From Ruegeria aquimaris (lineage in GTDB: Bacteria; Pseudomonadota; Alphaproteobacteria; Rhodobacterales; Rhodobacteraceae): 61,201 bases of DNA. Below are positions 1-61,201 of this stretch, one piece after another. The DNA is taken from positions 1 through 61,201 of the forward strand of contig NZ_JAOWLB010000024.1 in assembly GCF_025751555.1 (NCBI RefSeq), written 5' to 3'. The stretch's first letter is position 1. Each line of letters starts with the position of its first letter. The position numbers were made by a program, and so were the translations under genes. Under the pieces are notes generated by a model, which was given only the letters and a program-made list of their open reading frames with translations, ran no database searches and was not told the DNA's origin.

Positions 1-278
1 CCGGTTCGCAAACCAGGCTGCATCGAGCTCCTGCTCAAGGGAAACCCTTCCTCACTGCAGACTTTTTCAGCGGCCTGCTAAACACGTCACACCTTAGAAT
101 TGCTGCAAACCTGTCCGAAAAGGTGGGACCACTTCACCCTGCCCTGCAAATTGCAACTGCACAATGAAGGGACTGGCGCCTCCGGGACAGTCTGGTGTCA
201 GGATCAAAACGGTCTTCGAAGCTTTTCCGCAGAGTACGCGGCTGTCTGATCGGTTTTCTTCGGTAGCGAATTTAGTCG
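1..278. other. Upstream non-coding stretch, no gene assigned
   Basis: I see no supportable gene here. A plus-strand frame is open from base 3 to the TGA at 165-167 (54 codons), but only about 24 of 54 third positions are G or C, unlike the GC-rich third positions of the neighbouring genes. It reads as chance. The stretch is probably the end of an upstream intergenic region leading to the operator-bearing promoter at 279-308. Confidence 0.4.
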
Positions 279-308
279 TTGACCAAATTTTCTAACATTT
301 GTTAGGGT
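279..308 (+). promoter_or_regulatory. Operator-overlapped promoter of the first liv operon (CTAAC-N4-GTTAG site 1)
   Basis: A perfect inverted repeat CTAACATTTGTTAG lies at 292-305. It is preceded by TTGACC (279-284), a good -35, and its final TAG begins a possible -10, TAGGGT (303-308), with an 18-base spacer. A bound repressor would therefore cover the promoter. The same arrangement recurs at 21841-21869 and 50075-50103. Two five-base arms separated by four bases fit a TetR-type dimer; this is inference and no such regulator gene is in the window. Confidence 0.68.
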
Positions 309-339
309 CGTGGAGAGTCTTGGTAAATAAACCAGGCAA

Positions 340-357
340 ACCTCTGAATTAAGAGGT
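340..357 (+). promoter_or_regulatory. Small hairpin just before the leader Shine-Dalgarno
   Basis: ACCTCT (340-345) and AGAGGT (352-357) can pair around a six-base loop. The strong ribosome-binding sequence GGGAGGAGG (358-366) starts directly after it. The hairpin could keep the ribosome site exposed or tune access to it. The stem is only six pairs, so it may be fortuitous. Confidence 0.3.
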
Positions 358-370
358 GGGAGGAGGATTA

Positions 371-463
371 ATGCGAGGAAAACTCGTAACCAACGAAAAA
401 CCGTGCGGTCAGGCTATGCGCGCCTCCATGAGGTGTAGGGGAAAAGCACGGGCCGCAACATGA
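371..463 (+). CDS. 30-codon leader ORF translationally coupled to livG
   Basis: An ATG at 371 follows a near-ideal GGGAGGAGG (358-366) with a four-base gap and opens a 30-codon frame ending in TGA at 461-463. That stop overlaps the livG start in an ATGA arrangement (460-463). livG itself has only a weak, distant purine run, so ribosomes ending the leader probably restart on livG. The peptide is basic (several Arg and Lys, two Cys), starts MRGKLVTNEK and has no recognisable domain. It may be a coupling leader, a small protein, or simply a non-selected frame. No amino-acid run suggests classical attenuation. Confidence 0.5.
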   Translation: MRGKLVTNEKPCGQAMRASMRCRGKARAAT

Positions 464-1239
464 CCACGAATAACGGGCACGTATCCTCACCGCTTGCGGT
501 GCGTGGTGCAACTTTGAAATTTGGCGGTGTGACCGCGCTCGACGATGTGAGCATCTCCGTGGCCGACGATGAATTGCTTGCAATTATCGGACCGAACGGA
601 GCCGGAAAAACATCACTTCTGAACGTGACTGCGGGCTTCTACCGTCCGCAGAAGGGCCGTGTCGAATTGTCCGGAGAGGACGTGACCGGTCTGCGTGTTG
701 ACCAGATCGCCCGGCGCGGTCTGGCGCGGACGTTTCAGGGCACCCATCTTTTTGCCGGGCAGACGGTGGTGGAAAACATTATGATCGGCCGCCACATGCT
801 GATGAAATCGAATGTAGTCCAGGCCTTTTTCCAGTTCGGTCCCGTGATGCGCGAGGAATCGGAACATCGTGAAGCCGCAGAGGAGATCATCGATTTTCTT
901 GAGATCGAGGCAATCCGCAACCGGCCCGTGGGCACGTTGGGGTATGGGTTGCGCAAGCGTGTCGATCTGGGCCGTGCATTGGCGCAGGAACCGTCGATCC
1001 TGCTGATGGATGAACCGATGGCCGGCATGAACTCGGAAGAAAAAGAAGACCTGGCGCGCTTCATTCTCGATGTGCGCGAGGCGCGCAAGATTCCGGTGGT
1101 TCTGGTCGAGCACGACATGGGCGTCGTGATGGACCTTGCCGACCGGATCGTGGTGCTGGATTTCGGGCGGGTCATCGCCGAAGGCACCCCGGAAGAAATC
1201 CAGAAGGACCCGGCTGTCATAAAGGCATATCTGGGGTAG
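460..1239 (+). CDS. Liv-type ABC transporter ATP-binding protein (LivG-like), system 1
   Basis: This is one of the two cytoplasmic ATPases of a branched-chain-amino-acid-type (HAAT) importer. Of 259 residues, Walker A GPNGAGKT is at 44-51, the signature region is the LivG-style YGLRKRVDLGRAL in place of LSGGQ (about 162-174), and Walker B LLMDEP is at 181-186, followed by an H-loop in LVEHDMG. It is the first full gene of an operon with an acyl-CoA synthetase, livH, livM, livK, livF and an SDR; the next start is 4 bases away. The start overlaps the stop of a 30-codon leader. Given the neighbours, the cargo is more likely an organic or fatty acid than an amino acid, which is inference. Confidence 0.93.
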   Translation: MTTNNGHVSSPLAVRGATLKFGGVTALDDVSISVADDELLAIIGPNGAGKTSLLNVTAGFYRPQKGRVELSGEDVTGLRVDQIARRGLARTFQGTHLFAGQTVVENIMIGRHMLMKSNVVQAFFQFGPVMREESEHREAAEEIIDFLEIEAIRNRPVGTLGYGLRKRVDLGRALAQEPSILLMDEPMAGMNSEEKEDLARFILDVREARKIPVVLVEHDMGVVMDLADRIVVLDFGRVIAEGTPEEIQKDPAVIKAYLG

Positions 1240-1243
1240 CGGC

Positions 1244-3241
1244 ATGGTCAAACAACGGACAGCAATGGTCTTTTCGGACCCGGCAGTGACACATAGCGAA
1301 ACCCTGCCGCAGGTTTTGCTCGCGCGAGCGACATCAACACCGACTAACCTCGCCGAACGGCACAAGCGCCTGGGCATTTGGCGTGAGTTCACCTGGGCCG
1401 ATGTTCTTGACAGGGTTCGCGCCCTTGCTCTCGGGTTGGAGAACCTGGGCTTGTCGGTCGGCGAATCCGTCATGATGATCGGTGAAAACGAACCCGAACA
1501 TTTCTGGGCTGAATATGCCGTCCAGTCGTTAGGCGGCAAAGTCCTGTCTGTCTATCCGGATCAAAACGCCGAAGAAATTCTCTATCTGGCCGAAGACTCG
1601 CAAACGCGGATTTTTCTGGCGCAGGATCAGGAGCAGGTCGATAAATGCATCGAGATCGCGGGCAAGTACTCGGGCGCCCTGGCGATCGTTTACTGGGACG
1701 ATTCCGGCCTATGGGGCTATGATCATCCCCTGTTGCATTCCTTTGAAAGTGTGAGCGCGGCAGGACGTCAGATCCACGCCAAGGAACCCGCCAGATTTGA
1801 AGAACACGTAAAACGTGGACGGGCGGACGATACCGCCTTGCTGTCCTATACCTCGGGGACCACGGGAAAACCCAAGGGCGTTGTCATCAGCCATCGCTAC
1901 CTGTTCGACAACTGCTCGCGGGTGATGGGGGCAATCGAAATCGCGCCGGGCACCGAATACCTGACGTACATTTCGCCTGCCTGGGTCACGGAACAGATTT
2001 TCGGCCTGTCGATCGGTTTGATCGCGCCCATGGCTGTAAATTTTCCCGAAGGCCCTGAAGACGTACTGACCAACATTCGCGAACTGGCGGTTGACGCACT
2101 GGTGTTCAGCCCGCGCCAGTGGGAAAACCTCGCCTCCATCGTTCAGGCCCGGATGCTGGGGGCGGGCAAAATCCGCAATGCGATGTACAACTGGGGCATG
2201 AAGGTCGGCCACGACGTTTATGTGGAACGGCTTGAAGGACGCAACCCCAGCCTTGCCGCGCGCCTGCAGCTTCCCTTTGCCGAAGCGCTGGTGCTGCATC
2301 ACCTGCGCGACAATCTTGGCCTTGGTAAGGCCAAAAACGCCATGAGCGGCGGCGCCCTGATGGCGCCTGACGTCTTTCGTATGTTCCACGCTATGGGGGT
2401 CAAGCTGCGCAACGTGTATGGCGCGACCGAAATCGGCCTTCTGACCGCGCATGTCGGCGAAAGCTATCAGCTGGAAACCAGCGGCAGTTGGATGCAAAGC
2501 AACACGAACTACGGCGAACCTCTGGAATACAGGGTCTCGGACGAAGGGGAGCTTCAGGTGCGTGGCGGATCGGGCTTCGGTGGCTATCACGGCAAGCCCG
2601 AAAAGACCGCAGAGGAGCTGACCGAAGACGGTTGGTACAAGACCGGTGATGCGGTGTCGATGACCGACGACGGCGAGCTTTTGTTTTTTGACCGTGTCAA
2701 GGACATGCGCCGCCTGGCAAACGGTCACAGCTATCCGCCGCAGTTCATCGAAACGCGGTTGCGGTATAGCCCCTTCATCAAGGACCTCATGACATTGGGC
2801 GACGAACGCCGGAATTTCGTCAGCGCGCTTATCAATATCGATATGGAAGTTCTCGGGCGTTGGGCGGAAGAGAACAAGATCAGCTTCTCGACCTACACCG
2901 ATCTGTCGCAGAAACCCGAGATCCTTGACCTTATAAAAGGCGAAGTGGCGCGCATCAATGCGCTCCTACCCGAAGGCTCGCGCGTGGCACGTTTTGCCAA
3001 TTTTCCCAAGGAGCTCGACCCGGATGAAGGCGAGTTGACCCGCAGCCGAAAGCTGCGCCGGGCCTTTCTGGAGGAGCGGTATGCAAAGCTTGTCGAAGCG
3101 ATCTATGGCGGCAAAGATCAAACCGAACTCGAAATCGCCGTGACTTATCAGGACGGCCGTCAGGGCGTGCTAAAGGCCACGGTTCGCGTATCGGACGTCG
3201 AAAACGCATCAATAGCCGCCAAGCGGCAGTCCAAATCTTAA
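1244..3241 (+). CDS. AMP-forming long-chain acyl-CoA synthetase embedded in the liv operon, system 1
   Basis: This enzyme of the ANL superfamily makes acyl-CoA from a carboxylic acid, ATP and CoA. The 665 residues carry TSGTTGKPKG (203-212), YGATE (392-396), a YKTGD motif, and the C-terminal LTRSRKLRR element seen in long-chain synthetases. Its length fits the FadD15-like long-chain class. It sits between livG and livH, and the second transporter in this window has a paralogue (46432-48351) in the same place, so activation appears tied to uptake. The ribosome site AAGGAGG of the next gene overlaps this stop codon. A start at the internal ATG 1265 is possible. The substrate is unknown. Confidence 0.9.
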   Translation: MVKQRTAMVFSDPAVTHSETLPQVLLARATSTPTNLAERHKRLGIWREFTWADVLDRVRALALGLENLGLSVGESVMMIGENEPEHFWAEYAVQSLGGKVLSVYPDQNAEEILYLAEDSQTRIFLAQDQEQVDKCIEIAGKYSGALAIVYWDDSGLWGYDHPLLHSFESVSAAGRQIHAKEPARFEEHVKRGRADDTALLSYTSGTTGKPKGVVISHRYLFDNCSRVMGAIEIAPGTEYLTYISPAWVTEQIFGLSIGLIAPMAVNFPEGPEDVLTNIRELAVDALVFSPRQWENLASIVQARMLGAGKIRNAMYNWGMKVGHDVYVERLEGRNPSLAARLQLPFAEALVLHHLRDNLGLGKAKNAMSGGALMAPDVFRMFHAMGVKLRNVYGATEIGLLTAHVGESYQLETSGSWMQSNTNYGEPLEYRVSDEGELQVRGGSGFGGYHGKPEKTAEELTEDGWYKTGDAVSMTDDGELLFFDRVKDMRRLANGHSYPPQFIETRLRYSPFIKDLMTLGDERRNFVSALINIDMEVLGRWAEENKISFSTYTDLSQKPEILDLIKGEVARINALLPEGSRVARFANFPKELDPDEGELTRSRKLRRAFLEERYAKLVEAIYGGKDQTELEIAVTYQDGRQGVLKATVRVSDVENASIAAKRQSKS

Positions 3242-3256
3242 AGGAGGTCGGCGAAA

Positions 3257-4141
3257 GTGGTTTACTTCATCAATGACATCATTACCGGGGCTTTGATCGG
3301 CCTTCTGTATTCGTTGGTGGCCATGGGCTTTGTCGTGATTTACCGCGCCAGTAAAGTGTTCAACTTCGCGCAGGGCGAACTTGTGATCATCGGCGGGTTC
3401 ATCGTCTGGTTCACAACAATGCAGGCCGGGCTTAGCCTCTGGTTGTCGATACCGTTGTCGCTGGTTCTGGCCGGCCTGGTCGGCTATGCGATCGAACGGA
3501 TTTTCCTGACAAAGCTGATCGGTGAATCGGTGTTCTCGATGGTCATGGTCACAGTTGGCCTGCTGATCCTGCTGCGCGGTCTTGTGCTCCTTGTGTTCGG
3601 TCCCGCGGTAAGACCCTTCCCGATCATTTTTCCGCTGAAACCGTTATTCCTCGGCGATATGTTGATCCCGATGAACCTCCTGATAGGTGGGATCATCACC
3701 ATTGTCGCCGCCGTCGGCCTGTCGTGGTTCTTCAACCGGACCCGCTCCGGCCTGCGGATGACAGCGGTGGCGGAAGATCATGTCGTGGCCTCGTCTATGG
3801 GGATTTCGGTGAAAGGCTCGATTGCCTTTGCCTGGGTTCTCGGGGCAATCCTGTCCACAATTGGTGCGATGATCTTTCTCAGCGGCAAATCGCTGACATT
3901 TCTGGCGTCTGACATCGGGTTCGCGGCCCTGCCGGTGGCATTGTTCGCGGGTTTGGAATCCATCGGTGGGCTGATCCTGGCTGGCGTGATTATCGGCATC
4001 GTCCAGAGCCTGACAACCAACTATCTTGACCCGCTGATTGGAGGGTCACTGGGCAGCGTTGTCCCCTATATCATCATGCTTGCCATTCTGCTGATCCGAC
4101 CGACCGGCCTGTTCGGCTGGCGCACAATCGAACGGGTGTAA
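3257..4141 (+). CDS. Liv-type ABC transporter permease (LivH-like), system 1
   Basis: This is one of two membrane subunits of the importer. The 294 residues form many hydrophobic segments. The N-terminal signature NDIITGALIGLLYSLVAMG and the motif YRASKVFNFAQGELVIIGG are typical of LivH, and the C-terminal region has the cytoplasmic coupling segment (FAGLESIGGLILAGVIIG). The start is GTG at 3257, chosen because AAGGAGG lies at 3241-3247, ten bases upstream, and there is no nearby ATG. The gene pairs with livM four bases downstream. Confidence 0.92.
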   Translation: MVYFINDIITGALIGLLYSLVAMGFVVIYRASKVFNFAQGELVIIGGFIVWFTTMQAGLSLWLSIPLSLVLAGLVGYAIERIFLTKLIGESVFSMVMVTVGLLILLRGLVLLVFGPAVRPFPIIFPLKPLFLGDMLIPMNLLIGGIITIVAAVGLSWFFNRTRSGLRMTAVAEDHVVASSMGISVKGSIAFAWVLGAILSTIGAMIFLSGKSLTFLASDIGFAALPVALFAGLESIGGLILAGVIIGIVQSLTTNYLDPLIGGSLGSVVPYIIMLAILLIRPTGLFGWRTIERV

Positions 4142-4144
4142 TCC

Positions 4145-5197
4145 ATGGATCCTTCCGGCGTATTCCCGACAAGCTATCGCAGTGACAGACGTATTGTCCG
4201 CACACGCTGGCAGGCGCTTGCCCTCGTCCTGTTCATGGGTTTGCTTCTGGCGGCACCCTATCTGGTGAGCGGGCGCATAATCGCCATTCTGAACATGATG
4301 ATGATCAGCGCCGTCATCGCCGTCGGGCTTCAGATCTGCACCGGCTATGCGGGCCAGATCAACCTGGGTCAGGCGGCGTTTATGGGGGTCGGCGCCTATA
4401 CGGCCTCGATACTGGCCTCGAAGACCGGCCTTACGTTTCTGCTGACCATTCCACTGGCCGGGCTCTCGGCTGCGCTGTTCGGCTTTCTCTTTGGCCTGAC
4501 CGCGGCGCGGATCAAAGGGTTCTATCTGGCACTGACCACCATTGCGGCCCAGTTCCTGTTCCACTTTGCCGTTTTGAACCTGCCGTCAACCTGGCTGGGT
4601 GGATCGAACGGTATCACCGTGCCCCCGGCCGAGCTTTTCGGGCTGCGATTTGTCAGCGAAACCGCGCAATTCTATATGAATTTCGCAGTCACCGCGATCA
4701 TGGTCGCGGGCGCGTTCGGGATCGTCCGGTCACGCTTCGGCCGTGCCTTCGTGGCGGTCAGGGACGATGACGTGGCCGCGGGTATCATGGGGATCAATGT
4801 CGCGGCCACCAAGGCCAATGCCTTCCTGATCGGTGCTTTCTATGCGGGTGTCGGCGGGGCGCTGTGGGCCTATCTGATCCGCTTCGTGGGGGTGGACCAG
4901 TTCACCCTGTTTCACTCGATCTTCTTCGTGGCCATGATCATCGTTGGCGGGATGGGATCCATCGTGGGGGCTCTGGTCGGTGTCTTCGTCATTCGCATCA
5001 TCCAGGAAATCATTGCCACTGTCGGACCCAATATTGCCGACTCGGTATCATTCCTTGGCGGTGACATCGTGTTCGCTGGCATGAATGTCGTTCTTGGCGG
5101 CGTAATCGCCTTGTTCATGATCCTCGAACCCAAGGGGCTGATGCACCGCTGGAACATCCTGAAGTCGTCTTACCGTATCTGGCCGTTTCCTTACTGA
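4145..5197 (+). CDS. Liv-type ABC transporter permease (LivM-like), system 1
   Basis: This is the second permease of the importer (350 residues). It has a basic N-terminal tail, multiple transmembrane helices, the LivM hallmark GYAGQINLGQAAFMGVGAY in the first third, and a coupling segment IIVGGMGSIVGALVGV near the C terminus. It follows livH after three bases and ends with an aromatic tail (YRIWPFPY). The second system's LivM ends in a similar VWPF sequence, supporting common ancestry of the two transporters. Confidence 0.92.
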   Translation: MDPSGVFPTSYRSDRRIVRTRWQALALVLFMGLLLAAPYLVSGRIIAILNMMMISAVIAVGLQICTGYAGQINLGQAAFMGVGAYTASILASKTGLTFLLTIPLAGLSAALFGFLFGLTAARIKGFYLALTTIAAQFLFHFAVLNLPSTWLGGSNGITVPPAELFGLRFVSETAQFYMNFAVTAIMVAGAFGIVRSRFGRAFVAVRDDDVAAGIMGINVAATKANAFLIGAFYAGVGGALWAYLIRFVGVDQFTLFHSIFFVAMIIVGGMGSIVGALVGVFVIRIIQEIIATVGPNIADSVSFLGGDIVFAGMNVVLGGVIALFMILEPKGLMHRWNILKSSYRIWPFPY

Positions 5198-5231
5198 GAA
5201 ATAGAGCGGCTCTAAACCTGGGAGGAAGAAT

Positions 5232-6470
5232 ATGACTTACCAATCGAAACGAGGTCTACGTGGCCTGCTGACAGCGGGTGCCCTGGCTGTTGCGGCAACC
5301 ATGCCGTTGAAAGTGCAGGCCGAAGAGACCTATAATCTGGCCCTGCTGTCGGACTTCTCCGGCCCCTATGCCGACATCATGCCCATCCTGGCCGGCGGAC
5401 GCGAGGCTGTGTTCACCTGGTGGAATGAAACCCGAGGCCGGGAACTCGGCGTCAAGCTGAACTACAAGAACTACGAAACCCGCTATGACGCGGCACAGGT
5501 GGCAAGTCTCTGGCCCGGGATCAAATCGGAACTGGACCCGATTGCGGTTGTCGGCCTCGGCGGGCCTGACGTGGCGGCCCTTTCCGAACGCCTGCCGGAA
5601 GATAAAATCCCGATGTTTATGGCCACAGCGGCCTACGGTTTTGCCTGGCAGCCGGATGCCTGGATTTTCAACCCACGTCCGACCTATTCGCACGAAAGTG
5701 TCGGCTTTCTGAACTGGATGCGAGAACAGCGCGGAGGAGACGAGCCGCTCAAGGTTGCGATCCTCGCCTCCGAAGCCTCGCCGGCCTATGTCGACATGGC
5801 AAAGGGCCTTGAACTCTATGCCGAAGAGCACCCCGAGGAGATCGACCTCGTCGAGGTCATCTATACCGAAGTTCAACCCACCGATCTGACGGGGCAAATG
5901 CGCCGCGTTGTACGGGCCGGGGCCGAGGCGCTGGTCATCCAAACAAACACCTCTATCGTGGTTGCCGCGAAACGTGGGCTGCAGGCCAACGGGGCGAACA
6001 TCCCGATCATGATGAGTTCGCATAACGGGCTTCCAGCCTCGGGTGGCGCGCTTGGCGGGCTTGAGCAACTGGAGGGGGACTTTGAAGCCTACGGCATGGC
6101 GATTGCGGCCGATGAGGACACTCCCGCGCGACAATTCTACGAGACATTGGTTGCCGATTACGGGCTCGAAGCACCTTGGAACGTCGTGACCGCGATGGGC
6201 ATCTCTCAGGGCCTCTATACCGTGACCGTGATCAATCACGCGATCGAGGCGAACGGCGCCGAGGGCCTGACCGGAGAGATGGTACGTGAGGCGCTTTTTG
6301 CCAAACCCATAACCACCGAAGAAACCCATGGGTTCCTGCCGACCTTGTCCTTTACTCCCGAAGCACCGTTCCCATTGCAAGGTCTCAAAGTGAATGTGGG
6401 CACCGTCAAAGATGGGAAAATCACCATCGAAGCAACTGGTGTCGATGTTCCGCACGTAGAAAAATGGTGA
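5232..6470 (+). CDS. Periplasmic substrate-binding protein (LivK-like), system 1
   Basis: This is the solute receptor of the importer (412 residues). Residues 1 to about 30 form a Sec signal peptide: basic start, hydrophobic core, and probable cleavage after VQA before EETYNLALLSDFSG. The mature part is a type I periplasmic binding fold of the Leu/Ile/Val-receptor kind, with the early SDFSGPYADI strand-loop that shapes the ligand pocket. The ribosome site GGGAGGAAG is well placed. A strong hairpin follows the stop (6478-6501), as often seen where a binding protein must be made in excess. It is only distantly similar to the two tandem receptors of system 2, so the two systems probably differ in ligand. 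Confidence 0.9.
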   Translation: MTYQSKRGLRGLLTAGALAVAATMPLKVQAEETYNLALLSDFSGPYADIMPILAGGREAVFTWWNETRGRELGVKLNYKNYETRYDAAQVASLWPGIKSELDPIAVVGLGGPDVAALSERLPEDKIPMFMATAAYGFAWQPDAWIFNPRPTYSHESVGFLNWMREQRGGDEPLKVAILASEASPAYVDMAKGLELYAEEHPEEIDLVEVIYTEVQPTDLTGQMRRVVRAGAEALVIQTNTSIVVAAKRGLQANGANIPIMMSSHNGLPASGGALGGLEQLEGDFEAYGMAIAADEDTPARQFYETLVADYGLEAPWNVVTAMGISQGLYTVTVINHAIEANGAEGLTGEMVREALFAKPITTEETHGFLPTLSFTPEAPFPLQGLKVNVGTVKDGKITIEATGVDVPHVEKW

Positions 6471-6477
6471 ACTACTC

Positions 6478-6501
6478 CGGGCGCCGCGATAGCGGCGCCC
6501 G
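6478..6501 (+). terminator. Intercistronic hairpin between livK and livF
   Basis: CGGGCGCCGC and GCGGCGCCCG pair perfectly over ten GC-rich base pairs around the tetraloop GATA, beginning seven bases after the livK stop. No T run follows, so complete termination is unlikely. It more plausibly protects the livK message from 3' exonucleases or causes partial termination before livF. Confidence 0.75.
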
Positions 6502-6524
6502 TCCTGATCCTAAGCCCGGGCAAT

Positions 6525-7322
6525 ATGACCATGCTGGAACTCAACAACGTAGAAGTGACATATTCCGACGTCATCCTGGCGCTCAAAGGCGTGTCCATGA
6601 CAGTCCGTGCGGGACAATGTGTTGCTCTGCTCGGTGGCAATGGCGCAGGAAAAAGCACGACGCTTAAGGCCATCTCGGGAACGCTCAAATCCGAGGATGG
6701 AACCGTTTCGGCGGGGTCCATCGTTCTGGACGGAACCCCCATTCAGAACATGGAAGCCTCGGAAGTGGTGAAAAACGGTCTCATCCATGTGATGGAAGGC
6801 CGGCGCGTTTTGCGGCATCTGACGTCAGAGCAAAACCTGATCGTCGGCGGACACATGGTGCCCAACTCCGCCGAGCTGAAAAAGCGCCTGGACCATGTTT
6901 ACACCTTGATGCCCCGGCTTGCGGACCTGCGCAACCGCACCTCTGGCTTCATGTCTGGTGGCGAACAACAACTGCTGCTGATCGGCCGGGCCATGATGGC
7001 CAGCCCCAAGATCATCGCGATCGACGAGCCGTCGTTGGGATTGGCCCCGATGATGATCCGGGATGTTTATGAAGTGCTCAAGCAGCTCAAGTCAGAAGGC
7101 ACGACCTTCTTCCTGGTCGAACAGAACAGCGCCGCGGCGCTATCGATCGCCGACTATGCCTATGTGATGGAGAACGGCCGGATCGTGATGGACGGCCCTG
7201 CCGACAAGCTCGCTGACAACGAGGACATCAAGGAATTCTATCTCGGCGTCACCGCATCGGGCGAGCGCAAAAGCTATCGAGATATCAAACACTATCGCCG
7301 CCGCAAAAGGTGGCTAGGATAG
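6525..7322 (+). CDS. Liv-type ABC transporter ATP-binding protein (LivF-like), system 1
   Basis: This is the second ATPase of the importer (265 residues). Motifs in order are Walker A GGNGAGKST, the signature MSGGEQQLLLIGRAMM and Walker B IIAIDEPSLGLAP, followed by an H-loop region (LVEQNSAAAL). The protein continues about 20 residues beyond the usual LivF end with a basic tail KHYRRRKRWLG. The system 2 LivF ends the same way (KHYSRRKRWLS), so this tail seems specific to this transporter type. An alternative start two codons downstream (ATG 6531) is possible. Confidence 0.92.
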   Translation: MTMLELNNVEVTYSDVILALKGVSMTVRAGQCVALLGGNGAGKSTTLKAISGTLKSEDGTVSAGSIVLDGTPIQNMEASEVVKNGLIHVMEGRRVLRHLTSEQNLIVGGHMVPNSAELKKRLDHVYTLMPRLADLRNRTSGFMSGGEQQLLLIGRAMMASPKIIAIDEPSLGLAPMMIRDVYEVLKQLKSEGTTFFLVEQNSAAALSIADYAYVMENGRIVMDGPADKLADNEDIKEFYLGVTASGERKSYRDIKHYRRRKRWLG

Positions 7323-7334
7323 AAAGGAACGAAG

Positions 7335-8123
7335 ATGAGTAACCTGCTTTCCATCAAGGGCCGTACCGCATTTGTAACCGGAGCGGGGCAAGGCGTTGGT
7401 CGGCAAGTCGCGCTTTATCTGGCGGAACACGGAGCCGGTGCCATCGTTGTCAACGATTTTCACGCCGAACGGGCCGAAAGCGTTGCCGCGGAAGTGGAGG
7501 CAGCGGGTGCAAAGGCTCTGCCGCTCGCGTTCGACGTCTCGGATTTCGACGCGGTTGGCGCGGCGTTTGCCGAAACGCAGACAACATTTGGCGGCGTGGA
7601 TATTCTGGTCAACAATGCGGGCAACGCCGGGCCGACATCGCGGCTCGATGACCTGGTTCCGTTTTGGGAATCCGATCCCGACGAATGGCGCCGCTGGATG
7701 GCCACCAATTTCGATGGGGTGCTGAACTGCACCCGCCATGCGATGCCGCTGATGGTCAAAGGCGGCTACGGACGCATCGTAACCGTCATCTCTGACGCAG
7801 GCCGCGTCGGCGAACCGCATCTGGCTGTGTACTCCGGTGCCAAGGCCGGTGCAGCAGGTTTCATACGCGCCATTGCAAAGGGCGGTGGCCGCTTTGGCAT
7901 CACCGCAAATTGCGTCGCCCTGGGCGGCACCAGAACCCCGGCAGTCGCTGATCTGATCCCCGACGCCGAGACCGAAAAGCGGGCGTTGTCGCAATATGTG
8001 ATCCGCCGCCTTGGCGAGCCGGAAGATCCTGCCGGCATGATCCTGTTTCTTTGCTCGGATGCCGCCGGCTGGATCACCGGACAGACCTATCCGGTGAATG
8101 GCGGGTATTCCTTTGCCTGCTAG
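7335..8123 (+). CDS. SDR family NAD(P)-dependent dehydrogenase
   Basis: This is a classical short-chain dehydrogenase of 262 residues. It has the cofactor motif TGAGQGVG (15-22), NNAG (93-96), a catalytic Ser in VISDAG (Ser153) and YSGAK (Tyr166, Lys170). The C terminus (GWITGQTYPVNGGYSF) is typical of FabG-like enzymes. The expected reaction is oxidation of a 3-hydroxyacyl-CoA or similar alcohol. The ribosome site AAAGGA lies before the ATG, and the gene follows livF by 12 bases, so it closes the operon. It converges on the next gene with a 22-base gap and no clear terminator. Confidence 0.85.
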   Translation: MSNLLSIKGRTAFVTGAGQGVGRQVALYLAEHGAGAIVVNDFHAERAESVAAEVEAAGAKALPLAFDVSDFDAVGAAFAETQTTFGGVDILVNNAGNAGPTSRLDDLVPFWESDPDEWRRWMATNFDGVLNCTRHAMPLMVKGGYGRIVTVISDAGRVGEPHLAVYSGAKAGAAGFIRAIAKGGGRFGITANCVALGGTRTPAVADLIPDAETEKRALSQYVIRRLGEPEDPAGMILFLCSDAAGWITGQTYPVNGGYSFAC

Positions 8124-8145
8124 CGCCAAATGCGGGGGGCGGACA

Positions 8146-9249
8146 TCAATCGGAGCCGCCCGCAAAGACGCTGTCATTGTCGGCGCCGAGCTCCGGAGGC
8201 AGGCCCGAAATCTCGGTGTCAAAGCCGTCGAACTTCAACGGCTGGACCAGAAAGGTTTCGGTCTTGCCGCCGTCATGCGCGATCTTGCGCAGCAGCTGGC
8301 GCGCACGCACATGGGGGTCGTCCAGCGTTTCCACCAGGGAATTGACCGGGCCCCAAGGCACCCCCGCCTTGTCCAGAAGATCGCCCCATTCGGCGCGTGT
8401 CTTGCCGACCAGAACCGCCGCGATTTCTTCGCGCAGCGCGTCCTTGCGGGCGACACGGTCGCGGCCTTTCAATGGCGCAAGATCCGCCCTGTCGATCACA
8501 TTGCAGAACGGTTTCCAGAACCAGTCCTCATGCGCGATGGACAATGTCATGAGCTTGCCGTCCTTGCAGGTGAACACGCCATAGCCCGGCTCGGCGATAA
8601 ATTCGCCCAGCGGCGTGCCGTTAGCGGCCGGAACAAGAAAAGCGGTCAGCATCGAAACCACCGCGTCAGACATGGACACGTCCACGTAACGCCCCTGTCC
8701 CGTCCGCTGGCTGGACACCGCCGCCGACAATATAGCGATTGCAGCGAAAAGCGCCGCGCCGACATCGGCCAAGGGGATTGCCGGCACCGGGCCGGGCTGC
8801 GCTGCATCGGCCTGATCGGCCAGCAGGCCACCAACCCCTTCATAGCTCAGGTCATGGCCAGCCCTGTCACGATAGGGGCCGTCCTGCCCGTAACCCGAAA
8901 TCGATACATAAACCAGCCGCGAGTTGACACTACGCATGTCCTCGAAACCGGCACCCAAGGCCGCAAGCTTGCCAGGGCGGAACCCTTCGACGATGACATC
9001 CGAATCCTTGGCCAGTTCGCGAAACCGTGCCAGCCCCTCGGCCGATTTCAGATCCAGCGCAACGCTGCGCTTGCCTCGGTTCAGTGCCCGGAACAGGGGC
9101 GGAAACTGACGGGCCGGATCGCCGACACCCGGACGTTCGATCATGATCACCTCGGCTCCCATGTCGGACAACAGCATTGTGGCATAGGGACCGGGAAACT
9201 GTTCGGCAAGGCTGAGAATTTTCAGGCCGGCCAGGGGTGCAGTGCTCAT
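8146..9249 (-). CDS. CaiB/BaiF family protein, alpha-methylacyl-CoA racemase type
   Basis: This 367-residue class III CoA-transferase-family protein has the racemase pattern rather than the transferase one. GHDLSY places a His at 132 and PLADVGAAL an Asp at 162, 30 residues apart, as for the catalytic His126/Asp156 pair of mycobacterial MCR. The predicted reaction is interconversion of (2R)- and (2S)-methylacyl-CoA, needed because beta-oxidation enzymes accept only one epimer. The start is the ATG at 9249, preceded by GGAG; the longer upstream frame has no ribosome site. The gene is divergent from the crotonase at 9363. A CoA transferase is the alternative. Confidence 0.75.
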   Translation of the reverse strand: MSTAPLAGLKILSLAEQFPGPYATMLLSDMGAEVIMIERPGVGDPARQFPPLFRALNRGKRSVALDLKSAEGLARFRELAKDSDVIVEGFRPGKLAALGAGFEDMRSVNSRLVYVSISGYGQDGPYRDRAGHDLSYEGVGGLLADQADAAQPGPVPAIPLADVGAALFAAIAILSAAVSSQRTGQGRYVDVSMSDAVVSMLTAFLVPAANGTPLGEFIAEPGYGVFTCKDGKLMTLSIAHEDWFWKPFCNVIDRADLAPLKGRDRVARKDALREEIAAVLVGKTRAEWGDLLDKAGVPWGPVNSLVETLDDPHVRARQLLRKIAHDGGKTETFLVQPLKFDGFDTEISGLPPELGADNDSVFAGGSD

Positions 9250-9362
9250 ATCAATCTCCAGCTCTTTTGTTTTCCACGTGCGGGTCCGCCCGAGTGCAGC
9301 GCAAATCGCCGCAAAAGACAAGGCGAAAAACCAATAATATGTATAATTCTCAGGAGCTTAGA

Positions 9363-10151
9363 ATGAGTGAAGCGGAGCAGACACTATTTGTCGAGCGTGT
9401 TGACAGAACCGAATGGATTAGCTTCCAGCGCACCGAGCAACTCAACGCCATGTCAACACAGATGTTGCGACAGATGGCGGCCGCGCTGGAATCTGCGCTG
9501 GCCGACGATGCAGTGCGTACAATTGTCCTGACCGGTTCTGGCCGGGCATTCTGCGCCGGTGCCGATCTGAAAGAAGTTGCTGGTGCCAAACATGCCCCGG
9601 GCGAGCCGGATCTACTTGATCTTGTCGATCACACGTTTGGACTTATGCGACATGGACCGAAACCGGTGATCGCCGCAGTGAACGGGCTGGCCATGGCGGG
9701 CGGCTTGGAAATGGTGATGGCCTGCGACCTGGTCTTTGCCGCCGAAAGCGCGCAGCTGGGCGACGCACATTCCAATTTCGGGGTCTTTCCCGGAGCAGGC
9801 GGCGCGGCAATCCTGCCGCGCAGGATTGGCCTGAACCGCGCAAAATACCTGCTGTTCTCGGGCGAGAACGTCTCGGCACAGGACATGATGGATTGGGGGC
9901 TCGTCAACAAGGTCGTCGCGGACGAAGACCTGCGCGAGGCGGTGCAGTCTTTTACCAACAGGCTGGCAGACAAAAGCCCGTCCGTCCTGCGCCGCATGAA
10001 GACCGTCGCCAATCGGTCGCTGGACGTGGACGAAACCGCCGCTCTTACCGAAGAGATGCTGAATCTGCGCGCGCACATGCGATCCTGGGACATGCACGAG
10101 GGTCTGTCGGCCTTTAATGAAAAACGAAAACCGCAGTTTCGCGGATACTAG
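9363..10151 (+). CDS. Crotonase (enoyl-CoA hydratase/isomerase) family protein lacking both hydratase glutamates
   Basis: This crotonase-fold protein has 262 residues. The oxyanion-hole segments are present (GRAFCAGADL and NGLAMAGGLEM). By eye-alignment to rat enoyl-CoA hydratase, the position of Glu144 holds His (AHSNFGVFPGAGG) and that of Glu164 holds Tyr (AKYLLFSGENVS). Simple hydration is therefore doubtful; isomerase, hydrolase or C-C lyase chemistry are options. The start is ATG 9363, just after AGGAG. TATAAT is present at 9342-9347 but without a good -35. It begins an operon with the SCP-x-like thiolase 16 bases later and an acyl-CoA dehydrogenase. Confidence 0.85.
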   Translation: MSEAEQTLFVERVDRTEWISFQRTEQLNAMSTQMLRQMAAALESALADDAVRTIVLTGSGRAFCAGADLKEVAGAKHAPGEPDLLDLVDHTFGLMRHGPKPVIAAVNGLAMAGGLEMVMACDLVFAAESAQLGDAHSNFGVFPGAGGAAILPRRIGLNRAKYLLFSGENVSAQDMMDWGLVNKVVADEDLREAVQSFTNRLADKSPSVLRRMKTVANRSLDVDETAALTEEMLNLRAHMRSWDMHEGLSAFNEKRKPQFRGY

Positions 10152-10167
10152 GTCAGGAGGACAAACG

Positions 10168-11406
10168 ATGCAGGACATTTACGTCGTTGGCGTCGGGATG
10201 ACGCCGTTCGGAAAGTTTCGGGACAAAACCATCAAGGACATGACCGGCGAGGCCGTAGCTGCCGCTCTTTCTGATGCCGGAGTGACGGCTGATCGCATCG
10301 ACGGTGCGTTCTTCTCGAACGCAGTGCAGGGCCACATGGAAGGCCAGCACATGATCCGGGGCGAGATAGTGCTACGCGAGATGGGCATTCAGGGCATTCC
10401 GGTGGTGAATGTCGAAAACGCCTGTGCCAGCGCCTCGACCGGGTTCAAGCTGGCGGTCGATTTCCTTAAGGCGGGCAATGGCGACTGCAGTCTCGCCGTG
10501 GGTGCCGAAAAGATGTATTCCGACGACCGTGCGTTGATGTTTTCGGCCTTCGACAGCGGCTGGGACGTCAGCAACGGCGAAGAGGTCGCGCAACGGCTGG
10601 CCGATCTGGGTGCAGGGGTCGAGGAACCCGAAGGATCGAAATCGCCCAAGCCCTACAGCGTGTTCATGGATGTCTACGCAGGCTTCGCCCGGCTGCACAT
10701 GAAGACCTTTGGCACAACTCAGGAACAGTTCGCCGCCGTCGCCGCCAAGAACCATGTGCATTCCGTGCATAATCCACTGGCGCAATACCGAGAAGCCATG
10801 AGCGTCGATCAGGTATTGGCCGCGCCGCCGATCACCTATCCGCTGACCCTGCCGATGTGCGCCCCGATCTCGGACGGGGCCGCTGCGGCCGTTTTATGCA
10901 CCGGCGAGGGGATAAAACGTCTGGGCCTCGATCCCGCCCGCGCCATCAAGGTCAAGGCCGCGATCCTGCGCTCGGGCACCGACCGTCCGCCGGAAGATTA
11001 CAAGAACCACCTGACCCGGCTTGCCGCGCTTGAGGCCTATGAGCAGGCCGGGATCGGCCCCGAGGATATATCGGTGGCCGAAGTGCATGACGCCACGGCC
11101 GTGGGCGAAGTGATCCAGATCGAGAACCTCGGGTTTGTCGAATTCGGCGAGGGCGGTCCCGCCAGTCTGCGCGGCGAGACAAAGATCGGCGGACGCATTC
11201 CGGTGAACCCCTCGGGCGGGTTGGAATCCAAGGGCCACCCGGTCGGTGCCACAGGGATAGGGCAGGTTTTCGAACTGGTCACGCAACTGCGCGGCGAAGC
11301 TGGCGCGCGTCAGGTCGAAGGGGCAAAGAACGCCATCGCCGAAAACGGCGGGGGGTTGCACGGGGTAGAAGAAGCGGCCGCCTGCGTCACCATTCTTGGC
11401 CGCTGA
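10168..11406 (+). CDS. SCP-x type thiolase (3-ketoacyl-CoA thiolase/lipid-transfer family)
   Basis: This thiolase has 412 residues and a nucleophilic Cys at 86 in ENACASASTG, then EVHDATAV, SKGHPVGATG and a C-terminal NGGGLHG loop. The order and the HDA motif fit the SCP-x/thiolase-lipid-transfer branch rather than ordinary FadA. The mammalian SCP-x thiolase cleaves 3-ketopristanoyl-CoA and bile-acid intermediates, so a branched 3-ketoacyl-CoA substrate is plausible here (inference). The start is ATG 10168, because AGGAGG is seven bases upstream and the longer frame overlaps the previous gene. The acyl-CoA dehydrogenase that follows starts 16 bases after the stop. Confidence 0.87.
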   Translation: MQDIYVVGVGMTPFGKFRDKTIKDMTGEAVAAALSDAGVTADRIDGAFFSNAVQGHMEGQHMIRGEIVLREMGIQGIPVVNVENACASASTGFKLAVDFLKAGNGDCSLAVGAEKMYSDDRALMFSAFDSGWDVSNGEEVAQRLADLGAGVEEPEGSKSPKPYSVFMDVYAGFARLHMKTFGTTQEQFAAVAAKNHVHSVHNPLAQYREAMSVDQVLAAPPITYPLTLPMCAPISDGAAAAVLCTGEGIKRLGLDPARAIKVKAAILRSGTDRPPEDYKNHLTRLAALEAYEQAGIGPEDISVAEVHDATAVGEVIQIENLGFVEFGEGGPASLRGETKIGGRIPVNPSGGLESKGHPVGATGIGQVFELVTQLRGEAGARQVEGAKNAIAENGGGLHGVEEAAACVTILGR

Positions 11407-11422
11407 AACAAGGAGACGAACC

Positions 11423-12589
11423 ATGGAAAACGTGATCGCCGCCGCTCAGGCAATCTATACAGATGAGCAACGCATGTTGCTGGAAAACTTCCGCAAGATG
11501 GCCGAGGCAGAGTTCGCGCCGCTGGCCGAGAAATACGAGAACCTCGGCCACCCGCCCGATGCGAAAACCCTGAAGTCCCTGTTCGCCAAGGTCGAGGAAT
11601 TCGGGCTGATCAGCGGCCTGATCCCCGAAGAGGACGGCGGTGCCGGAATCGACCGCATGACCTATGGCATTCTATACGAGGAACTGGCCCGGATATGGGC
11701 CGATCTGGCAATCGCGGTCCTGATCCAAGGTCACGCGGTGTTTGCGGTCAACCTGCTGGGCGACGCGGCGCAGAAAGAAGCCTATCTGAAGCCGCTCCTG
11801 CGCAGCGAACGCATCTGTGCCACCTGCATTTCCGAGCCGGAGGTCGGTTCCAACGTGCGCGAGGTCAAGACCCGTGCGGAACGCAAGGGGGACAAGATTT
11901 TCGTCACCGGACAGAAGCTCTGGATTTCCAATGGTGCGCAGTCGGACTTTGCCATCGTTGTCTGCAACCTGGACGACGGGGTTTCCATGGTCATCGTCGA
12001 CCGCGACACTGGCAAATACGAAAGCCGTGAGTTGCGCAAGATGGGACTCGTCGGTGCATCGACCTGCGAATTGTTTTTCGACCGGGCCGAAACCACTGTC
12101 GAACATGTTCTCGGTAATGCAGGCGGGGGCCTGTTCCAGACTTTGAAGCTGTTTGAAAGCGCCCGCGTGTTTGTCGGCCTGACCAGCATTGGCATTGCCC
12201 AGGCAGCACTGGAATGTGCCGTCAAATATGCGCAGGAACGCGAACAGCACGGCAAGCCCATCGGCGGGCACCAGTTGATCCAGGGCTACCTGGCCGACAT
12301 GGCCACGCACCTGGATGCAGCGCGCCTGTTGTGTCAGCGCGGCCTGCAGCTTCTGGATTTGGGCGTGCGGTGCGACACACAGACCTCGATGGCGAAATGG
12401 TATGCGACGGAAATGGCTGTCGAGATTGCCGGCAAGGCCGTCCAGATCCACGGCGGCAACGGCATCACCAAGGAGTTTCCCGTCGAACGGCACTTCCGCA
12501 ATGCCAAGATCATGCCGATCCCGGACGGGACCACCGAGATCCAGAAACTGGTCATCGGGCGTAACCTGACCGGGCTGAACGCGTTCTGA
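11423..12589 (+). CDS. Acyl-CoA dehydrogenase
   Basis: This FAD enzyme introduces the alpha-beta double bond into an acyl-CoA and passes electrons to ETF. It has 388 residues. It shows the N-terminal helical domain, the beta-domain motif CATCISEPEVGSN (a variant of the family xxTEPxxGSD signature), KLWISNGAQSDF, and a C-terminal QIHGGNGITKEFPVERHFRNAK. Where MCAD has the catalytic Glu in YEGT, this protein reads PDGTTEIQ, so the base may be Asp or lie elsewhere. ATG 11423 follows AAGGAGA. It is the third gene of a crotonase-thiolase-dehydrogenase operon and ends facing the minus-strand PaaK-like gene. Confidence 0.87.
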   Translation: MENVIAAAQAIYTDEQRMLLENFRKMAEAEFAPLAEKYENLGHPPDAKTLKSLFAKVEEFGLISGLIPEEDGGAGIDRMTYGILYEELARIWADLAIAVLIQGHAVFAVNLLGDAAQKEAYLKPLLRSERICATCISEPEVGSNVREVKTRAERKGDKIFVTGQKLWISNGAQSDFAIVVCNLDDGVSMVIVDRDTGKYESRELRKMGLVGASTCELFFDRAETTVEHVLGNAGGGLFQTLKLFESARVFVGLTSIGIAQAALECAVKYAQEREQHGKPIGGHQLIQGYLADMATHLDAARLLCQRGLQLLDLGVRCDTQTSMAKWYATEMAVEIAGKAVQIHGGNGITKEFPVERHFRNAKIMPIPDGTTEIQKLVIGRNLTGLNAF

Positions 12590-12623
12590 CGGTTGAACTG
12601 AGCTGAAATGAAATGAAATGGGA

Positions 12624-12645
12624 GCGGCCGGGAAATCCCGATCGC
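12624..12645. terminator. Possible weak bidirectional terminator between convergent genes
   Basis: GCGGCCGGGA and TCCCGATCGC can pair with eight of ten positions matched (two internal mismatches) around AA, in the short space between the plus-strand acyl-CoA dehydrogenase and the minus-strand PaaK-like gene. No clear T run is present on either side. The call rests mainly on location. Confidence 0.3.
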
Positions 12646-12681
12646 CCAGCATATGCGGGCATCATCCGGTTATGGCCAGGC

Positions 12682-13875
12682 TCAGCCGTCCTTATCGTTG
12701 ACGATCAACTCGGCATTTTCCGGCAACTCCGCGACCACGCCCACCGCGTCGGCGCGGATTCTGGCCTGCAGTTTGAAGGCCTCGGCGGCGGCCTCTTCGG
12801 CAGCGGCCGTGTCGGCACCCTCATCCAGCACCAGCGAAAGCCGGATCATGTCGCGGTCGTTCTCGCGCGTCACAACGGCCTGTGCAGACTTGGCGCCGGG
12901 TGTCGCGATCACGACTTCCTCGATCACGCGGGGATAAACGAAGATCTCGCGCACCTTCACTGCCGCGCCCACCCGGCCCTGCAACGCGGACAAGCGGCCG
13001 ACACTGCCATCTTCATTGCTTTCCAGAGCAAAGGCGCTGTCGCCGGTGCCGAACCGGATCATCGGCCAACTAGCATCGCGCGCAGTCACGACGACCTCGC
13101 CCGGCTGGCCGTGCGGCACTTGGTCACCGCTGACCGGATCGCAGATCTGCACCACGCGATCGGGATGCACCAGATACCCCTCGCCGCCATCCTCATAGGC
13201 CACAAGACCCAGATCGGCAGTCGCATAGGCGGCCCAGGTCGACACGCCGTACTCGGCTTCGATCCGGCGGCGCTTGGCCATCCAGTCGCCCATCTCTCCA
13301 CCAAGGAAAGCGGTCTTCACCTTCCAGGCGTCGCGGCCGTAGGTTTCGATCACCCTATCCGCCAGCGTCAGGAAGAAGGCTGTCGAGGCGCAGATAGAGG
13401 TCACGCCGGTCTCTACGATGATCTGTGCCTGAAGCTCGGTATTGCCCACGCCACCGGGAATAACAGTCGCCCCGACCGATTGTGCCGCTTCGTCAAACAA
13501 AAGCCCCGCCGGTACCAGGTGATACATCCAGGTGTTCAGGATGATGTCCCCTGCTCCAACGCCGGCGGCCTTGAACAGCAGGTCCAGGCCGTGCCCGCCG
13601 CCCGAAAGCGCCGGTTCGAAGATCGGGCCGGGTGAAACATAAATTCTTCCGACAGCCTTCATGTCCGTGGCCAGAAACCCGCCGAAGGGCGGGTTGTCAC
13701 GCTGGATTTTAAGAAGCTCTTCTTTCTTCATCACCGGCAGACGCGAAAGATCTGCCAAAGATGACACGTCTGCCGGATTGAACCCGGCAGACGTGAAACG
13801 TGATTTTAGGCCTGGGGCCTTTTCGGCTGCGGCAGCATAGGCTTGCGCTATGTCACGGTAGATATTCTTGGACAT
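12682..13875 (-). CDS. PaaK-like AMP-dependent synthetase family protein with degenerate P-loop
   Basis: The 397 residues resemble phenylacetate-CoA ligase family members. They share the overall length, a MKKEELL segment near residue 50, a YGxTE-like site reading AYATADLG, and an RFGTGD motif. Where PaaK has the ATP-binding loop SSGTTGxPT, this protein reads YVSPGPIFEPALSGGG, so nucleotide binding may be altered. It is the last gene of a six-gene minus-strand operon headed by a transglutaminase-fold protein. A ligase for an acid produced in the pathway is the simplest guess. GAGGAGG precedes the ATG. Confidence 0.72.
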   Translation of the reverse strand: MSKNIYRDIAQAYAAAAEKAPGLKSRFTSAGFNPADVSSLADLSRLPVMKKEELLKIQRDNPPFGGFLATDMKAVGRIYVSPGPIFEPALSGGGHGLDLLFKAAGVGAGDIILNTWMYHLVPAGLLFDEAAQSVGATVIPGGVGNTELQAQIIVETGVTSICASTAFFLTLADRVIETYGRDAWKVKTAFLGGEMGDWMAKRRRIEAEYGVSTWAAYATADLGLVAYEDGGEGYLVHPDRVVQICDPVSGDQVPHGQPGEVVVTARDASWPMIRFGTGDSAFALESNEDGSVGRLSALQGRVGAAVKVREIFVYPRVIEEVVIATPGAKSAQAVVTRENDRDMIRLSLVLDEGADTAAAEEAAAEAFKLQARIRADAVGVVAELPENAELIVNDKDG

Positions 13876-13902
13876 GACTATGCCTCCTCGGCCATTCGTG
13901 GA

Positions 13903-14712
13903 TTAAAGCGGGCAATCCTTACGGAAGTTCGGCGCGCGCTTCTCGCGGTGCGACAGCACGCCCTCCTTGACGTCTTCGCTCATGAAGCCCAGCATTTCCA
14001 GCGCGGTCGAAGCATCAAAGATCGGTCCGGCCTGGCGCAGCCAGTTATTGAGGGAGTACTTGGTCCAGCGGATTGCGCTTTGCGAGCCATTGGCCAGCTC
14101 AACCGCCGTATCCAGGGCAATCTGTTGCAGTTCATCGTCTTCGACACACATCGACACAAGGCCAATACGTTCGGCTTCTTCGCCGGACACCGGCTTGCAG
14201 GTCATCAGGTAATATTTCGCCTTCGCCATCGAGGTCAGCAACGGCCAGATGATCGCTGCAACGTCACCTGCGGCGACACCCAGGCGCGGGTGGCCATCGA
14301 CGATCTTGGCCCGTTTGGCTGCGATTGAGATGTCGGCCAGGATGCCCACGACAAGTCCTGCACCCGCTGCGGGGCCATTGATGGCCGAAATGATCGGCTT
14401 GTTGCAGTTGATGATGTTGTAGACGAGATCCTTGGCCTCTTTCCACGTCTTCATGATCTCGTGCGAATTACCGATCATGTTTTCGATCAAGCTGAAATCG
14501 CCGCCCGCCGAAAACGCTTTGCCGGCACCCGTTACGATCACGGCGTTGATGTCGGGGTCGCGGTCGATGTCGATCCACATATCCGTCATCTGAGTGTGCG
14601 TTTCGGCATCGACCGAGTTAAAGGTCTCGGGACGGTCGAACGTGATGCGCAGGACGCGATCCGCCGGGTAGTCGAATTTCAGCTTGTGGTATTTTGCATA
14701 GCGGTCCGACAT
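13903..14712 (-). CDS. Enoyl-CoA hydratase/isomerase (crotonase) family protein
   Basis: This crotonase-fold protein has 269 residues. Oxyanion segments AFSAGGDFS and [10 protein letters not shown] are clear. The region around the first catalytic Glu reads [11 protein letters not shown], with His in place of Glu144, and the Glu164 position appears to be Tyr ([12 protein letters not shown]). The same pair of changes is seen in the protein at 9363, so both may belong to a non-hydratase subgroup. The gene lies 27 bases from the dehydrogenase upstream and 27 from the PaaK-like gene downstream. GGAGG lies before the ATG. Confidence 0.85.
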
Positions 14713-14739
14713 GGGTCTTTTCCTCCGTAGGGTATGGGT

Positions 14740-15891
14740 TCAGCCAGGCAGTCCGAGGACGGCCTTGGACAGGATGTTGCGCTGGATCTCGTTCGATCCA
14801 CCGTAGATCGTGGTCGGTCTGGCCTTGTAGAAGCTGGCCAGGACATCGACACTGACATTGCCGACCTGAAGCGGGCCGATAGAGCCGCCATCGGGCCCGG
14901 CCGCCTCGATCATCAGTTCGGTGATGCGTTGGAAGCACTCGGTCACCCAGATCTTGAGCATCGAGACATCCGCGCCCAGCGTCTCGCCCCGCTTGAGCTG
15001 ATCCGCGAAACGCGCATAGAGTGCCGCGTGGTCCTCGACGTCAAGCGCGGCTTGCGCGAAACGATCACGGAACGCCGGATCGTCAAACGCTCCACGGCCC
15101 CGGGCGAAACTCTCAAGCTGACCCAAGGCATTCTGGGCAAGGTTCGGCGCACCGATGAAGATGCGTTCGAAACTCAGCAGCGCCTTGGCCATCGTCCAGC
15201 CCTTGTTCAGCTCACCCACGAGGTTCTCGCGCGGCGTGCGGGCATTGTCGAAGAAAACCTCGCAGAACTCGGTTTCACCAGACAAGGTTGTAATCGTCCG
15301 CACCTCGACGCCGGGCTGATCCATCGGCGCTAGCAGGAAACTTATACCTTGCTGCTTTTTCGGTGCGTCCGAATCCGTGCGCACAAGCATGAAGATGTGC
15401 GTGGCATCATGCGCCATGGTGGTCCAGATCTTCTGGCCATTGATGACGAAGTCGTCGCCGTCGAGCTCTGCGCGGGTACGCAGGTTGGCCAGATCGGATC
15501 CAGCCCCGGGCTCGGAATAGCCCTGACACCAGATGTCTTCGCAGCTGAGAATCCGCGGTAACCAATAGTCTTTTTGCGCCTGGGTGCCGAACTTGATGAT
15601 CAACGGGCCGACCATCTGCACGCCCATGTCGCGCCCGCGATTGACGCCCCAGCGTTGTTGCTCCTCATAAAAAATCAACAGCTTGGCGGCGTTCAAGCCC
15701 ATACCGCCATATTCGGCGGGCCATGCCGGGGCAACCCAACCCTTTGCGTGGAGCTTGCGGTGCCAATGCTCTATTTCCGCGAATTTCGGCCGATGCGGAA
15801 GGTGGCGCAGATTCTCAGGATATTCGGTCTCGAAGAATTCGCGGGCTTCCTTGCGGAACTCCGCATCACCCATGGCGTTCCAATCCGTCAT
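14740..15891 (-). CDS. Acyl-CoA dehydrogenase, probable alpha subunit of a heteromeric pair
   Basis: The 383 residues have typical acyl-CoA dehydrogenase features: CQGYSEPGAGSDLANL for FAD/substrate binding, KIWTTMAHDA, and the C-terminal IYGGSNEIQRNILSKAVLGL. The ATG at 15891 overlaps the stop of the next upstream dehydrogenase as ATGA. Such tightly coupled pairs, one with and one without a normal C-terminal active-site segment, are known from steroid side-chain enzymes that form alpha2beta2 tetramers (ChsE-type). The pair plus a MaoC protein just upstream gives a dehydrogenation-hydration unit. The substrate is unknown. Confidence 0.87.
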   Translation of the reverse strand: MTDWNAMGDAEFRKEAREFFETEYPENLRHLPHRPKFAEIEHWHRKLHAKGWVAPAWPAEYGGMGLNAAKLLIFYEEQQRWGVNRGRDMGVQMVGPLIIKFGTQAQKDYWLPRILSCEDIWCQGYSEPGAGSDLANLRTRAELDGDDFVINGQKIWTTMAHDATHIFMLVRTDSDAPKKQQGISFLLAPMDQPGVEVRTITTLSGETEFCEVFFDNARTPRENLVGELNKGWTMAKALLSFERIFIGAPNLAQNALGQLESFARGRGAFDDPAFRDRFAQAALDVEDHAALYARFADQLKRGETLGADVSMLKIWVTECFQRITELMIEAAGPDGGSIGPLQVGNVSVDVLASFYKARPTTIYGGSNEIQRNILSKAVLGLPG

Positions 15892-17012
15892 TGTGCGGCT
15901 CCCTCCCCTTCGCGTGCGTCGAACCAAAGCCGTCTGTGATAAGCGTCGTCACCCAACCAGGCTGACAGAACCAGTGCCCGGTTCAGGTAAAGCCCGATGT
16001 CGAACTCGTCAGTATAGCCGACCGCCCCATGCAGCTGGATCGCATCGCGCGTGATTTTCTTGGCTGTTGTCACCGCGCGTGCCTTGGCCCGGCTGGCAAG
16101 CCGCGCCCGCACCTTAGGATCGGATTCGCTGTCCATAAGAGCCAGGGCTTCGCGCACCCCGGCCTGCGCGACCTCGCATGTCACATGCAGATCAACGGCA
16201 CGGTGCTGAATGACCTGGAACGACCCGATGGGCTTGTCGAATTGCTCTCGGGTCTTGATGTACTCCAGCGCAGTCTCGAAGGCGCGCTCGCTCAGACCGA
16301 CAAGTTCGGCGGCGGCAAGCGCTGCTGTATCATTGACTGCCTCATCAAGCGCGTCCGGGACCGCAACACCGCCAGCCATTTCCTCGGCCGGGGTTCCCGC
16401 AAAGGAAAGCTCGCCCATTGTGCTGCCGTCGGCCTGTGTGAGCTTTTCGACGGAAAGCCCGTCTGCTCCGGCCTCTACCATGACCAGAACCGGGCCGGTG
16501 TTTCCCTTCGCCAGAACAAGGAAACCCTGCGCTTCGGCCGCGCCGACAACCCAAGCCTTGTTGCCGGTCAGCTTGCCGTCCGCATAGCGGCAATTCTCCT
16601 CGGCGGGCCCGCCATTCGGGCCGCGTTCCTGCCAAGCCGTGGCAAGAACTGTATCGCCCCCAATGAGCCGTCCGATCATGTCGTGATCCGGACAAAGGCG
16701 ACGCAGCAGGCCGAGGCTCAACCCGACAGTGGCCACCACAGGCTCCGGGGCAAGGACCCGGCCGACCTCCTCGGCGATGACGCCGCAGGCGGCCAAGCCC
16801 ATGCCCAGCCCGCCGTTTTCCTCGGGCACGGCGACACCGAAAACTCCAGCTTCCGCAAGTTCCCGGATCATTTCGCCATCCCATCCGCCGCCGGAATCGC
16901 GCAGCTTTCTGGATCGACCAACGCCGCCGGCGCGGTCAAACAAGGTGCGAACGCTTTCGCGCAGCAAGCGTAGTTCTTCCTGATTTTCTGATTCCATGTC
17001 AGTCTGTGTCAT
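15888..17012 (-). CDS. Acyl-CoA dehydrogenase, probable beta subunit of a heteromeric pair
   Basis: This protein (374 residues) belongs to the acyl-CoA dehydrogenase fold but is divergent. The middle region lacks the family TEPxxGSD motif (it reads ATAWQERGPNGG), and the C terminus keeps QLHGAVGYTDEFDIGLYLNRAL yet lacks a YEGT/YGGT motif. This matches the non-catalytic or half-site partner in heteromeric enzymes. Its stop overlaps the next dehydrogenase start (ATGA) and its ATG at 17012 overlaps the MaoC gene by 14 bases. An internal ATG at 16997 would remove that overlap; neither start has a strong ribosome site. Confidence 0.83.
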   Translation of the reverse strand: MTQTDMESENQEELRLLRESVRTLFDRAGGVGRSRKLRDSGGGWDGEMIRELAEAGVFGVAVPEENGGLGMGLAACGVIAEEVGRVLAPEPVVATVGLSLGLLRRLCPDHDMIGRLIGGDTVLATAWQERGPNGGPAEENCRYADGKLTGNKAWVVGAAEAQGFLVLAKGNTGPVLVMVEAGADGLSVEKLTQADGSTMGELSFAGTPAEEMAGGVAVPDALDEAVNDTAALAAAELVGLSERAFETALEYIKTREQFDKPIGSFQVIQHRAVDLHVTCEVAQAGVREALALMDSESDPKVRARLASRAKARAVTTAKKITRDAIQLHGAVGYTDEFDIGLYLNRALVLSAWLGDDAYHRRLWFDAREGEGAAQ

Positions 17013-17448
17013 TGTGCTTTCGTTGAATCATCACGGGAGTGTCCGTGGAAAAGACGATCTCTCCCTTGGGGTTCCTGGCAGTAAGTGAATAGTGCATGAC
17101 ACCCCTGTCCGATTTGCTCCGGGAAGGGGTGACCGAGTTCACGGTCATTTCGATGTCCAAGGGTTCATTCGGACGCACAGGCCTCAACCAGCGCAGATTG
17201 TCGAACCCAATGCCTCCGATATTGGCGACATCGACCATCAATTCGGCCATGATGGGCTTGAATACTTCAAGCATGGTCTGAAACCCGGAGGCGATAAGGC
17301 CTCCATGTATACCCGCCGCATAGTCTTCGTCGGTGTGCAGCCGCTGCGGATCCCACTCAAGGGCGAATGCCTTTATGGATTCGGTACTCATTGGCGCGCT
17401 GGTGAAGCGAAAGACCTGCCCTGGGTGAAAATCTTCCAGATACCTCAA
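16999..17448 (-). CDS. MaoC family hot-dog dehydratase
   Basis: This small hot-dog-fold protein of 149 residues has the MaoC-like site EWDPQRLHTDEDYAAG, with Asp33 and His38 as the likely catalytic pair, and GGLIASGFQT next to it. It probably hydrates 2-enoyl-CoAs. The start is TTG at 17448, overlapping the upstream stop as TTGA. GGAG lies seven bases before it, and the first ATG (codon 20) would remove the fold's first strand. It lies directly upstream of the dehydrogenase pair, whose product it could take. Confidence 0.82.
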   Translation of the reverse strand: MRYLEDFHPGQVFRFTSAPMSTESIKAFALEWDPQRLHTDEDYAAGIHGGLIASGFQTMLEVFKPIMAELMVDVANIGGIGFDNLRWLRPVRPNEPLDIEMTVNSVTPSRSKSDRGVMHYSLTARNPKGEIVFSTDTPVMIQRKHNDTD

Positions 17449-18164
17449 GAGGCAGCTCCATTCGAGAATTTGGGATCGTAGCCTGTAGAGCCCCCCGCAA
17501 TCCGAACACGATTGAATTCCTCAAGTTTCGGGTATGTTTCCTTGAAGGCCTTCAGGAATTCCTTCATCGGCGCATCGAAGAAAAGCCCACGGTCATTCAC
17601 ATATTCCATGTGCCGTTGATCTTTTTCGTCAAACTCATGAAAAAGTGCATCGTGATACCCGTCAAAAACCAATGGCTTGACGCCGAAGCGCTCGCACAGC
17701 TCGATGTTGAATGCCGGTGTAACCTTGTAGGTTTCGCTGCCCAGCCAAAGCTGGACGTAGCCGTGATAGATGAACAGATCGGTACCCATTAGCTCTTGCA
17801 GCTTGGGGGTGTTCAGGTGGTTGCGCACATCGGCAAATCCGAGGGCCGCCGGAATGCCCGCAGCCCGCAGGCAAGCCGCCAGAAGGATTGCCTTGGGGAC
17901 GCAGAACGCCGCCTCTGCCCCAGCGATCCGGCTGGCGCGGTAGGAATCTTCATCCAAGGCAAAACAATAGGGGTCATATCGAATGTCGTCCCGAACCGCC
18001 TCGAACAGGCGGATGGCCTTGTCACGCGGGCTGGCGTCGACGGGCAATTCGCGCAACGCAGAAGACGCGAATTGCTGCACTTCAAGGCTGTCGCTTTCGA
18101 CAAAGTGCGATGGCATCACGTAACGCTCTGCTTCGGCTGGCAGGTCATCCCTAGACTGCGCCAT
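17445..18164 (-). CDS. Transglutaminase-like superfamily protein
   Basis: The 239 residues include a transglutaminase core (about 45-150). Cys88 in AFCVPKAILLAACLRAAG heads the long helix as in the papain-like fold, and His134 lies in IYHGYVQLWL. The third triad position appears to be Asn or absent (KVTPAFN). It might be a hydrolase or amide/thioester-processing enzyme; the function is not known. The start at 18164 is chosen over the upstream ATG at 18191, which lies inside the operator, because GGAGG sits just before it. It is the first gene of the operon driven from 18185-18225, ahead of the MaoC and dehydrogenase genes. Confidence 0.78.
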   Translation of the reverse strand: MAQSRDDLPAEAERYVMPSHFVESDSLEVQQFASSALRELPVDASPRDKAIRLFEAVRDDIRYDPYCFALDEDSYRASRIAGAEAAFCVPKAILLAACLRAAGIPAALGFADVRNHLNTPKLQELMGTDLFIYHGYVQLWLGSETYKVTPAFNIELCERFGVKPLVFDGYHDALFHEFDEKDQRHMEYVNDRGLFFDAPMKEFLKAFKETYPKLEEFNRVRIAGGSTGYDPKFSNGAAS

Positions 18165-18184
18165 CGACTCCTCCATTTTATTTT

Positions 18185-18225
18185 CTAACATTTGTTAGAT
18201 TAATGTCTGTCACCATTCGCGTCAA
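18185..18225 (-). promoter_or_regulatory. Promoter with operator site 2 (CTAAC-N4-GTTAG), transglutaminase operon
   Basis: Read on the minus strand there is TTGACG (18220-18225), a 17-base spacer and TAATCT (18197-18202). The inverted repeat at 18185-18198 overlaps the end of this -10 and covers the likely start of transcription. The ATG lies 20 bases further on. This is the clearest sigma-70-like promoter among the six operator sites and supports repression by steric block. Confidence 0.72.
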
Positions 18226-18231
18226 CAGAAT

Positions 18232-19368
18232 TTATTGTGTGTCTGGTTGCTCAGCACCATAGTCCTCATTGCTCTCTCCTAGAGAAGCAGCCCTCCCTAC
18301 TGTCTTTCGGGAAGAGCGGAATTCTGGCGCGATCGGCAGCGGCAGAGACTGCACTTCCTTACCCGCAATATTCAGTTTCCGGTCAAATACCCCGCGGGCA
18401 GCAAAATTTGGGTCAACCGAGGCTTCGGCCGGCGTTTTCACAACGGTGCAGCAACAATCGGCTGCCGCCAGCAATGGCTCCCAATGTGTCGAGGGTTTGC
18501 TTCCAAGGCGCCGCCCAACCTCGGCACTGCAGGCTTCCGGATCGCTCCAATCGTCACGCAACTCCGGAGGCTGACCGATAACATTACAAAACGCCTGCCA
18601 GAATTTTTCTTCAAGCGCCCCGACGGCGATTTGCCGACCGTCTGCTGCGGTATACAGGCGATAGCGCGCCAGCCCGCCTGTCAGCCGGCTTCCACCGCTT
18701 TCAATGTTCCTGCCAGAAACAACACCTTCGGCATGCGCCCAATATGCGAATGCGAAAGCGCCTTCCGACATGGCAATATCCAGATGAACGCCCTGCCCGC
18801 TTTTTTGCCGCGCCATCAAGGCAAGCAGTATATTCACCACTGCGGGGTAGGTTCCGCCTCCGATATCAGCGACAAGACCAAAGGGCATCGTCGGGTGGTC
18901 ATCGGGGCCACGGCTCAGTGACAGAATGCCCGCGTCGCCCACGTAGTTCAGATCATGACCGGCCACGGCGGCCTTCGGACCCGTTTGACCGTAGCCGGTG
19001 ATTGAACAATAGATGATACCCGGATTGATTTCGCGCACCGCATCATATCCCAGGCCAAGCCGATCCATGACGCCTGGGCGAAACTGCTCTACAATAACGT
19101 CCGCTTTTTCCAGCAACGGGCGCAAAACAGCCTTGGCGCTTTCGGACTTCAGGTCGATGGCAACCGATCTTTTCCCCTGGTTCAACACGGCAAACCCAAT
19201 GCTTTCGCCATCTATTTTTGGCTCGGTCAGGCGCGCGTCCTCTCCCGTGACGGGGCGCTCGAATTTTATCACCTCGGCTCCGGCCTCGGCCAGCATGAGC
19301 GTGGCCATCGGCCCCGGAAGCAGGGTGCTGAAGTCCAGCACCAGGATATTCTCGAGTGGCTGAACCAT
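18232..19368 (-). CDS. Alpha-methylacyl-CoA racemase (AMACR/MCR type)
   Basis: This 378-residue CaiB-family protein carries the strongest racemase signature in the window: AGHDLNY (His138) and GLVADIGGGTY (Asp168), again 30 residues apart as for His126/Asp156 of MCR. AMACR proteins read AGHDINY and LLADFAGGG at these places. It would epimerise 2-methylacyl-CoAs in branched-chain beta-oxidation. The start at 19368 is supported by GAGGTGACAGCG; an ATG at 19401 would overlap the MaoC gene. It is the last gene of an operon with a DUF35 protein, an Ltp-like protein and hydratase 2. Confidence 0.85.
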   Translation of the reverse strand: MVQPLENILVLDFSTLLPGPMATLMLAEAGAEVIKFERPVTGEDARLTEPKIDGESIGFAVLNQGKRSVAIDLKSESAKAVLRPLLEKADVIVEQFRPGVMDRLGLGYDAVREINPGIIYCSITGYGQTGPKAAVAGHDLNYVGDAGILSLSRGPDDHPTMPFGLVADIGGGTYPAVVNILLALMARQKSGQGVHLDIAMSEGAFAFAYWAHAEGVVSGRNIESGGSRLTGGLARYRLYTAADGRQIAVGALEEKFWQAFCNVIGQPPELRDDWSDPEACSAEVGRRLGSKPSTHWEPLLAAADCCCTVVKTPAEASVDPNFAARGVFDRKLNIAGKEVQSLPLPIAPEFRSSRKTVGRAASLGESNEDYGAEQPDTQ

Positions 19369-19378
19369 CGCTGTCACC

Positions 19379-20236
19379 TCATGCCAAGCGGGCGGCGCCA
19401 TTGTTCAGTACGACGACGCCCCGTTGGGGAATAGAGGCGCGGAAACGGGCCTCGCCGGCCTCTTCCCAAATCTCGAACCGCACTGTCTCCCCGGGATAGA
19501 CCGGAGCTGAAAACCGAACATCCAGCCCGACCAGACGTGCGGCATCATAATCCAGCAGGGTCTTGAGAATCGCTCTGGCCGCCAGACCATAAGTCGCCAG
19601 CCCGTGAAGGATAGGCCGGTCGAACCCGACCGACCGCGCCACATCCGGATCGGCATGCAAAGGATTGTAGTCGCCGCTAAGCCGATAGATCAGTGCCTGT
19701 CGCGGAAGCGTTTCGATATCACAGATGTGGTCCGGTTCCCGCTCTGGCAGAACCGCAGGCGCCGGACCGGGCCTGTTCTCACCTCCGAAGCCGCCATCAC
19801 CCCGGCAAAAAGCCGACATCGCGGCCCGCGCCAGTTTTTCACCGCTGTCCGCGTCAAAAATCTCGCGGCTTTGGTAAATCACCGCGCCTTTACCCTCACC
19901 CTTGTCGGACATGAAGTCGATTTTTGTGCGCCCGACGATATTGCCCTTCACAGGCAGCGGTTTGTAGATATCCAGCCATTGCTCGCCGTGCAGAACCTTT
20001 TGCCAGTTCACGCCGGTTTTGGGATTGCGCAGCCAAAAGCCCGGATAGCCCATCGTGACCGCCATCGAGGGAACCGCCTTCAGACCATCCTCATAGACAA
20101 AGGCAAGTTCTTTCTTGTCGGCCGGATCCTCGCCGAACCCCAAGCCGAGCGCGTACAGGATGGTATCCCGCTCGGTCAGTGTCTGTTGGATCTCCTCGAA
20201 ATCCCAGCTTGAAAGAGCTTCAAAATCCAATGGCAT
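19379..20236 (-). CDS. Hydratase 2-type MaoC domain dehydratase
   Basis: This double hot-dog protein of 285 residues resembles the hydratase-2 half of peroxisomal multifunctional enzyme 2. The second half holds the full R-hydratase motif YRLSGDYNPLHADP (about 184-197), with Asp189 and His194 as the catalytic residues. It would hydrate 2-enoyl-CoA to the (3R)-hydroxyacyl-CoA. It lies between the Ltp-like gene and the racemase gene. In the animal peroxisome, racemase, hydratase 2 and SCP-x act in sequence on branched chains, and the same enzyme types meet in this operon and nearby. Confidence 0.87.
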   Translation of the reverse strand: MPLDFEALSSWDFEEIQQTLTERDTILYALGLGFGEDPADKKELAFVYEDGLKAVPSMAVTMGYPGFWLRNPKTGVNWQKVLHGEQWLDIYKPLPVKGNIVGRTKIDFMSDKGEGKGAVIYQSREIFDADSGEKLARAAMSAFCRGDGGFGGENRPGPAPAVLPEREPDHICDIETLPRQALIYRLSGDYNPLHADPDVARSVGFDRPILHGLATYGLAARAILKTLLDYDAARLVGLDVRFSAPVYPGETVRFEIWEEAGEARFRASIPQRGVVVLNNGAARLA

Positions 20237-20260
20237 GTTGTTTTCTCCCGTTGACCGCCG

Positions 20261-21412
20261 TCAAAGCGCGTTTTGTGACCCCAAAATCGCCGTAACCTGG
20301 CTGGACAGAACACCGCCATTGCCATGGGCCAGGGCCAGGTCGATATTGTCGAGTTGCAAGCCCGGGGCATCACCGCGAATCTGGCGCGCGGCTTCGATCA
20401 CCGTGAAAATCCCGTACATTCCGGGATGCACGCAGGACAACCCCCCGCCATTCGTGTTCACCGGCAAAACACCACCGGGTGCGATGCGTCCACCCTCCAC
20501 GAATGCCCCGCCGTCGCCCTTGGCACAGAAACCGAGGTCTTCGAGAAACAGGATGGTGTTGATAGTGAAGGCATCGTAAAGCTCGACCGCCTGGATATCC
20601 TTGGGTGAGACTCCAGCCGCGGCAAAGGCTCGACGGCCCGAATCGCGGGCGGCGGTCACGGTGAAATCCTGCATCTGCGAAATTTGGCGGTGCGAACTTT
20701 CCGCTGCGCTGCCCAGCACATAGACCGGTGGCTTGGGGAAATCCTTTGCCCGTTCTGCACGGACCATAACGATCGCACCGCCCCCATCGGTCACCAGACA
20801 GCAATCCCGCACGGTGAGCGGATCACCGACCATGCGTGCGCCCAACACATCCTCGCGGCTGAGCGGCCCGCGCTCGAAAGCTTCGGGATTGTGTTGCGCC
20901 CAGGCCCGTGCGGCCACGGCCACATCGGCCAGCTGCTCGCGGGTGGTGCCATATTCATGCATGTGCCGGGCCGCCGCCATCGCATAGGCGGAAATCGGAT
21001 AGCGCGGGTTGTACGGCGCCTCATAGGCCGGCGGGCGCGAGGCCGTCACCAGCTTGCCCGACGCCGTGCGTTGGTTGGAGCCGTAGACGATCAGAGCGAC
21101 ATCGCACAATCCGGCCTCGAGCGCCATCGTTGCGGATGTCAGGTAGTTCACAAAGGATGATCCGCCCGTCATGGTTCCGTCGAGGAACCGGGGCTGAATA
21201 CCGAGGTATTCGGCCGCCATCAGGGCAGGCATGCTGTCTTCCATCATGGTGCAGAACAGGCCATCCACGTCAGACAGCCTCAGCCCGGCATCCTTCAGCG
21301 CCGCAAGCGCGGACTGCGCCATGACATCGTAAGCCGTAAACCCGTGCGCTTCGCCGAACCCGGCGTGGCCGGTGCCGACAATAGCGGATTTTCCTCGCAG
21401 GTTGTTTGTCAT
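20261..21412 (-). CDS. Thiolase-fold Ltp-like protein lacking the nucleophilic cysteine; probable DUF35-dependent aldolase
   Basis: The 383 residues have the thiolase fold of the lipid-transfer branch. Where thiolases carry the nucleophilic Cys, this one reads DGTMTGGSS (about 78-86). It keeps ELYDAFTINTILFLEDLGFC and a late HPGMYG. This pattern matches Ltp-type aldolases of steroid side-chain breakdown, which split a 3-hydroxyacyl-CoA by retro-aldol reaction and need a DUF35 partner. The DUF35 gene is directly upstream with a three-base gap. Ordinary thiolysis is unlikely. GGAGG lies before the ATG. Confidence 0.82.
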   Translation of the reverse strand: MTNNLRGKSAIVGTGHAGFGEAHGFTAYDVMAQSALAALKDAGLRLSDVDGLFCTMMEDSMPALMAAEYLGIQPRFLDGTMTGGSSFVNYLTSATMALEAGLCDVALIVYGSNQRTASGKLVTASRPPAYEAPYNPRYPISAYAMAAARHMHEYGTTREQLADVAVAARAWAQHNPEAFERGPLSREDVLGARMVGDPLTVRDCCLVTDGGGAIVMVRAERAKDFPKPPVYVLGSAAESSHRQISQMQDFTVTAARDSGRRAFAAAGVSPKDIQAVELYDAFTINTILFLEDLGFCAKGDGGAFVEGGRIAPGGVLPVNTNGGGLSCVHPGMYGIFTVIEAARQIRGDAPGLQLDNIDLALAHGNGGVLSSQVTAILGSQNAL

Positions 21413-21415
21413 GGT

Positions 21416-21793
21416 TTAAACCTCCGAGGGCTTGAAGAATACGGCAGGGGTGCCATCGGCATCGGCCACAAAAGCGGTAACTGCCATATCGATCTTGACT
21501 CCGTCGGGGGCGATCCCGTCGACCCGGCTCATCATTCGCACACCTTCCTCCAGTTCGACCATGCACACGTTGTAATCGCCACCGCGCTCGGGCTTTCGAC
21601 GCACAACCGTGGTGGTATGGACCCGGCCTTTTCCGCTGGCCCGGTGCCAGGAAATTGCGTCGCCATGACAATGCGGGCACATGACCCTGGGAAAGAAGTG
21701 GTAGCGCCCACAGCCGTCGCATTTTGGAAGCAGAATTTCCTGATTTACGAGTCCGTTCCTGAAAATTGCGTCAGGCCCCTTGCCATCCAACAT
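21416..21793 (-). CDS. DUF35 OB-fold / zinc-ribbon protein, partner of the Ltp-like enzyme
   Basis: This small protein has 125 residues. A rubredoxin-like zinc ribbon is formed by CDGC (Cys25, Cys28) and CPHC (Cys39, Cys42), followed by an OB-fold acyl-CoA-associated domain (about 50-120). DUF35 proteins dock onto thiolase-fold enzymes and are required for Ltp2-type aldolases in steroid degraders. It is the first gene of the minus-strand operon, about 60 bases from operator site 3, and lies back to back with the CoA-transferase gene at 21905. Confidence 0.87.
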   Translation of the reverse strand: MLDGKGPDAIFRNGLVNQEILLPKCDGCGRYHFFPRVMCPHCHGDAISWHRASGKGRVHTTTVVRRKPERGGDYNVCMVELEEGVRMMSRVDGIAPDGVKIDMAVTAFVADADGTPAVFFKPSEV

Positions 21794-21840
21794 TTAAATC
21801 ATCCCTTCTGCTGTTCGTCTCCGGCTGAGCACCAAACGAG

Positions 21841-21869
21841 TTGATTACGTTTCTAACGACTGTTAGAAA
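21841..21869 (+). promoter_or_regulatory. Operator site 3 in the divergent DUF35 / CoA-transferase intergenic region
   Basis: The inverted repeat at 21853-21866 is CTAACGACTGTTAG, extending to eight-base arms (TTTCTAAC and GTTAGAAA). For the plus strand, TTGATT (21841-21846) and TAGAAA (21864-21869) are 17 bases apart with the operator between, as at sites 1 and 5. On the minus strand TTGACT (complement of 21871-21876) lies on the other side. One bound dimer could control both operons. Confidence 0.68.
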
Positions 21870-21904
21870 AAGTCAAGCCCGAAGGATCAAACAGCGAGAA
21901 CATA

Positions 21905-23056
21905 ATGACAGGAACAAATTCAGGTCCGCTTTCCGGCAAGCTCGTCATCGCACTTGAACAGGCGGTGGCGGCACCCTTTTGCTCTTCGCGGCTGGCCGAT
22001 GCCGGGGCGCGCGTGATCAAGATCGAGCGCAAGGGCACGGGCGATTTCGCGCGCGCCTACGATACCGCGGCGGGCGGCGAAAGCGCCTATTTCACATGGC
22101 TGAACCGGGGCAAGGAATCGGTCGCGCTTGATATCAAAGCCGACGAAGACCGGGAAATTCTCTTGAACATGCTTGAAACCGCAGATGTGTTCATTCAGAA
22201 CCTGCTGCCCGGAGCTCTCACCAAACTCGGGCTCGATTCGGCCACACTGCGCGAAAAGTTTCCGCGCCTGGTGACCTGTGACATCACGGGCTACGGTGAA
22301 GACGGCCCTATGCGGAGCGCCAAGGCCTATGACTTGCTGGTTCAATGCGAAAGTGGTCTGGCTTCGGTAACCGGTACGCCTGATGGGCCGGGCCGAGTTG
22401 GTGTTTCGGTCTGCGACATTGCGACAGGAATGACGGCCCATGCCGCAATCTGCGAGGCCCTCATCGAGCGAAGCCACACAGGCAAGGGCAGCGGTGTCTC
22501 AGTGGCGATGTTCGACGTGATGGCCGATTGGATGGCGGTTCCGTTGCTTTACTACGATTACCTGGGCAAACCGACGCCGCGCGTCGGGCTGAACCACACG
22601 GTCATCTGCCCATATGGCGCCTATCAATGCAAAGATGATGAGCTTGTGGTTATCACCGTCCAGCATTCCGGTGAGTGGGCCCGGTTTTGCGAACACATCC
22701 TTGGCGACGCGACACTGGCGAGCGATCCGCGGTTTCATGACAACACGGCGCGAATAAACAACAAACCCGCTCTAGAATCGCTCATCAAGGCTGAGTTCGC
22801 CTCTCATGACCGTTCTGAGATGCTGAAGCGGCTCGACGCGGCGGGCATTGCATTCGGGTCTGTGAATGACGTGGCCTCCCTGTCCGCACATCCCCAGCTC
22901 GACCGTTCCGCCGTCTATACACAATCTGGCCAAATCAACGTCCCTATGCCGCCGATTCGGCGAAGCGGGGGCATTTCGACCCTGGGCCCCAGCCCCGCAT
23001 TTGATGCGGATGGTCGCGCCATTCGTGCCGAGTTCATCGCCGGCCCCAAAGATTAG
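21905..23056 (+). CDS. CaiB/BaiF (class III) CoA transferase
   Basis: This 383-residue family III CoA transferase would move CoA from a donor thioester to an acid. The catalytic Asp is expected at 171 (SVCDIATGM), aligning with Asp169 of formyl-CoA transferase. The racemase His motif is absent; the site reads AYDLLVQCESG. It begins a two-gene operon with another transferase 14 bases on, under operator site 3. CoA transfer between pathway intermediates would save ATP compared with the synthetases in the window. The substrate is unknown. Confidence 0.84.
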   Translation: MTGTNSGPLSGKLVIALEQAVAAPFCSSRLADAGARVIKIERKGTGDFARAYDTAAGGESAYFTWLNRGKESVALDIKADEDREILLNMLETADVFIQNLLPGALTKLGLDSATLREKFPRLVTCDITGYGEDGPMRSAKAYDLLVQCESGLASVTGTPDGPGRVGVSVCDIATGMTAHAAICEALIERSHTGKGSGVSVAMFDVMADWMAVPLLYYDYLGKPTPRVGLNHTVICPYGAYQCKDDELVVITVQHSGEWARFCEHILGDATLASDPRFHDNTARINNKPALESLIKAEFASHDRSEMLKRLDAAGIAFGSVNDVASLSAHPQLDRSAVYTQSGQINVPMPPIRRSGGISTLGPSPAFDADGRAIRAEFIAGPKD

Positions 23057-23070
23057 GATACCCCCCATAA

Positions 23071-24237
23071 ATGACTACTGCACAGAAACCGGCAATTCTC
23101 GATGGCATTCGGGTTATCGACCTGACATCGGTGGTCTTTGGCCCCCTGGCTACACAAATGCTGGGCGACCTCGGAGCCGACGTGATCAAGGTGGAAAGCC
23201 CGGAGGGCGACCTTTTGCGCCAGGTTCAACCATCGCGCCATAACCTGATGGGCGCGGCCTTTCTGGGGACCAACCGCAATAAACGCAGTGTTGTCCTGGA
23301 TCTCAAGACAGAAGCCGACCTAGACCAGCTGCGCCGATTGTTGTCCGATGCGGACGTGATGATTTCGAGTATCCGGCCTGCAGCGCTTGCCCGTCTGTCA
23401 CTCGACCCCGAAACTCTGCGGCGCGAAAATCCGAATCTGATCACGGTTTCGGCAACCGGATTCGGGCAGGATGGGCCTTACGCGGCGAAACCCGCCTTTG
23501 ACGACATTGTTCAGTCTGTGTCGGGCCTTGCAAGCCTGACGACTCTTCGAGATCCCGAAGCAAGTCCCGAGTATGCTCCGACCATACTTGCCGATAAACT
23601 GGGCGGTGTGACGGCGGCCTATGCCGTCATGGCGGCCCTTTTTCATCGTGAACGCACGGGCGAGGCTCAGCATGTCGAGGTGCCGATGTTTGAAACTCTT
23701 ACAGCGTTTCTTCTTGCCGAACATTTGGATGGTGCAACTTTCGAAGAAAACCCGCAGGATTTCGGCTATGCCCGCATGCTGGTGCCCCATCGTCGTCCGG
23801 TAAAGACCGCAAACGGGTTCATCACGATCCTCCCTTACACCAACTCGCAATGGGCGCGGTTCTTCAAGGTGGTCGGGCGCGATGACATGGTCGACCACCC
23901 CTGGGTCACCGATATGGATGTGCGTAGCCGCAACATCGGCGCGGTCTACGATCTCGTGGCGCAGATCGCTCTGACCCGCACAACCGAAGAATGGTTGGAT
24001 CTGATGGAACAGGCCGACGTCCCCGCCATGCCGGTCCGCAGTCTGTCGGACCTTCCAGGCGACCCGCATCTTGCCGCAACCGGGTTCTTCCAGAAAATCG
24101 AGCACCCAACCGAGGGTCCCCTCTGGACAACGCGCCCGCCGGTGCGCTTTTCGGCCACCCCTGCAAGGCACGACTTCCGGCCTGCTCCCTGCTTGGGTCA
24201 GCATAACAACGAAATCCTTGAGTCACGCAAAGAGTAA
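23071..24237 (+). CDS. CaiB/BaiF (class III) CoA transferase
   Basis: This second transferase in the operon has 388 residues. Its catalytic Asp is predicted at 175 in TILADKLGG, and the region that in racemases reads GHD is AFDDIVQSVSG, so it is a transferase rather than a racemase. It is clearly divergent from its neighbour. Two class III genes in tandem may encode subunits of one heteromeric enzyme, as in succinyl-CoA:benzylsuccinate CoA-transferase, or two specificities. It converges on an acyl-CoA dehydrogenase with 22 bases between stops. Confidence 0.84.
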   Translation: MTTAQKPAILDGIRVIDLTSVVFGPLATQMLGDLGADVIKVESPEGDLLRQVQPSRHNLMGAAFLGTNRNKRSVVLDLKTEADLDQLRRLLSDADVMISSIRPAALARLSLDPETLRRENPNLITVSATGFGQDGPYAAKPAFDDIVQSVSGLASLTTLRDPEASPEYAPTILADKLGGVTAAYAVMAALFHRERTGEAQHVEVPMFETLTAFLLAEHLDGATFEENPQDFGYARMLVPHRRPVKTANGFITILPYTNSQWARFFKVVGRDDMVDHPWVTDMDVRSRNIGAVYDLVAQIALTRTTEEWLDLMEQADVPAMPVRSLSDLPGDPHLAATGFFQKIEHPTEGPLWTTRPPVRFSATPARHDFRPAPCLGQHNNEILESRKE

Positions 24238-24259
24238 CCCTGCGTGGCCTCGATACCGG

Positions 24260-25417
24260 TCAGATATCCATGGAACGGGCAATAAGTTCTTTCATGATCT
24301 CGTTGGTGCCGCCATAGATCATCTGGACGCGGCTATCGGCATAAAGCCGGGCGATCGGGAACTCCATCATGAAGCCATACCCGCCATGCAGTTGCAGGCA
24401 TTCGTGCATGACCTCATTTTGGGTCTGGCTGCCCCACCATTTCGCCATCGAAGCAGTGGCAGGATCAAGCTGACCCGCTTCAAGTTTGGTAATTCCATCG
24501 TTAATGAAACTACGCAGCAGTTCCGCCTTGGTTTTACATTCGGCCAGCTTGAAACGCGTGTTCTGAAAATCCATGATACGGTTCCCGAACGCTTTGCGAT
24601 CCTGGACGTATTTTACCGTCTCGGCGATAGCGAAGTCGATGAATCCAAGCGCGGTGACACCGATCATCAAACGTTCCCAAGGCAATTGTTTCATCAGTTG
24701 ATAAAACCCTTGCCCCTCTTCGGTGCCAAGCAGGTTGCTGGTCGGGATGCGCACATCCTCGAAAAACAGTTCCGCGGTGTCCGACCCCTTCATCCCCAGC
24801 TTCTTCAGGTTCCGGCCGCGGCGGAATCCTTCGGCATCTTCGGTTTCCAGTACGATCAGCGACACGCCCTTGGCGCCCGCGCTGCGGTCGGTCTTGGCCA
24901 CGATCACGATGAGGTCTGCTGTGTGACCATTGGTAATGAAAATCTTGGAACCGTTGATCTTGTAATGGTTGCCATCCTTTTCCGCATAGGTCTGGACGCT
25001 CTGCAAATCTGACCCCGTCCCCGGTTCGGTCATGGCAATTGCCGCTACGCTTTCACCGCTGATCAGCCGGGGCAGCCATTTCTTTTTCTGCTCCTCGCTG
25101 CCGTAGGCATCAAGGTAATGTATCACAATGGACTGAATACCATAGCCCCAACCGGTGTCACCGGTGCGGCCCTGTTCGTAGACCGTGATTGCATCAAAGC
25201 CAATGCCCCCGCCGAACCCGCCGTAGTCTTCGGCGACCGAACCGCCCATGACGCCCTGTTCCCCAACCGTGCGCCAGAACTCGCGGTCAACGATCCCTTG
25301 CTCGGCCCATTTTTCAACATTCGGTGCCATTTCGGCGTCAAAAAGCTTGCGGGTACTGTCGGCAAACATCCGGTGCTCATCTGCGGCCCAGGCCGAACTC
25401 GTCGTTATCAAGGACAT
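24260..25417 (-). CDS. Acyl-CoA dehydrogenase, long-chain/isovaleryl-like
   Basis: The 385 residues have the full family pattern: AIAMTEPGTGSDLQSV for FAD and substrate binding, KIFITNGHTADLIIV-like strand, QLHGGYGFMMEFPIARLYADSR, and IYGGTNEIMKELIAR at the end. The Gly in YGGTNEI is typical of long-chain and isovaleryl-CoA dehydrogenases, whose catalytic Glu lies elsewhere. Branched or long acyl-CoAs are therefore likely substrates. The start is ATG 25417, after AAAGGA; an ATG at 25462 would fall inside the operator. It is transcribed alone from operator site 4. Confidence 0.88.
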   Translation of the reverse strand: MSLITTSSAWAADEHRMFADSTRKLFDAEMAPNVEKWAEQGIVDREFWRTVGEQGVMGGSVAEDYGGFGGGIGFDAITVYEQGRTGDTGWGYGIQSIVIHYLDAYGSEEQKKKWLPRLISGESVAAIAMTEPGTGSDLQSVQTYAEKDGNHYKINGSKIFITNGHTADLIVIVAKTDRSAGAKGVSLIVLETEDAEGFRRGRNLKKLGMKGSDTAELFFEDVRIPTSNLLGTEEGQGFYQLMKQLPWERLMIGVTALGFIDFAIAETVKYVQDRKAFGNRIMDFQNTRFKLAECKTKAELLRSFINDGITKLEAGQLDPATASMAKWWGSQTQNEVMHECLQLHGGYGFMMEFPIARLYADSRVQMIYGGTNEIMKELIARSMDI

Positions 25418-25455
25418 GTAGAATCCTTTCATCATGATTGGCATTTCCAAAAAAC

Positions 25456-25469
25456 CTAACATATATTAG
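25456..25469 (-). promoter_or_regulatory. Operator site 4 (one mismatch) upstream of the acyl-CoA dehydrogenase
   Basis: CTAACATATATTAG has the same arms and spacing as the other sites except for A instead of G at the first base of the right arm. It lies 38 bases upstream of the ATG at 25417. A -10-like TAATAT overlaps it on the minus strand, without a convincing -35. It marks the left edge of the alkane block. Confidence 0.58.
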
Positions 25470-25530
25470 AATTTTCGGAAGGCGTTCAGCGCTAGGAAAA
25501 CGCAACGTTATCGTTTTGCGTTCCGACCCT

Positions 25531-26706
25531 CTAATCGGGCGAAGCCCTTGAAGAAATTGCTTTCGCAAGAGCGCTCTGACGGTTGGGAAGGTTCACAAGC
25601 TCAGCGGCAACAAGACGGTCGCCGCTTTTCAGGTGCACCTCCAGGGATGGTGACCCTTGTGACGCATCGCTTCGCACCAGATCGTAACCGGCCGCTATTC
25701 CAACGGCCTGCACTTTCATGTCCTTCAGATCGGACCAGAACCGTGGCGGAACAGGAATCGGGCGTTCTTTGTTGCAAATGGCGGCTGCCGCAATCTGAGC
25801 CTGCGTGGTTGCATTGTGGACTGTTTCGACGCGCATTTTTCCAGGCGCGAACGGGTTGTCACTGTTGGCACAATCCCCGATGGCAAATATATCGGGGTCT
25901 GATGTTCGCATGTCTTGGTCGACGCATATACCTTCATCACATTCTATGCCTGCTGCCTCGGCAAGCTCCACATTCGGAGTGGCGCCGATACCCGCAAACA
26001 CCAGATCGGCCTTCACCTGGGTTCCATCTTCAAGATTGACCGAAGAAATACGGTGGTCAACGGTGTCGAACCCCTCAATCTTCTTATTGAAAAGGAATTT
26101 CACCCCTGCATCCGTTAGCTGCTGAGTGACGAAGTTGGTTGTTGCGGGCGAAGCCACACGGGCCATCGCACGCGCGGCGGCCTCTACAACCGTGACCGAC
26201 TTTCCAAGATCAACCGCGGCCGAGGCGACTTCGAGCCCGATGACGCCGGCTCCGATGATGACGACGTCGCGGCAGGCGGTACTGATCAAGGCCTGGCGCA
26301 GTCCCGTTGAATCGCCGAGGTCTCGAAGATAGTGGATACCTTTCAGGTCCGAACCCTTCAAATCAAGACGGCGAGGCGAGGCGCCCAAAGCAAGAATCAA
26401 GGTGTCGAATTTCGTCGTTTTCCCATCTGAAAATCGAATTCTCCTTTTTTTCCTGTCGATCTGGGAGACTTTCCGCGCGCGCATGAGTTCAATGCGATTG
26501 TCCTCGTAAAAGGAAAGCGACCGCAGGAGGGTCGGTTTGGGCCTGTCGGCGCCAGACAACCAGACCTTAGAAAGTGGTGGGCGCTGATAGGGGAGCGCCG
26601 CTTCCTCTCCGACAAGTTTTATGGCGCCTTCATATCCATTCTTTCGCAACGCGGCCGCAGCGTTTGTTCCGGCAACTCCGTTACCGATGATCACAGTTGT
26701 TTTCAT
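25531..26706 (-). CDS. alkT: Rubredoxin-NAD(+) reductase (AlkT-like)
   Basis: This FAD flavoprotein of 391 residues passes electrons from NADH to rubredoxin, which feeds the alkane hydroxylase. An N-terminal FAD motif GNGVAG (8-13), a second dinucleotide motif GAGVIG (152-157) for NADH, and a third-position DIFAIGDCA motif for FAD are all present. GDRLVAAELVNLPNRQ-like C-terminal sequence is usual for this family. It lies 31 bases after alkS on the same strand, as in the alkST unit of P. putida GPo1, and divergent from alkB. GGAGAAGGG precedes the ATG. Confidence 0.88.
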   Translation of the reverse strand: MKTTVIIGNGVAGTNAAAALRKNGYEGAIKLVGEEAALPYQRPPLSKVWLSGADRPKPTLLRSLSFYEDNRIELMRARKVSQIDRKKRRIRFSDGKTTKFDTLILALGASPRRLDLKGSDLKGIHYLRDLGDSTGLRQALISTACRDVVIIGAGVIGLEVASAAVDLGKSVTVVEAAARAMARVASPATTNFVTQQLTDAGVKFLFNKKIEGFDTVDHRISSVNLEDGTQVKADLVFAGIGATPNVELAEAAGIECDEGICVDQDMRTSDPDIFAIGDCANSDNPFAPGKMRVETVHNATTQAQIAAAAICNKERPIPVPPRFWSDLKDMKVQAVGIAAGYDLVRSDASQGSPSLEVHLKSGDRLVAAELVNLPNRQSALAKAISSRASPD

Positions 26707-26737
26707 GCTATCCCTTCTCCATGGATGTGCTGGGCGA

Positions 26738-29350
26738 TCAGATGAGGTCCATCGAGCGAGCGATTGACACCGCCTCGGTACGGTTGTTGGCCTTAAGACC
26801 GCGCAGAATTTTCCTGAAATGCCACTTTACGGTGTCTTCCGTGACATGCAGGCGTGTTGCTATTTCCTTGTTGCTCAGCCCGAGCGCTGCATGCTGCAAA
26901 ACACCGACTTGCTTTTGACTGATTGGGGCTGAGCCGGTTGCAACGAAACGCTCGTTGGCTTGCACGTTGCGCGATGGCTTCTCGACCATGGCAACCTGAA
27001 GTTCCGGTTGATCCAACAGCGCTTTCGTTTCGGGACAAATAACACGTAAAAAGTGGCGTCTGTTTATCAAAGTCCTGAACGCGCCCAGTTGTTGCGCCTT
27101 GAGATTGGCATCGGCGATCCGTTTACGCGCCTGCTTTCCTTCACCCATCAGGTAAAGCGTGGTCGCAAGCGTATATTGCGCCCGAATTTCCCCGCGTTGG
27201 TCCCTCACTGCCGCAAAGTTCGAAAGAGCTTTTCGCGCCTGCCTTTCGGCCAGGCCCAATTTGCCGTCACGCAAAAACCTCGAGGCTTCCAGTAACGCGC
27301 TTTCTGCCTGAACGGCACGATTTTGGTTCGGTAAGAATGGGTGATCGTCGAATGAAAGGCGTTCGGCAACGCGCGGAGGGTTCGTCCGGGTTCCCATGGC
27401 AAAGACTTCGATGCCCAGCCGAACCAGAATATCCAACCTTTTCAAGCCACGGTCTTTCGCCAGCAAGCGGCAACGCTCGAGCAACAAAAAGGCTCTGGAT
27501 TTGTCCCCTTGACGAATGTAGATTTCAGCTGCGCTTCGCGCCGTGTTCCAAACGATATCTGTCACACCGTATTCAAGTGCGAAATTCAAGGCCGCTTGCA
27601 TTGTGTCTTCGTCGGGTGCGATCGACTCCTCTTCTGCCATTATCTGAAGCTCTAGGGCCGCGAGCATCCCCTTGACAAAGGGGGTGCGCGCATAAGCGAC
27701 GTTTTCGTCCTCTTTGAAACTTTGTATTTTACTGCGTGCGCCATATACGTCGCCAATGAACATCTTGGCCTGAACCTCGGCGGCGGCAAGCCAGCCGAAC
27801 GCATAGCGGTGATGGGTTGCACCACTTATGACGGCGGCCGATGCAATATTCTCGGACAGGATGTCAAACTGCCTGTCGGAAGCAGCGATAAATGCTCTGC
27901 ACGTCTGCGCTGCGGCCTGCCCGACTGGGTTGACCGCCCCGTAAGTCTCAATCCAGGCTGCGCAGCTTTCTTCGCTTTCCTGGAGTTCGTCATGTGTGGC
28001 AAGGCCAATGGCCCGGACGAGTGCACCCCACCCACTCGGATCTTGCGGCCCGGTGGGATTGGATCCCTGTAAGGCGTTCAGATCATCAAGCAAATTCTGC
28101 GCTTCTTCCGCACGTTGACTGAAGTAAAGCACCCAAGCATATGCGATGGCCAACGACGGCATCTGAAAGAGTTTGGCCCGCGGAATGCCCGTGAACCAGG
28201 TTGCCAGCGCTTCAATCTCTCCCTGCCTCAGGGCGAGGTCCAACAGAGCCTGGTCTGTAAGCCGTTGGGCCCAACTGTGATCATGCGCCCGCAGGGCAAC
28301 ATCAACCACCAGACGATACTCTTTCCTTCGCCAATGCCAGAGCGCGATGCGCTTTAGAAAATACTGTCGCCGAGACCCGTATGTGTCGATGAAGCGATTG
28401 CGTAGGTACTCTTGAAGCGCGCGGTTCATTTCGAAGTGTTCGGGCCTGTGAGTTCTAAAAGCCAAAAGCCCGTGGCGAGAAGCGAGTTCCTCCAGTTTAC
28501 GGCCCGAATTTTCGACCTTGAAAACATAATCGCTCGCCTCTGCTGTAATTTCCTCCAGCCAACTGGCGTTAATCAGGAAATCGCGGAGAGACTGCGGGAT
28601 ATCTGCCAGCACATCGGTTTCAAAATATGTCCGAATCTCTGCCAGGTGAACAATCGATTCGCAGGCTGCATTCAATTTGCCGGCTAAGGCACAAAGATAC
28701 GGCCAGCCATCCGTCAAACTGAATATCTTCTTAACTTGGCCAGTTTCCCTCGGCAGGATTGAACATGTTTCGTCAAAGGTGAAACTCAACTCTCTCGGGC
28801 CGATTGGCACTACATGTGAAAGAACCAACAAGGTTGTCAGGGTTCCGGGCAAGCGTTCACCCACGATCAGTCGGACGGATTCCGGAGTTTCCAGGATGAT
28901 TGTTTTCAAAAACCTCTGGGTAGTAGTTGATCCGGTCACGCTATCCAGAAAAATGGCAACGGGATTCTCGCAACTTTTCAGCAAACGCAGCGCAATGACT
29001 TCTTTACAACGCCCGGTGTCGATGTCGGATAAATTCGAAGGTGAAAGCACCGCTATGATCGCGCTTGCAATAAGCGCGGCTTCAGAGAGGCCTTCCGACC
29101 AAAAAGACGAAAGATCCAGATAGACGCTGTGTTCGCCCCGGTCGGTTGCCGCCCGGGCGCCTTCGGCGATCTGCACAGACTTGCCAAAGCCGCGGGGCGC
29201 CTTGAGAAGGAGGCATTTGGTGCCAGGGTGCCCCGCAAGGTCCAGCCGGTCACGTCTCAGACAGCCCTCGGTCAACTTGTCCCGACGAACATTCATCCGT
29301 TCCAGAAAATCGAATACGTGCTTAGAATTTGCACCGAGGGGCGTGATCAT
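26738..29350 (-). CDS. alkS: MalT/LuxR-type transcriptional activator (AlkS-like)
   Basis: The 870 residues make up a large ATP-dependent activator. The N terminus carries a Walker A-like loop APRGFGKS (51-58), there are long helical repeats in the middle, and the C terminus has a LuxR helix-turn-helix (LSNKEIATRLHVTEDTVKWHFRK region). AlkS of GPo1 has this architecture and activates alkB in the presence of alkanes. The gene is divergent from alkB, and two inverted repeats lie between them. Its base composition is lower in GC than the flanks: 29 of 60 bases at 28681-28740 compared with 39 of 60 at 59641-59700, which hints at transfer. Confidence 0.85.
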   Translation of the reverse strand: MITPLGANSKHVFDFLERMNVRRDKLTEGCLRRDRLDLAGHPGTKCLLLKAPRGFGKSVQIAEGARAATDRGEHSVYLDLSSFWSEGLSEAALIASAIIAVLSPSNLSDIDTGRCKEVIALRLLKSCENPVAIFLDSVTGSTTTQRFLKTIILETPESVRLIVGERLPGTLTTLLVLSHVVPIGPRELSFTFDETCSILPRETGQVKKIFSLTDGWPYLCALAGKLNAACESIVHLAEIRTYFETDVLADIPQSLRDFLINASWLEEITAEASDYVFKVENSGRKLEELASRHGLLAFRTHRPEHFEMNRALQEYLRNRFIDTYGSRRQYFLKRIALWHWRRKEYRLVVDVALRAHDHSWAQRLTDQALLDLALRQGEIEALATWFTGIPRAKLFQMPSLAIAYAWVLYFSQRAEEAQNLLDDLNALQGSNPTGPQDPSGWGALVRAIGLATHDELQESEESCAAWIETYGAVNPVGQAAAQTCRAFIAASDRQFDILSENIASAAVISGATHHRYAFGWLAAAEVQAKMFIGDVYGARSKIQSFKEDENVAYARTPFVKGMLAALELQIMAEEESIAPDEDTMQAALNFALEYGVTDIVWNTARSAAEIYIRQGDKSRAFLLLERCRLLAKDRGLKRLDILVRLGIEVFAMGTRTNPPRVAERLSFDDHPFLPNQNRAVQAESALLEASRFLRDGKLGLAERQARKALSNFAAVRDQRGEIRAQYTLATTLYLMGEGKQARKRIADANLKAQQLGAFRTLINRRHFLRVICPETKALLDQPELQVAMVEKPSRNVQANERFVATGSAPISQKQVGVLQHAALGLSNKEIATRLHVTEDTVKWHFRKILRGLKANNRTEAVSIARSMDLI

Positions 29351-29416
29351 CCTTCCCTCCCCGAAGTTATGCGTCGCTAGCGTCCTATCTACCTACCCTT
29401 ACCTGATAGACTTCAA

Positions 29417-29436
29417 AACTACACGAACGTGTAGTT
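29417..29436. promoter_or_regulatory. Perfect inverted repeat in the alkS-alkB intergenic region
   Basis: AACTACACG and CGTGTAGTT form nine-base arms around AA. The repeat lies 67 bases from the alkS start and about 126 from the alkB start. A perfect 20-base dyad in a divergent promoter is a good candidate for AlkS or another regulator's binding. It is unlike the CTAAC-N4-GTTAG operator. Confidence 0.55.
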
Positions 29437-29457
29437 GTTCAGTTGTGTGCTGACGGA

Positions 29458-29475
29458 CATTGGTGTCGTCCAATG
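29458..29475. promoter_or_regulatory. Second inverted repeat upstream of alkB
   Basis: CATTGG and CCAATG are six-base arms separated by six bases, 22 bases downstream of the first dyad and about 88 bases before the alkB start. It could be a second regulator site or a small hairpin in the 5' leader of the alkB message. Confidence 0.35.
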
Positions 29476-29562
29476 CCTACCGGCTGGAACGAACGACGCC
29501 AAGCGTATGAGCTTCTGACCACCGCAGGGCGTGACAATGGCCTTCAAGGGAGGAACAGACTG

Positions 29563-30774
29563 ATGAAGGATCTGAATCAAGCGGCGACGGCTGAGGCCGG
29601 AACCGACGAAGCATATGTTGATAAGAAACGGTATTTTTGGATTTTGTCCGTATTCTGGCCGGCAACGCCGCTGATCGGACTTTACCTGGTAGCGGAAACC
29701 GGGTGGAGCATCTGGTACGGAACCGTCCTGATTCTGTGGTATCTGGCCGTGCCTTTGCTGGACGCGATGTTCGGAGAGGATTTCTCGAATCCCCCCGAAT
29801 CGGCCGTGCCTGATCTTGAAAAAGACCGCTACTATCGCGTGCTCACCTATCTGACCGTGCCCATGCACTATGCGGCTATGGTCGGGTCCTGCTGGTGGGT
29901 TGCCACACAGCCGATGAATGCGTTCGAGTTCATCGCGCTGGCTTTGTCGCTGGGTATCGTCAATGGATTGGCGCTGAACACTGGGCATGAACTGGGCCAC
30001 AAGAAAGAAACCTTCGATCGCTGGATGGCCAAGCTCGTGCTGGCTGTCGTGGGCTATGGTCACTTTTTCATCGAGCATAACAAAGGGCACCACCGCGACG
30101 TGGCAACCCCGAAAGATCCGGCCACCTCGCGCATGGGTGAGAATATCTATTCCTTCGCGACGCGCGAAATCCCCGGAGCTTTCAAACGTGCCTGGGAGCT
30201 TGAAGAGGTGCGCCTTGAAAGAAGTGGCAAAAGCGTCTGGAGCCTGGACAACGAGATCCTTCAGCCCCTGATCATCACTGTCGTTCTTTATGCCGGACTG
30301 CTGGCGTTCTTCGGTCCCATCATGCTCATCTTCCTGCCTATTCAAATGGCGTACGGATGGTGGCAGCTTACGTCGGCCAACTACATCGAGCATTATGGGC
30401 TGCTGCGCGAGAAACTGCCCAATGGCAAGTACGAGCACCAGAAGCCGCACCATTCATGGAACTCGAACCATATCATGTCGAACCTGATCCTGTTCCATCT
30501 GCAACGGCACTCGGACCACCACGCGCACCCGACGCGGTCCTACCAGTCGCTGCGCGACTTCAAGGATCTGCCGGCTCTGCCTTCGGGCTATCCTGGAATG
30601 TTCCTTGCGGCCATGTTCCCGTCGTGGTTCCGATCGATCATGGATCATCGCGTCATGGACTGGGCAAAAGGTGATCTGAACAAGATTCAGATCGAGCCTG
30701 GTATGCGCGAATACTATGATCGGAAATTCGGATCGGTCGCACCGGCACAACCTACCGCTATGCCCGCCGAATAA
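29563..30774 (+). CDS. alkB: Alkane 1-monooxygenase AlkB
   Basis: This integral-membrane di-iron hydroxylase (403 residues) oxidises n-alkanes to 1-alkanols using O2 and electrons from rubredoxin. All His boxes are present: HELGH (142-146), EHNKGHH (171-177), NYIEHYG (273-279) and LQRHSDHHAHP (313-323), with several transmembrane segments between. Trp59 corresponds to Trp55 of the GPo1 enzyme, which limits chain length to medium-chain alkanes. Long stretches match the GPo1 sequence as I recall it. ATG 29563 follows GGGAGG; the frame extends upstream without a ribosome site. It heads the alk operon, divergent from alkST. Confidence 0.96.
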   Translation: MKDLNQAATAEAGTDEAYVDKKRYFWILSVFWPATPLIGLYLVAETGWSIWYGTVLILWYLAVPLLDAMFGEDFSNPPESAVPDLEKDRYYRVLTYLTVPMHYAAMVGSCWWVATQPMNAFEFIALALSLGIVNGLALNTGHELGHKKETFDRWMAKLVLAVVGYGHFFIEHNKGHHRDVATPKDPATSRMGENIYSFATREIPGAFKRAWELEEVRLERSGKSVWSLDNEILQPLIITVVLYAGLLAFFGPIMLIFLPIQMAYGWWQLTSANYIEHYGLLREKLPNGKYEHQKPHHSWNSNHIMSNLILFHLQRHSDHHAHPTRSYQSLRDFKDLPALPSGYPGMFLAAMFPSWFRSIMDHRVMDWAKGDLNKIQIEPGMREYYDRKFGSVAPAQPTAMPAE

Positions 30775-30797
30775 AGACCACTCATGGTGCGTTAAAC

Positions 30798-30830
30798 GTC
30801 AGGGTTGGCCCTGCTGGGGCTAACCCTGAC
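30798..30830 (+). terminator. Strong intercistronic hairpin between alkB and the rubredoxin gene
   Basis: GTCAGGGTTGGCCC (30798-30811) pairs with GGGCTAACCCTGAC (30817-30830) over 14 positions with one G-T pair, around a five-base loop. No T run follows, so it is more likely an attenuator, processing site or stabiliser of the alkB message than a full terminator. Confidence 0.7.
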
Positions 30831-30946
30831 CCGCCAAACAGCGCCTTGCTCTCAGTCTAAGACAAGGCAGCACCAACAACCGACAGAAATACTGGTAAGA
30901 CGCGCGTGTTTGGCTGCCAAAGCACGCGTGCAAGGGAGGAATGAAA

Positions 30947-31408
30947 ATGGCAAAGTATCAATGCCCTGATTGCGGATACACTTATGACGAGGTTCTGGGC
31001 CACCCGCACGAGGGATTCCCGCCAGGTACACCTTGGTCACAAGTGCCCGAAGACTATGCATGCCCCGATTGTGCCGTGCGCGACAAAGAGGACTTTGTCC
31101 TGATCGGCGCCGCCCCGACCGGCGAGACTGCGACCTCCGCGCCGACCCCAGCACCTGCCCCCGCACCCGAACCTGTGGCTGCCCCGCAACCACCTCAGCC
31201 TGCTCCGGTGGCGCAGGCCGCCCCTGCCGCCGGGACGGTTTATCGGAAATGGCTCTGCATTACGTGCGGCCACATCTATGACGAAGCCCTCGGCGATGAG
31301 CATGAAGGTTTTGCGCCGGGAACATTATTCAGCCAGATCCCCGACGATTGGTGCTGCCCCGACTGCGGCGCCACGAAAGAGGACTATGTCCTCTATGAAG
31401 AGAAGTAG
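30947..31408 (+). CDS. alkG: Two-domain rubredoxin (AlkG-like)
   Basis: This electron carrier between AlkT and AlkB has 153 residues with two rubredoxin domains. The first has [10 protein letters not shown] and [12 protein letters not shown]; the second has [11 protein letters not shown] and [12 protein letters not shown]; each binds one iron with four Cys. A Pro/Ala-rich linker joins them (about 55-95). GPo1 AlkG also has two domains, but its first has an extra Arg after CxxC and cannot serve AlkB; here neither domain has that insertion, so both may be active (inference). The start at 30947 gives proper spacing from GGAGG; an ATG at 30941 is too close. Confidence 0.92.
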
Positions 31409-31418
31409 GAGATTGATC

Positions 31419-32864
31419 TTGAACCAAGTTGCATCAATTTCCACAGGAACATCAAATGCGGGCGACATCCGGGCAGCGTTTGACGCCCAGTTGCGCGCAC
31501 AACTTGTCCGGCGCGCCGATTTTGACCGCAAGGCACGCGTTGCACAACTGGATCGCTTGGCCGCAGCCGTCAAACGGAACCAGGACAAGATCATCGCGGC
31601 CTGTGCGGCTGATTTTCGCAAACCCGCTGAAGAAGTAAAATTGACCGAGATTTTCCCTGTGCTTCAGGAAATCCGGCATACCAAACACTATCTGAAGTCG
31701 TGGATGCGCCCCAAGCGTGCGCGCGCAACTTTGGGCGTATTCGGCACAAAGGCACATGTCCGCCCCGAAGCCAAAGGTGTATGCTTGATCATCGCGCCTT
31801 GGAACTATCCGGTGAACCTTTCGCTTGGTCCGCTGGTCTCGGCAATTGCGGCGGGCAACAGCGCCATTATCAAGCCGTCCGAAATGACGCCGAATGCGTC
31901 CCGGGCCATAATCGACATCGTGGAAGAAGCCTTTACGCCGGATCTGGTCAAGGTCATCGAAGGTGACGCCTCGGTTTCCCAGGAACTTCTGTCGCTGCCG
32001 TTCGATCACATATTTTTCACGGGAAGCCCGGCGATTGGCAAGGTCGTCATGGAAGCGGCGGCGAAAAACCTGACCTCGGTGACGCTGGAACTTGGCGGCA
32101 AGTCGCCCACCATCGTCGGGCCCAACGCCAATATCAAGAAGGCCGCGCGCAACATCGTCTGGGGCAAGTTCGCAAACAACGGACAGACCTGTATCGCACC
32201 GGATCATGTTTATGTGCACCGTGACATCGCAGCCGCGTTCAAAGATTCAATTCGGGCCGAAATCGGCCGAGTCTATGGCAAAACGCCCGAAGCGCAGAAA
32301 GCAACACCCGACTACTGCCGGATCGTGAACGAGCGGCATTTTGACCGGGTGCGCAACCTGATCGAGGATGCCCGTGCCAAAGGCGCAAGTATCCTTCAGG
32401 GTGGTCAGGCCGATGCAAGCCAGAAATTCGTCGCGCCGACCCTGATTTCGGAAGTCTCCGATGATATGGAGATCATGCGAGAAGAGCTGTTCGGACCAAT
32501 TCTGCCGATCATTGAATATGTCGATGTGGACAAAGTCATCGACAAGATCAACGCGGGTCCCAAACCGCTTGCTTTGTATGTTTTCGACAAAAGCAAGAGC
32601 TTTGCCGATCAGGTCATCTCGCGCACGTCTTCCGGTGCCGTGGGCGTAAACCTTACCGTGGTGCATTTTCTGCACCCGAACCTGCCTTTTGGCGGCGTGA
32701 ACAACTCCGGCATCGGGGCGGCTCATGGTGAATATGGCTTCAAGGCCTTTTCCCACGAAAAAGCCGTGATGGAGGAGAAGCACTCGATCACTCACATGCT
32801 TTTCCCGCCTTACACGGGCTTTGTACGCCGCCTCATCAACATCGTGGTCCGCGTGCTTGGATAA
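31419..32864 (+). CDS. alkH: Fatty aldehyde dehydrogenase (AlkH-like)
   Basis: This NAD(P)-dependent dehydrogenase would oxidise the fatty aldehyde to the acid. It has 481 residues of the class 3 aldehyde dehydrogenase type. It shows [30 protein letters not shown], the catalytic Glu in LELGGKSP and the Cys in [11 protein letters not shown] hydrophobic C-terminal tail ([18 protein letters not shown]) suggests membrane association. The start is probably TTG at 31419, because AGGAG at 31407-31411 is seven bases upstream. ATG codons at 31386 and 31395 would overlap alkG and lack a properly spaced site. Confidence 0.9.
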
Positions 32865-32895
32865 CAGCAGCCCAGAACCAATAGGGAGAGAAGAA

Positions 32896-34524
32896 ATGTA
32901 CGACTATATCATCGTCGGCGCCGGATCCGCCGGTTGCGTTTTGGCCAACCGGCTGTCGGCAAACCCGGCAAAACGCGTCGCGCTTATCGAGGCAGGGCCA
33001 AAGGACAAGAGTCCTCTGATACACATGCCTCTGGGGATCGCTTTGCTGGCCAACAGCAAAAAGCTGAACTGGGCATTCGATACCGAACCGCAAGAGCACC
33101 TGAATGGCCGCAAACTGTTCTGGCCTCGCGGCAAGACGCTGGGCGGTTCGTCCTCTATCAATGCCATGGTGTACATCCGCGGTCACAAGGCTGATTATGA
33201 CTATTGGGCGTCTCAGGCGGGGACTGATGTCTGGGGTTGGGGCCGCATGAAAGACCTGTTCAAGCGGATCGAAGACAACCATCGTTTTGGCGCAACCGAC
33301 GCGCATGGCAAGGGCGGGGAGCTATCCGTTAGCGAACTGACAACCGCGAACCCCCTGAGCCGAGATTTCGTACAGGCAGGACGCGAACTGCAGATCCCTC
33401 ATAACGGCGACTTCAACGACGGCGAACAGGAAGGCTTGGGTATGTACCAAGTCACGCAAAAGAATGGGCGGCGCTGGAGCTCGGCGCAAGCTTTCCTGCG
33501 CGGGGCTGAAGCCCGGTCCAATCTGGAAATCTTTACCGACGCCCGTGTGACCCGCGTCGTCATGGAGGACAAGACGGCAACGGGTGTCACCTTACAGCAA
33601 AGTGGCGAATATCGCCAACTGCGTCTCAATGCCGGCGGCGAAGTGATCCTGTCTGGCGGGGCCGTGAATTCGCCTCAACTTCTGCTTCTGTCTGGTATCG
33701 GGGATGCCCAAGAAATTAAACGGCATGGTCTAGCCGTCGTTCACGACCTTCCCGAGGTTGGCAAGAACATGGCCGACCACCTCGATGTAACGATTATGCA
33801 TGCTGCTAGCTCACGGCGCCCGATCGGGGTCGCGCCCAGCTTTCTGCCGCGTGGCATTGGTGGTTTGTTCTCCTACATCTTCAGACGTAAAGGCTTTCTC
33901 ACGTCGAATGTTGCGGAAAGCGGTGGATTCATCAAGTCGTCCCCTGATCGCGATAGGCCAAATGTGCAGTTTCACTTCCTGCCCACCTATCTGAAGGATC
34001 ATGGCCGAAAGATCGCTTTTGGTTATGGCTATACGCTTCACATCTGCGATCTTTTGCCCAAGAGCCGCGGCTACATTGGCCTCAAGAGCCCGGATCCAAT
34101 GGACGATCCTCTGATTCAGCCGAATTACCTTAGCGATCCTGAAGATCTGGAAACGATGGTTGCGGCGTTCAAAGCCGGGCGCAGGATACTCGAAGCGCCG
34201 GCAATGTCCGCGCACAGCAAATACGAAGTGCACCCCGGCAAATCCGTCCAGACCGACGACGAGATCGCCGCGTTCATTCGGGAAAGCGCAGAAACAATTT
34301 ATCACCCCGTCGGCACGTGCCGGATGGGTGCGGACAAGGATTCGGTTGTCGACCCCGAGCTGAAGGTTCGGGGCGTGTCGGGTTTGCGGGTGGTGGATGC
34401 CTCCGTCATGCCAAGTCTTGTCGCCGGTAATACCAACGCTCCCACAATGGTCATTGCTGAGAACGCCGCCGAGATCATCCTGGGACAGGTGCGTATTTTT
34501 GACAGGAGTCGGACAGTTGCCTGA
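32896..34524 (+). CDS. alkJ: GMC-family alcohol dehydrogenase (AlkJ-like)
   Basis: This FAD-dependent alcohol oxidoreductase of 542 residues turns long-chain alcohols into aldehydes with a quinone as likely acceptor. It has the N-terminal dinucleotide site [18 protein letters not shown] signature 1 [18 protein letters not shown], signature 2 around [15 protein letters not shown], and the C-terminal catalytic His in [13 protein letters not shown] 32896 follows AGGGAGAG. It lies between the aldehyde dehydrogenase and the acyl-CoA ligase, in the same relative order as in GPo1. Confidence 0.92.
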
Positions 34525-34591
34525 GCGCGGTGATGGAAAACAGGTAAAAACAAACCAATGCCATGGGTGCGACGGAGCTTGTTGCAAATCT

Positions 34592-34618
34592 CTGCAAGCT
34601 GTCACCAGCAGCTTGCAG
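34592..34618 (+). terminator. Hairpin in the alkJ-alkK intergenic region
   Basis: CTGCAAGCTG and CAGCTTGCAG pair perfectly over ten bases around a seven-base loop. There is no following T run; the alkK ribosome site begins about 35 bases further on. It probably modulates read-through or message stability between alkJ and alkK. The 144-base gap holds no supportable gene. Confidence 0.6.
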
Positions 34619-34668
34619 CCTGCCCAGAAAGACCAAAACCAAAATTCCAAATTCGATGAGGAAACCAA

Positions 34669-36294
34669 ATGCGCGGACAAATGATGGCCATGCCGCTGAC
34701 CATCCATTCACTAATTGATCACGGCGCCCGCTACCACGGAGATACCGAGATCGTTTCAGTGGAAACGGACGGCACGAAGACAAAGATGACCTGGAAAGGT
34801 ATCTCGGATCGGGCGCGGCAACTCAGCTCTGCGCTGGCAAAACTCGGTCTCTTCAAGGGGGATCGCGTGGCAACGATTGCTTGGAACAATTCGCGGCATC
34901 TGGAGTGCTACTTTGGCATTTCCTGCGGCGGCATGGTGTGCCACACGATCAATCCGCGCCTGTTTCCCGAGCAGCTAATCTATATCATCAACCACGCGGA
35001 AGACCGGGTCATCTTTTTTGACAAAACTTTCCTGCCCCTAATCGAAGGGATCAGAGAGCATCTGAAAACTGTCGATACCTTCGTCCTTTTGTCCGAGCGT
35101 GACGACAATGCGGCAAGTAAAATCCTCGGACTGGTCTTCTACGAAGATTTCCTGGCCACGGGGGACGAAAACGTCGATTGGGTGGATGTCGATGAGAACG
35201 ACGCATCGAGCCTGTGCTATACCTCCGGCACCACAGGAAACCCCAAAGGTGTGCTCTATTCCCATCGGTCCACAGTTCTGCATTCGATGGTCGCGGCCCT
35301 GCCTGACACGCTGAACATTTCTGCGCGCGAAGTGATGCTGCCGGTTGTTCCAATGTTCCACGTTAATGCCTGGGGTATTCCTTATGCCGCAGCGATGGTC
35401 GGTGCCAAACTGGTCTTGCCGGGGCCGGGTCTTGACGGCGACAGTCTCGCACGGCTGATCGACGACGAAGGCGTAACGGTCGCGCTTGGAGTTCCGACGA
35501 TTTGGCAAGGTCTGCTTGCATCCCTGGAAAAACTCGGATCCAGCGCCAAGTCGCTCAACAGAACCGTGGTTGGTGGATCGGCATGTCCGCCATCGATGAT
35601 CGCCGAATTCCGCGACAAATATGGCACCGAAGTCATCCACGCATGGGGCATGACGGAAACCTCGCCTCTCGGGACTGCCAATGCCCTGCTGGAACGTCAT
35701 GCTAGCATGACGGAGGAAGAACAGGCGAAAGTTCGTGAAAGCCAGGGCCGCCCGCCCTATGGTGTCGAGCTCAAGATCGTCGACGATGAAAACAACACAC
35801 TTCCAGAGGATGGTGTAGCTCAAGGCAACCTTCGCATTCGCGGCCATTGGGTCGTGGACAACTATTTTGGTGCGGAACCCGGTACCACGCTGGAACCCGA
35901 TGGCTGGTTCGAAACCGGAGATGTTGCGTCGATTGATGCGGATGGCTTCATGACAATCCGGGATCGTTCCAAGGACATCATCAAATCGGGCGGTGAGTGG
36001 ATCTCTACCGTCGAACTCGAAGGTATCGCGGTAGGTCACCCCGGCATCGCTGATGCCGCTGCCATCGCCGCAAAGCACGAGAAATGGGACGAGCGTCCGG
36101 TTCTCGTAGCCGTCAGAGCGCCCGGAACAAACGCGTCCGTGGAAGACATTCTTGCCTATTTTTCTGACAAAGTGGCCAAGTGGCAGATTCCGGATACGGT
36201 TGTTTTCGTGGAAGAGTTGCCTCGCAACGCAACAGGAAAGGTGCTGAAGAACAAGTTGCGAGAGGCACACGGGGACGTGCTTCTGCCTGCTTGA
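34669..36294 (+). CDS. alkK: Medium-chain fatty acid-CoA ligase (AlkK-like)
   Basis: This AMP-forming ligase of 541 residues would activate the fatty acid made by the alk pathway. It has [18 protein letters not shown] (about 181-198), WGMTETSP, a [14 protein letters not shown] stretch, [15 protein letters not shown], and the C-terminal Lys in [11 protein letters not shown]. The length and motifs match the AlkK/medium-chain group rather than the 640-665-residue synthetases tied to the liv systems. The ATG at 34669 follows GAGGAA; ATGs shortly downstream are alternatives. Confidence 0.9.
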
Positions 36295-36352
36295 GGGGCC
36301 TACGCAGAACAGCACGCAGTTTGTGTAATACAAGAACATTAACGGAGAAAAC

Positions 36353-37528
36353 ATGGCAGATATTGTAATTCTGGATGGCGTTCGAACCGCCATCGGGACT
36401 TTTGGTGGCGCACTTGCGGGAACGTCCCCCATCGACTTGGGAAGCATCGTCGCCAAAGAGGCGATAGCGCGCTCGGGTATTGAACCGGAACAGGTTGAGA
36501 ACGTGGTTTTTGGCCATGTTATCAATACAGAACCGCGCGATATGTATCTTAGCCGCGCGGCTTCTATCGCGGCTGGTGTGTCGGAAGAGACCCCGGCAAT
36601 GAATGTCAATCGTCTCTGCGGCTCCGGTCTGCAGGCCATTGTATCGTCGGCCCAGTCGTTGATGGCAGGTGATGCGTCCTTTGCCCTTGCTGGTGGCAGC
36701 GAAAGCATGAGCCGCTCGCCCTATATCGTGCCGACCATTCGCTGGGGAAAGAAAATGGGGGACGCCGGTGCAACCGACATGATGCTCGGCGCGCTCAACT
36801 GTCCGTTTGGTACCGGGCACATGGGCGTCACGGCCGAAAACGTCGCCGCCGAGTACGACATCACGCGCGAAGCTCAGGATGCGTTTGCCCTGCAAAGCCA
36901 GGAACGTGCTCTGAAGGCGATCAACGAGGGATATTTCAAATCCCAGATTGTTCCCGTGGAGGTCAAGGTCAAACGCAACATCGTGGCTTTCGATACGGAT
37001 GAGCATCCAAAGGCGAGTACGACAGAGACGCTCGCAAAACTGCGTCCGGCGTTCCAGAAGGACGGAACGGTAACCGCAGGAAACGCCTCTGGCATCAATG
37101 ACGGTGCGGCGGCGGTCGTTCTGGCCACTGCAGATGCCGCGAAAAAAGCAGGGTTGAAACCGCGGGCGCGCCTTCTTGGTTATCACGTCGCAGGGGTTCG
37201 TCCGGACATCATGGGCATCGGGCCGGTGCCGGCAGTTGAGGGGGTTTTGAAACGGACTGGGCTGACGATTGCTGACTTCGACGTCATTGAATCAAATGAA
37301 GCCTTCGCGGCGCAAGCTCTTGCAGTAAGCAAGGTGCTTGGCTTGGACAACGACAAGGTGAACCCGAACGGCGGAGCGATCGCGCTTGGGCATCCAGTCG
37401 GTGCTTCAGGGGCAATCATCTTTGTCAAAGCGCTCTACGAGATGGAACGCACCGGCGCGAAACGCGCACTGGTCACCATGTGTATCGGCGGCGGGCAGGG
37501 AATCGCCGTAGCTATCGAAGCCTTGTGA
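36353..37528 (+). CDS. Acetyl-CoA C-acyltransferase (thiolase)
   Basis: This classical degradative or biosynthetic thiolase has 391 residues. It has the nucleophilic Cys89 in NRLCGSGLQAI, GGAIALGHPVGASGA for the catalytic His, and CIGGGQGIAVAIE with the second Cys. It cleaves 3-ketoacyl-CoA to acetyl-CoA and a shorter acyl-CoA. It follows alkK by 58 bases and ends at the strong terminator 37583-37610, so it is probably the last gene of the alk operon. In GPo1 this place is taken by alkL; here a beta-oxidation enzyme replaces it. Confidence 0.9.
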   Translation: MADIVILDGVRTAIGTFGGALAGTSPIDLGSIVAKEAIARSGIEPEQVENVVFGHVINTEPRDMYLSRAASIAAGVSEETPAMNVNRLCGSGLQAIVSSAQSLMAGDASFALAGGSESMSRSPYIVPTIRWGKKMGDAGATDMMLGALNCPFGTGHMGVTAENVAAEYDITREAQDAFALQSQERALKAINEGYFKSQIVPVEVKVKRNIVAFDTDEHPKASTTETLAKLRPAFQKDGTVTAGNASGINDGAAAVVLATADAAKKAGLKPRARLLGYHVAGVRPDIMGIGPVPAVEGVLKRTGLTIADFDVIESNEAFAAQALAVSKVLGLDNDKVNPNGGAIALGHPVGASGAIIFVKALYEMERTGAKRALVTMCIGGGQGIAVAIEAL

Positions 37529-37582
37529 TTCTGGAGTTTCAGGATCGAGGCCCCGTCAGATGGATAAGATTTCACCACTAAC

Positions 37583-37610
37583 AAAGGCCCGCCGGATCTG
37601 GCGGGCCTTT
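37583..37610. terminator. Bidirectional rho-independent terminator
   Basis: AAAGGCCCGCC (37583-37593) and GGCGGGCCTTT (37600-37610) pair perfectly over eleven positions around GGATCT. The A and T ends give a T tract on both strands, so it can stop the plus-strand alk operon and the minus-strand etfBA transcript. Confidence 0.9.
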
Positions 37611-37645
37611 CGAATTTCGTAGGGTGTGCTTCAGCGCACCGTTTC

Positions 37646-38572
37646 TCAGAGCTTGTCGATCAGTTCGGGGACGGCGTTGAAGAGGTCGGCGACGAGGCCG
37701 TAATCGGCAACCTGGAAGATCGGCGCCTCTTCGTCCTTGTTGATCGCGACGATGACTTTCGAGTCCTTCATGCCGGCGAGGTGCTGGATCGCACCGGAGA
37801 TGCCGACGGCGACATAGAGCTCAGGCGCAACCACCTTGCCGGTCTGGCCGACCTGCCAGTCGTTCGGGGCGTAGCCACTGTCGACGGCGGCGCGCGAGGC
37901 GCCAACGGCGGCACCGAGCTTGTCGGCGAGTTGCTCGATCAGGGCGAAGTCCTCTTCCGAACCCACGCCACGGCCACCGGAGACGACGACGCCGGCCGAG
38001 GTCAGCTCGGGGCGGTCGCTTTCGGCAACCTTGTCTTCAACCCACGAAGACAGGCCCGGATCGGCGGCAGCCGACACGGTTTCCACGGCGGCGGAACCAC
38101 CTTCGCCTGCGGCATCAAAGGTCGAGGTCCGGAAGGTGACAACTTTCTTGGCATCCGACGACTTGACGGTCTGGATCGCGTTGCCGGCATAGATCGGGCG
38201 CTCGAACGTGTTGGCGTCAACCACACCTGAGACGTCCGAGATCAACATGGCGTCCAAGAGAGCCGCGACGCGGGGCATCACGTTCTTGGCGTCGGTGGTC
38301 GCCGGGGCGACGATGTGTTCGTAATCACCGGCCAGCGCCACGATGGTGGCGGCGGTCGATTCCGCCAGACGGTGGCCCAAGGCCGCGTCTTCGGCGACCA
38401 GTACCTTGCTGACGCCGCCGATCTTGGCGGCAGCTTCGCCAGCGGCAGCGGCGGATGCACCCGCGGCTAGAACAGTGATATCCCCCAGCGAGGACGCTGC
38501 GGTGACGGCCTTGGCGGTGGCGTCTATCGCCAGTTCGCCGTTGTTGACCTCTGCGAGAAGAAGAACAGCCAT
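37646..38572 (-). CDS. etfA: Electron transfer flavoprotein subunit alpha
   Basis: With EtfB this forms the FAD/AMP heterodimer that carries electrons from acyl-CoA dehydrogenases to ETF-quinone oxidoreductase. Of 308 residues, the C-terminal domain holds the FAD-binding [19 protein letters not shown] region and the [19 protein letters not shown] signature. The ATG shares a base with the etfB stop (TAATG), so the two are coupled. Its presence among many acyl-CoA dehydrogenases makes it the likely shared electron carrier. Confidence 0.95.
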
Positions 38573-39330
38573 TACACAGCCCCCGCTTCTTTGAGTTTCG
38601 CCACGAGCTCGTCGACCGAGCCCACAATCTCGCCTGCCTTGCGTGCTTCCGGCTCGGTCGTCGAAACGATCTCGAGGCGGGGCGTGACGTCGACGCCATA
38701 TTCGGCAGCGGTTTTCTCATCCAGCGGCTTTTTCTTCGCCTTCATGATGTTGGGCAAGCTCGCATAGCGCGGCTCGTTCAGGCGCAGATCGACGGTGACG
38801 ATGGTGGGCATGGAAACGCTGATGGTCTGCAGACCGCCGTCCACTTCGCGCGTCACAACGGCCTTGTCGCCGTCGATGTCCACTTTCGATGCGAAGGTGG
38901 CCTGGCTCCAACCGAGCAGTGCCGACAGCATCTGGCCGGTGGCGTTCATGTCGTTGTCGATGGCCTGCTTGCCGCAGATCACGAGGCCGGGCTGCTCCTC
39001 CTCGACCACCTTGGCGAGGATCTTGGCGACGGCCAGCGGCTCGATGTCGGTGTGCACGTCATCCGCGGCGACGACGAGGATCGCGCGGTCGGCACCCATG
39101 GCCAGCGCGGTGCGCAGGGTTTCCTGCGCCTGCTTGACCCCGATGGAGACGGCGACGACTTCCTCGGCCTTGCCGGCCTCTTTCATGCGGATTGCCTCTT
39201 CGACGGCGATCTCGTCGAAGGGGTTCATCGACATTTTCACATTGGCAAGATCGACCCCGCTGCCGTCCGCCTTCACGCGGACTTTCACGTTGTAATCGAT
39301 CACGCGCTTCACAGGCACCAAGACCTTCAT
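38572..39330 (-). CDS. etfB: Electron transfer flavoprotein subunit beta
   Basis: The 252 residues form the beta subunit, which binds AMP and carries the recognition loop that docks to dehydrogenases. The segment [19 protein letters not shown] and the later [18 protein letters not shown] are typical. GGAGAG precedes the ATG. The gene follows the crotonase at 39373 with a 42-base gap, so it may be cotranscribed with the second liv system's genes or have its own promoter. Confidence 0.95.
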
Positions 39331-39372
39331 TTTGCGTTCTCTCCTTGGGGTTGTTGGAATTCTTCAGTGATC

Positions 39373-40155
39373 TCAGCGATCTTCAAATGCGGGAGTCCGC
39401 TTTTCCGAAAACGCCTTCATGGCTTCCGGAAAGTCATGCGCGCAGAGTAGAACACTTTGCGCATCGCGCTCGATATCGAGCGCCTCAAGATAGCTGGATT
39501 CGGCCGCAGCGCGCATCACCCGCTTGGCTGTCTGCACACCAAACATCGGGTGCGCAGCAATTTCGCATGCAATCTCCAGCGCGCGCGCCTCGACCCGACC
39601 GGCCGGCACACATTCCTCCACCACCCGCAATTCCTTAGCAGTAAGGCCGTCGATTTCTCGGCCGGTTAATACGAGCATTCGAGCCACCCCCGCACCAGCG
39701 CGCTGTTGCAGCAACCAGCTCGACCCGGTGTCGGGGCAACCGCCGACCCGCGCGAAAACCTCGCACAGCCGGGAATCCTCGGCAGCGACGACAAGATCAG
39801 CCGACATAGCCAGGCTCAGACCGGCGCCGTAAGCAACCCCACAAACGGCCGAAATTAGAGGTTTGCGAAACAGATAAGCCGCCCGTCCCCCGTCGTGAAC
39901 GCGGTCGACCATCTCGGAAGTGGCGCGGGCGCCCTTGGCGACCTCGGTCTGAAAGCCGACGAGATCACCGCCACTGCTGAAATGTTCGCCGCCGGTCATG
40001 ATCACGGCACGGATCGTGTCGTCCTGTTCGGCCTCGCGCAGGCATGATACAAGATTATCGACAAATGCAATGCTATAAGGGTTGCGCTTCTCCGGCTGAA
40101 GAAAACGCAGGATACCGACCGGGCCTTCCCGGTCTAAACGCATCAATTCGGCCAT
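39373..40155 (-). CDS. Crotonase family protein, isomerase (PaaG-like) type
   Basis: The 260 residues have the crotonase fold with oxyanion segments EHFSSGGDLVGF and GVAYGAGLSLAM. The active-site loop reads FARVGGCPDTGSSWLL; Asp follows Pro as in PaaG/enoyl-CoA isomerases, where this Asp is the catalytic base, and the hydratase Glu144 is missing. Double-bond shifting is therefore the best guess. It lies 11 bases after a true hydratase-type crotonase on the same transcript and upstream of etfBA. GAAGGAG precedes the ATG. Confidence 0.83.
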   Translation of the reverse strand: MAELMRLDREGPVGILRFLQPEKRNPYSIAFVDNLVSCLREAEQDDTIRAVIMTGGEHFSSGGDLVGFQTEVAKGARATSEMVDRVHDGGRAAYLFRKPLISAVCGVAYGAGLSLAMSADLVVAAEDSRLCEVFARVGGCPDTGSSWLLQQRAGAGVARMLVLTGREIDGLTAKELRVVEECVPAGRVEARALEIACEIAAHPMFGVQTAKRVMRAAAESSYLEALDIERDAQSVLLCAHDFPEAMKAFSEKRTPAFEDR

Positions 40156-40166
40156 GTCAGACTCCT

Positions 40167-40943
40167 TCAGGTTCCGGTCCAGACAGGTGCACGTTTTTCA
40201 GCGAACGCCTTGGGGCCTTCGATCGCGTCGTTGCTGGCGTAAACCACCTCGTGCAGGCGCTTGCCCTCTTTCAGGCCACCCGCACAACCGAGGTCCATGG
40301 TCGCGCGAACGCCGCCTTTGGCCGCAATCACCGAAAGCGGGGCCGCGCTGGCAATGCGTTTGGCAAGGTCGAAGGCCCGTGCGCGGACGGCATCGGGAGT
40401 GTCTTCGATATAGTTGGTGAACCCGTATTCGTGCAGGCGCTCGATCGGCATCAAGTCGCCGGTCAGAACAATTTCCATAAGGATGGGCTGCGGCAGCATG
40501 GACAGTGCTGGCGATGCCCAAGGCGATCCACGACCGATCTTTACTTCGGTGATACCGACCTTGGTCCCCTTGAGACCGACCCGCAGATCGCAATTCAAGG
40601 TCAGCATCATTCCGCCCGCCATCAGTGACCCGGTCATCGCCGCGATGATCGGTTTCTTGCAGGCGCGCATGGTCTCGTGAAACGGGTCGCGCATCTTGGT
40701 CAGAATATCGACGCCCTCATCGCGTGCAATTTGTGCGGCTTCCTTCAGATCCAATCCGGCGCTGAACACGCCGCAATCGGCCGAAGTCAGAATGGCCACA
40801 CGAACGCTGTCATCCGCCTCGATCTTCTCCCAAGCGTCGGTTAGCCCGTTCGTAGCCGCGACGGAAAGCGCGTTTTTACGTTCGGGCCGGTTGATACAGA
40901 CGGTCGCAATTCCGTCTTCGATCTTCACGTCAATGGGGCTCAT
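40167..40943 (-). CDS. Enoyl-CoA hydratase with both catalytic glutamates
   Basis: This crotonase of 258 residues is, of the four in the window, the only one that keeps both hydratase Glu positions: ITEVKIGRG (Glu144 equivalent) and LMEIVLTGD (Glu164 equivalent). Oxyanion segments GVFSAGLDLKEA and GSLMAGGMMLTL are also clear. It should hydrate 2-enoyl-CoA to (3S)-hydroxyacyl-CoA. ATG 40943 fits the N-terminal beta strand; the ribosome site is weak, and the longer frame overlaps the binding-protein gene upstream. A hairpin separates it from that gene. Confidence 0.86.
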   Translation of the reverse strand: MSPIDVKIEDGIATVCINRPERKNALSVAATNGLTDAWEKIEADDSVRVAILTSADCGVFSAGLDLKEAAQIARDEGVDILTKMRDPFHETMRACKKPIIAAMTGSLMAGGMMLTLNCDLRVGLKGTKVGITEVKIGRGSPWASPALSMLPQPILMEIVLTGDLMPIERLHEYGFTNYIEDTPDAVRARAFDLAKRIASAAPLSVIAAKGGVRATMDLGCAGGLKEGKRLHEVVYASNDAIEGPKAFAEKRAPVWTGT

Positions 40944-40986
40944 GATACTTGCTTCGCTTTCTCGGGAGAGTCTAACAGTGGAAAGG

Positions 40987-41014
40987 TTCCCCGCGACGTG
41001 TTTGCCGCGGGGAA
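40987..41014 (-). terminator. Hairpin after the first binding-protein gene of system 2
   Basis: TTCCCCGCG and CGCGGGGAA form nine perfect pairs around a ten-base loop, eight bases downstream of the livK stop. No T run follows on the minus strand. As with the hairpin after livK in system 1, it may favour high expression of the binding protein relative to downstream genes. Confidence 0.65.
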
Positions 41015-41022
41015 GCCCGGTC

Positions 41023-42273
41023 TTATTCGACTTTGAAAGTCGCGGAGCTGTGCTTGATGACATCCCACACAACGTCGAGATAGTCGGCGCTCCAGTCGGT
41101 CAGCGGAACCCAGGTTTCGCCATTCCACTGCTCGACCCGAGTCTTGCCGCCACCACCGTGGTCTTTGTCGGTCACTGTAACCGGGGCCATTATGCCGTTT
41201 CCATCGAAGTTCTCGATCGATTCATAGGCATTCTTCATGCTTTCCGGTGTGATCGGCCAACCGTTTTCGGTAATCGCGATACGAGCGGCTTCGAATCCGA
41301 CCGAGTAGATCGCCATGCCGGTGTTGTAGTACACGTCGCGCACGAGGCTCTCGGGTCCGCTGCCCTTGCCATTGGCATAGTAGTTGTCCAGCATCGTCTT
41401 CACGATCGGAACTTCCTGGCCACCGGCCACGTTGGTCCCGCGCAGGATGCCTTTCGCCTCTTCCGCGCCGATGTTGGCGATATCCACTTCGTTCAGCCAG
41501 TTCACCGAAAGATAGCGGTCGATCGGGAAACGATTACGTCGCATTTCCTTTGAAGCGACAACGTGCCCACCGGCCAGCAGCCAGCTGATCACGTAGTCGG
41601 GCTTGTCGCGGCGTATATTGCTCCATGCACCAGCCTGGTCGGAACCGGGCAGCGGAACCGGATAAAGTTCCAGCTCGAACCCTTCTTTTTCCGCGAGGGT
41701 TTTCAGGATCTCGATCGGTTCCTGACCGAACGGATAATCCAGGTAGATGAAGCCAATCTTGGCATTGCTCAGATCTCCGCCCATTTGACCTTTGACGAAT
41801 GCGACATCATTCGCTGCCTGCTGCCAATAGGTAGGACCGACAGGAAAGACCCAATCGAAGGCTTCACCATCAACGGCATCACCGCGGCCTACAAACGACT
41901 GCATCAGAACATTTCTGTCCTTCATCGCGCGCGGAAGAACGGCGTTCGTAACAGGTGTCGAAAGGAAGTTGAAGATGAATACGCCTTCGCGCTTCAACTG
42001 CTCGTAGCATTCCACTCCGCGCTGCGGCTCGTTGCCGTGGTCGCGAACGACCACCTCGACCGGATGGCCTTCGATGCCGCCGTTCGCGTTGACATGCATC
42101 GCCAGATCCTGAGCCGCCTGAGCCACTTGCGGCGAGATGAACGTGTAGGACTTGCTAAGGTCGAAGCAGGCGCCGAAACGGATCGGCTCCTTGTCCTGCG
42201 CCGAGGCCACCGTCGCGCTCGCTGCCAGCGCGGTAGCGAGGGCCGCTGCCTTAATGTGCTGTTTGACTTTCAT
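41023..42273 (-). CDS. Periplasmic substrate-binding protein (LivK-like), system 2, copy B
   Basis: This receptor of the second importer has 416 residues. A signal peptide covers about 1-25 (hydrophobic Ala-rich core, cleavage near ASA before QDKEP). The mature part starts IRFGACFDLSKSYTFISPQVAQ. It is a close tandem duplicate of the protein at 42371-43609: YLSVNWLNEVDIANIG and DHGGGGKTRVEQW have near-identical counterparts there. The two copies could bind different chain lengths or isomers and share one permease. GGGAGAAAG precedes the ATG. Confidence 0.9.
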   Translation of the reverse strand: MKVKQHIKAAALATALAASATVASAQDKEPIRFGACFDLSKSYTFISPQVAQAAQDLAMHVNANGGIEGHPVEVVVRDHGNEPQRGVECYEQLKREGVFIFNFLSTPVTNAVLPRAMKDRNVLMQSFVGRGDAVDGEAFDWVFPVGPTYWQQAANDVAFVKGQMGGDLSNAKIGFIYLDYPFGQEPIEILKTLAEKEGFELELYPVPLPGSDQAGAWSNIRRDKPDYVISWLLAGGHVVASKEMRRNRFPIDRYLSVNWLNEVDIANIGAEEAKGILRGTNVAGGQEVPIVKTMLDNYYANGKGSGPESLVRDVYYNTGMAIYSVGFEAARIAITENGWPITPESMKNAYESIENFDGNGIMAPVTVTDKDHGGGGKTRVEQWNGETWVPLTDWSADYLDVVWDVIKHSSATFKVE

Positions 42274-42370
42274 GTTATCTTTCTCCCGTTAGTTTGGTTT
42301 AGGGCGACGATACCGTTTAGTAAGCGCTGCTGCCGCCCCGCGAAGCGCCACCCCTCCTGCTATCAGCCAT

Positions 42371-43609
42371 TCACTGCTGGTATTTTGAGGAACTGTCCTT
42401 AACCACATCCCACACGACGTCGGTGTATTCAGAGATCCAGTCGGTTTGCGGCACCCAAGCCTTTCCGTCCCACATCTCGATCCGGGTCTTACCTCCTCCG
42501 CCATGATCTTCGGCCGTCACCGTAATGGGTGCCATCAGCCCGTTCGCGTCGTATCCCTCAAGCGACTCCAATCCCGCTTTGTAGGACTCTGCGGTAATCG
42601 GAAGGCCTTCGCGTTCTGCCGCAATACGCGCGGCCTCGAACATGATCGAATACATGGCCAGTCCCGTGTTGTAGAAAACGTCCTGCGTCTTCTCAATCGG
42701 GCCAGTTCCCTCACCCTTGTCGTAGAGCTCGGCCATGATCTCCTGATAGAGGGCAACATCCTGACCGCCCACAACATTGGTACCGCGCTTGATACCCTTG
42801 GCAGTCTCGGTGCCAATATTGGCGATATCGACTTCGTTCAGCCAGTTGACGGAAATGTATTTGTCCATCGGGATGCGGTTCCGCGCCATTTCCTTTGACG
42901 CAACCGTGTGAGCACCACCGAGCATCCATACGATAACGTGGTCCGGGTTGTCGCGGCGGACTTTGGACCAGACGCCAGCCTGGTCGGAACCGGGCAGCGG
43001 AACAGGATAAAGCAGGAGTTCAAAGCCCTCTTTCTCGGACAGGGTCTTTAGGATTTCAATCGGCTCCTGGCCGAACGGGTAGTCGAAGTACATGAACCCG
43101 ACCTTGACACCGGAAAGATCGCCACCGTGCACCTGCTTGATGTAGGCGATGTTGTTAGCTGCCTGCCCCCAGTAAGTCGGGCCAACCGGATAAACCCAAT
43201 CGAAAACCGTGCCATCAACGGCGTCGCCCCGCCCAACCAGAGACTGCATCAGAATTCGCTGATCTTCCATCGCTCGAGGCAGAACCGCCAGCGACACAGG
43301 CGTGGACAACGTATCAAAGACAAAGACGCCCTCTCGGCTGAGCTTGGAATAGCACTCGATCCCGCGTTGCGGTTCGTTGCCGTGGTCACGCACGATGACC
43401 TCGACCGGTTCCCCGCCGATGCCACCCCTCATGTTCACCAGTTTGGCAAGATCCTGCGCCGCTTGGGCCACTTGCGGGGTTGCAAAGGTATAGGCCTTGC
43501 TCAGGTCATAGCAGACTCCGATTTTGAAGGGCTCCGCCATGGACGCGGCACCAAACACCAAGGAGCCGACCGTCGTCAGACCTGCTAAAAGTTTATTCAC
43601 TCTATTCAT
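42371..43609 (-). CDS. Periplasmic substrate-binding protein (LivK-like), system 2, copy A
   Basis: The 412 residues begin with a signal peptide (about 1-25; cleavage near SMA before EPFKIGV). The mature protein is a type I binding fold that closely parallels copy B along its length, with conserved CYDLSKAYTFATPQVAQ and YISVNWLNEVDIANIGTE. The strong ribosome site GGGAGGA precedes it. It lies between livF (33 bases upstream) and copy B (97 bases downstream). The duplication is in tandem, so it probably arose locally. Confidence 0.9.
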   Translation of the reverse strand: MNRVNKLLAGLTTVGSLVFGAASMAEPFKIGVCYDLSKAYTFATPQVAQAAQDLAKLVNMRGGIGGEPVEVIVRDHGNEPQRGIECYSKLSREGVFVFDTLSTPVSLAVLPRAMEDQRILMQSLVGRGDAVDGTVFDWVYPVGPTYWGQAANNIAYIKQVHGGDLSGVKVGFMYFDYPFGQEPIEILKTLSEKEGFELLLYPVPLPGSDQAGVWSKVRRDNPDHVIVWMLGGAHTVASKEMARNRIPMDKYISVNWLNEVDIANIGTETAKGIKRGTNVVGGQDVALYQEIMAELYDKGEGTGPIEKTQDVFYNTGLAMYSIMFEAARIAAEREGLPITAESYKAGLESLEGYDANGLMAPITVTAEDHGGGGKTRIEMWDGKAWVPQTDWISEYTDVVWDVVKDSSSKYQQ

Positions 43610-43642
43610 CTTATCCTCCCAAGTTGATGTTTTTGACCGATC

Positions 43643-44461
43643 CTAACTCAGCCAACGCTTGCGTCGGCTGTAGTGCTTGACTTCGTGGAAGTTCGTGCCT
43701 TCGCCCCCGCCAAGATAGAACTCCTGGATATCAGAGTTGGCTTTAAGCGCATCGGCTGCGCCGTGCATAACGACGCGACCGTTCTCGATCAGATAACCTT
43801 CCGAAACGATTTCAAGCGCGGCAAGGGCGTTCTGTTCGACCAGGAGAACCGACAGACCTTGCTCTTGATTGATCTGTTTGATGATGCCGAAAATCTCTTC
43901 GACGAGGAATGGCGCAAGGCCGAGACTCGGTTCGTCCAGCATCAGCAGACTGGGCTGGGTTACCAGAGCTCGACCAATGGCAAGCATCTGCTGTTCTCCC
44001 CCGGACAGATATCCCGCCTGCGAGTTCTTGCGTTCGGCCAGCCGGGGGAAGAAGCTGTATATCTTTTCCTTCTCGGCGTTCAGCGTCGCTTTGGACATGC
44101 CCATCGGCGCGGCTGCGGTCAGGTTCTCGTCAGGGGTCAGATGTTCAAAGACCCTTCGCCCTTCGATAACGTGACAAATACCCATCTCCACGCGTTTCTG
44201 CGCGAGCATTTCGGTAATGTCCGTTCCTTCGAACTTGATCTCGCCGCGGCTGATACGTCCGCGCTCGGCCTTCAAAAGACCGCTGATTGCTTTCAACGTG
44301 GTGCTTTTTCCGGCTCCGTTCGAACCCAAGAGCGCTATCATTTCGCCCTTGGGCACTTGAACCGAGACACCTTTGATCGCGAGCAACACGTTGTCGTACA
44401 ACACCTCGATACTGTTCATCGACAGGATGTTCTGGGCTTCAACTTTCTCTTGCATCGGCAT
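43643..44461 (-). CDS. Liv-type ABC transporter ATP-binding protein (LivF-like), system 2
   Basis: The 272 residues have Walker A GSNGAGKSTTLK, the signature LSGGEQQMLAIGRALV and Walker B LLMLDEPSLGLAP, with the H-loop region LVEQNALAALE. It ends in KHYSRRKRWLS, almost the same basic tail as the LivF of system 1 (KHYRRRKRWLG). Five bases separate it from livM. The two LivF proteins are clear paralogues from the same transporter subfamily. Confidence 0.93.
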   Translation of the reverse strand: MPMQEKVEAQNILSMNSIEVLYDNVLLAIKGVSVQVPKGEMIALLGSNGAGKSTTLKAISGLLKAERGRISRGEIKFEGTDITEMLAQKRVEMGICHVIEGRRVFEHLTPDENLTAAAPMGMSKATLNAEKEKIYSFFPRLAERKNSQAGYLSGGEQQMLAIGRALVTQPSLLMLDEPSLGLAPFLVEEIFGIIKQINQEQGLSVLLVEQNALAALEIVSEGYLIENGRVVMHGAADALKANSDIQEFYLGGGEGTNFHEVKHYSRRKRWLS

Positions 44462-44466
44462 TTCCC

Positions 44467-45540
44467 TTATTTCTTGAACTGATCGAAGGGCCAGACCATC
44501 AGGTAGTCTCTGATGTTGCCGTAGAGTTTTCCCAAACCGAGTGGTTCGATCAGAAGAATAATGACGATCAGCGCGCCATAGACGGCGTTCGGTATATGAG
44601 CGAGAGTTTCAACGTTGATCTGCATGCCTAGCCAGTCGCTCAGCGAGACGACGAAACCATTCACGATTCCCGGTACAAGAAGGATCAAGGCAACCCCGAG
44701 ATAGGATCCGATGATACTGCCGAGGCCGCCAACGATCACCATCGCAAGCACCTGGATCGAAACGGCAACCGAGAATTGCTCAGGCGCGGCAAGAAAGAAG
44801 AAGGTGGCAACAAGCAATGCACCGCTGACGCCCGCGATGAAAGACGAAGTCGCGAATGCCAGAATTTTGTAGTAGAAACTGTTCACACCGAGGATCGCGG
44901 CTGCAAAGTCTTTTTCACGTACAGCGACCAAAGCGCGACCGAGTCCAGTACGCTTGAGATTAAGCATGAAGATCGTCACCAACACACACCAGCCGAAGGC
45001 GACATAGTAGAAGCCGGTATCAGTGGTAATCTCTTGCCCGAGCAGCGCCAATGTCGGTGACTGGAGCGACGCGTGTGAGCCCCCCGAGATCGCCGGAGAG
45101 TGGGTCAGAACCCAGTCCATCGCGAATTGCATGGCGAGAGTAGTGAGAGCGAGATAGAGGCCCTTGACCCGCAAGGCGGCAAAAGCGAACAGGCTGCCGA
45201 TCACAGATGACGTCAATCCGCCAACGAGGAGCGCGAATTCCCATGGTACCCCGAAACGCGCAGCGTGGATCGACGAATATGCTCCGACGGCCATGACTGC
45301 AGCATAGCCCAAGTGCAGTTGGCCGGCCCACCCGGTCACCAAGTTCAATCCAAGCGCGGCAGACGTCCAGATCAGCCACGGAAGCATGTAACTGTTCAGA
45401 TAGAGTGACGGTATGATGAATGGCGCGGCAATGCCGATCAGGAACATGAATGCAGCAAGATTCCGGTCAGCAGGTACCTTGAAGATACGGCTATCCGACA
45501 CGTAGTTGGCGTGATGGACGCCAGAAAGTCTGTAAAACAT
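44467..45540 (-). CDS. Liv-type ABC transporter permease (LivM-like), system 2
   Basis: The 357-residue membrane subunit has multiple transmembrane helices, the LivM motif GWAGQLHLGYAAVMAVGAY and the coupling segment VIVGGLGSIIGSYLGVALI. The N terminus is unusually long and polar (MFYRLSGVHHANYVSDSR). The ATG at 45540 lies three bases after the livH stop. The C terminus ends near VWPFDQFKK, comparable to the system 1 protein. Confidence 0.92.
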   Translation of the reverse strand: MFYRLSGVHHANYVSDSRIFKVPADRNLAAFMFLIGIAAPFIIPSLYLNSYMLPWLIWTSAALGLNLVTGWAGQLHLGYAAVMAVGAYSSIHAARFGVPWEFALLVGGLTSSVIGSLFAFAALRVKGLYLALTTLAMQFAMDWVLTHSPAISGGSHASLQSPTLALLGQEITTDTGFYYVAFGWCVLVTIFMLNLKRTGLGRALVAVREKDFAAAILGVNSFYYKILAFATSSFIAGVSGALLVATFFFLAAPEQFSVAVSIQVLAMVIVGGLGSIIGSYLGVALILLVPGIVNGFVVSLSDWLGMQINVETLAHIPNAVYGALIVIILLIEPLGLGKLYGNIRDYLMVWPFDQFKK

Positions 45541-45543
45541 GCC

Positions 45544-46431
45544 TTACACCCTTTCGATGTCGTGACGACCGAACAGCCCGTGCGGACGGATCATGACCGT
45601 GAGAATGAGCACAGCGGCGACGATAAGTTCCCGGCTCCCGCCTCCGACAAGAGGATCGAGGAAATCAGCGCCAACGTTTTCGACGACGCCCAGAATGATG
45701 CCCGCGATCACCGCGCCTAGGATACTGTCGAGACCACCGAGAACGGCAACCGTCAGACCCTTGAGAAGCAATAGCGACAGCGCCTGATCGACACCCTGAA
45801 TCTCGCCCCAGATAACGCCCGCGGCGACCGCAACAACAGATGCCAGCGCCCAGGACAAACCAACTCCGCGTTCAACGGAGATGCCGACAGACCAAGAAGC
45901 CATGTAATCATCCGCAATCGCCCGCAATTTGATGCCCGTCCGGGTACGGAAGAACAACATGAAGGCGACAAACAAGGCGAGAGCAACACCGGCACCGACC
46001 AGATGGATGCGACTGATGAAGATGTCGCCAAGAAACAGCGGATCATAGCTGACGCCCAGTTCCATCGAACGCGACGTCCCGCCCCAGATCGCAAGCGTTG
46101 TACCCCGAAGGAAAATGTCGAGTCCAAGTGTCAGCATCAGGATCATGACGACCGGGCGACCCGCGAGACGACGCAGGGCAACGCGTTCGATGCCGAATCC
46201 AAGGCCGAACATGATCAGCGCAGCAAGAGGAATGGCCAGCCACAGCGGAAGACCTGCGTCATGCGAAAGGGCGAGAACCACATAGGCGCCGACCATGGTC
46301 AGCCCGCCCTGCGCCAAATTGGGCACCGACGAGGCTTTGTAAATCAGCACAAGGCCGATAGCGAAGAGCGAATACAAAAGACCCGTCAAGACTCCGTTGA
46401 TCGCAAGCTCAGATAGAAAGACCCAGTCCAT
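45544..46431 (-). CDS. Liv-type ABC transporter permease (LivH-like), system 2
   Basis: The 295-residue membrane subunit opens with LAINGVLTGLLYSLFAIG and has KASSVPNLAQGGLTMVGAY, which corresponds to the FNFAQG motif of LivH. The late AVLGGLDSILGAVIAGI is the coupling segment. The start codon directly abuts the stop of the acyl-CoA synthetase (TAAATG), so the two genes are translationally coupled. This repeats the synthetase-livH order of system 1. Confidence 0.92.
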   Translation of the reverse strand: MDWVFLSELAINGVLTGLLYSLFAIGLVLIYKASSVPNLAQGGLTMVGAYVVLALSHDAGLPLWLAIPLAALIMFGLGFGIERVALRRLAGRPVVMILMLTLGLDIFLRGTTLAIWGGTSRSMELGVSYDPLFLGDIFISRIHLVGAGVALALFVAFMLFFRTRTGIKLRAIADDYMASWSVGISVERGVGLSWALASVVAVAAGVIWGEIQGVDQALSLLLLKGLTVAVLGGLDSILGAVIAGIILGVVENVGADFLDPLVGGGSRELIVAAVLILTVMIRPHGLFGRHDIERV

Positions 46432-48351
46432 TTATACCTCCCTGATAGGAAGGCTTCTTTCGACCTTCCCTACTTCCCCGGTCTCGTAAGTCACCTGCGC
46501 GCTTACGTGGACCTCTTTTGAACCGTCGTAGAGCGCTGCGATCACGTCGGCATAGCGTTCCTGAACGACCTTCCGCCGCAGTTTTCGAGTTCGCGTGATT
46601 TCGCCATCGTCCGGGTCGAATTCTTTCGGCAGGCTGACGAAGCGTTTCAGTTGCAGCGGTTCGGTGACGGCCTTGTTCACCCGATGGAAGGCTTCGAGCA
46701 ACAGCGCAGCCACCTCATCCCGCTGGGACAGATCAGCGTAGGAGACATAAGGCACGCCGTTCACCTCTGCCCAGTGCCCCACCGCTTCGAAATCGACGCA
46801 GACCATCGCCGTCAGCTCGTCCAAACCGGCTCCGATTACAGCGGCGTCCTTGATGTAAGGGCTGAATTTCAACCGGTTCTCAATGTAGTTGGGCACATAA
46901 CGTTCGCCGCCCGCCGTGTGCATGACCTCGGACACACGCCCGAGCACAACGAGATGCCCGTCATCCTCCAGATAGCCGGCATCGCCGGTATGCAGCCATC
47001 CACCCTCCAACGCCTCGGCAGTAGCTTCGGGCTTGTTGAAATAGCCGTCGAACACACTGTCCGAGCGCAACAAGATCTCGCCGTCATCGGCGATTTTGAC
47101 CTCGACGCCCGGAGCCGGCTTGCCGACCGTATGAAGGCGCACCTCGCCAGCCGATTGAATCGCATTGATCGCGCTGTTCTCGGTCTGGCCGTAAAGCTGG
47201 CGGAGTTTGATCCCAAGGGCGCGATAGAAAACGAAAGTATCTTCGCCGATTGCCTCGCCACCGGTGAACGCGTTCCTCAGCCGGCTCATGCCGAACTGGT
47301 CCTTGATAGGGCCGAAGACGATAGCCTCGCCAAGAATTCTGCCCAGACCTTCCAGTGCCCCGCCGCTTTTACCATTCAGCTTGCGGGTTTCGGCCGCAAT
47401 GGCTCGGTCCATGAAGAAGTGGTAAACCTTCTTTTTCAGCCACGTCGAGTTTTCGATGCCGACCTGAATCGTCGTCAGCATCTGATCCCAGCTTCTAGGT
47501 GCCGCCAGGTAAAAGGTTGGTGCGATCTCGCGCATGTCCCGGACGACTGTCTCCTGCCGCTCGGGCACGCTTACGGTGAAACGAAGCAATAGGGCAGCCG
47601 CGACAGTCAGGGCGTAATCGCCCACCCAGGCCATCGGCAGATAGGCAAGTATTTCTTCCTTTTCGCGGAATGCCCCGGCGGCATGGCCATTTCGTGCTGC
47701 GGCCAGAACGTTTTTCTGACTTAGGACAATGCCCTTCGGTTTGCCGGTCGTACCCGATGAATGCAGAAAAATGGCCGGATCTTCGGGCTTTGCACGTTTC
47801 AGGAACTCTTCACGAAGGTTCGGATCCTCGTTGAGATCGTGACGCCCAACCTCCGTCAGGTGATCCCAGGACATGAGACCATCGACCTCATAAAATCCAA
47901 GCCCCCGGGCTTCATCGTAGATTATGTGCGCGATGCTCGTGGCGCCCGCATCCCGAAGCTCGAGTATCTTGTCCACCTGTTCCTGGTCTTCCGCAATCGC
48001 CGCGACAATTTCGACCTCGCCCAGAAAATGCTGAAGCTCTTCAAGCGTTGCACCGGGATAGGCCGGCATCGCGTAGGCCCCAAGCAACGAGACCGCGAGC
48101 ATTCCAGCGTATAGACGTGCGCGGTTGTCGCCCAGAATGAGAACAGCCTTGCCCGGCTTGACGCCGAGTTGCTCAAGTCCGGCCGCACAGGCGAGGATTT
48201 CGTCCGCATACTCGGCCCATGTGGTTTCTTTCCAGATGCCGCGCTCTTTTTCGCGAAGCGCAACATCGGACCCATGACTTGACGCGTTGCGCGCCAGCAG
48301 TTCACCGATCGTATCGCCGGCGGATGAATGCAGAGTTGCCCCGTCAGCCAT
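46432..48351 (-). CDS. AMP-forming acyl-CoA synthetase embedded in the liv operon, system 2
   Basis: This long-chain-type acyl-CoA synthetase has 639 residues. It has FLHSSGTTGKPKGIVLSQ, YGQTENSAIN, a LHTGDAGYLEDDGHL stretch, and the C-terminal ITRTRKLRRKVVQERY that matches LTRSRKLRRAFLEERY of the system 1 enzyme. Both lie between livG and livH. ATG 48351 is chosen because GGAGG lies five bases upstream, inside the end of livG; the start overlaps the livG stop by eight bases. The partnership with an importer suggests that a hydrophobic acid is activated as it enters. Confidence 0.9.
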   Translation of the reverse strand: MADGATLHSSAGDTIGELLARNASSHGSDVALREKERGIWKETTWAEYADEILACAAGLEQLGVKPGKAVLILGDNRARLYAGMLAVSLLGAYAMPAYPGATLEELQHFLGEVEIVAAIAEDQEQVDKILELRDAGATSIAHIIYDEARGLGFYEVDGLMSWDHLTEVGRHDLNEDPNLREEFLKRAKPEDPAIFLHSSGTTGKPKGIVLSQKNVLAAARNGHAAGAFREKEEILAYLPMAWVGDYALTVAAALLLRFTVSVPERQETVVRDMREIAPTFYLAAPRSWDQMLTTIQVGIENSTWLKKKVYHFFMDRAIAAETRKLNGKSGGALEGLGRILGEAIVFGPIKDQFGMSRLRNAFTGGEAIGEDTFVFYRALGIKLRQLYGQTENSAINAIQSAGEVRLHTVGKPAPGVEVKIADDGEILLRSDSVFDGYFNKPEATAEALEGGWLHTGDAGYLEDDGHLVVLGRVSEVMHTAGGERYVPNYIENRLKFSPYIKDAAVIGAGLDELTAMVCVDFEAVGHWAEVNGVPYVSYADLSQRDEVAALLLEAFHRVNKAVTEPLQLKRFVSLPKEFDPDDGEITRTRKLRRKVVQERYADVIAALYDGSKEVHVSAQVTYETGEVGKVERSLPIREV

Positions 48352-49153
48352 GCGAGCCTCCAATATATGCCTCGATGACCCGAGGATCTTTCACAACTTC
48401 TTTCGGAATTCCGCTGGCAATCATCTCACCGTAGTTCAGCGCTAGCATCCGATCGCAAATGCCGGTGATGACATCCATGTGGTGTTCGATGAGCAATACG
48501 CTGACGCCGCGCTCGGCCCTCGCGTCCAGAATGAAGCGGCACATATAGCCCTTTTCTTCCTGGTTCATGCCGGCCATCGGTTCGTCTAGGATCAGCATCT
48601 GGGGCTCTGCCACCAGGGCCCTTGCCAGTTCGACCCGTTTTTTCAGGCCGATGGGAAGACCGTCTACCAATTCGTGCCTGATGCTTTCGAGTTGAAGGAA
48701 CTCAATGACTTCCTCCACAACCTTTCTATTCTCGATCTCTTCAGGCCGTGCGGCCCACCAATAGAAAGCGGTGCGCAACACCCCTGGGTTCATGTGGATG
48801 TGACGCCCCAGCAGGATGTTGTCTAAAACGCTCATTCCGTTGAACAGGGCGAGGTTCTGGAACGTTCGGGCGACTCCGAGTTTCGCTACCTTATGTGGCG
48901 CGGTACCGGTGATGTCTTTGCCCGACAACCGGACTGCACCTTCGTTCGGCGGGTAGAACCCGGTGATCGCGTTTGTAAGCGTCGTCTTGCCGCTGCCGTT
49001 TGGACCGACCAGTCCGAATATTTCGCCTGGTTTTACTTCGAGATTGACACCCGTAACGGCGACAACTCCGCCAAATCGGCGCTCGATCCCAGTGCACCGA
49101 AGTATCGGTTCGTCACCTAATTGAAGGCCTGCTGTTTTGTTATTGATCATCAT
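48344..49153 (-). CDS. Liv-type ABC transporter ATP-binding protein (LivG-like), system 2
   Basis: The 269 residues have Walker A GPNGSGKTTLTN, the LivG-style signature GLKKRVELARAL and Walker B MLILDEPMAGMNQEE, with an H-loop in LLIEHHMDV. The long insertion after the Q-loop (GRHIHMNPGVLRTAFYWW) parallels that of system 1 (GRHMLMKSNVVQAFFQ). The next gene upstream, an SDR, ends 27 bases away, so transcription probably starts at operator site 5. Confidence 0.93.
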   Translation of the reverse strand: MMINNKTAGLQLGDEPILRCTGIERRFGGVVAVTGVNLEVKPGEIFGLVGPNGSGKTTLTNAITGFYPPNEGAVRLSGKDITGTAPHKVAKLGVARTFQNLALFNGMSVLDNILLGRHIHMNPGVLRTAFYWWAARPEEIENRKVVEEVIEFLQLESIRHELVDGLPIGLKKRVELARALVAEPQMLILDEPMAGMNQEEKGYMCRFILDARAERGVSVLLIEHHMDVITGICDRMLALNYGEMIASGIPKEVVKDPRVIEAYIGGSHG

Positions 49154-49180
49154 TGATTTGCCGCTTCCTCCCCGCTGTCG

Positions 49181-50035
49181 TCACGATATCCGGAAGTAAT
49201 CCGGACGGCCTGTCGGCCAGGGATCCCCCCACAACTGCTGTCCACCATCGATATTCAGAACTTCACCAGTCACGAACTTTCCGGACCCGGCCGCCAAATA
49301 GACGACACCTTCCGCGACATCCCATTCGTCCCCGGCATGGCGCATCGGATTGGAATCCTGAAAAGTTTGCGCACCATCCTCAGGGTAATTGTGAAAACCG
49401 TTGCTCTCGCAGCATCCCGGAGCCAGACAATTCACCCGAATGTCATGCGGAGCCCATTCCACAGCGACCGATTTCGAAAGGTATATCACTCCGGCTCGAG
49501 CCGCGCAGGTATGTGCAATGCCGGGCATTCCCCGCCAGATATCCGCAACGATATTCACGATCGAGCCGGGCTGCTTATGCTCGACCCAGTGGCGCGCCGC
49601 GGATTGCATCATCCACCAGGTGCCGTTGAGATTGGTGTCTATGACCGCATTCCAGCCCTTGGGACTGAACTCCAACGCAGCTTGCGGAAACTGACCCCCA
49701 GCATTGTTCACCAAAACGTCAATCGCCCCGAATTCCTGGTTCGTCTTGGCGAAAAAATCCTCGACCTGCTCAGGCTCCCGGATGGTCATGGGCATAGCGA
49801 AAACTTCGCCCCCGAAACCTCCGAGGAACTCTCTGGCCGAAGCTAGTTTCCCTTCGTTGCGACCATTGATCGCCAGATTGGCCCCAAGCCTTGCGAACAG
49901 GGCAGCAATTGCCAGCCCCAATCCGCCTCCAGCGCCGGTCACCACAACGGTTTTGCCGGTGAATAAACCGCTTGCGTAAACGGTTGCACGTTTAGACAGG
50001 TCCTCTCTCGAAGACCCAAACTGCGTCTTATTCAT
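49181..50035 (-). CDS. SDR family protein, 2,4-dienoyl-CoA reductase-like
   Basis: This short-chain dehydrogenase fold of 284 residues has TGAGGGLGLA for NAD(P) binding and NNAGGQFPQAALEFS. The usual YxxxK is missing; the corresponding site reads HTCAARAGVIYLSKSVAVEW. This is the pattern of the 2,4-dienoyl-CoA reductase group. It would remove double bonds at even positions so beta-oxidation can continue. ATG 50035 follows GGGAGGAGG. It is the first gene of the operator site 5 operon. Confidence 0.8.
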   Translation of the reverse strand: MNKTQFGSSREDLSKRATVYASGLFTGKTVVVTGAGGGLGLAIAALFARLGANLAINGRNEGKLASAREFLGGFGGEVFAMPMTIREPEQVEDFFAKTNQEFGAIDVLVNNAGGQFPQAALEFSPKGWNAVIDTNLNGTWWMMQSAARHWVEHKQPGSIVNIVADIWRGMPGIAHTCAARAGVIYLSKSVAVEWAPHDIRVNCLAPGCCESNGFHNYPEDGAQTFQDSNPMRHAGDEWDVAEGVVYLAAGSGKFVTGEVLNIDGGQQLWGDPWPTGRPDYFRIS

Positions 50036-50074
50036 GACGCCTCCTCCCATTCCCCGCTAGGGGTAGTTGCCGCT

Positions 50075-50103
50075 AATCTAACGTACGTTAGAAAATCGGT
50101 CAA
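50075..50103 (-). promoter_or_regulatory. Promoter with perfect operator site 5
   Basis: On the minus strand TTGACC (50098-50103), 17 bases, and TAGATT (50075-50080) form a promoter. The operator CTAACGTACGTTAG (50078-50091) fills the spacer and overlaps the -10; it is a full 14-base palindrome including its spacer. It controls the SDR-livG-synthetase-liv operon. Confidence 0.75.
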
Positions 50104-50141
50104 TACAACTTTGCCCAGCAGCCCCCGTTCGCTGTCTTCGA

Positions 50142-51308
50142 TCAGTAAGACTTTGGAAGTCCGAGGGCTTTTTCTGCTATGAACGACAAAAGCATCTGCG
50201 GTGTCACCGGTACGATGCGGAAGAGCAGAGCCTCCCGCACTAACCGTTCCACGTGATATTCCTTGGCGTATCCGAATCCGCCAAATGTAATTTGCGCGGC
50301 TTCAGTTGCCTCGACTGCGGCGTCAGCGGCCAAAAGTTTGGCAGCGTTCGCTTCGACGCCGCAGGGCTCCCCCGCATCGTAGAGGGCAGCAGCATGCATC
50401 ACCATGAGATTGGCAGATTCCACCCTCGCCCAGGCTTTGGCGAGCGGATGCTGAACCCCCTGATTTTGGCCGATCGGGCGGTCAAAAATCACACGTTCGT
50501 TTGCATAATGCGCCGCGCGCGCCAGTGCGTTGCGCGCAATACCAATGCATTCGCCGGCCACCAGGATGCGTTCGGGATTCAACCCGTGCAAAATCTGCCT
50601 AAAGCCTTTGCCCTCCTCCCCGATCAGGTCCTCAGCCGGAATCGGTAACCCATCAATGAAGACTTCGTTCGAATCGACAGCCTTGCGCCCCATCTTCTCA
50701 ATTTCGCGCACATCGACAAAGGTCCGGTCAAGGTCAGTATAAAAAAGGCTCAGCCCCTCGGTCGGGTCGGTCACGTCCTCAATCCGGGTCGTCCTGGCGA
50801 GAAGCAGCATCTTGTGTGCAACCTGTGCCGTCGAAATCCAGACTTTTTGTCCGTGCACGACATACCTGTCGCCCTGACGCACCGCCATTGTCTTCAGCTT
50901 TGTGGTATCAAGCCCCGTCGTCGGTTCGGTTACGGCAAAGCAGGCCTTTTGCTCGCCCGCGATCAAAGGGGCCAACATCCGCGCGCGCTGCTCATCGGTG
51001 CCATATTTCACAACCGGATTCAGGCCGAAGATATTCATGTGTATGGCTGAGGCCCCGCTGGCCCCGGCCCCCGATTCCGCGATCGCCTGCATCATGATGG
51101 TCGCTTCGGTGATGCCAAGACCGGCACCACCAACCTCTTCGGGCATCGCAATCCCCAGCCAGCCGCCGTCGGCCATGGCCTTGTGCAAATCGTGCGGGAA
51201 CCCTCCGTTGCGATCCCGCTCCAGCCAGTACTCATCGTCAAACTGCGCACATATCCGCAATATTTGCTGGCGAATTTCTTTCTGCTCTGATGTCATACGA
51301 AATGTCAC
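50142..51308 (-). CDS. Acyl-CoA dehydrogenase
   Basis: The 388 residues keep the acyl-CoA dehydrogenase core: CFAVTEPTTGLDTTKL and KVWISTAQVAHKMLLLART. The C terminus (YHVERLVREALLFRIVPVTPQML) lacks a YEGT/YGGT motif, so the catalytic base is not where MCAD has it. The start is GTG at 51308: GAGGAGGGA lies eight bases before, within the end of the CoA transferase gene. An ATG four codons later (51296) has no comparable ribosome site. It is coupled to that transferase (two bases between). Confidence 0.86.
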   Translation of the reverse strand: MTFRMTSEQKEIRQQILRICAQFDDEYWLERDRNGGFPHDLHKAMADGGWLGIAMPEEVGGAGLGITEATIMMQAIAESGAGASGASAIHMNIFGLNPVVKYGTDEQRARMLAPLIAGEQKACFAVTEPTTGLDTTKLKTMAVRQGDRYVVHGQKVWISTAQVAHKMLLLARTTRIEDVTDPTEGLSLFYTDLDRTFVDVREIEKMGRKAVDSNEVFIDGLPIPAEDLIGEEGKGFRQILHGLNPERILVAGECIGIARNALARAAHYANERVIFDRPIGQNQGVQHPLAKAWARVESANLMVMHAAALYDAGEPCGVEANAAKLLAADAAVEATEAAQITFGGFGYAKEYHVERLVREALLFRIVPVTPQMLLSFIAEKALGLPKSY

Positions 51309-51310
51309 AG

Positions 51311-52519
51311 TTATCCCTCCTCGCCTGCCAAACCCACATGCCCGGCCTCACGCAGAGCGGCAATTTCGGCATCTTCAAATCCCAGATCACGCAGAATTTC
51401 ACTTGTGTCGGCTCCAGGCGGGCGCCCAAGCCAACGCACTTGGCCCGGCGTGGTGCTCAGGTGTGGAATTGGTCCGACGACCTGCGTTTTTTCATCCTCG
51501 ACGGAAACGATGTCCCTGCGGTGAAGGATCTGCTCATTCGTCGTGATTTCCTCAACACTCAGAACCCGCGCCGCGACTGCGTCATGTCGGGCGAATTCCT
51601 CTTCAACCTCTTGTAGTGTGCGTACAGTGACGAAGTCATTGATCGCATCGAAGACCTCGGCCATATGCCGCGACATCTGGCCGAGGGTGGCGAACCGCGG
51701 GTCATCGGCCAGCGCGTCACCACCAACGGCCCGCAACAAACGCCGGGCTGTTTCTGCGCTGCCCGCCGAGACGGTCAGCCATACCCCGTCTGATGTGCGA
51801 AACATTCCACCAGGAGCGAAATCCATCGGTTGCCGCAAACCGTTGCGACGAGGCGAAAGCTTTGCGCCTGTCAGTGCGGGCACTGGATAATCCATCAACC
51901 TCAGAAGAGCCTCGAAAACCGCAAGGTCGATCACCTGACCGCGCGCCAGTCCCTTTTCGCGCGCAAAGAGGGCGAACATGATTCCCAAAGCGCCCATCAA
52001 CCCGGTGGTGCTGTCTGCGGCAGGAAACCCAGGATGCATCGGTGGCCCGTCCGGAAAGCCGGTCAGATGGGCCAGACCGCTCATCGCTTCAGCCGCGCGC
52101 CCAAAGGCGGGCTTCTCACGCATCGGCCCATCCTGCCCATAGCCCGACACGCGCAAGATCACGAGGTCGGGGTTCCACCCATGCAATTGTTTCGGACCGA
52201 TACCCGCACGCTCCAGCACGCCGGACCTGAAATTTTCTATCAGGACATCCGCAGTTTCCACAATTCTGCGCAATACGTCCCGCCCTTCGGGGCTCTTCCA
52301 GTTCAGACTCAAGATTTTCTTGTTACGGCCCAGGGTTTTCCACCAGGCACCAACCCCGTCTTCGGCTTTCGGACCGAGATCGCGCATCATATCCGTGCGA
52401 CCGGGCGCTTCGATCTTGATGACCTCCGCACCGAAATCGGACAGCAGCGTGGCAGAAAGAGGTCCCGCTATGACATGCCCAAGTTCGACAATGCGTATAC
52501 TTTCAAGCGGTTCATGCAT
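51311..52519 (-). CDS. CaiB/BaiF (class III) CoA transferase
   Basis: This 402-residue class III CoA transferase has the catalytic Asp at 169 in PAADSTTG, the same number as in formyl-CoA transferase. The racemase GHD motif is replaced by AFGRAAEAMSG. With the acyl-CoA dehydrogenase after it, it would load an acid with CoA and then oxidise it. ATG 52519 follows AAAGGTG; an upstream ATG at 52564 lies in the operator. It is the first gene under operator site 6. Confidence 0.85.
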   Translation of the reverse strand: MHEPLESIRIVELGHVIAGPLSATLLSDFGAEVIKIEAPGRTDMMRDLGPKAEDGVGAWWKTLGRNKKILSLNWKSPEGRDVLRRIVETADVLIENFRSGVLERAGIGPKQLHGWNPDLVILRVSGYGQDGPMREKPAFGRAAEAMSGLAHLTGFPDGPPMHPGFPAADSTTGLMGALGIMFALFAREKGLARGQVIDLAVFEALLRLMDYPVPALTGAKLSPRRNGLRQPMDFAPGGMFRTSDGVWLTVSAGSAETARRLLRAVGGDALADDPRFATLGQMSRHMAEVFDAINDFVTVRTLQEVEEEFARHDAVAARVLSVEEITTNEQILHRRDIVSVEDEKTQVVGPIPHLSTTPGQVRWLGRPPGADTSEILRDLGFEDAEIAALREAGHVGLAGEEG

Positions 52520-52557
52520 GCTGTCACCTTTTCGCCAGATACTCTGGCAATCAATAT

Positions 52558-52571
52558 CTAACATTTGTTAG
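52558..52571 (-). promoter_or_regulatory. Operator site 6 (CTAAC-N4-GTTAG)
   Basis: CTAACATTTGTTAG, identical to sites 1 and 2, lies 38 bases upstream of the CoA-transferase ATG. On the minus strand TTGAAA (complement of 52575-52580) may be the -35, with TATTGA 17 bases on as a poor -10. The 130 bases further out to the LLM oxidoreductase gene hold no gene. Confidence 0.7.
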
Positions 52572-52707
52572 ATTTTCAAGACTGCAGATATCGCTTCGAA
52601 AAGTTGGCGGTTCGCAGAATTCATCAAAACAGATGGTATTTAACCCCCACCAACATACAGCCCACTGCCGGCGTGAATTCGGGTTGTTGTCGAATGTCTC
52701 TGCTTTC

Positions 52708-53742
52708 CTAAGAAAGCGCCTTGCGTACTTTCGGCGCGACACGGGTTCCGAAGAGTTCGATCGCCTGCATTAGGGCAGCGTGATCGACCGCGCCAATGGC
52801 CATCTGCAACAATATACGCGAAAAGCCGAAGAGTTCGTGAGCAGCAAGGATTTTGTCCACGACTTCATCTGGCGAGCCCAGGAACAACGATCCGCCGGGC
52901 GCTGCAGCAGCTTCGATCTGTTGTCGGCCCATCGGGGGCCAGCCACGTTCGGCCCCGAGCCGGGTCATCACCTCAGCATAGGTCGAGGCGAAGTTTTCCA
53001 GCGCCTGATCCCGTGTCCTGGCGACGAAACCGTGGAGGTTGAGCGATGTTTCAAGCCCGCCGGCATCATGCCCGGCTTGTGTGGCCGCACGACGATACAG
53101 GTCGAAAAGGGGCGCGAAGCGTGCCGGCTGCCCACCGATGATGCCGAGTGCGAGCGGTCGACCCATCTGACCGGCCCGCACCACGGATTCCGGCGTTCCC
53201 CCGACCGCAACCCAGATCGGCAGATTTTTCTGTACCGGGCGCGGGTAGACACCGCGTTGCGGAACCGGAACGGTATGCGTCGTGCCGGGCCAATCCAGGA
53301 TCTCATCATCGTTGGCTGCCAAAAGCTTTCCCAGCTTTTCAATGAAGAGCGCGTCGTAATCGTCCAGTTCCTGACCGAAAAGCGGAAAGCTTTCTATGAA
53401 CGATCCCCGCCCGACCATCACCTCGGCCCGCCCGCCCGACAAATTGTCAAGCGTGGAATACTGCTGAAACACACGGATGGGGTCTTCTGAGCCCAGCACC
53501 GTGACGGCGCTGGTCAGGCGAATGTGCCGGGTTCGGGTCGCGGCGGCGGCCAGCACCATCGCTGGCGCCGAGACGGCGTAATCGGCCCGGTGATGTTCGC
53601 CCAGCCCAAAGACGTCGAGTCCGACCTGATCGGCCAGTTCGATCTCTTCGACAAGGTGGCGCAGCCGGGTTTCGGGGGACACGGTCTCCTCCATTACCTG
53701 GCTCGTGCCGGCATCGCCAAAGGTGTAAAGCCCGATTTCCAT
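52708..53742 (-). CDS. LLM class flavin-dependent oxidoreductase (luciferase-like)
   Basis: This bacterial luciferase-like monooxygenase fold (TIM barrel) of 344 residues is FMN- or F420-dependent by family. It starts MEIGLYTFGDAG, has VFGLGEHHRADYAVSAPAMV (the EHH motif of the group) and GRGSFIESFPLFG, the usual phosphate-site region. The substrate cannot be told. It is the last gene of the minus-strand group with GST, NmrA and dioxygenase genes. Its stop codon lies in the loop of a small hairpin (GCTTTC/GAAAGC, 52702-52717). Confidence 0.86.
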   Translation of the reverse strand: MEIGLYTFGDAGTSQVMEETVSPETRLRHLVEEIELADQVGLDVFGLGEHHRADYAVSAPAMVLAAAATRTRHIRLTSAVTVLGSEDPIRVFQQYSTLDNLSGGRAEVMVGRGSFIESFPLFGQELDDYDALFIEKLGKLLAANDDEILDWPGTTHTVPVPQRGVYPRPVQKNLPIWVAVGGTPESVVRAGQMGRPLALGIIGGQPARFAPLFDLYRRAATQAGHDAGGLETSLNLHGFVARTRDQALENFASTYAEVMTRLGAERGWPPMGRQQIEAAAAPGGSLFLGSPDEVVDKILAAHELFGFSRILLQMAIGAVDHAALMQAIELFGTRVAPKVRKALS

Positions 53743-53765
53743 GTGATTCCATCCTTACGCATGGG

Positions 53766-54401
53766 TCAGAGCCCCAGGGTCGCGTTCAGCGGTGCCATCG
53801 CCTTCTGCCAGCTTTCCCGCGCCTCCAGCCGCTCGATCCAGGCGGCGACAGCAGGCCTGTCGTCAAGTGAGATCCCGGCCTGCCTGCGATACATGAAGGT
53901 TGTGGCCAGATAGAGATCTGCAAGGCTGAGGGTGCCCAGGATCCAGTCCTTCTCGGCCAGCCCCTGCTCCAGCACGTCGAGGAACTGATCGGAAGCCTTG
54001 CGCTCGGCCTCGATCACAGCAGCGTCCGGCTCGCCCATGCCGAACTTTTCCTTAAGAAACAACTCGAAGGACAGCTTCTGCATCGCAGGTCCTAGATGGA
54101 TCGCCTGCCACCAGGCCCATTGTTCCATCAGCCCGCGCGACTTCGGGTCGGCCGGAACCAGCCCTGCTTCCGGCCTCAGGCTGGCCAGATAGGCGCAGAT
54201 CGCGCGGGATTCCCACAGCACGAAATCCCCATCCTCAAGCACCGGCACCTTGGCGTTAGGATTGCGCGCCAGGAAGTCAGCGGCACGGTTGTCACCCTTG
54301 AAGACATCGACCTCGATGATTTCGAGGTCGGCCCCCAGTTCGAAGGCCACCGCACGCACGCGCAGGGCATTGGGCGAAAAGTTAGCGTTGTAGAGCCGCA
54401 T
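53766..54401 (-). CDS. Glutathione S-transferase
   Basis: The 211 residues have an N-terminal thioredoxin-like domain with MRLYNANFSPNALRVRAVAFEL (Ser9 as a likely glutathione-activating residue), NPNAKVPVLEDGDFVLWES (cis-Pro and the glutathione-binding ES pair), and a helical C-terminal domain with SLADLYLATT. It conjugates glutathione to electrophiles. It lies between the LLM oxidoreductase and the NmrA-type reductase. Confidence 0.9.
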   Translation of the reverse strand: MRLYNANFSPNALRVRAVAFELGADLEIIEVDVFKGDNRAADFLARNPNAKVPVLEDGDFVLWESRAICAYLASLRPEAGLVPADPKSRGLMEQWAWWQAIHLGPAMQKLSFELFLKEKFGMGEPDAAVIEAERKASDQFLDVLEQGLAEKDWILGTLSLADLYLATTFMYRRQAGISLDDRPAVAAWIERLEARESWQKAMAPLNATLGL

Positions 54402-54411
54402 GTCGATGCTC

Positions 54412-55308
54412 CTAACTCTGCGGGGCCAGCAGTGCGCCCCGGTTCGCCAGCAGGAAGTCGCGCACCGTCTGGCCCGGCTGGCCGGTCAGGGTGTTCAGGT
54501 CATCGCCCGCCACATCAAGATATCCCTGCGCAATCGCCTCGTCGAAAGAGACGAAGACCCGCGCCATGAATTCCGGCAACCCGTTGCCGATCATCGCTTG
54601 CACCAGATCCTCGGCAGGCAAGGCAATATAAGGAATATCCTTGCCAGCGACCTCGGACAGGATCGCCGCGACCTCGGCCTGGCTGACGGCTTGCGGCCCA
54701 GTAATATCAAGGGTCTGCTTGCCAGTGGACGTCATAAGCGCCGCCGCCGCCGCACGGGCGCAATCGGCGCGCGTGACATAGCCGGTCTTGCCTTCGGCAG
54801 CGGCGGCATAATGACTGCCCATTGCGATGCTCTGTGGGCCACCCATCAGCAGAAGGTCGGTATAAAGATTGTTGCGCAGAATTGTGTAATCGGCACCGCT
54901 TGCCGCGATCAGCTTTTCGGTTTCCTCATGGTCGGAAGAAAATCCGATCGGGCTGTCCGAAGCCGGGTTGGTGAGCGACGTATAGACGATATGATTAACA
55001 CCCGCCGCCTTTGCCGCCGCGACGGCATTGGAATGGGCAACCAGCCTCTTGCCTGGTTCAAGATCGTCGGTCGAGATGATGAGAAGGCGCTTGCCACCTG
55101 CGAAAGCGGCTTCAAGCGACGCCGGATCGTTGAAATCGCCTTGGCGCGTCTCGACGCCCTTTGCCTGCAGATCGGCCACCTTTTCTGGATTGCGCGACAC
55201 CGCAACAATCGGACTGGCGCCGGCCTCGACCAGCAGTTCGACGACCTGCCGACCGAGCTGGCCGGAAGCGCCGGTAACGACAAGGGGTCCGTTTTGAATA
55301 TTGCTCAT
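54412..55308 (-). CDS. NmrA/SDR-a type NAD(P)H:quinone oxidoreductase-like protein
   Basis: This atypical SDR of 298 residues has an N-terminal VTGASGQLGRQVVELL dinucleotide site and no YxxxK motif, like QorB/YtfG quinone reductases. It probably reduces quinones with NADPH or senses redox state. The first residues (MSNIQNGPL) follow GAGATAAACC. It is 10 bases from GST and belongs to the group divergent from the HxlR regulator, whose family often controls quinone reductases. Confidence 0.83.
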   Translation of the reverse strand: MSNIQNGPLVVTGASGQLGRQVVELLVEAGASPIVAVSRNPEKVADLQAKGVETRQGDFNDPASLEAAFAGGKRLLIISTDDLEPGKRLVAHSNAVAAAKAAGVNHIVYTSLTNPASDSPIGFSSDHEETEKLIAASGADYTILRNNLYTDLLLMGGPQSIAMGSHYAAAAEGKTGYVTRADCARAAAAALMTSTGKQTLDITGPQAVSQAEVAAILSEVAGKDIPYIALPAEDLVQAMIGNGLPEFMARVFVSFDEAIAQGYLDVAGDDLNTLTGQPGQTVRDFLLANRGALLAPQS

Positions 55309-55353
55309 GGTTTATCTCCTATGAAGTGATGTCAGGTGATGGGCCGTCTGCCC

Positions 55354-55851
55354 TTATCCGTGGATTTGGATGGGTGCAGGGTTCGCCAGCTTGCCGCGGG
55401 CGAAGCCCCAACTGGTGTGCAAAACCCGCAGCATCACATCAATCTCGGCCTCGTCGCGCGGGGCGAAAGCCATGACCGCGTTGGCCGGAATGACGCCTTG
55501 CCGCGCCATCGGATGCGACTCACCCCAGCCCTTGGCGATCAGCTCCTCGACCACCGGCAGCGGCAACATCAGATGCGACGAGCCATCATAGCCAGGGTGC
55601 ACGTGAGCAAATTCGCGACCGATCATGAAGGCCTCGCGCGGGCCGCAGGCGTGCGCGTGTGGCAGTACCAGCGCCTCGGCGCCCGGCACCGAGATGCCGG
55701 AAGGGCGGCGTTCGACGAAAGGAAGTTCGAAGGCGCGGCGCTTGAACTCCGCGTGGATCTCGGGCGGCGAGTTCTGACTCACCTGTTCATGGGGGGCGCA
55801 GTCGGTGGTCGTCGGACGCGGACCTGAGCGCGACGGCAATTCGAAACTCAT
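55354..55851 (-). CDS. Luciferase domain protein (DUF5519-like)
   Basis: This protein of 165 residues has the conserved HVHPGYDGSSHLMLPL, GWGESHPMA and FAPRDEAEIDVML, which I recognise as the small 'luciferase domain' family of unknown function. No signal peptide is seen. The start is ATG 55851, four bases after the dioxygenase gene; the frame runs further upstream, within that gene. The role is unknown. Confidence 0.75.
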   Translation of the reverse strand: MSFELPSRSGPRPTTTDCAPHEQVSQNSPPEIHAEFKRRAFELPFVERRPSGISVPGAEALVLPHAHACGPREAFMIGREFAHVHPGYDGSSHLMLPLPVVEELIAKGWGESHPMARQGVIPANAVMAFAPRDEAEIDVMLRVLHTSWGFARGKLANPAPIQIHG

Positions 55852-55855
55852 GGTG

Positions 55856-56671
55856 TCACCCGAACCGGAAGGCGCTTTCCACCGCGCCCATGACATGATC
55901 TTCCAGCGTCTTGGTGCCGCGATCCTCCCCGGCTGCCCCGGCCACAACATGCAGCGGGATGAGGTGTTCCTCGCGCGGGTTGGCCTCGCGCGCTCCAGGG
56001 GCCTGATCCCATGTCGCCAGCATCGCGTCGCGTCGGACGGGATCGCCCTGCGTGACAGCGTCTGTCAGCCACCGATCAAAGTCGGTCCCCGCGACAGGTC
56101 CGGTCGCGCCCCCGCGCATTGCCCGCATCATCACGCCCATGTTGTGATAAGTGTTGCCCGACCCGATGATCAGAACCCCCTCGTCGCGGAGGGGCGCCAG
56201 TGCCCGGCCCGCCGCCAGATGCGCCTCCGGGTCGAGGTCGGCGCGCAGGGAAAGTTGGACTGTGGGAATGTCGGCCTCCGGGAACGCCACCTTCAGTGGC
56301 ACGAATACCCCATGATCGTAACCGCGTGCCGGGTCTACGCCCGTCTTGAACCCTGCACCTTCCAGAAGGTCGCGCACACGGGTGGCCAGCGCGGGATCGC
56401 CCGGCGCTGGCCAGGTCAGTTGATAGGTATGCGGCGGAAATCCGTTATAGTCGAACAGCAACGGCGGCGCGGGGTTGGTCTGAACGGTAAAGACCCGTTC
56501 CTCCCAGTGGCCCGAAATCACCAGGAGCGCCTTGGGCCTTACCGGCAGGTCCGCCGGGAAAGCCTCAAGGAACCGGCGCTGCCGGTCCCAGGTGTCGGGC
56601 GGGTTCCAGTCCATGAAAAAGCACGGCCCGCCTCCGTGAGGAAGAAATACCGCAGGTTGCCTGTCCGTCAT
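55856..56671 (-). CDS. DODA-type extradiol dioxygenase (class III)
   Basis: This LigB-like protein has 271 residues. It has the metal His in LPHGGGPCFFM (His12), another in VISGHWEERVF, and YDHGVFVPLKVAFPEADIP, all typical of 4,5-DOPA dioxygenase/YgiD. It opens catechol-type rings with Fe or Zn bound. It is placed between the luciferase-domain protein and a DoxX-like protein. In Bacillus subtilis a DoxX protein and a dioxygenase (catDE) are controlled by an HxlR-type regulator, a similar grouping. Confidence 0.85.
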   Translation of the reverse strand: MTDRQPAVFLPHGGGPCFFMDWNPPDTWDRQRRFLEAFPADLPVRPKALLVISGHWEERVFTVQTNPAPPLLFDYNGFPPHTYQLTWPAPGDPALATRVRDLLEGAGFKTGVDPARGYDHGVFVPLKVAFPEADIPTVQLSLRADLDPEAHLAAGRALAPLRDEGVLIIGSGNTYHNMGVMMRAMRGGATGPVAGTDFDRWLTDAVTQGDPVRRDAMLATWDQAPGAREANPREEHLIPLHVVAGAAGEDRGTKTLEDHVMGAVESAFRFG

Positions 56672-56731
56672 GTCATCATCCTTTCCATATCCGGGCGCAG
56701 CGGAACGCCCCCGATGCCGCGCGGGGTCCGA

Positions 56732-57097
56732 TCAATTTGCCGCAGCGGAGAATGCCGGAGCATAGGCCGATTTGACGGCGCGCACGCGGTTTGCGGTCAG
56801 CCACGACACGATCAGGAGAATCCAGGCCACTACAGCAGGTGGCCAGCCCGGATCGCCCGCGCCAACATGTGCCCCGAAGGCCAGCATCGCCGAGGGGCGC
56901 CACAGGATGATCACCGCGCCGATGATTTTCAGGATCGCCAGCGGCCAGATGATGTAGGTGGGATAGCCCAGCACCTCGCGATACATGCCCACGACCATGT
57001 CATAGGACGAGATGTAGAAACCCGCGCCGCCCAGATAGACCAGCCCCACAAGCCCGGTCGCGATCCAGTAGACATACCGTACTGTCTTGTCATTCAT
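56732..57097 (-). CDS. DoxX-like membrane protein
   Basis: This small membrane protein of 121 residues has four predicted transmembrane helices and the motif IIWPLAILKIIGAVIILW typical of the DoxX-like family. The function is not certain; family members are often linked to oxidative or quinone stress. ATG 57097 lies 132 bases from the divergent HxlR gene. It is the first gene of the minus-strand stress group. Confidence 0.78.
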   Translation of the reverse strand: MNDKTVRYVYWIATGLVGLVYLGGAGFYISSYDMVVGMYREVLGYPTYIIWPLAILKIIGAVIILWRPSAMLAFGAHVGAGDPGWPPAVVAWILLIVSWLTANRVRAVKSAYAPAFSAAAN

Positions 57098-57186
57098 TGC
57101 TATTCTCCTAGCGGTCCCCAACTTGAGCATCGATCTTTTCCGCTGTAAGTGTGTTTAAAGACCATGCTTCTGAAACGTAAGTAGGC

Positions 57187-57196
57187 ACTTTAAAGT
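57187..57196. promoter_or_regulatory. Candidate HxlR operator palindrome
   Basis: ACTTTAAAGT is a perfect ten-base palindrome 33 bases before the HxlR ATG, in the divergent interval. A related TGTTTAAAGA occurs about 31 bases upstream, and GTAAGT precedes both. Two such elements fit HxlR-type binding near their own promoters, but this is position-based inference. Confidence 0.4.
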
Positions 57197-57229
57197 AACC
57201 GACCTCCTTTAGCCGAGAGGAACGCCGCA

Positions 57230-57583
57230 ATGAAAACCGTCCTTCCCCCATCCTGCCCAATGGAATCATTGCTGAGGGTCATTACCGGCCCCTGGACGAT
57301 TTACATCCTGTGGGTCCTGTCCGAGCAGGGGCCGCAGCGTTTCGGCGCGATCAAACGCCTGGTGCCCGGTATTTCCACGCGGGTGCTGACCGAAAGGCTG
57401 CGAATGCTGGAACATTCCGGCGTTGTCTGGCGCGAGCAGGCGATGACTATCCCACCCGCCGTCACCTACGGACTCACCGAGCGCGGGGCCGAGTTGCGCG
57501 GCGTTCTCGATAAGCTTGGCGCCATCGCGCGACGCTGGGAGGCCGAAGGTGCCTTTGCCAAGGCTTCGCCTGCGGCGGAATGA
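57230..57583 (+). CDS. HxlR family transcriptional regulator
   Basis: The 117 residues form a winged helix (LRVITGPWTIYILWVLSEQGPQRFGAIKRL, VLTERLRMLEHSGVVWRE). A single Cys at position 9 (PPSCPMESL) lies where YodB/HypR-type members carry the redox-sensing Cys. It probably represses the divergent DoxX-dioxygenase-NmrA-GST genes and responds to quinones or aldehydes. GAGAGGAACG precedes the ATG. Confidence 0.88.
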   Translation: MKTVLPPSCPMESLLRVITGPWTIYILWVLSEQGPQRFGAIKRLVPGISTRVLTERLRMLEHSGVVWREQAMTIPPAVTYGLTERGAELRGVLDKLGAIARRWEAEGAFAKASPAAE

Positions 57584-57631
57584 CGGCGCGCAATTCTTCC
57601 GCCGGAAGGCAATGCACTGCTTGTCCGTGCA

Positions 57632-57647
57632 GCCTTTATGAAAAGGC
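57632..57647. terminator. Weak hairpin between the convergent hxlR-type and patatin genes
   Basis: GCCTTT and AAAGGC pair around ATGA with T and A ends, overlapping the patatin stop region. It may be a short bidirectional terminator. Six pairs only. Confidence 0.3.
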
Positions 57648-58544
57648 CCGGCGCTCTACGAGAACGCGAGGTAAGCGATCCTTCATCGCGGCGTAACCCT
57701 GTTCGATGGCGGTTTCGGCCTCATGGAACGCGAGAACGTTCAGATGTGACAGGTTCAGATCGACCATCACGTTCGGTGGATCGCCGGCAAGGCGACTACG
57801 GCGGATCTGGTCGATCATCACGTCGAGTGCCGTTGACAACACCTCGATATATCCCGGAGGCTGAGGTGCCGCTTCCGAGCCCTTCGCCAGATAGGCTGCC
57901 GCAACGGGCTGGAACTGCCGTGGCAGCTGGCCGATCAGCACCTCGGCGTTGACCTGTGGCAGCAGGCCGCGCCGGGAAGAACTGCTGTGCGAGGAAAGAT
58001 TGCCGGCATTCGGATCGACGGCAATGACGATATCAACCCCGAGCGCACGGCAGGCCGAGACAGGGATCGGATTGCTCATGCCGCCGTCCATCAGCCAGTG
58101 GTTGCCGTGGCGGACCGGCGTGAATATACCGGGAATGGCGATCGAGGCCCGAACCGCGGGCAGCAGGGCGCCATCGCGCAGCCACACTTCGCGCCCACGG
58201 TAAAGATCGGTGGTGACCGCGATGAAGGGCCGGTCGAGATCGGCGAAGCCGGGGCGCAGGCCGAGTGTCTCCAAATTCTGCAGGACCGTGTTTCCGGCCA
58301 CCAGCCCTCCGGCCCGCAAGTCGAGGTCGATCATCCGCGCCATCGAGAAGGGCGTGACCGTGCGCGCGAAATCCTCCAGCCGGTCGAGCGCCCCCGAGCA
58401 ATACGCGGCCCCGACAAGCGCGCCCATCGAGGTGCCCGCCACGACATCCGGACGCATCCCTGCGTCTTCTAACGCCCGCAGCACACCGATATGCGACCAA
58501 CCGCGTGCGCCGCCGCTACCAAGGGCCAGCCCGATCCGAACCAT
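57636..58544 (-). CDS. Patatin-like phospholipase (RssA-like)
   Basis: This lipid acyl hydrolase has 302 residues. GSGGARG near the N terminus forms the oxyanion hole, GTSMG holds the nucleophilic Ser, and LMDGGMSNPIPV supplies the catalytic Asp (DGG). It is a single-domain bacterial patatin without a signal peptide. It ends the three-gene minus group with the UbiB-like kinase (gap 9 bases), so its lipid substrate may be linked to membrane or storage lipid turnover. Confidence 0.9.
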   Translation of the reverse strand: MVRIGLALGSGGARGWSHIGVLRALEDAGMRPDVVAGTSMGALVGAAYCSGALDRLEDFARTVTPFSMARMIDLDLRAGGLVAGNTVLQNLETLGLRPGFADLDRPFIAVTTDLYRGREVWLRDGALLPAVRASIAIPGIFTPVRHGNHWLMDGGMSNPIPVSACRALGVDIVIAVDPNAGNLSSHSSSSRRGLLPQVNAEVLIGQLPRQFQPVAAAYLAKGSEAAPQPPGYIEVLSTALDVMIDQIRRSRLAGDPPNVMVDLNLSHLNVLAFHEAETAIEQGYAAMKDRLPRVLVERRAFS

Positions 58545-58553
58545 GCGCTCCCC

Positions 58554-60224
58554 CTACTTCCGACCGTTGCGCCAGATCGACCAAAAGAGGACGAGACCGC
58601 CGATCACCGCCCCGAAGAACCCCAGCATCGCGAAGCTGGCCAATCCGACCGGCAGGTCCGCCCCCGAAGCCGCCGTCACGATTGAGGAGCCGACGGTCAG
58701 CGCTGCCACGATCACCGCAAGCGTCAGATGCGTGAGTGACTGGCGCATTTTCTCGACGATCTGCTCGATCTCGGCCAGTTCCACCCGAAATCCCAGCCGA
58801 CCGCGCCGCGCTGCGTCCAGAATCTGCGTCAGATCGCCCGGCAGGCGCGCGGCTAGCCGGGCGCTTTCTCCAAGGCTGTCCCGGGCAGTGCGTGCCAATG
58901 CCTCGGGGCCGTGGCGCAGCCAGACCAGCCGTTCGAGAATCGGCCGCGCGGCGGCGACCATGTCAAAATCGGGGTCGAGCTGCCGCCCCATCCCGTCCAG
59001 TGAGACGAAGGCCTTGACCAGTAGCGTCAGGTCAGGCGGTAGGGCTAGATTGTGTGTGCGCATCAAGGCGGTCACGTCGAAGACGAGCTCGGAGAGATTC
59101 AACGCACCGATCGGCAGCCCGTGCACCCGGTCGATGAACCCCTCGATCCGCACCTCCAGCGACGGATCGTCTTGTCCATCGGCCCCTGCCCAGTCGCGCA
59201 AGATCCGCGTAACCCGGTCGGGTCGCCGCTCGACAATTCCGTAGAGCAGATCGACCAATTCGTCGCGGCGCCGGCGCGACAGGTGCCCGACCATGCCGAA
59301 GTCGATGAATACGAGTTGATTGTCGGGAAGGTAGAATACGTTGCCGGCGTGCGGATCAGCGTGAAAGAAGCGTTCCTCAAGGATCATGTGGAGAACAGCA
59401 TCTGCCCCGCGCGCGGCGATCCGCTTCAGGTCCAGCCCGGCGGCGCGCGCAGCTGTCAGATCGCCGCCTGGAATGCCCTTTACTCGCGCCTGAACATTCA
59501 TGACCTCGCAAGTCCACTCCCAGAACACAGGCGGCACATGGATCCCGTCCCGGTCGCGGAACCCGGCGGACACCCGCTCGGCATTGCGACATTCGCTGGC
59601 CAGATCCATCTCTGCGCGTATCGAGCGGGCGAATTCGTCCAGGATTTCGTGCGGGTGATAGCGCGCGATCTCGGGCCATTCGGCAAGTGCCACGCCGACG
59701 GCATGGCGCAGCAGCCGCAGGTCGGCCTCGATCACCCGGCGGATGCCGGGGCGGCGAATCTTGAGGATTACCTCCTCGCCCGAGGGCAGCCGCGCGCCAT
59801 GCACCTGCGCGATTGAACCCGCGGCCAGGGGTTCGGTGTCGATCCGGGCGAAGATCTCCGATAACGGTTGACCCAGTTCGGCCTCGACCTCGGCGGCGAG
59901 TTCTGAAAATGGCACGGTGGGCACCCGATCGCGCAGGCGTTCTAGCTCCGCGATGACATCAGGCTCGAAGAGGTCGATCCGGGTGGACAGGATCTGCCCC
60001 AGCTTGACGAATGTCGGCCCCATTTCTTCTAACGCTCGGCGCAGCCGCTCAGCTGAGGTCAAGCCGTCGCTATCGGCATCACCGGTTCTCAGCGATCCGG
60101 GTTTGAGCCACCGGCGCGAGAGGCCGGCGCGCTCCAGCATCTCGGAAAAGCCGTATCGCGCCATAACCGTGACCAGATCGCCGAGCCGCCGCAGATCGGG
60201 CGCGACACCCTGTGCAGCGGTCAT
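58554..60224 (-). CDS. ABC1/UbiB family atypical kinase
   Basis: This atypical protein-kinase-like ATPase has 556 residues. The KxGQ motif appears in FVKLGQILSTRIDL, then the Ala-rich loop SIAQVHGARLPSGEEVILK, catalytic DPHAGNVFYLP and the metal-binding FIDFGMVG. Two transmembrane helices close the protein (LAVIVAALTVGSSIV and FAMLGFFGAVIGGLVLFW). UbiB proteins support ubiquinone biosynthesis or lipid handling. Its partners here, a patatin and a phasin-like protein, point to lipid metabolism rather than a ubi operon. Confidence 0.9.
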   Translation of the reverse strand: MTAAQGVAPDLRRLGDLVTVMARYGFSEMLERAGLSRRWLKPGSLRTGDADSDGLTSAERLRRALEEMGPTFVKLGQILSTRIDLFEPDVIAELERLRDRVPTVPFSELAAEVEAELGQPLSEIFARIDTEPLAAGSIAQVHGARLPSGEEVILKIRRPGIRRVIEADLRLLRHAVGVALAEWPEIARYHPHEILDEFARSIRAEMDLASECRNAERVSAGFRDRDGIHVPPVFWEWTCEVMNVQARVKGIPGGDLTAARAAGLDLKRIAARGADAVLHMILEERFFHADPHAGNVFYLPDNQLVFIDFGMVGHLSRRRRDELVDLLYGIVERRPDRVTRILRDWAGADGQDDPSLEVRIEGFIDRVHGLPIGALNLSELVFDVTALMRTHNLALPPDLTLLVKAFVSLDGMGRQLDPDFDMVAAARPILERLVWLRHGPEALARTARDSLGESARLAARLPGDLTQILDAARRGRLGFRVELAEIEQIVEKMRQSLTHLTLAVIVAALTVGSSIVTAASGADLPVGLASFAMLGFFGAVIGGLVLFWSIWRNGRK

Positions 60225-60226
60225 GC

Positions 60227-60919
60227 TCAGGCATCCTCTTCGGGCGGCTCCGTCCGGTCCTTGTCATGCCTAGGCCCCAGAGCATCGGCCAACCCGGCAA
60301 GGATGCCGCTGCCGATCGCGGCGATGGTTGCCGCGCCGGCCCGCGCCGTATGGGCAAGGTCTCCGGGCCTTGGCGGGACATGTGGAGCATTGGGCCGTTC
60401 TAACGCCGCGAGCGCCTCGCGCACCGCAGCGCCGGTCCGCGTGCCGGTGCGCCGCAGATGTTCGGCCAGATCGCCGATAATGCGCGCCGAGACTTTTGTC
60501 CCGCTTTTCACTACCGAGGCGAGCGCCTCGAAATAGAGCCGGTCCAGTGTGGCCAGGTCATCGACGGCGCGCCTCAGATCCTGTTCGGAAAACGCGGCTG
60601 CCTGGCTGCGCGCCTCTTCAATGGCCAGCTTCGTGGCCATAGCAGCACGTTCCAGCGCATCGTCGATCCCGTCAACTGTCTGCCGAAGCGCCTCAACACT
60701 TTCGGCCCCGTCTCCCGGCACGGCCTCCGCTGCCCCTTCAAGGACAGAGCGCACGACATCGCGGACCTGACCTTCTTCCAGAGACCGGTTCGACAGTGCG
60801 CGCATCACCACATCGCGCACCGCCTCGCGAGTGGCCTGAGGCCCCTCGACCGCCTCGCGCCCTTGCCGCCGGAGATCGGAGGCATCGGTTTGCGGCCCCT
60901 TTTCGACTTCCTCTGTCAT
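60227..60919 (-). CDS. Alanine-rich helical protein of unknown function (possibly DUF6781)
   Basis: The 230 residues are rich in Ala, Arg and Glu and form several amphipathic helices, with a Gly/Ala-rich hydrophobic stretch near the C terminus (GAATIAAIGSGILAGLADALG). The pattern is phasin-like, and I associate such proteins with the DUF6781 family, but this is recall and not firm. ATG 60919 follows GAAGGGAAG; the longer upstream frame lacks a site. It is two bases from the UbiB-like gene, so the two are coupled. Confidence 0.65.
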   Translation of the reverse strand: MTEEVEKGPQTDASDLRRQGREAVEGPQATREAVRDVVMRALSNRSLEEGQVRDVVRSVLEGAAEAVPGDGAESVEALRQTVDGIDDALERAAMATKLAIEEARSQAAAFSEQDLRRAVDDLATLDRLYFEALASVVKSGTKVSARIIGDLAEHLRRTGTRTGAAVREALAALERPNAPHVPPRPGDLAHTARAGAATIAAIGSGILAGLADALGPRHDKDRTEPPEEDA

Positions 60920-61201
60920 AAATCTTCCCTTCCTGTCTGCATTGCCCGTTGATATTACACGGCTTAAGTAAAACCAATAAATCAACCGGACCTTTCTATT
61001 CGGTCTTGATTCTCAATGCGAACCAATCGAACTTTAGCACTGCCAACCGTCGCGCAATCCGTTACGCTGCGCCAGCGCGGACAGCACGTCGCGTGTAGCC
61101 CGACACAAAAGGACTATGGACGGCGGGAGTGGGCAAAACGTGGTGGTCAAGCGGCCCGCTTTGAGACTTCTAGCCTTCGGTCAAGAACAGCAGCCCGAGT
61201 A
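60920..61201. other. Terminal intergenic stretch, no gene assigned
   Basis: It contains the leader and promoter region of the minus-strand trio. A plus-strand frame opens at ATG 61116 and runs off the window end (28 codons), with about 20 of 28 third positions G or C but a ribosome site too close to the start. It may be the 5' end of a gene cut by the window or chance. Confidence 0.3.

Follow-up and report, generated by a model that had tools for sequence, protein, structure and literature searches.

The 61,201-nucleotide contig NZ_JAOWLB010000024.1 of Ruegeria aquimaris, analyzed here over its whole length and called the window below, raises the question of what is degraded by an operon that groups a racemase, a hydratase 2, a thiolase-fold protein and a DUF35 protein, and how the carbon chain would be cut. 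The initial annotation, made from the sequence alone, had proposed a peroxisome-like route for methyl-branched isoprenoid or steroid-like chains.

Layout of the operon and residues of the racemase and hydratase 2

We confirmed all four genes on the minus strand and in one operon, as had been claimed. The operon does not end at 18232, where the initial annotation had placed its limit, but comprises ten genes on the minus strand from 21793 to 12682, with the four noted genes at its head:

21416 to 21793, minus: DUF35 protein (zinc ribbon and OB fold), paired with the aldolase-like protein; Pfam OB_ChsH2_C and zf-ChsH2
20261 to 21412, minus: candidate aldolase of thiolase fold; Gly83-Gly84-Ser85-Ser86 occupies the nucleophile position; Tyr279-Asp-Ala-Phe and His329-Pro
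19379 to 20236, minus: hydratase 2 (MaoC, MFE-2 type), by domain, motif and PDB match
18232 to 19401, minus: 2-methylacyl-CoA racemase-like family III protein; His138/Asp168/Glu253, numbered from the ATG at 19368
17445 to 18191 (homologues start at 18164), minus: transglutaminase-like protein; Pfam Transglut_core
16999 to 17448, minus: small MaoC hydratase; Pfam MaoC_dehydratas
15888 to 17012, minus: acyl-CoA dehydrogenase, small-type partner
14740 to 15927, minus: acyl-CoA dehydrogenase, large-type partner
13903 to 14712, minus: crotonase/enoyl-CoA hydratase; PRK07327 subfamily, above cut-off
12682 to 13875, minus: PaaK-family protein; the name comes from annotated homologues and one homologue's NCBIfam matches (far below cut-off)

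The window copy of the PaaK-family protein has no Pfam match, and the acyl-CoA dehydrogenase pair resembles pimeloyl-CoA dehydrogenase (pimC/pimD) below cut-off. The gene order recurs across 80 loci, which are the best 80 of 308 relatives and of which several are short; in four of them (L099, L104, L109 and L111) the core lacks an adjoining racemase. Additionally, the region is matched by 38 plasmid records, 11 of them over at least 80% of the 10.3-kb query. The association of the four genes is more than chance.

To compare residues across the 80 loci, only orthologues of at least 60% identity were counted. His138 and Asp168 of the operon racemase align with His126 and Asp156 of MCR, bearing out the MCR spacing originally noted, with a numbering that fits the internal ATG at 19368; Glu253 aligns with MCR Glu241, and the MCR/AMACR catalytic triad (126, 156, 241) is thus present. 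Among readable orthologues, the His and Asp are kept in 69/69 and the Glu in 68/68. G-D-x-N-P-x-H is the hydratase 2 motif. It is complete in the operon protein, as first reported, and is kept in 74/74 orthologues; the MFE-2 N domain is also present, and in the PDB the protein comes closest to peroxisomal multifunctional enzyme type 2 (E 4.8e-55).

The bbs (benzylsuccinate) operon is composed of a DUF35 and thiolase-fold pair, two family III CoA-transferases, an acyl-CoA dehydrogenase, a crotonase and an SDR pair. All of these kinds except the SDR pair recur here, and the PDB matches also point to bbs; the operon differs in having a racemase and hydratase 2 besides and in lacking the nucleophilic Cys.

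The thiolase-fold protein and the cleavage of the chain

The thiolase-fold protein has GGSS instead of Cys at the nucleophile position in 80/80 loci, and its Tyr279-Asp-Ala-Phe and His329-Pro are equally invariant (80/80). This Cys-less protein and DUF35 occur together in all 80 loci but one, L119, where DUF35 falls beyond the contig end. A PDB search returned the uncharacterised 4u4e as the top match, followed by entries that are, we assume, the steroid aldolases Sal and Ltp2. Tyr279 aligns with Ltp2 Tyr294 and His329 with Ltp2 Tyr344. PMC12329534 assigns to the aldolase mechanism the Sal motif YDCY with Tyr302/Cys304 and the Ltp2 motif YDHF with Tyr294/Tyr344, and gives SCP2 thiolases an HDCF motif where the operon protein has YDAF. 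Neither aldolase pair is complete in the operon protein: the tyrosine is present, but Ala281 replaces the Cys of Sal in 80/80 loci and His329 takes the second position of Ltp2. Its YDAF/HP motif is that of neither enzyme.

The operon shares with Sal/Shy and Ltp2/ChsH2 a Cys-less thiolase-family protein, a catalytic Tyr in YDxF, a DUF35 partner, paired acyl-CoA dehydrogenases and a nearby MaoC hydratase. It departs from Sal and Ltp2 in the Ala at the third motif residue (not Cys or His), in the invariant His at the Ltp2 Tyr344 position and in having no steroid ring marker in the one family tested. Since the nucleophilic Cys is absent, the Sal/Ltp2 Tyr is kept and domain searches of the operon (12682 to 21793) found no hydroxyacyl-CoA dehydrogenase, aldolytic cleavage is likelier than peroxisome-like thiolysis. 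Thus, the carbon chain is probably cut by an aldolase and not by a usual thiolase, and the sequence points to a retro-aldol step like the one that breaks down bile-acid and sterol side chains. A structure model of the aldolase, built from 16 sequences, reached a pLDDT of 33.7; it was set aside and counted against this explanation.

That the substrate is itself a steroid or bile-acid side chain we regard as very improbable. A racemase, a hydratase, DUF35 and a Sal/Ltp2-like protein do occur together, and the PDB ranking behind 4u4e would suit such a role, but the YDAF/HP motif is unlike both YDCY and YDHF, and KshA_C, the single Pfam family searched and a marker of the KshA oxygenase of classical aerobic steroid degradation, had no match in the genome (against a weak control, as the only control genome with a signal stayed below cut-off). 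The steroid-like chains of the initial annotation were not supported.

Further genes of the window are:

460 to 7322, plus: Liv-type ABC transporter and acyl-CoA synthetase, first set
8146 to 9333, minus: second family III protein with the His/Asp motif of racemases; CoA-transferases lead its PDB matches
9363 to 10151, plus: enoyl-CoA hydratase
10168 to 11406, plus: SCPx-like thiolase with Cys at the nucleophile position
11423 to 12589, plus: acyl-CoA dehydrogenase
21905 to 23056, plus: family III CoA-transferase lacking the racemase His (AYD)
23071 to 24237, plus: family III CoA-transferase lacking the racemase His (AFD)
24260 to 25462, minus: acyl-CoA dehydrogenase
41023 to 49153, minus: Liv-type ABC transporter and acyl-CoA synthetase, second set
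49181 to 50050, minus: SDR oxidoreductase behind the operator at 50077
50142 to 52564, minus: acyl-CoA dehydrogenase and CaiB pair behind the operator at 52557

An SCP-x-like thiolase and a second racemase-type protein had been placed 8-11 kb from the four genes. The thiolase holds up, with its Cys present and SCP2-thiolase type 1 as top match; the second protein has the AGHD and Asp motif, but PDB CoA-transferases score 180 bits and racemases 147 bits, so that it may be of either type. Both genes lie at a distance of 7-10 kb. The SCPx gene was seen at 93-96% identity in 7/80 loci, a count that is not decisive because the gene's position would fall at the edge of the 10-kb flanks.

The racemase triad, the hydratase 2 motif and the SCPx-like thiolase of the island recall the peroxisomal AMACR/MFE-2/SCPx system, from which the operon differs in the missing hydroxyacyl-CoA dehydrogenase and in a thiolase-fold protein of its own that lacks the thiolase nucleophile. 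If thiolysis operated as in peroxisomes, the racemase, dehydrogenases and hydratase 2 would act on 2-methylacyl-CoA, a regulon SDR would oxidize the hydroxyl, the Cys-bearing SCPx would cleave, and the operon thiolase-fold protein would be otherwise employed. We consider this unlikely. The island does hold the SCPx-like thiolase and SDR genes, and hydratase 2 resembles the peroxisomal enzyme most, but the dehydrogenase is missing from an operon whose Cys-less protein and DUF35 are so consistently kept, and no further thiolase is annotated in the Frigidibacter and Sulfitobacter BSw21498 stretches (∼50 kb each, from incomplete plasmid gene tables).

The window also contains an AlkB cassette. It was considered as an entry step to the operon and is treated as a neighbor: the cassette has no operator copy, the annotated stretch of Phaeobacter sp. 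G2 shows no AlkB, and AlkB had no match within the 10-kb flanks of the 80 loci.

A palindromic operator and the AtuA cluster

The palindrome TCTAAC-N4-GTTAGA, read off the site at 21852 to 21867 (itself one of the copies), has exactly six exact sites in the 5.04-Mb genome, four in the window and two in contig C9; a control pattern had 2. With one mismatch there are 11 sites genome-wide, 10 of them in the window contig and C9 (control, 8). The sites in the window are:

291 to 306: one mismatch, upstream of the first Liv-type ABC operon
18184 to 18199: exact, upstream of the transglutaminase-like gene
21852 to 21867: exact, divergent promoter, source of the pattern
50077 to 50092: exact, upstream of the SDR gene, before the end of the acyl-CoA dehydrogenase gene
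52557 to 52572: exact, upstream of the CaiB gene (homologues start at 52519)

Across the 80 loci, the exact operator was found in 72/79 divergent promoters (200 bases before DUF35) and 69/72 transglutaminase-gene upstream regions (150 bases before to 30 after the start), scored only where more than 170 bases precede, and nowhere else in 1,439,748 bases. Eight rearranged palindromes used as controls had 0 sites each. A tandem TetR protein, encoded beside one operator copy, is probably the one that binds it.

Pfam domains identify genes for AtuA, HMG-CoA lyase and biotin carboxylase/carboxyltransferase in contig C9, where a third carboxylase set was recognized from similarity only. One cluster thus holds AtuA together with a biotin-dependent carboxylase, as in the Atu pathway; its link to the window consists of the operator and synteny, with no joined contig, and from the synteny we infer that C9 joins the window. 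A second AtuA gene, in contig C33, has no operator copy. With the acyclic terpene utilization (Atu) and leucine/isovalerate (Liu) pathway, as defined in PMC4847356, the island has in common AtuA, biotin-dependent carboxylases, hydratases, dehydrogenases, HMG-CoA lyase and a regulator gene of the TetR type. The island adds a racemase, hydratase 2 and the DUF35 aldolase-like pair under the same operator, which the Atu passages of that paper do not mention. NCBIfam gave no AtuA match and no diagnostic match for the substrate of the C9 carboxylases, which in the Atu pathway would be of the geranyl-CoA type, and the carboxylase and HMG-CoA lyase could serve leucine instead.

Two other C9 genes were compared with named enzymes. 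The C9 mutase, 74% identical to that of locus L121, scores 370 bits with PDB 2-hydroxyisobutyryl-CoA mutase and 336 bits with methylmalonyl-CoA mutase, and the L121 homologue passes the cut-off only for the methylmalonyl-type domain model. A gene named citryl-CoA lyase was rejected as CitE, Pfam giving a citrate synthase domain.

A C9 dehydrogenase scores 528 on the cyclohexanecarboxyl-CoA dehydrogenase model (cut-off, 575), which, along with the pimeloyl-CoA dehydrogenase resemblance, would suit a cyclic or dicarboxylic substrate. Breakdown of a cyclic terpenoid or alicyclic acid, in which the paired dehydrogenases and aldolase would strip a ring side chain in the manner of the igr-type steroid operon and leave ring opening to other enzymes of the island, draws on this near-match, on the pimC/pimD resemblance below cut-off and on enzyme kinds shared with ChsE1E2/ChsH1H2/Ltp2 (PMC12502768). 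It seems to us rather improbable, given that no ring-opening crotonase name occurs in the best 25 matches listed for each of six crotonases and that open-chain isoprenoids are the substrates to which AtuA and HMG-CoA lyase point.

Distribution with AtuA and the proposed pathway

Of the plasmid records, 39 have the racemase and 37 AtuA, with 36 shared; the tandem TetR occurs in 39, of which 38 also have the racemase. These counts derive from the best 60 of 139 AtuA matches (including all of at least 80%), the best 60 of 76 racemase matches (including all of at least 60%) and all 39 for the tandem TetR, and 19/39 racemase plasmids are near-identical P. pseudonitzschiae copies. Two racemase plasmids lack AtuA at 80% or more, and the one inspected retains the operator, tandem TetR, carboxylase and HMG-CoA lyase; in a Frigidibacter plasmid that has the unit, no match for AtuA or for the tandem TetR passed the thresholds applied. 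pUPO218, the plasmid of an ibuprofen degrader, was set aside: it encodes a 47% racemase homologue, but no thiolase or DUF35 is annotated among the 20 surrounding genes shown.

AtuA of at least 79% identity is present in 56/78 aldolase-bearing genomes (L080 left out, L110 and L111 one genome). The 22/78 without an orthologue speak against the reading proposed below and divide into 9/39 in one half of the set and 13/39 in the other, the 30 AtuA of the first half including one partial and one fragmented copy. In the second half, 12 of the 13 AtuA-less genomes have a divergent operon form with DUF35 57-70% identical. The AtuA-less genomes thus belong mostly to a divergent clade; some others are draft genomes, and several are metagenome bins, which are possibly incomplete. 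Among 195 genomes of the order, full-length AtuA occurs in 4/5 with the racemase and in 20/195 overall (p 0.0004).

Because the operator is shared with the AtuA, carboxylase and HMG-CoA lyase cluster and AtuA co-occurs on plasmids and in genomes, the isoprenoid link is independently supported. The methyl-branched isoprenoid part of the original proposal therefore stands; its peroxisome-like part fits less well, given the missing Cys, YDAF in place of HDCF and the lack of a hydroxyacyl-CoA dehydrogenase. With confidence barely on the favorable side of even, we propose that the operon forms the racemase/aldolase module in a regulon of marine Alphaproteobacteria, often plasmid-borne, for the breakdown of methyl-branched isoprenoids, with a putative substrate, step order, aldolase activity and regulator binding as follows. 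The racemase would epimerize a 2-methylacyl-CoA, the acyl-CoA dehydrogenase pair would introduce a double bond, hydratase 2 would add water, and the DUF35-bound thiolase-fold protein would make a retro-aldol cut to propionyl-CoA and an aldehyde. The aldehyde would be oxidized and then re-activated by a CoA ligase, for which the operon holds the PaaK-family protein. The genes for AtuA, biotin carboxylase and HMG-CoA lyase, under the same control, would deal with beta-methyl positions, and one palindromic operator, with the tandem TetR as its probable binder, would switch both parts.

In a fuller version, which we advance tentatively as possible but short of probable, the DUF35-bound aldolase would represent a third class (Tyr279/His329, beside the Tyr-Tyr of Ltp2 and the Tyr-Cys of Sal). 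Together with hydratase 2 and the racemase of MCR type, it would shorten isoprenoid acids that bear alpha-methyl branches through retro-aldol cuts, and these would alternate with carboxylation of the Atu kind wherever a methyl group sits at the beta position. All of this would be under one tandem-TetR operator, on plasmids among marine bacteria, several from algal cultures.

Phytol, pristane and other isoprenoid chains are common marine compounds, and none of the literature matches listed (titles and abstract openings) describes a regulon for such chains in this bacterial group, a statement that extends to those matches only. If confirmed, the aldolase-like protein would extend a small family by one catalytic variant. 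The operator, specific to the same promoters in 72 loci with no other copy in the surrounding 1.44 Mb, makes the hypothesis directly testable.

Operon structure and conservation

The proposal that a racemase, a hydratase 2, a thiolase-fold protein and its DUF35 partner lie together in one operon was confirmed and extended. The four genes form the promoter-proximal end of a longer minus-strand row that begins with DUF35 (21793) and ends with a PaaK-family protein (12682), in a genome of 5.04 Mb and 61 contigs; the window is positions 1-61201 of contig C16. From strand, spacing and conservation, we infer a single operon:

21793-12682, minus strand: in order, DUF35, thiolase-fold protein, hydratase 2, racemase, transglutaminase-like protein, small MaoC, two acyl-CoA dehydrogenases, crotonase and PaaK-family protein

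A plasmid megablast with 13903-24237 as query matched 38 records, with genera including Sulfitobacter, Roseovarius, Phaeobacter, Paracoccus and Roseibium; 11 of the 38 aligned over 80% or more of the 10.3-kb query, with identities of 79.1-80.3%. Additionally, we compared 80 related loci, the best of 308 relatives in one genome scan, through which the gene order from DUF35 to PaaK is kept. The racemase was not seen between its usual neighbours, themselves present, in four of these loci (L099, L104, L109 and L111), and thus may be accessory in some lineages. It was also not visible in L100 and L110, which are short or end early. In most of the 80 loci the operon retains the transglutaminase-like gene (17445-18191), which is preceded by a separate operator copy.

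A Frigidibacter plasmid from oil-production water (L010, 15318-32843) carries the operon and a CoA-transferase pair alone, flanked by transposase genes, with neither AtuA nor the tandem TetR at the thresholds used. Within the window, an alk-type cassette lies in the island and a further group of genes follows it:

25531-36294: alk-type cassette with AlkB (best PDB match Alkane 1-monooxygenase, E 4.9e-169), ferredoxin-reductase-type, 870-aa LuxR, ALDH, GMC oxidoreductase and CoA ligase genes
30941-31408: two-domain rubredoxin ORF of this cassette
52708-56671: luciferase-like monooxygenase, GST, NmrA-like, Luciferase-domain (PF17648) and LigB-domain genes

The cassette contains no operator copy, and none of the 80 loci, with 10-kb flanks, gave an AlkB match.

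Racemase and thiolase-fold protein

An alignment of the racemase with M. tuberculosis MCR spans residues 13-340 and shows all three catalytic residues to be identical; their earlier numbering was upheld (His138, Asp168 and Glu253, counted from the ATG at 19368). Two divergent CaiB genes encode Tyr or Phe in place of the racemase His, and we read this pair as CoA-transferases. CoA-transferases are also the best PDB matches of the second racemase-motif protein (8146-9333).

The nearest structure to the thiolase-fold protein is 4u4e, named only Thiolase (366 bits), followed by 9myr (190 bits; named nonspecific lipid-transfer protein) and 6ok1 (183 bits; named lipid-transfer protein). Of these, 6ok1 is probably T. 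curvata Ltp2, since its aligned residues agree with the numbering in PMC12329534, and 9myr is probably Sal, judged by its YDCY motif. The thiolase-fold protein has a YDAF motif, lacks Cys at the nucleophile position and places His329 opposite Ltp2 Tyr344; none of these three features varies across the 80 loci (80 of 80). The SCPx protein encoded elsewhere in the window has the nucleophile Cys. With no hydroxyacyl-CoA dehydrogenase in the operon (12682-21793), chain cleavage would be aldolytic, with the thiolase-fold protein as the putative aldolase. The analogy drawn initially with peroxisomal oxidation is best confined to the racemase and hydratase 2, cleavage being more likely aldolytic. The same organisms also have, in separate clusters, a second DUF35/thiolase-fold pair whose thiolase-fold member is ∼64% identical to that of the operon (L009, 16329-17866; L037, 7826-9336).

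A shared operator

We took a putative operator pattern, TCTAAC-N4-GTTAGA, from a perfect palindrome in the divergent promoter (21793-21905). Its 20-base form, allowing up to 3 mismatches, matches the window at 5 sites where 0.03 would be expected. The exact pattern occurs six times in the whole genome, four in the window and two in contig C9 (reversed control pattern, 2). Allowing one mismatch raises the count to 11, of which 10 fall in the window and C9 and one in contig C1 (control, 8); the window contig and C9 make up 3.3% of the genome. Among the 80 loci, the exact operator is found in 72 of 79 divergent promoters and upstream of 69 of 72 transglutaminase genes, with no further exact site in 1,439,748 bases and no match there to eight rearranged control palindromes. 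The operon may also have an internal promoter, given the second operator ahead of the transglutaminase-like gene. The C9 sites are as follows:

25736-25751: exact operator ahead of the gene (from 25797) for a 454-aa protein with two TetR_N domains
Second exact operator: between a dehydrogenase gene and a reductase gene (2,4-dienoyl-CoA reductase by name in relatives)
32174: one-mismatch operator within the AtuA divergent promoter
44916 and 46313: one-mismatch operators close to a third carboxylase set

The Sulfitobacter BSw21498 plasmid, with the same layout as this genome, has exact operators at both operon positions and one-mismatch operators ahead of the tandem TetR, reductase and SDR genes. 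Among 72,556 plasmids, only 39 matched the single-chain tandem TetR (5797-7161 of L026, a locus in C9), with its two TetR_N domains, at E 1e-60; the racemase is also encoded on 38 of these.

Linkage to AtuA and the isoprenoid reading

AtuA, the carboxylases and HMG-CoA lyase of C9 are 87-97% identical to a stretch of a Phaeobacter sp. G2 plasmid. Because that stretch lies directly ahead of the window's homologue, C9 probably sits next to the window in this genome. Across the 72,556 plasmids, 37 records carry AtuA (at least 80% identity) and 39 the racemase (at least 71%); 19 of the latter are near-identical P. pseudonitzschiae copies, and 36 records carry both genes. The distance between the two genes, taken the shorter way round the circle and compared by eye in 15 records, varies from ∼38 to 120 kb, and thus they are kept together despite rearrangement. 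In 195 genomes of the order, the racemase (E 1e-80) was found in 5, and full-length AtuA in 4 of these 5 versus 20 of 195 overall.

A B12-type acyl-CoA mutase (C9, 39793-41478), whose best PDB match is 2-hydroxyisobutyryl-CoA mutase, lies close to the AtuA cluster. The Sulfitobacter BSw21498 mutase (L121, 833-2968) is near the tandem TetR gene and has a separate cobalamin-binding subunit.

An AtuA orthologue of at least 79% identity is present in 56 of 78 genomes with the putative aldolase (30 of 39 in one set, where a partial copy and a fragmented one are counted, and 26 of 39 in the other). Its absence from 9 and 13 genomes, respectively, indicates that AtuA is not essential to the racemase/aldolase module; 12 of the latter 13 have the operon in divergent form. 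Contig C33 of this genome holds a second AtuA and no operator copy. The carboxylase and HMG-CoA lyase alone could serve leucine, and the dehydrogenase matches would allow a cyclic substrate. The isoprenoid reading of the initial annotation is strengthened by the shared operator and by the linkage to AtuA and the tandem TetR, and a methyl-branched isoprenoid chain would be the substrate predicted from sequence.
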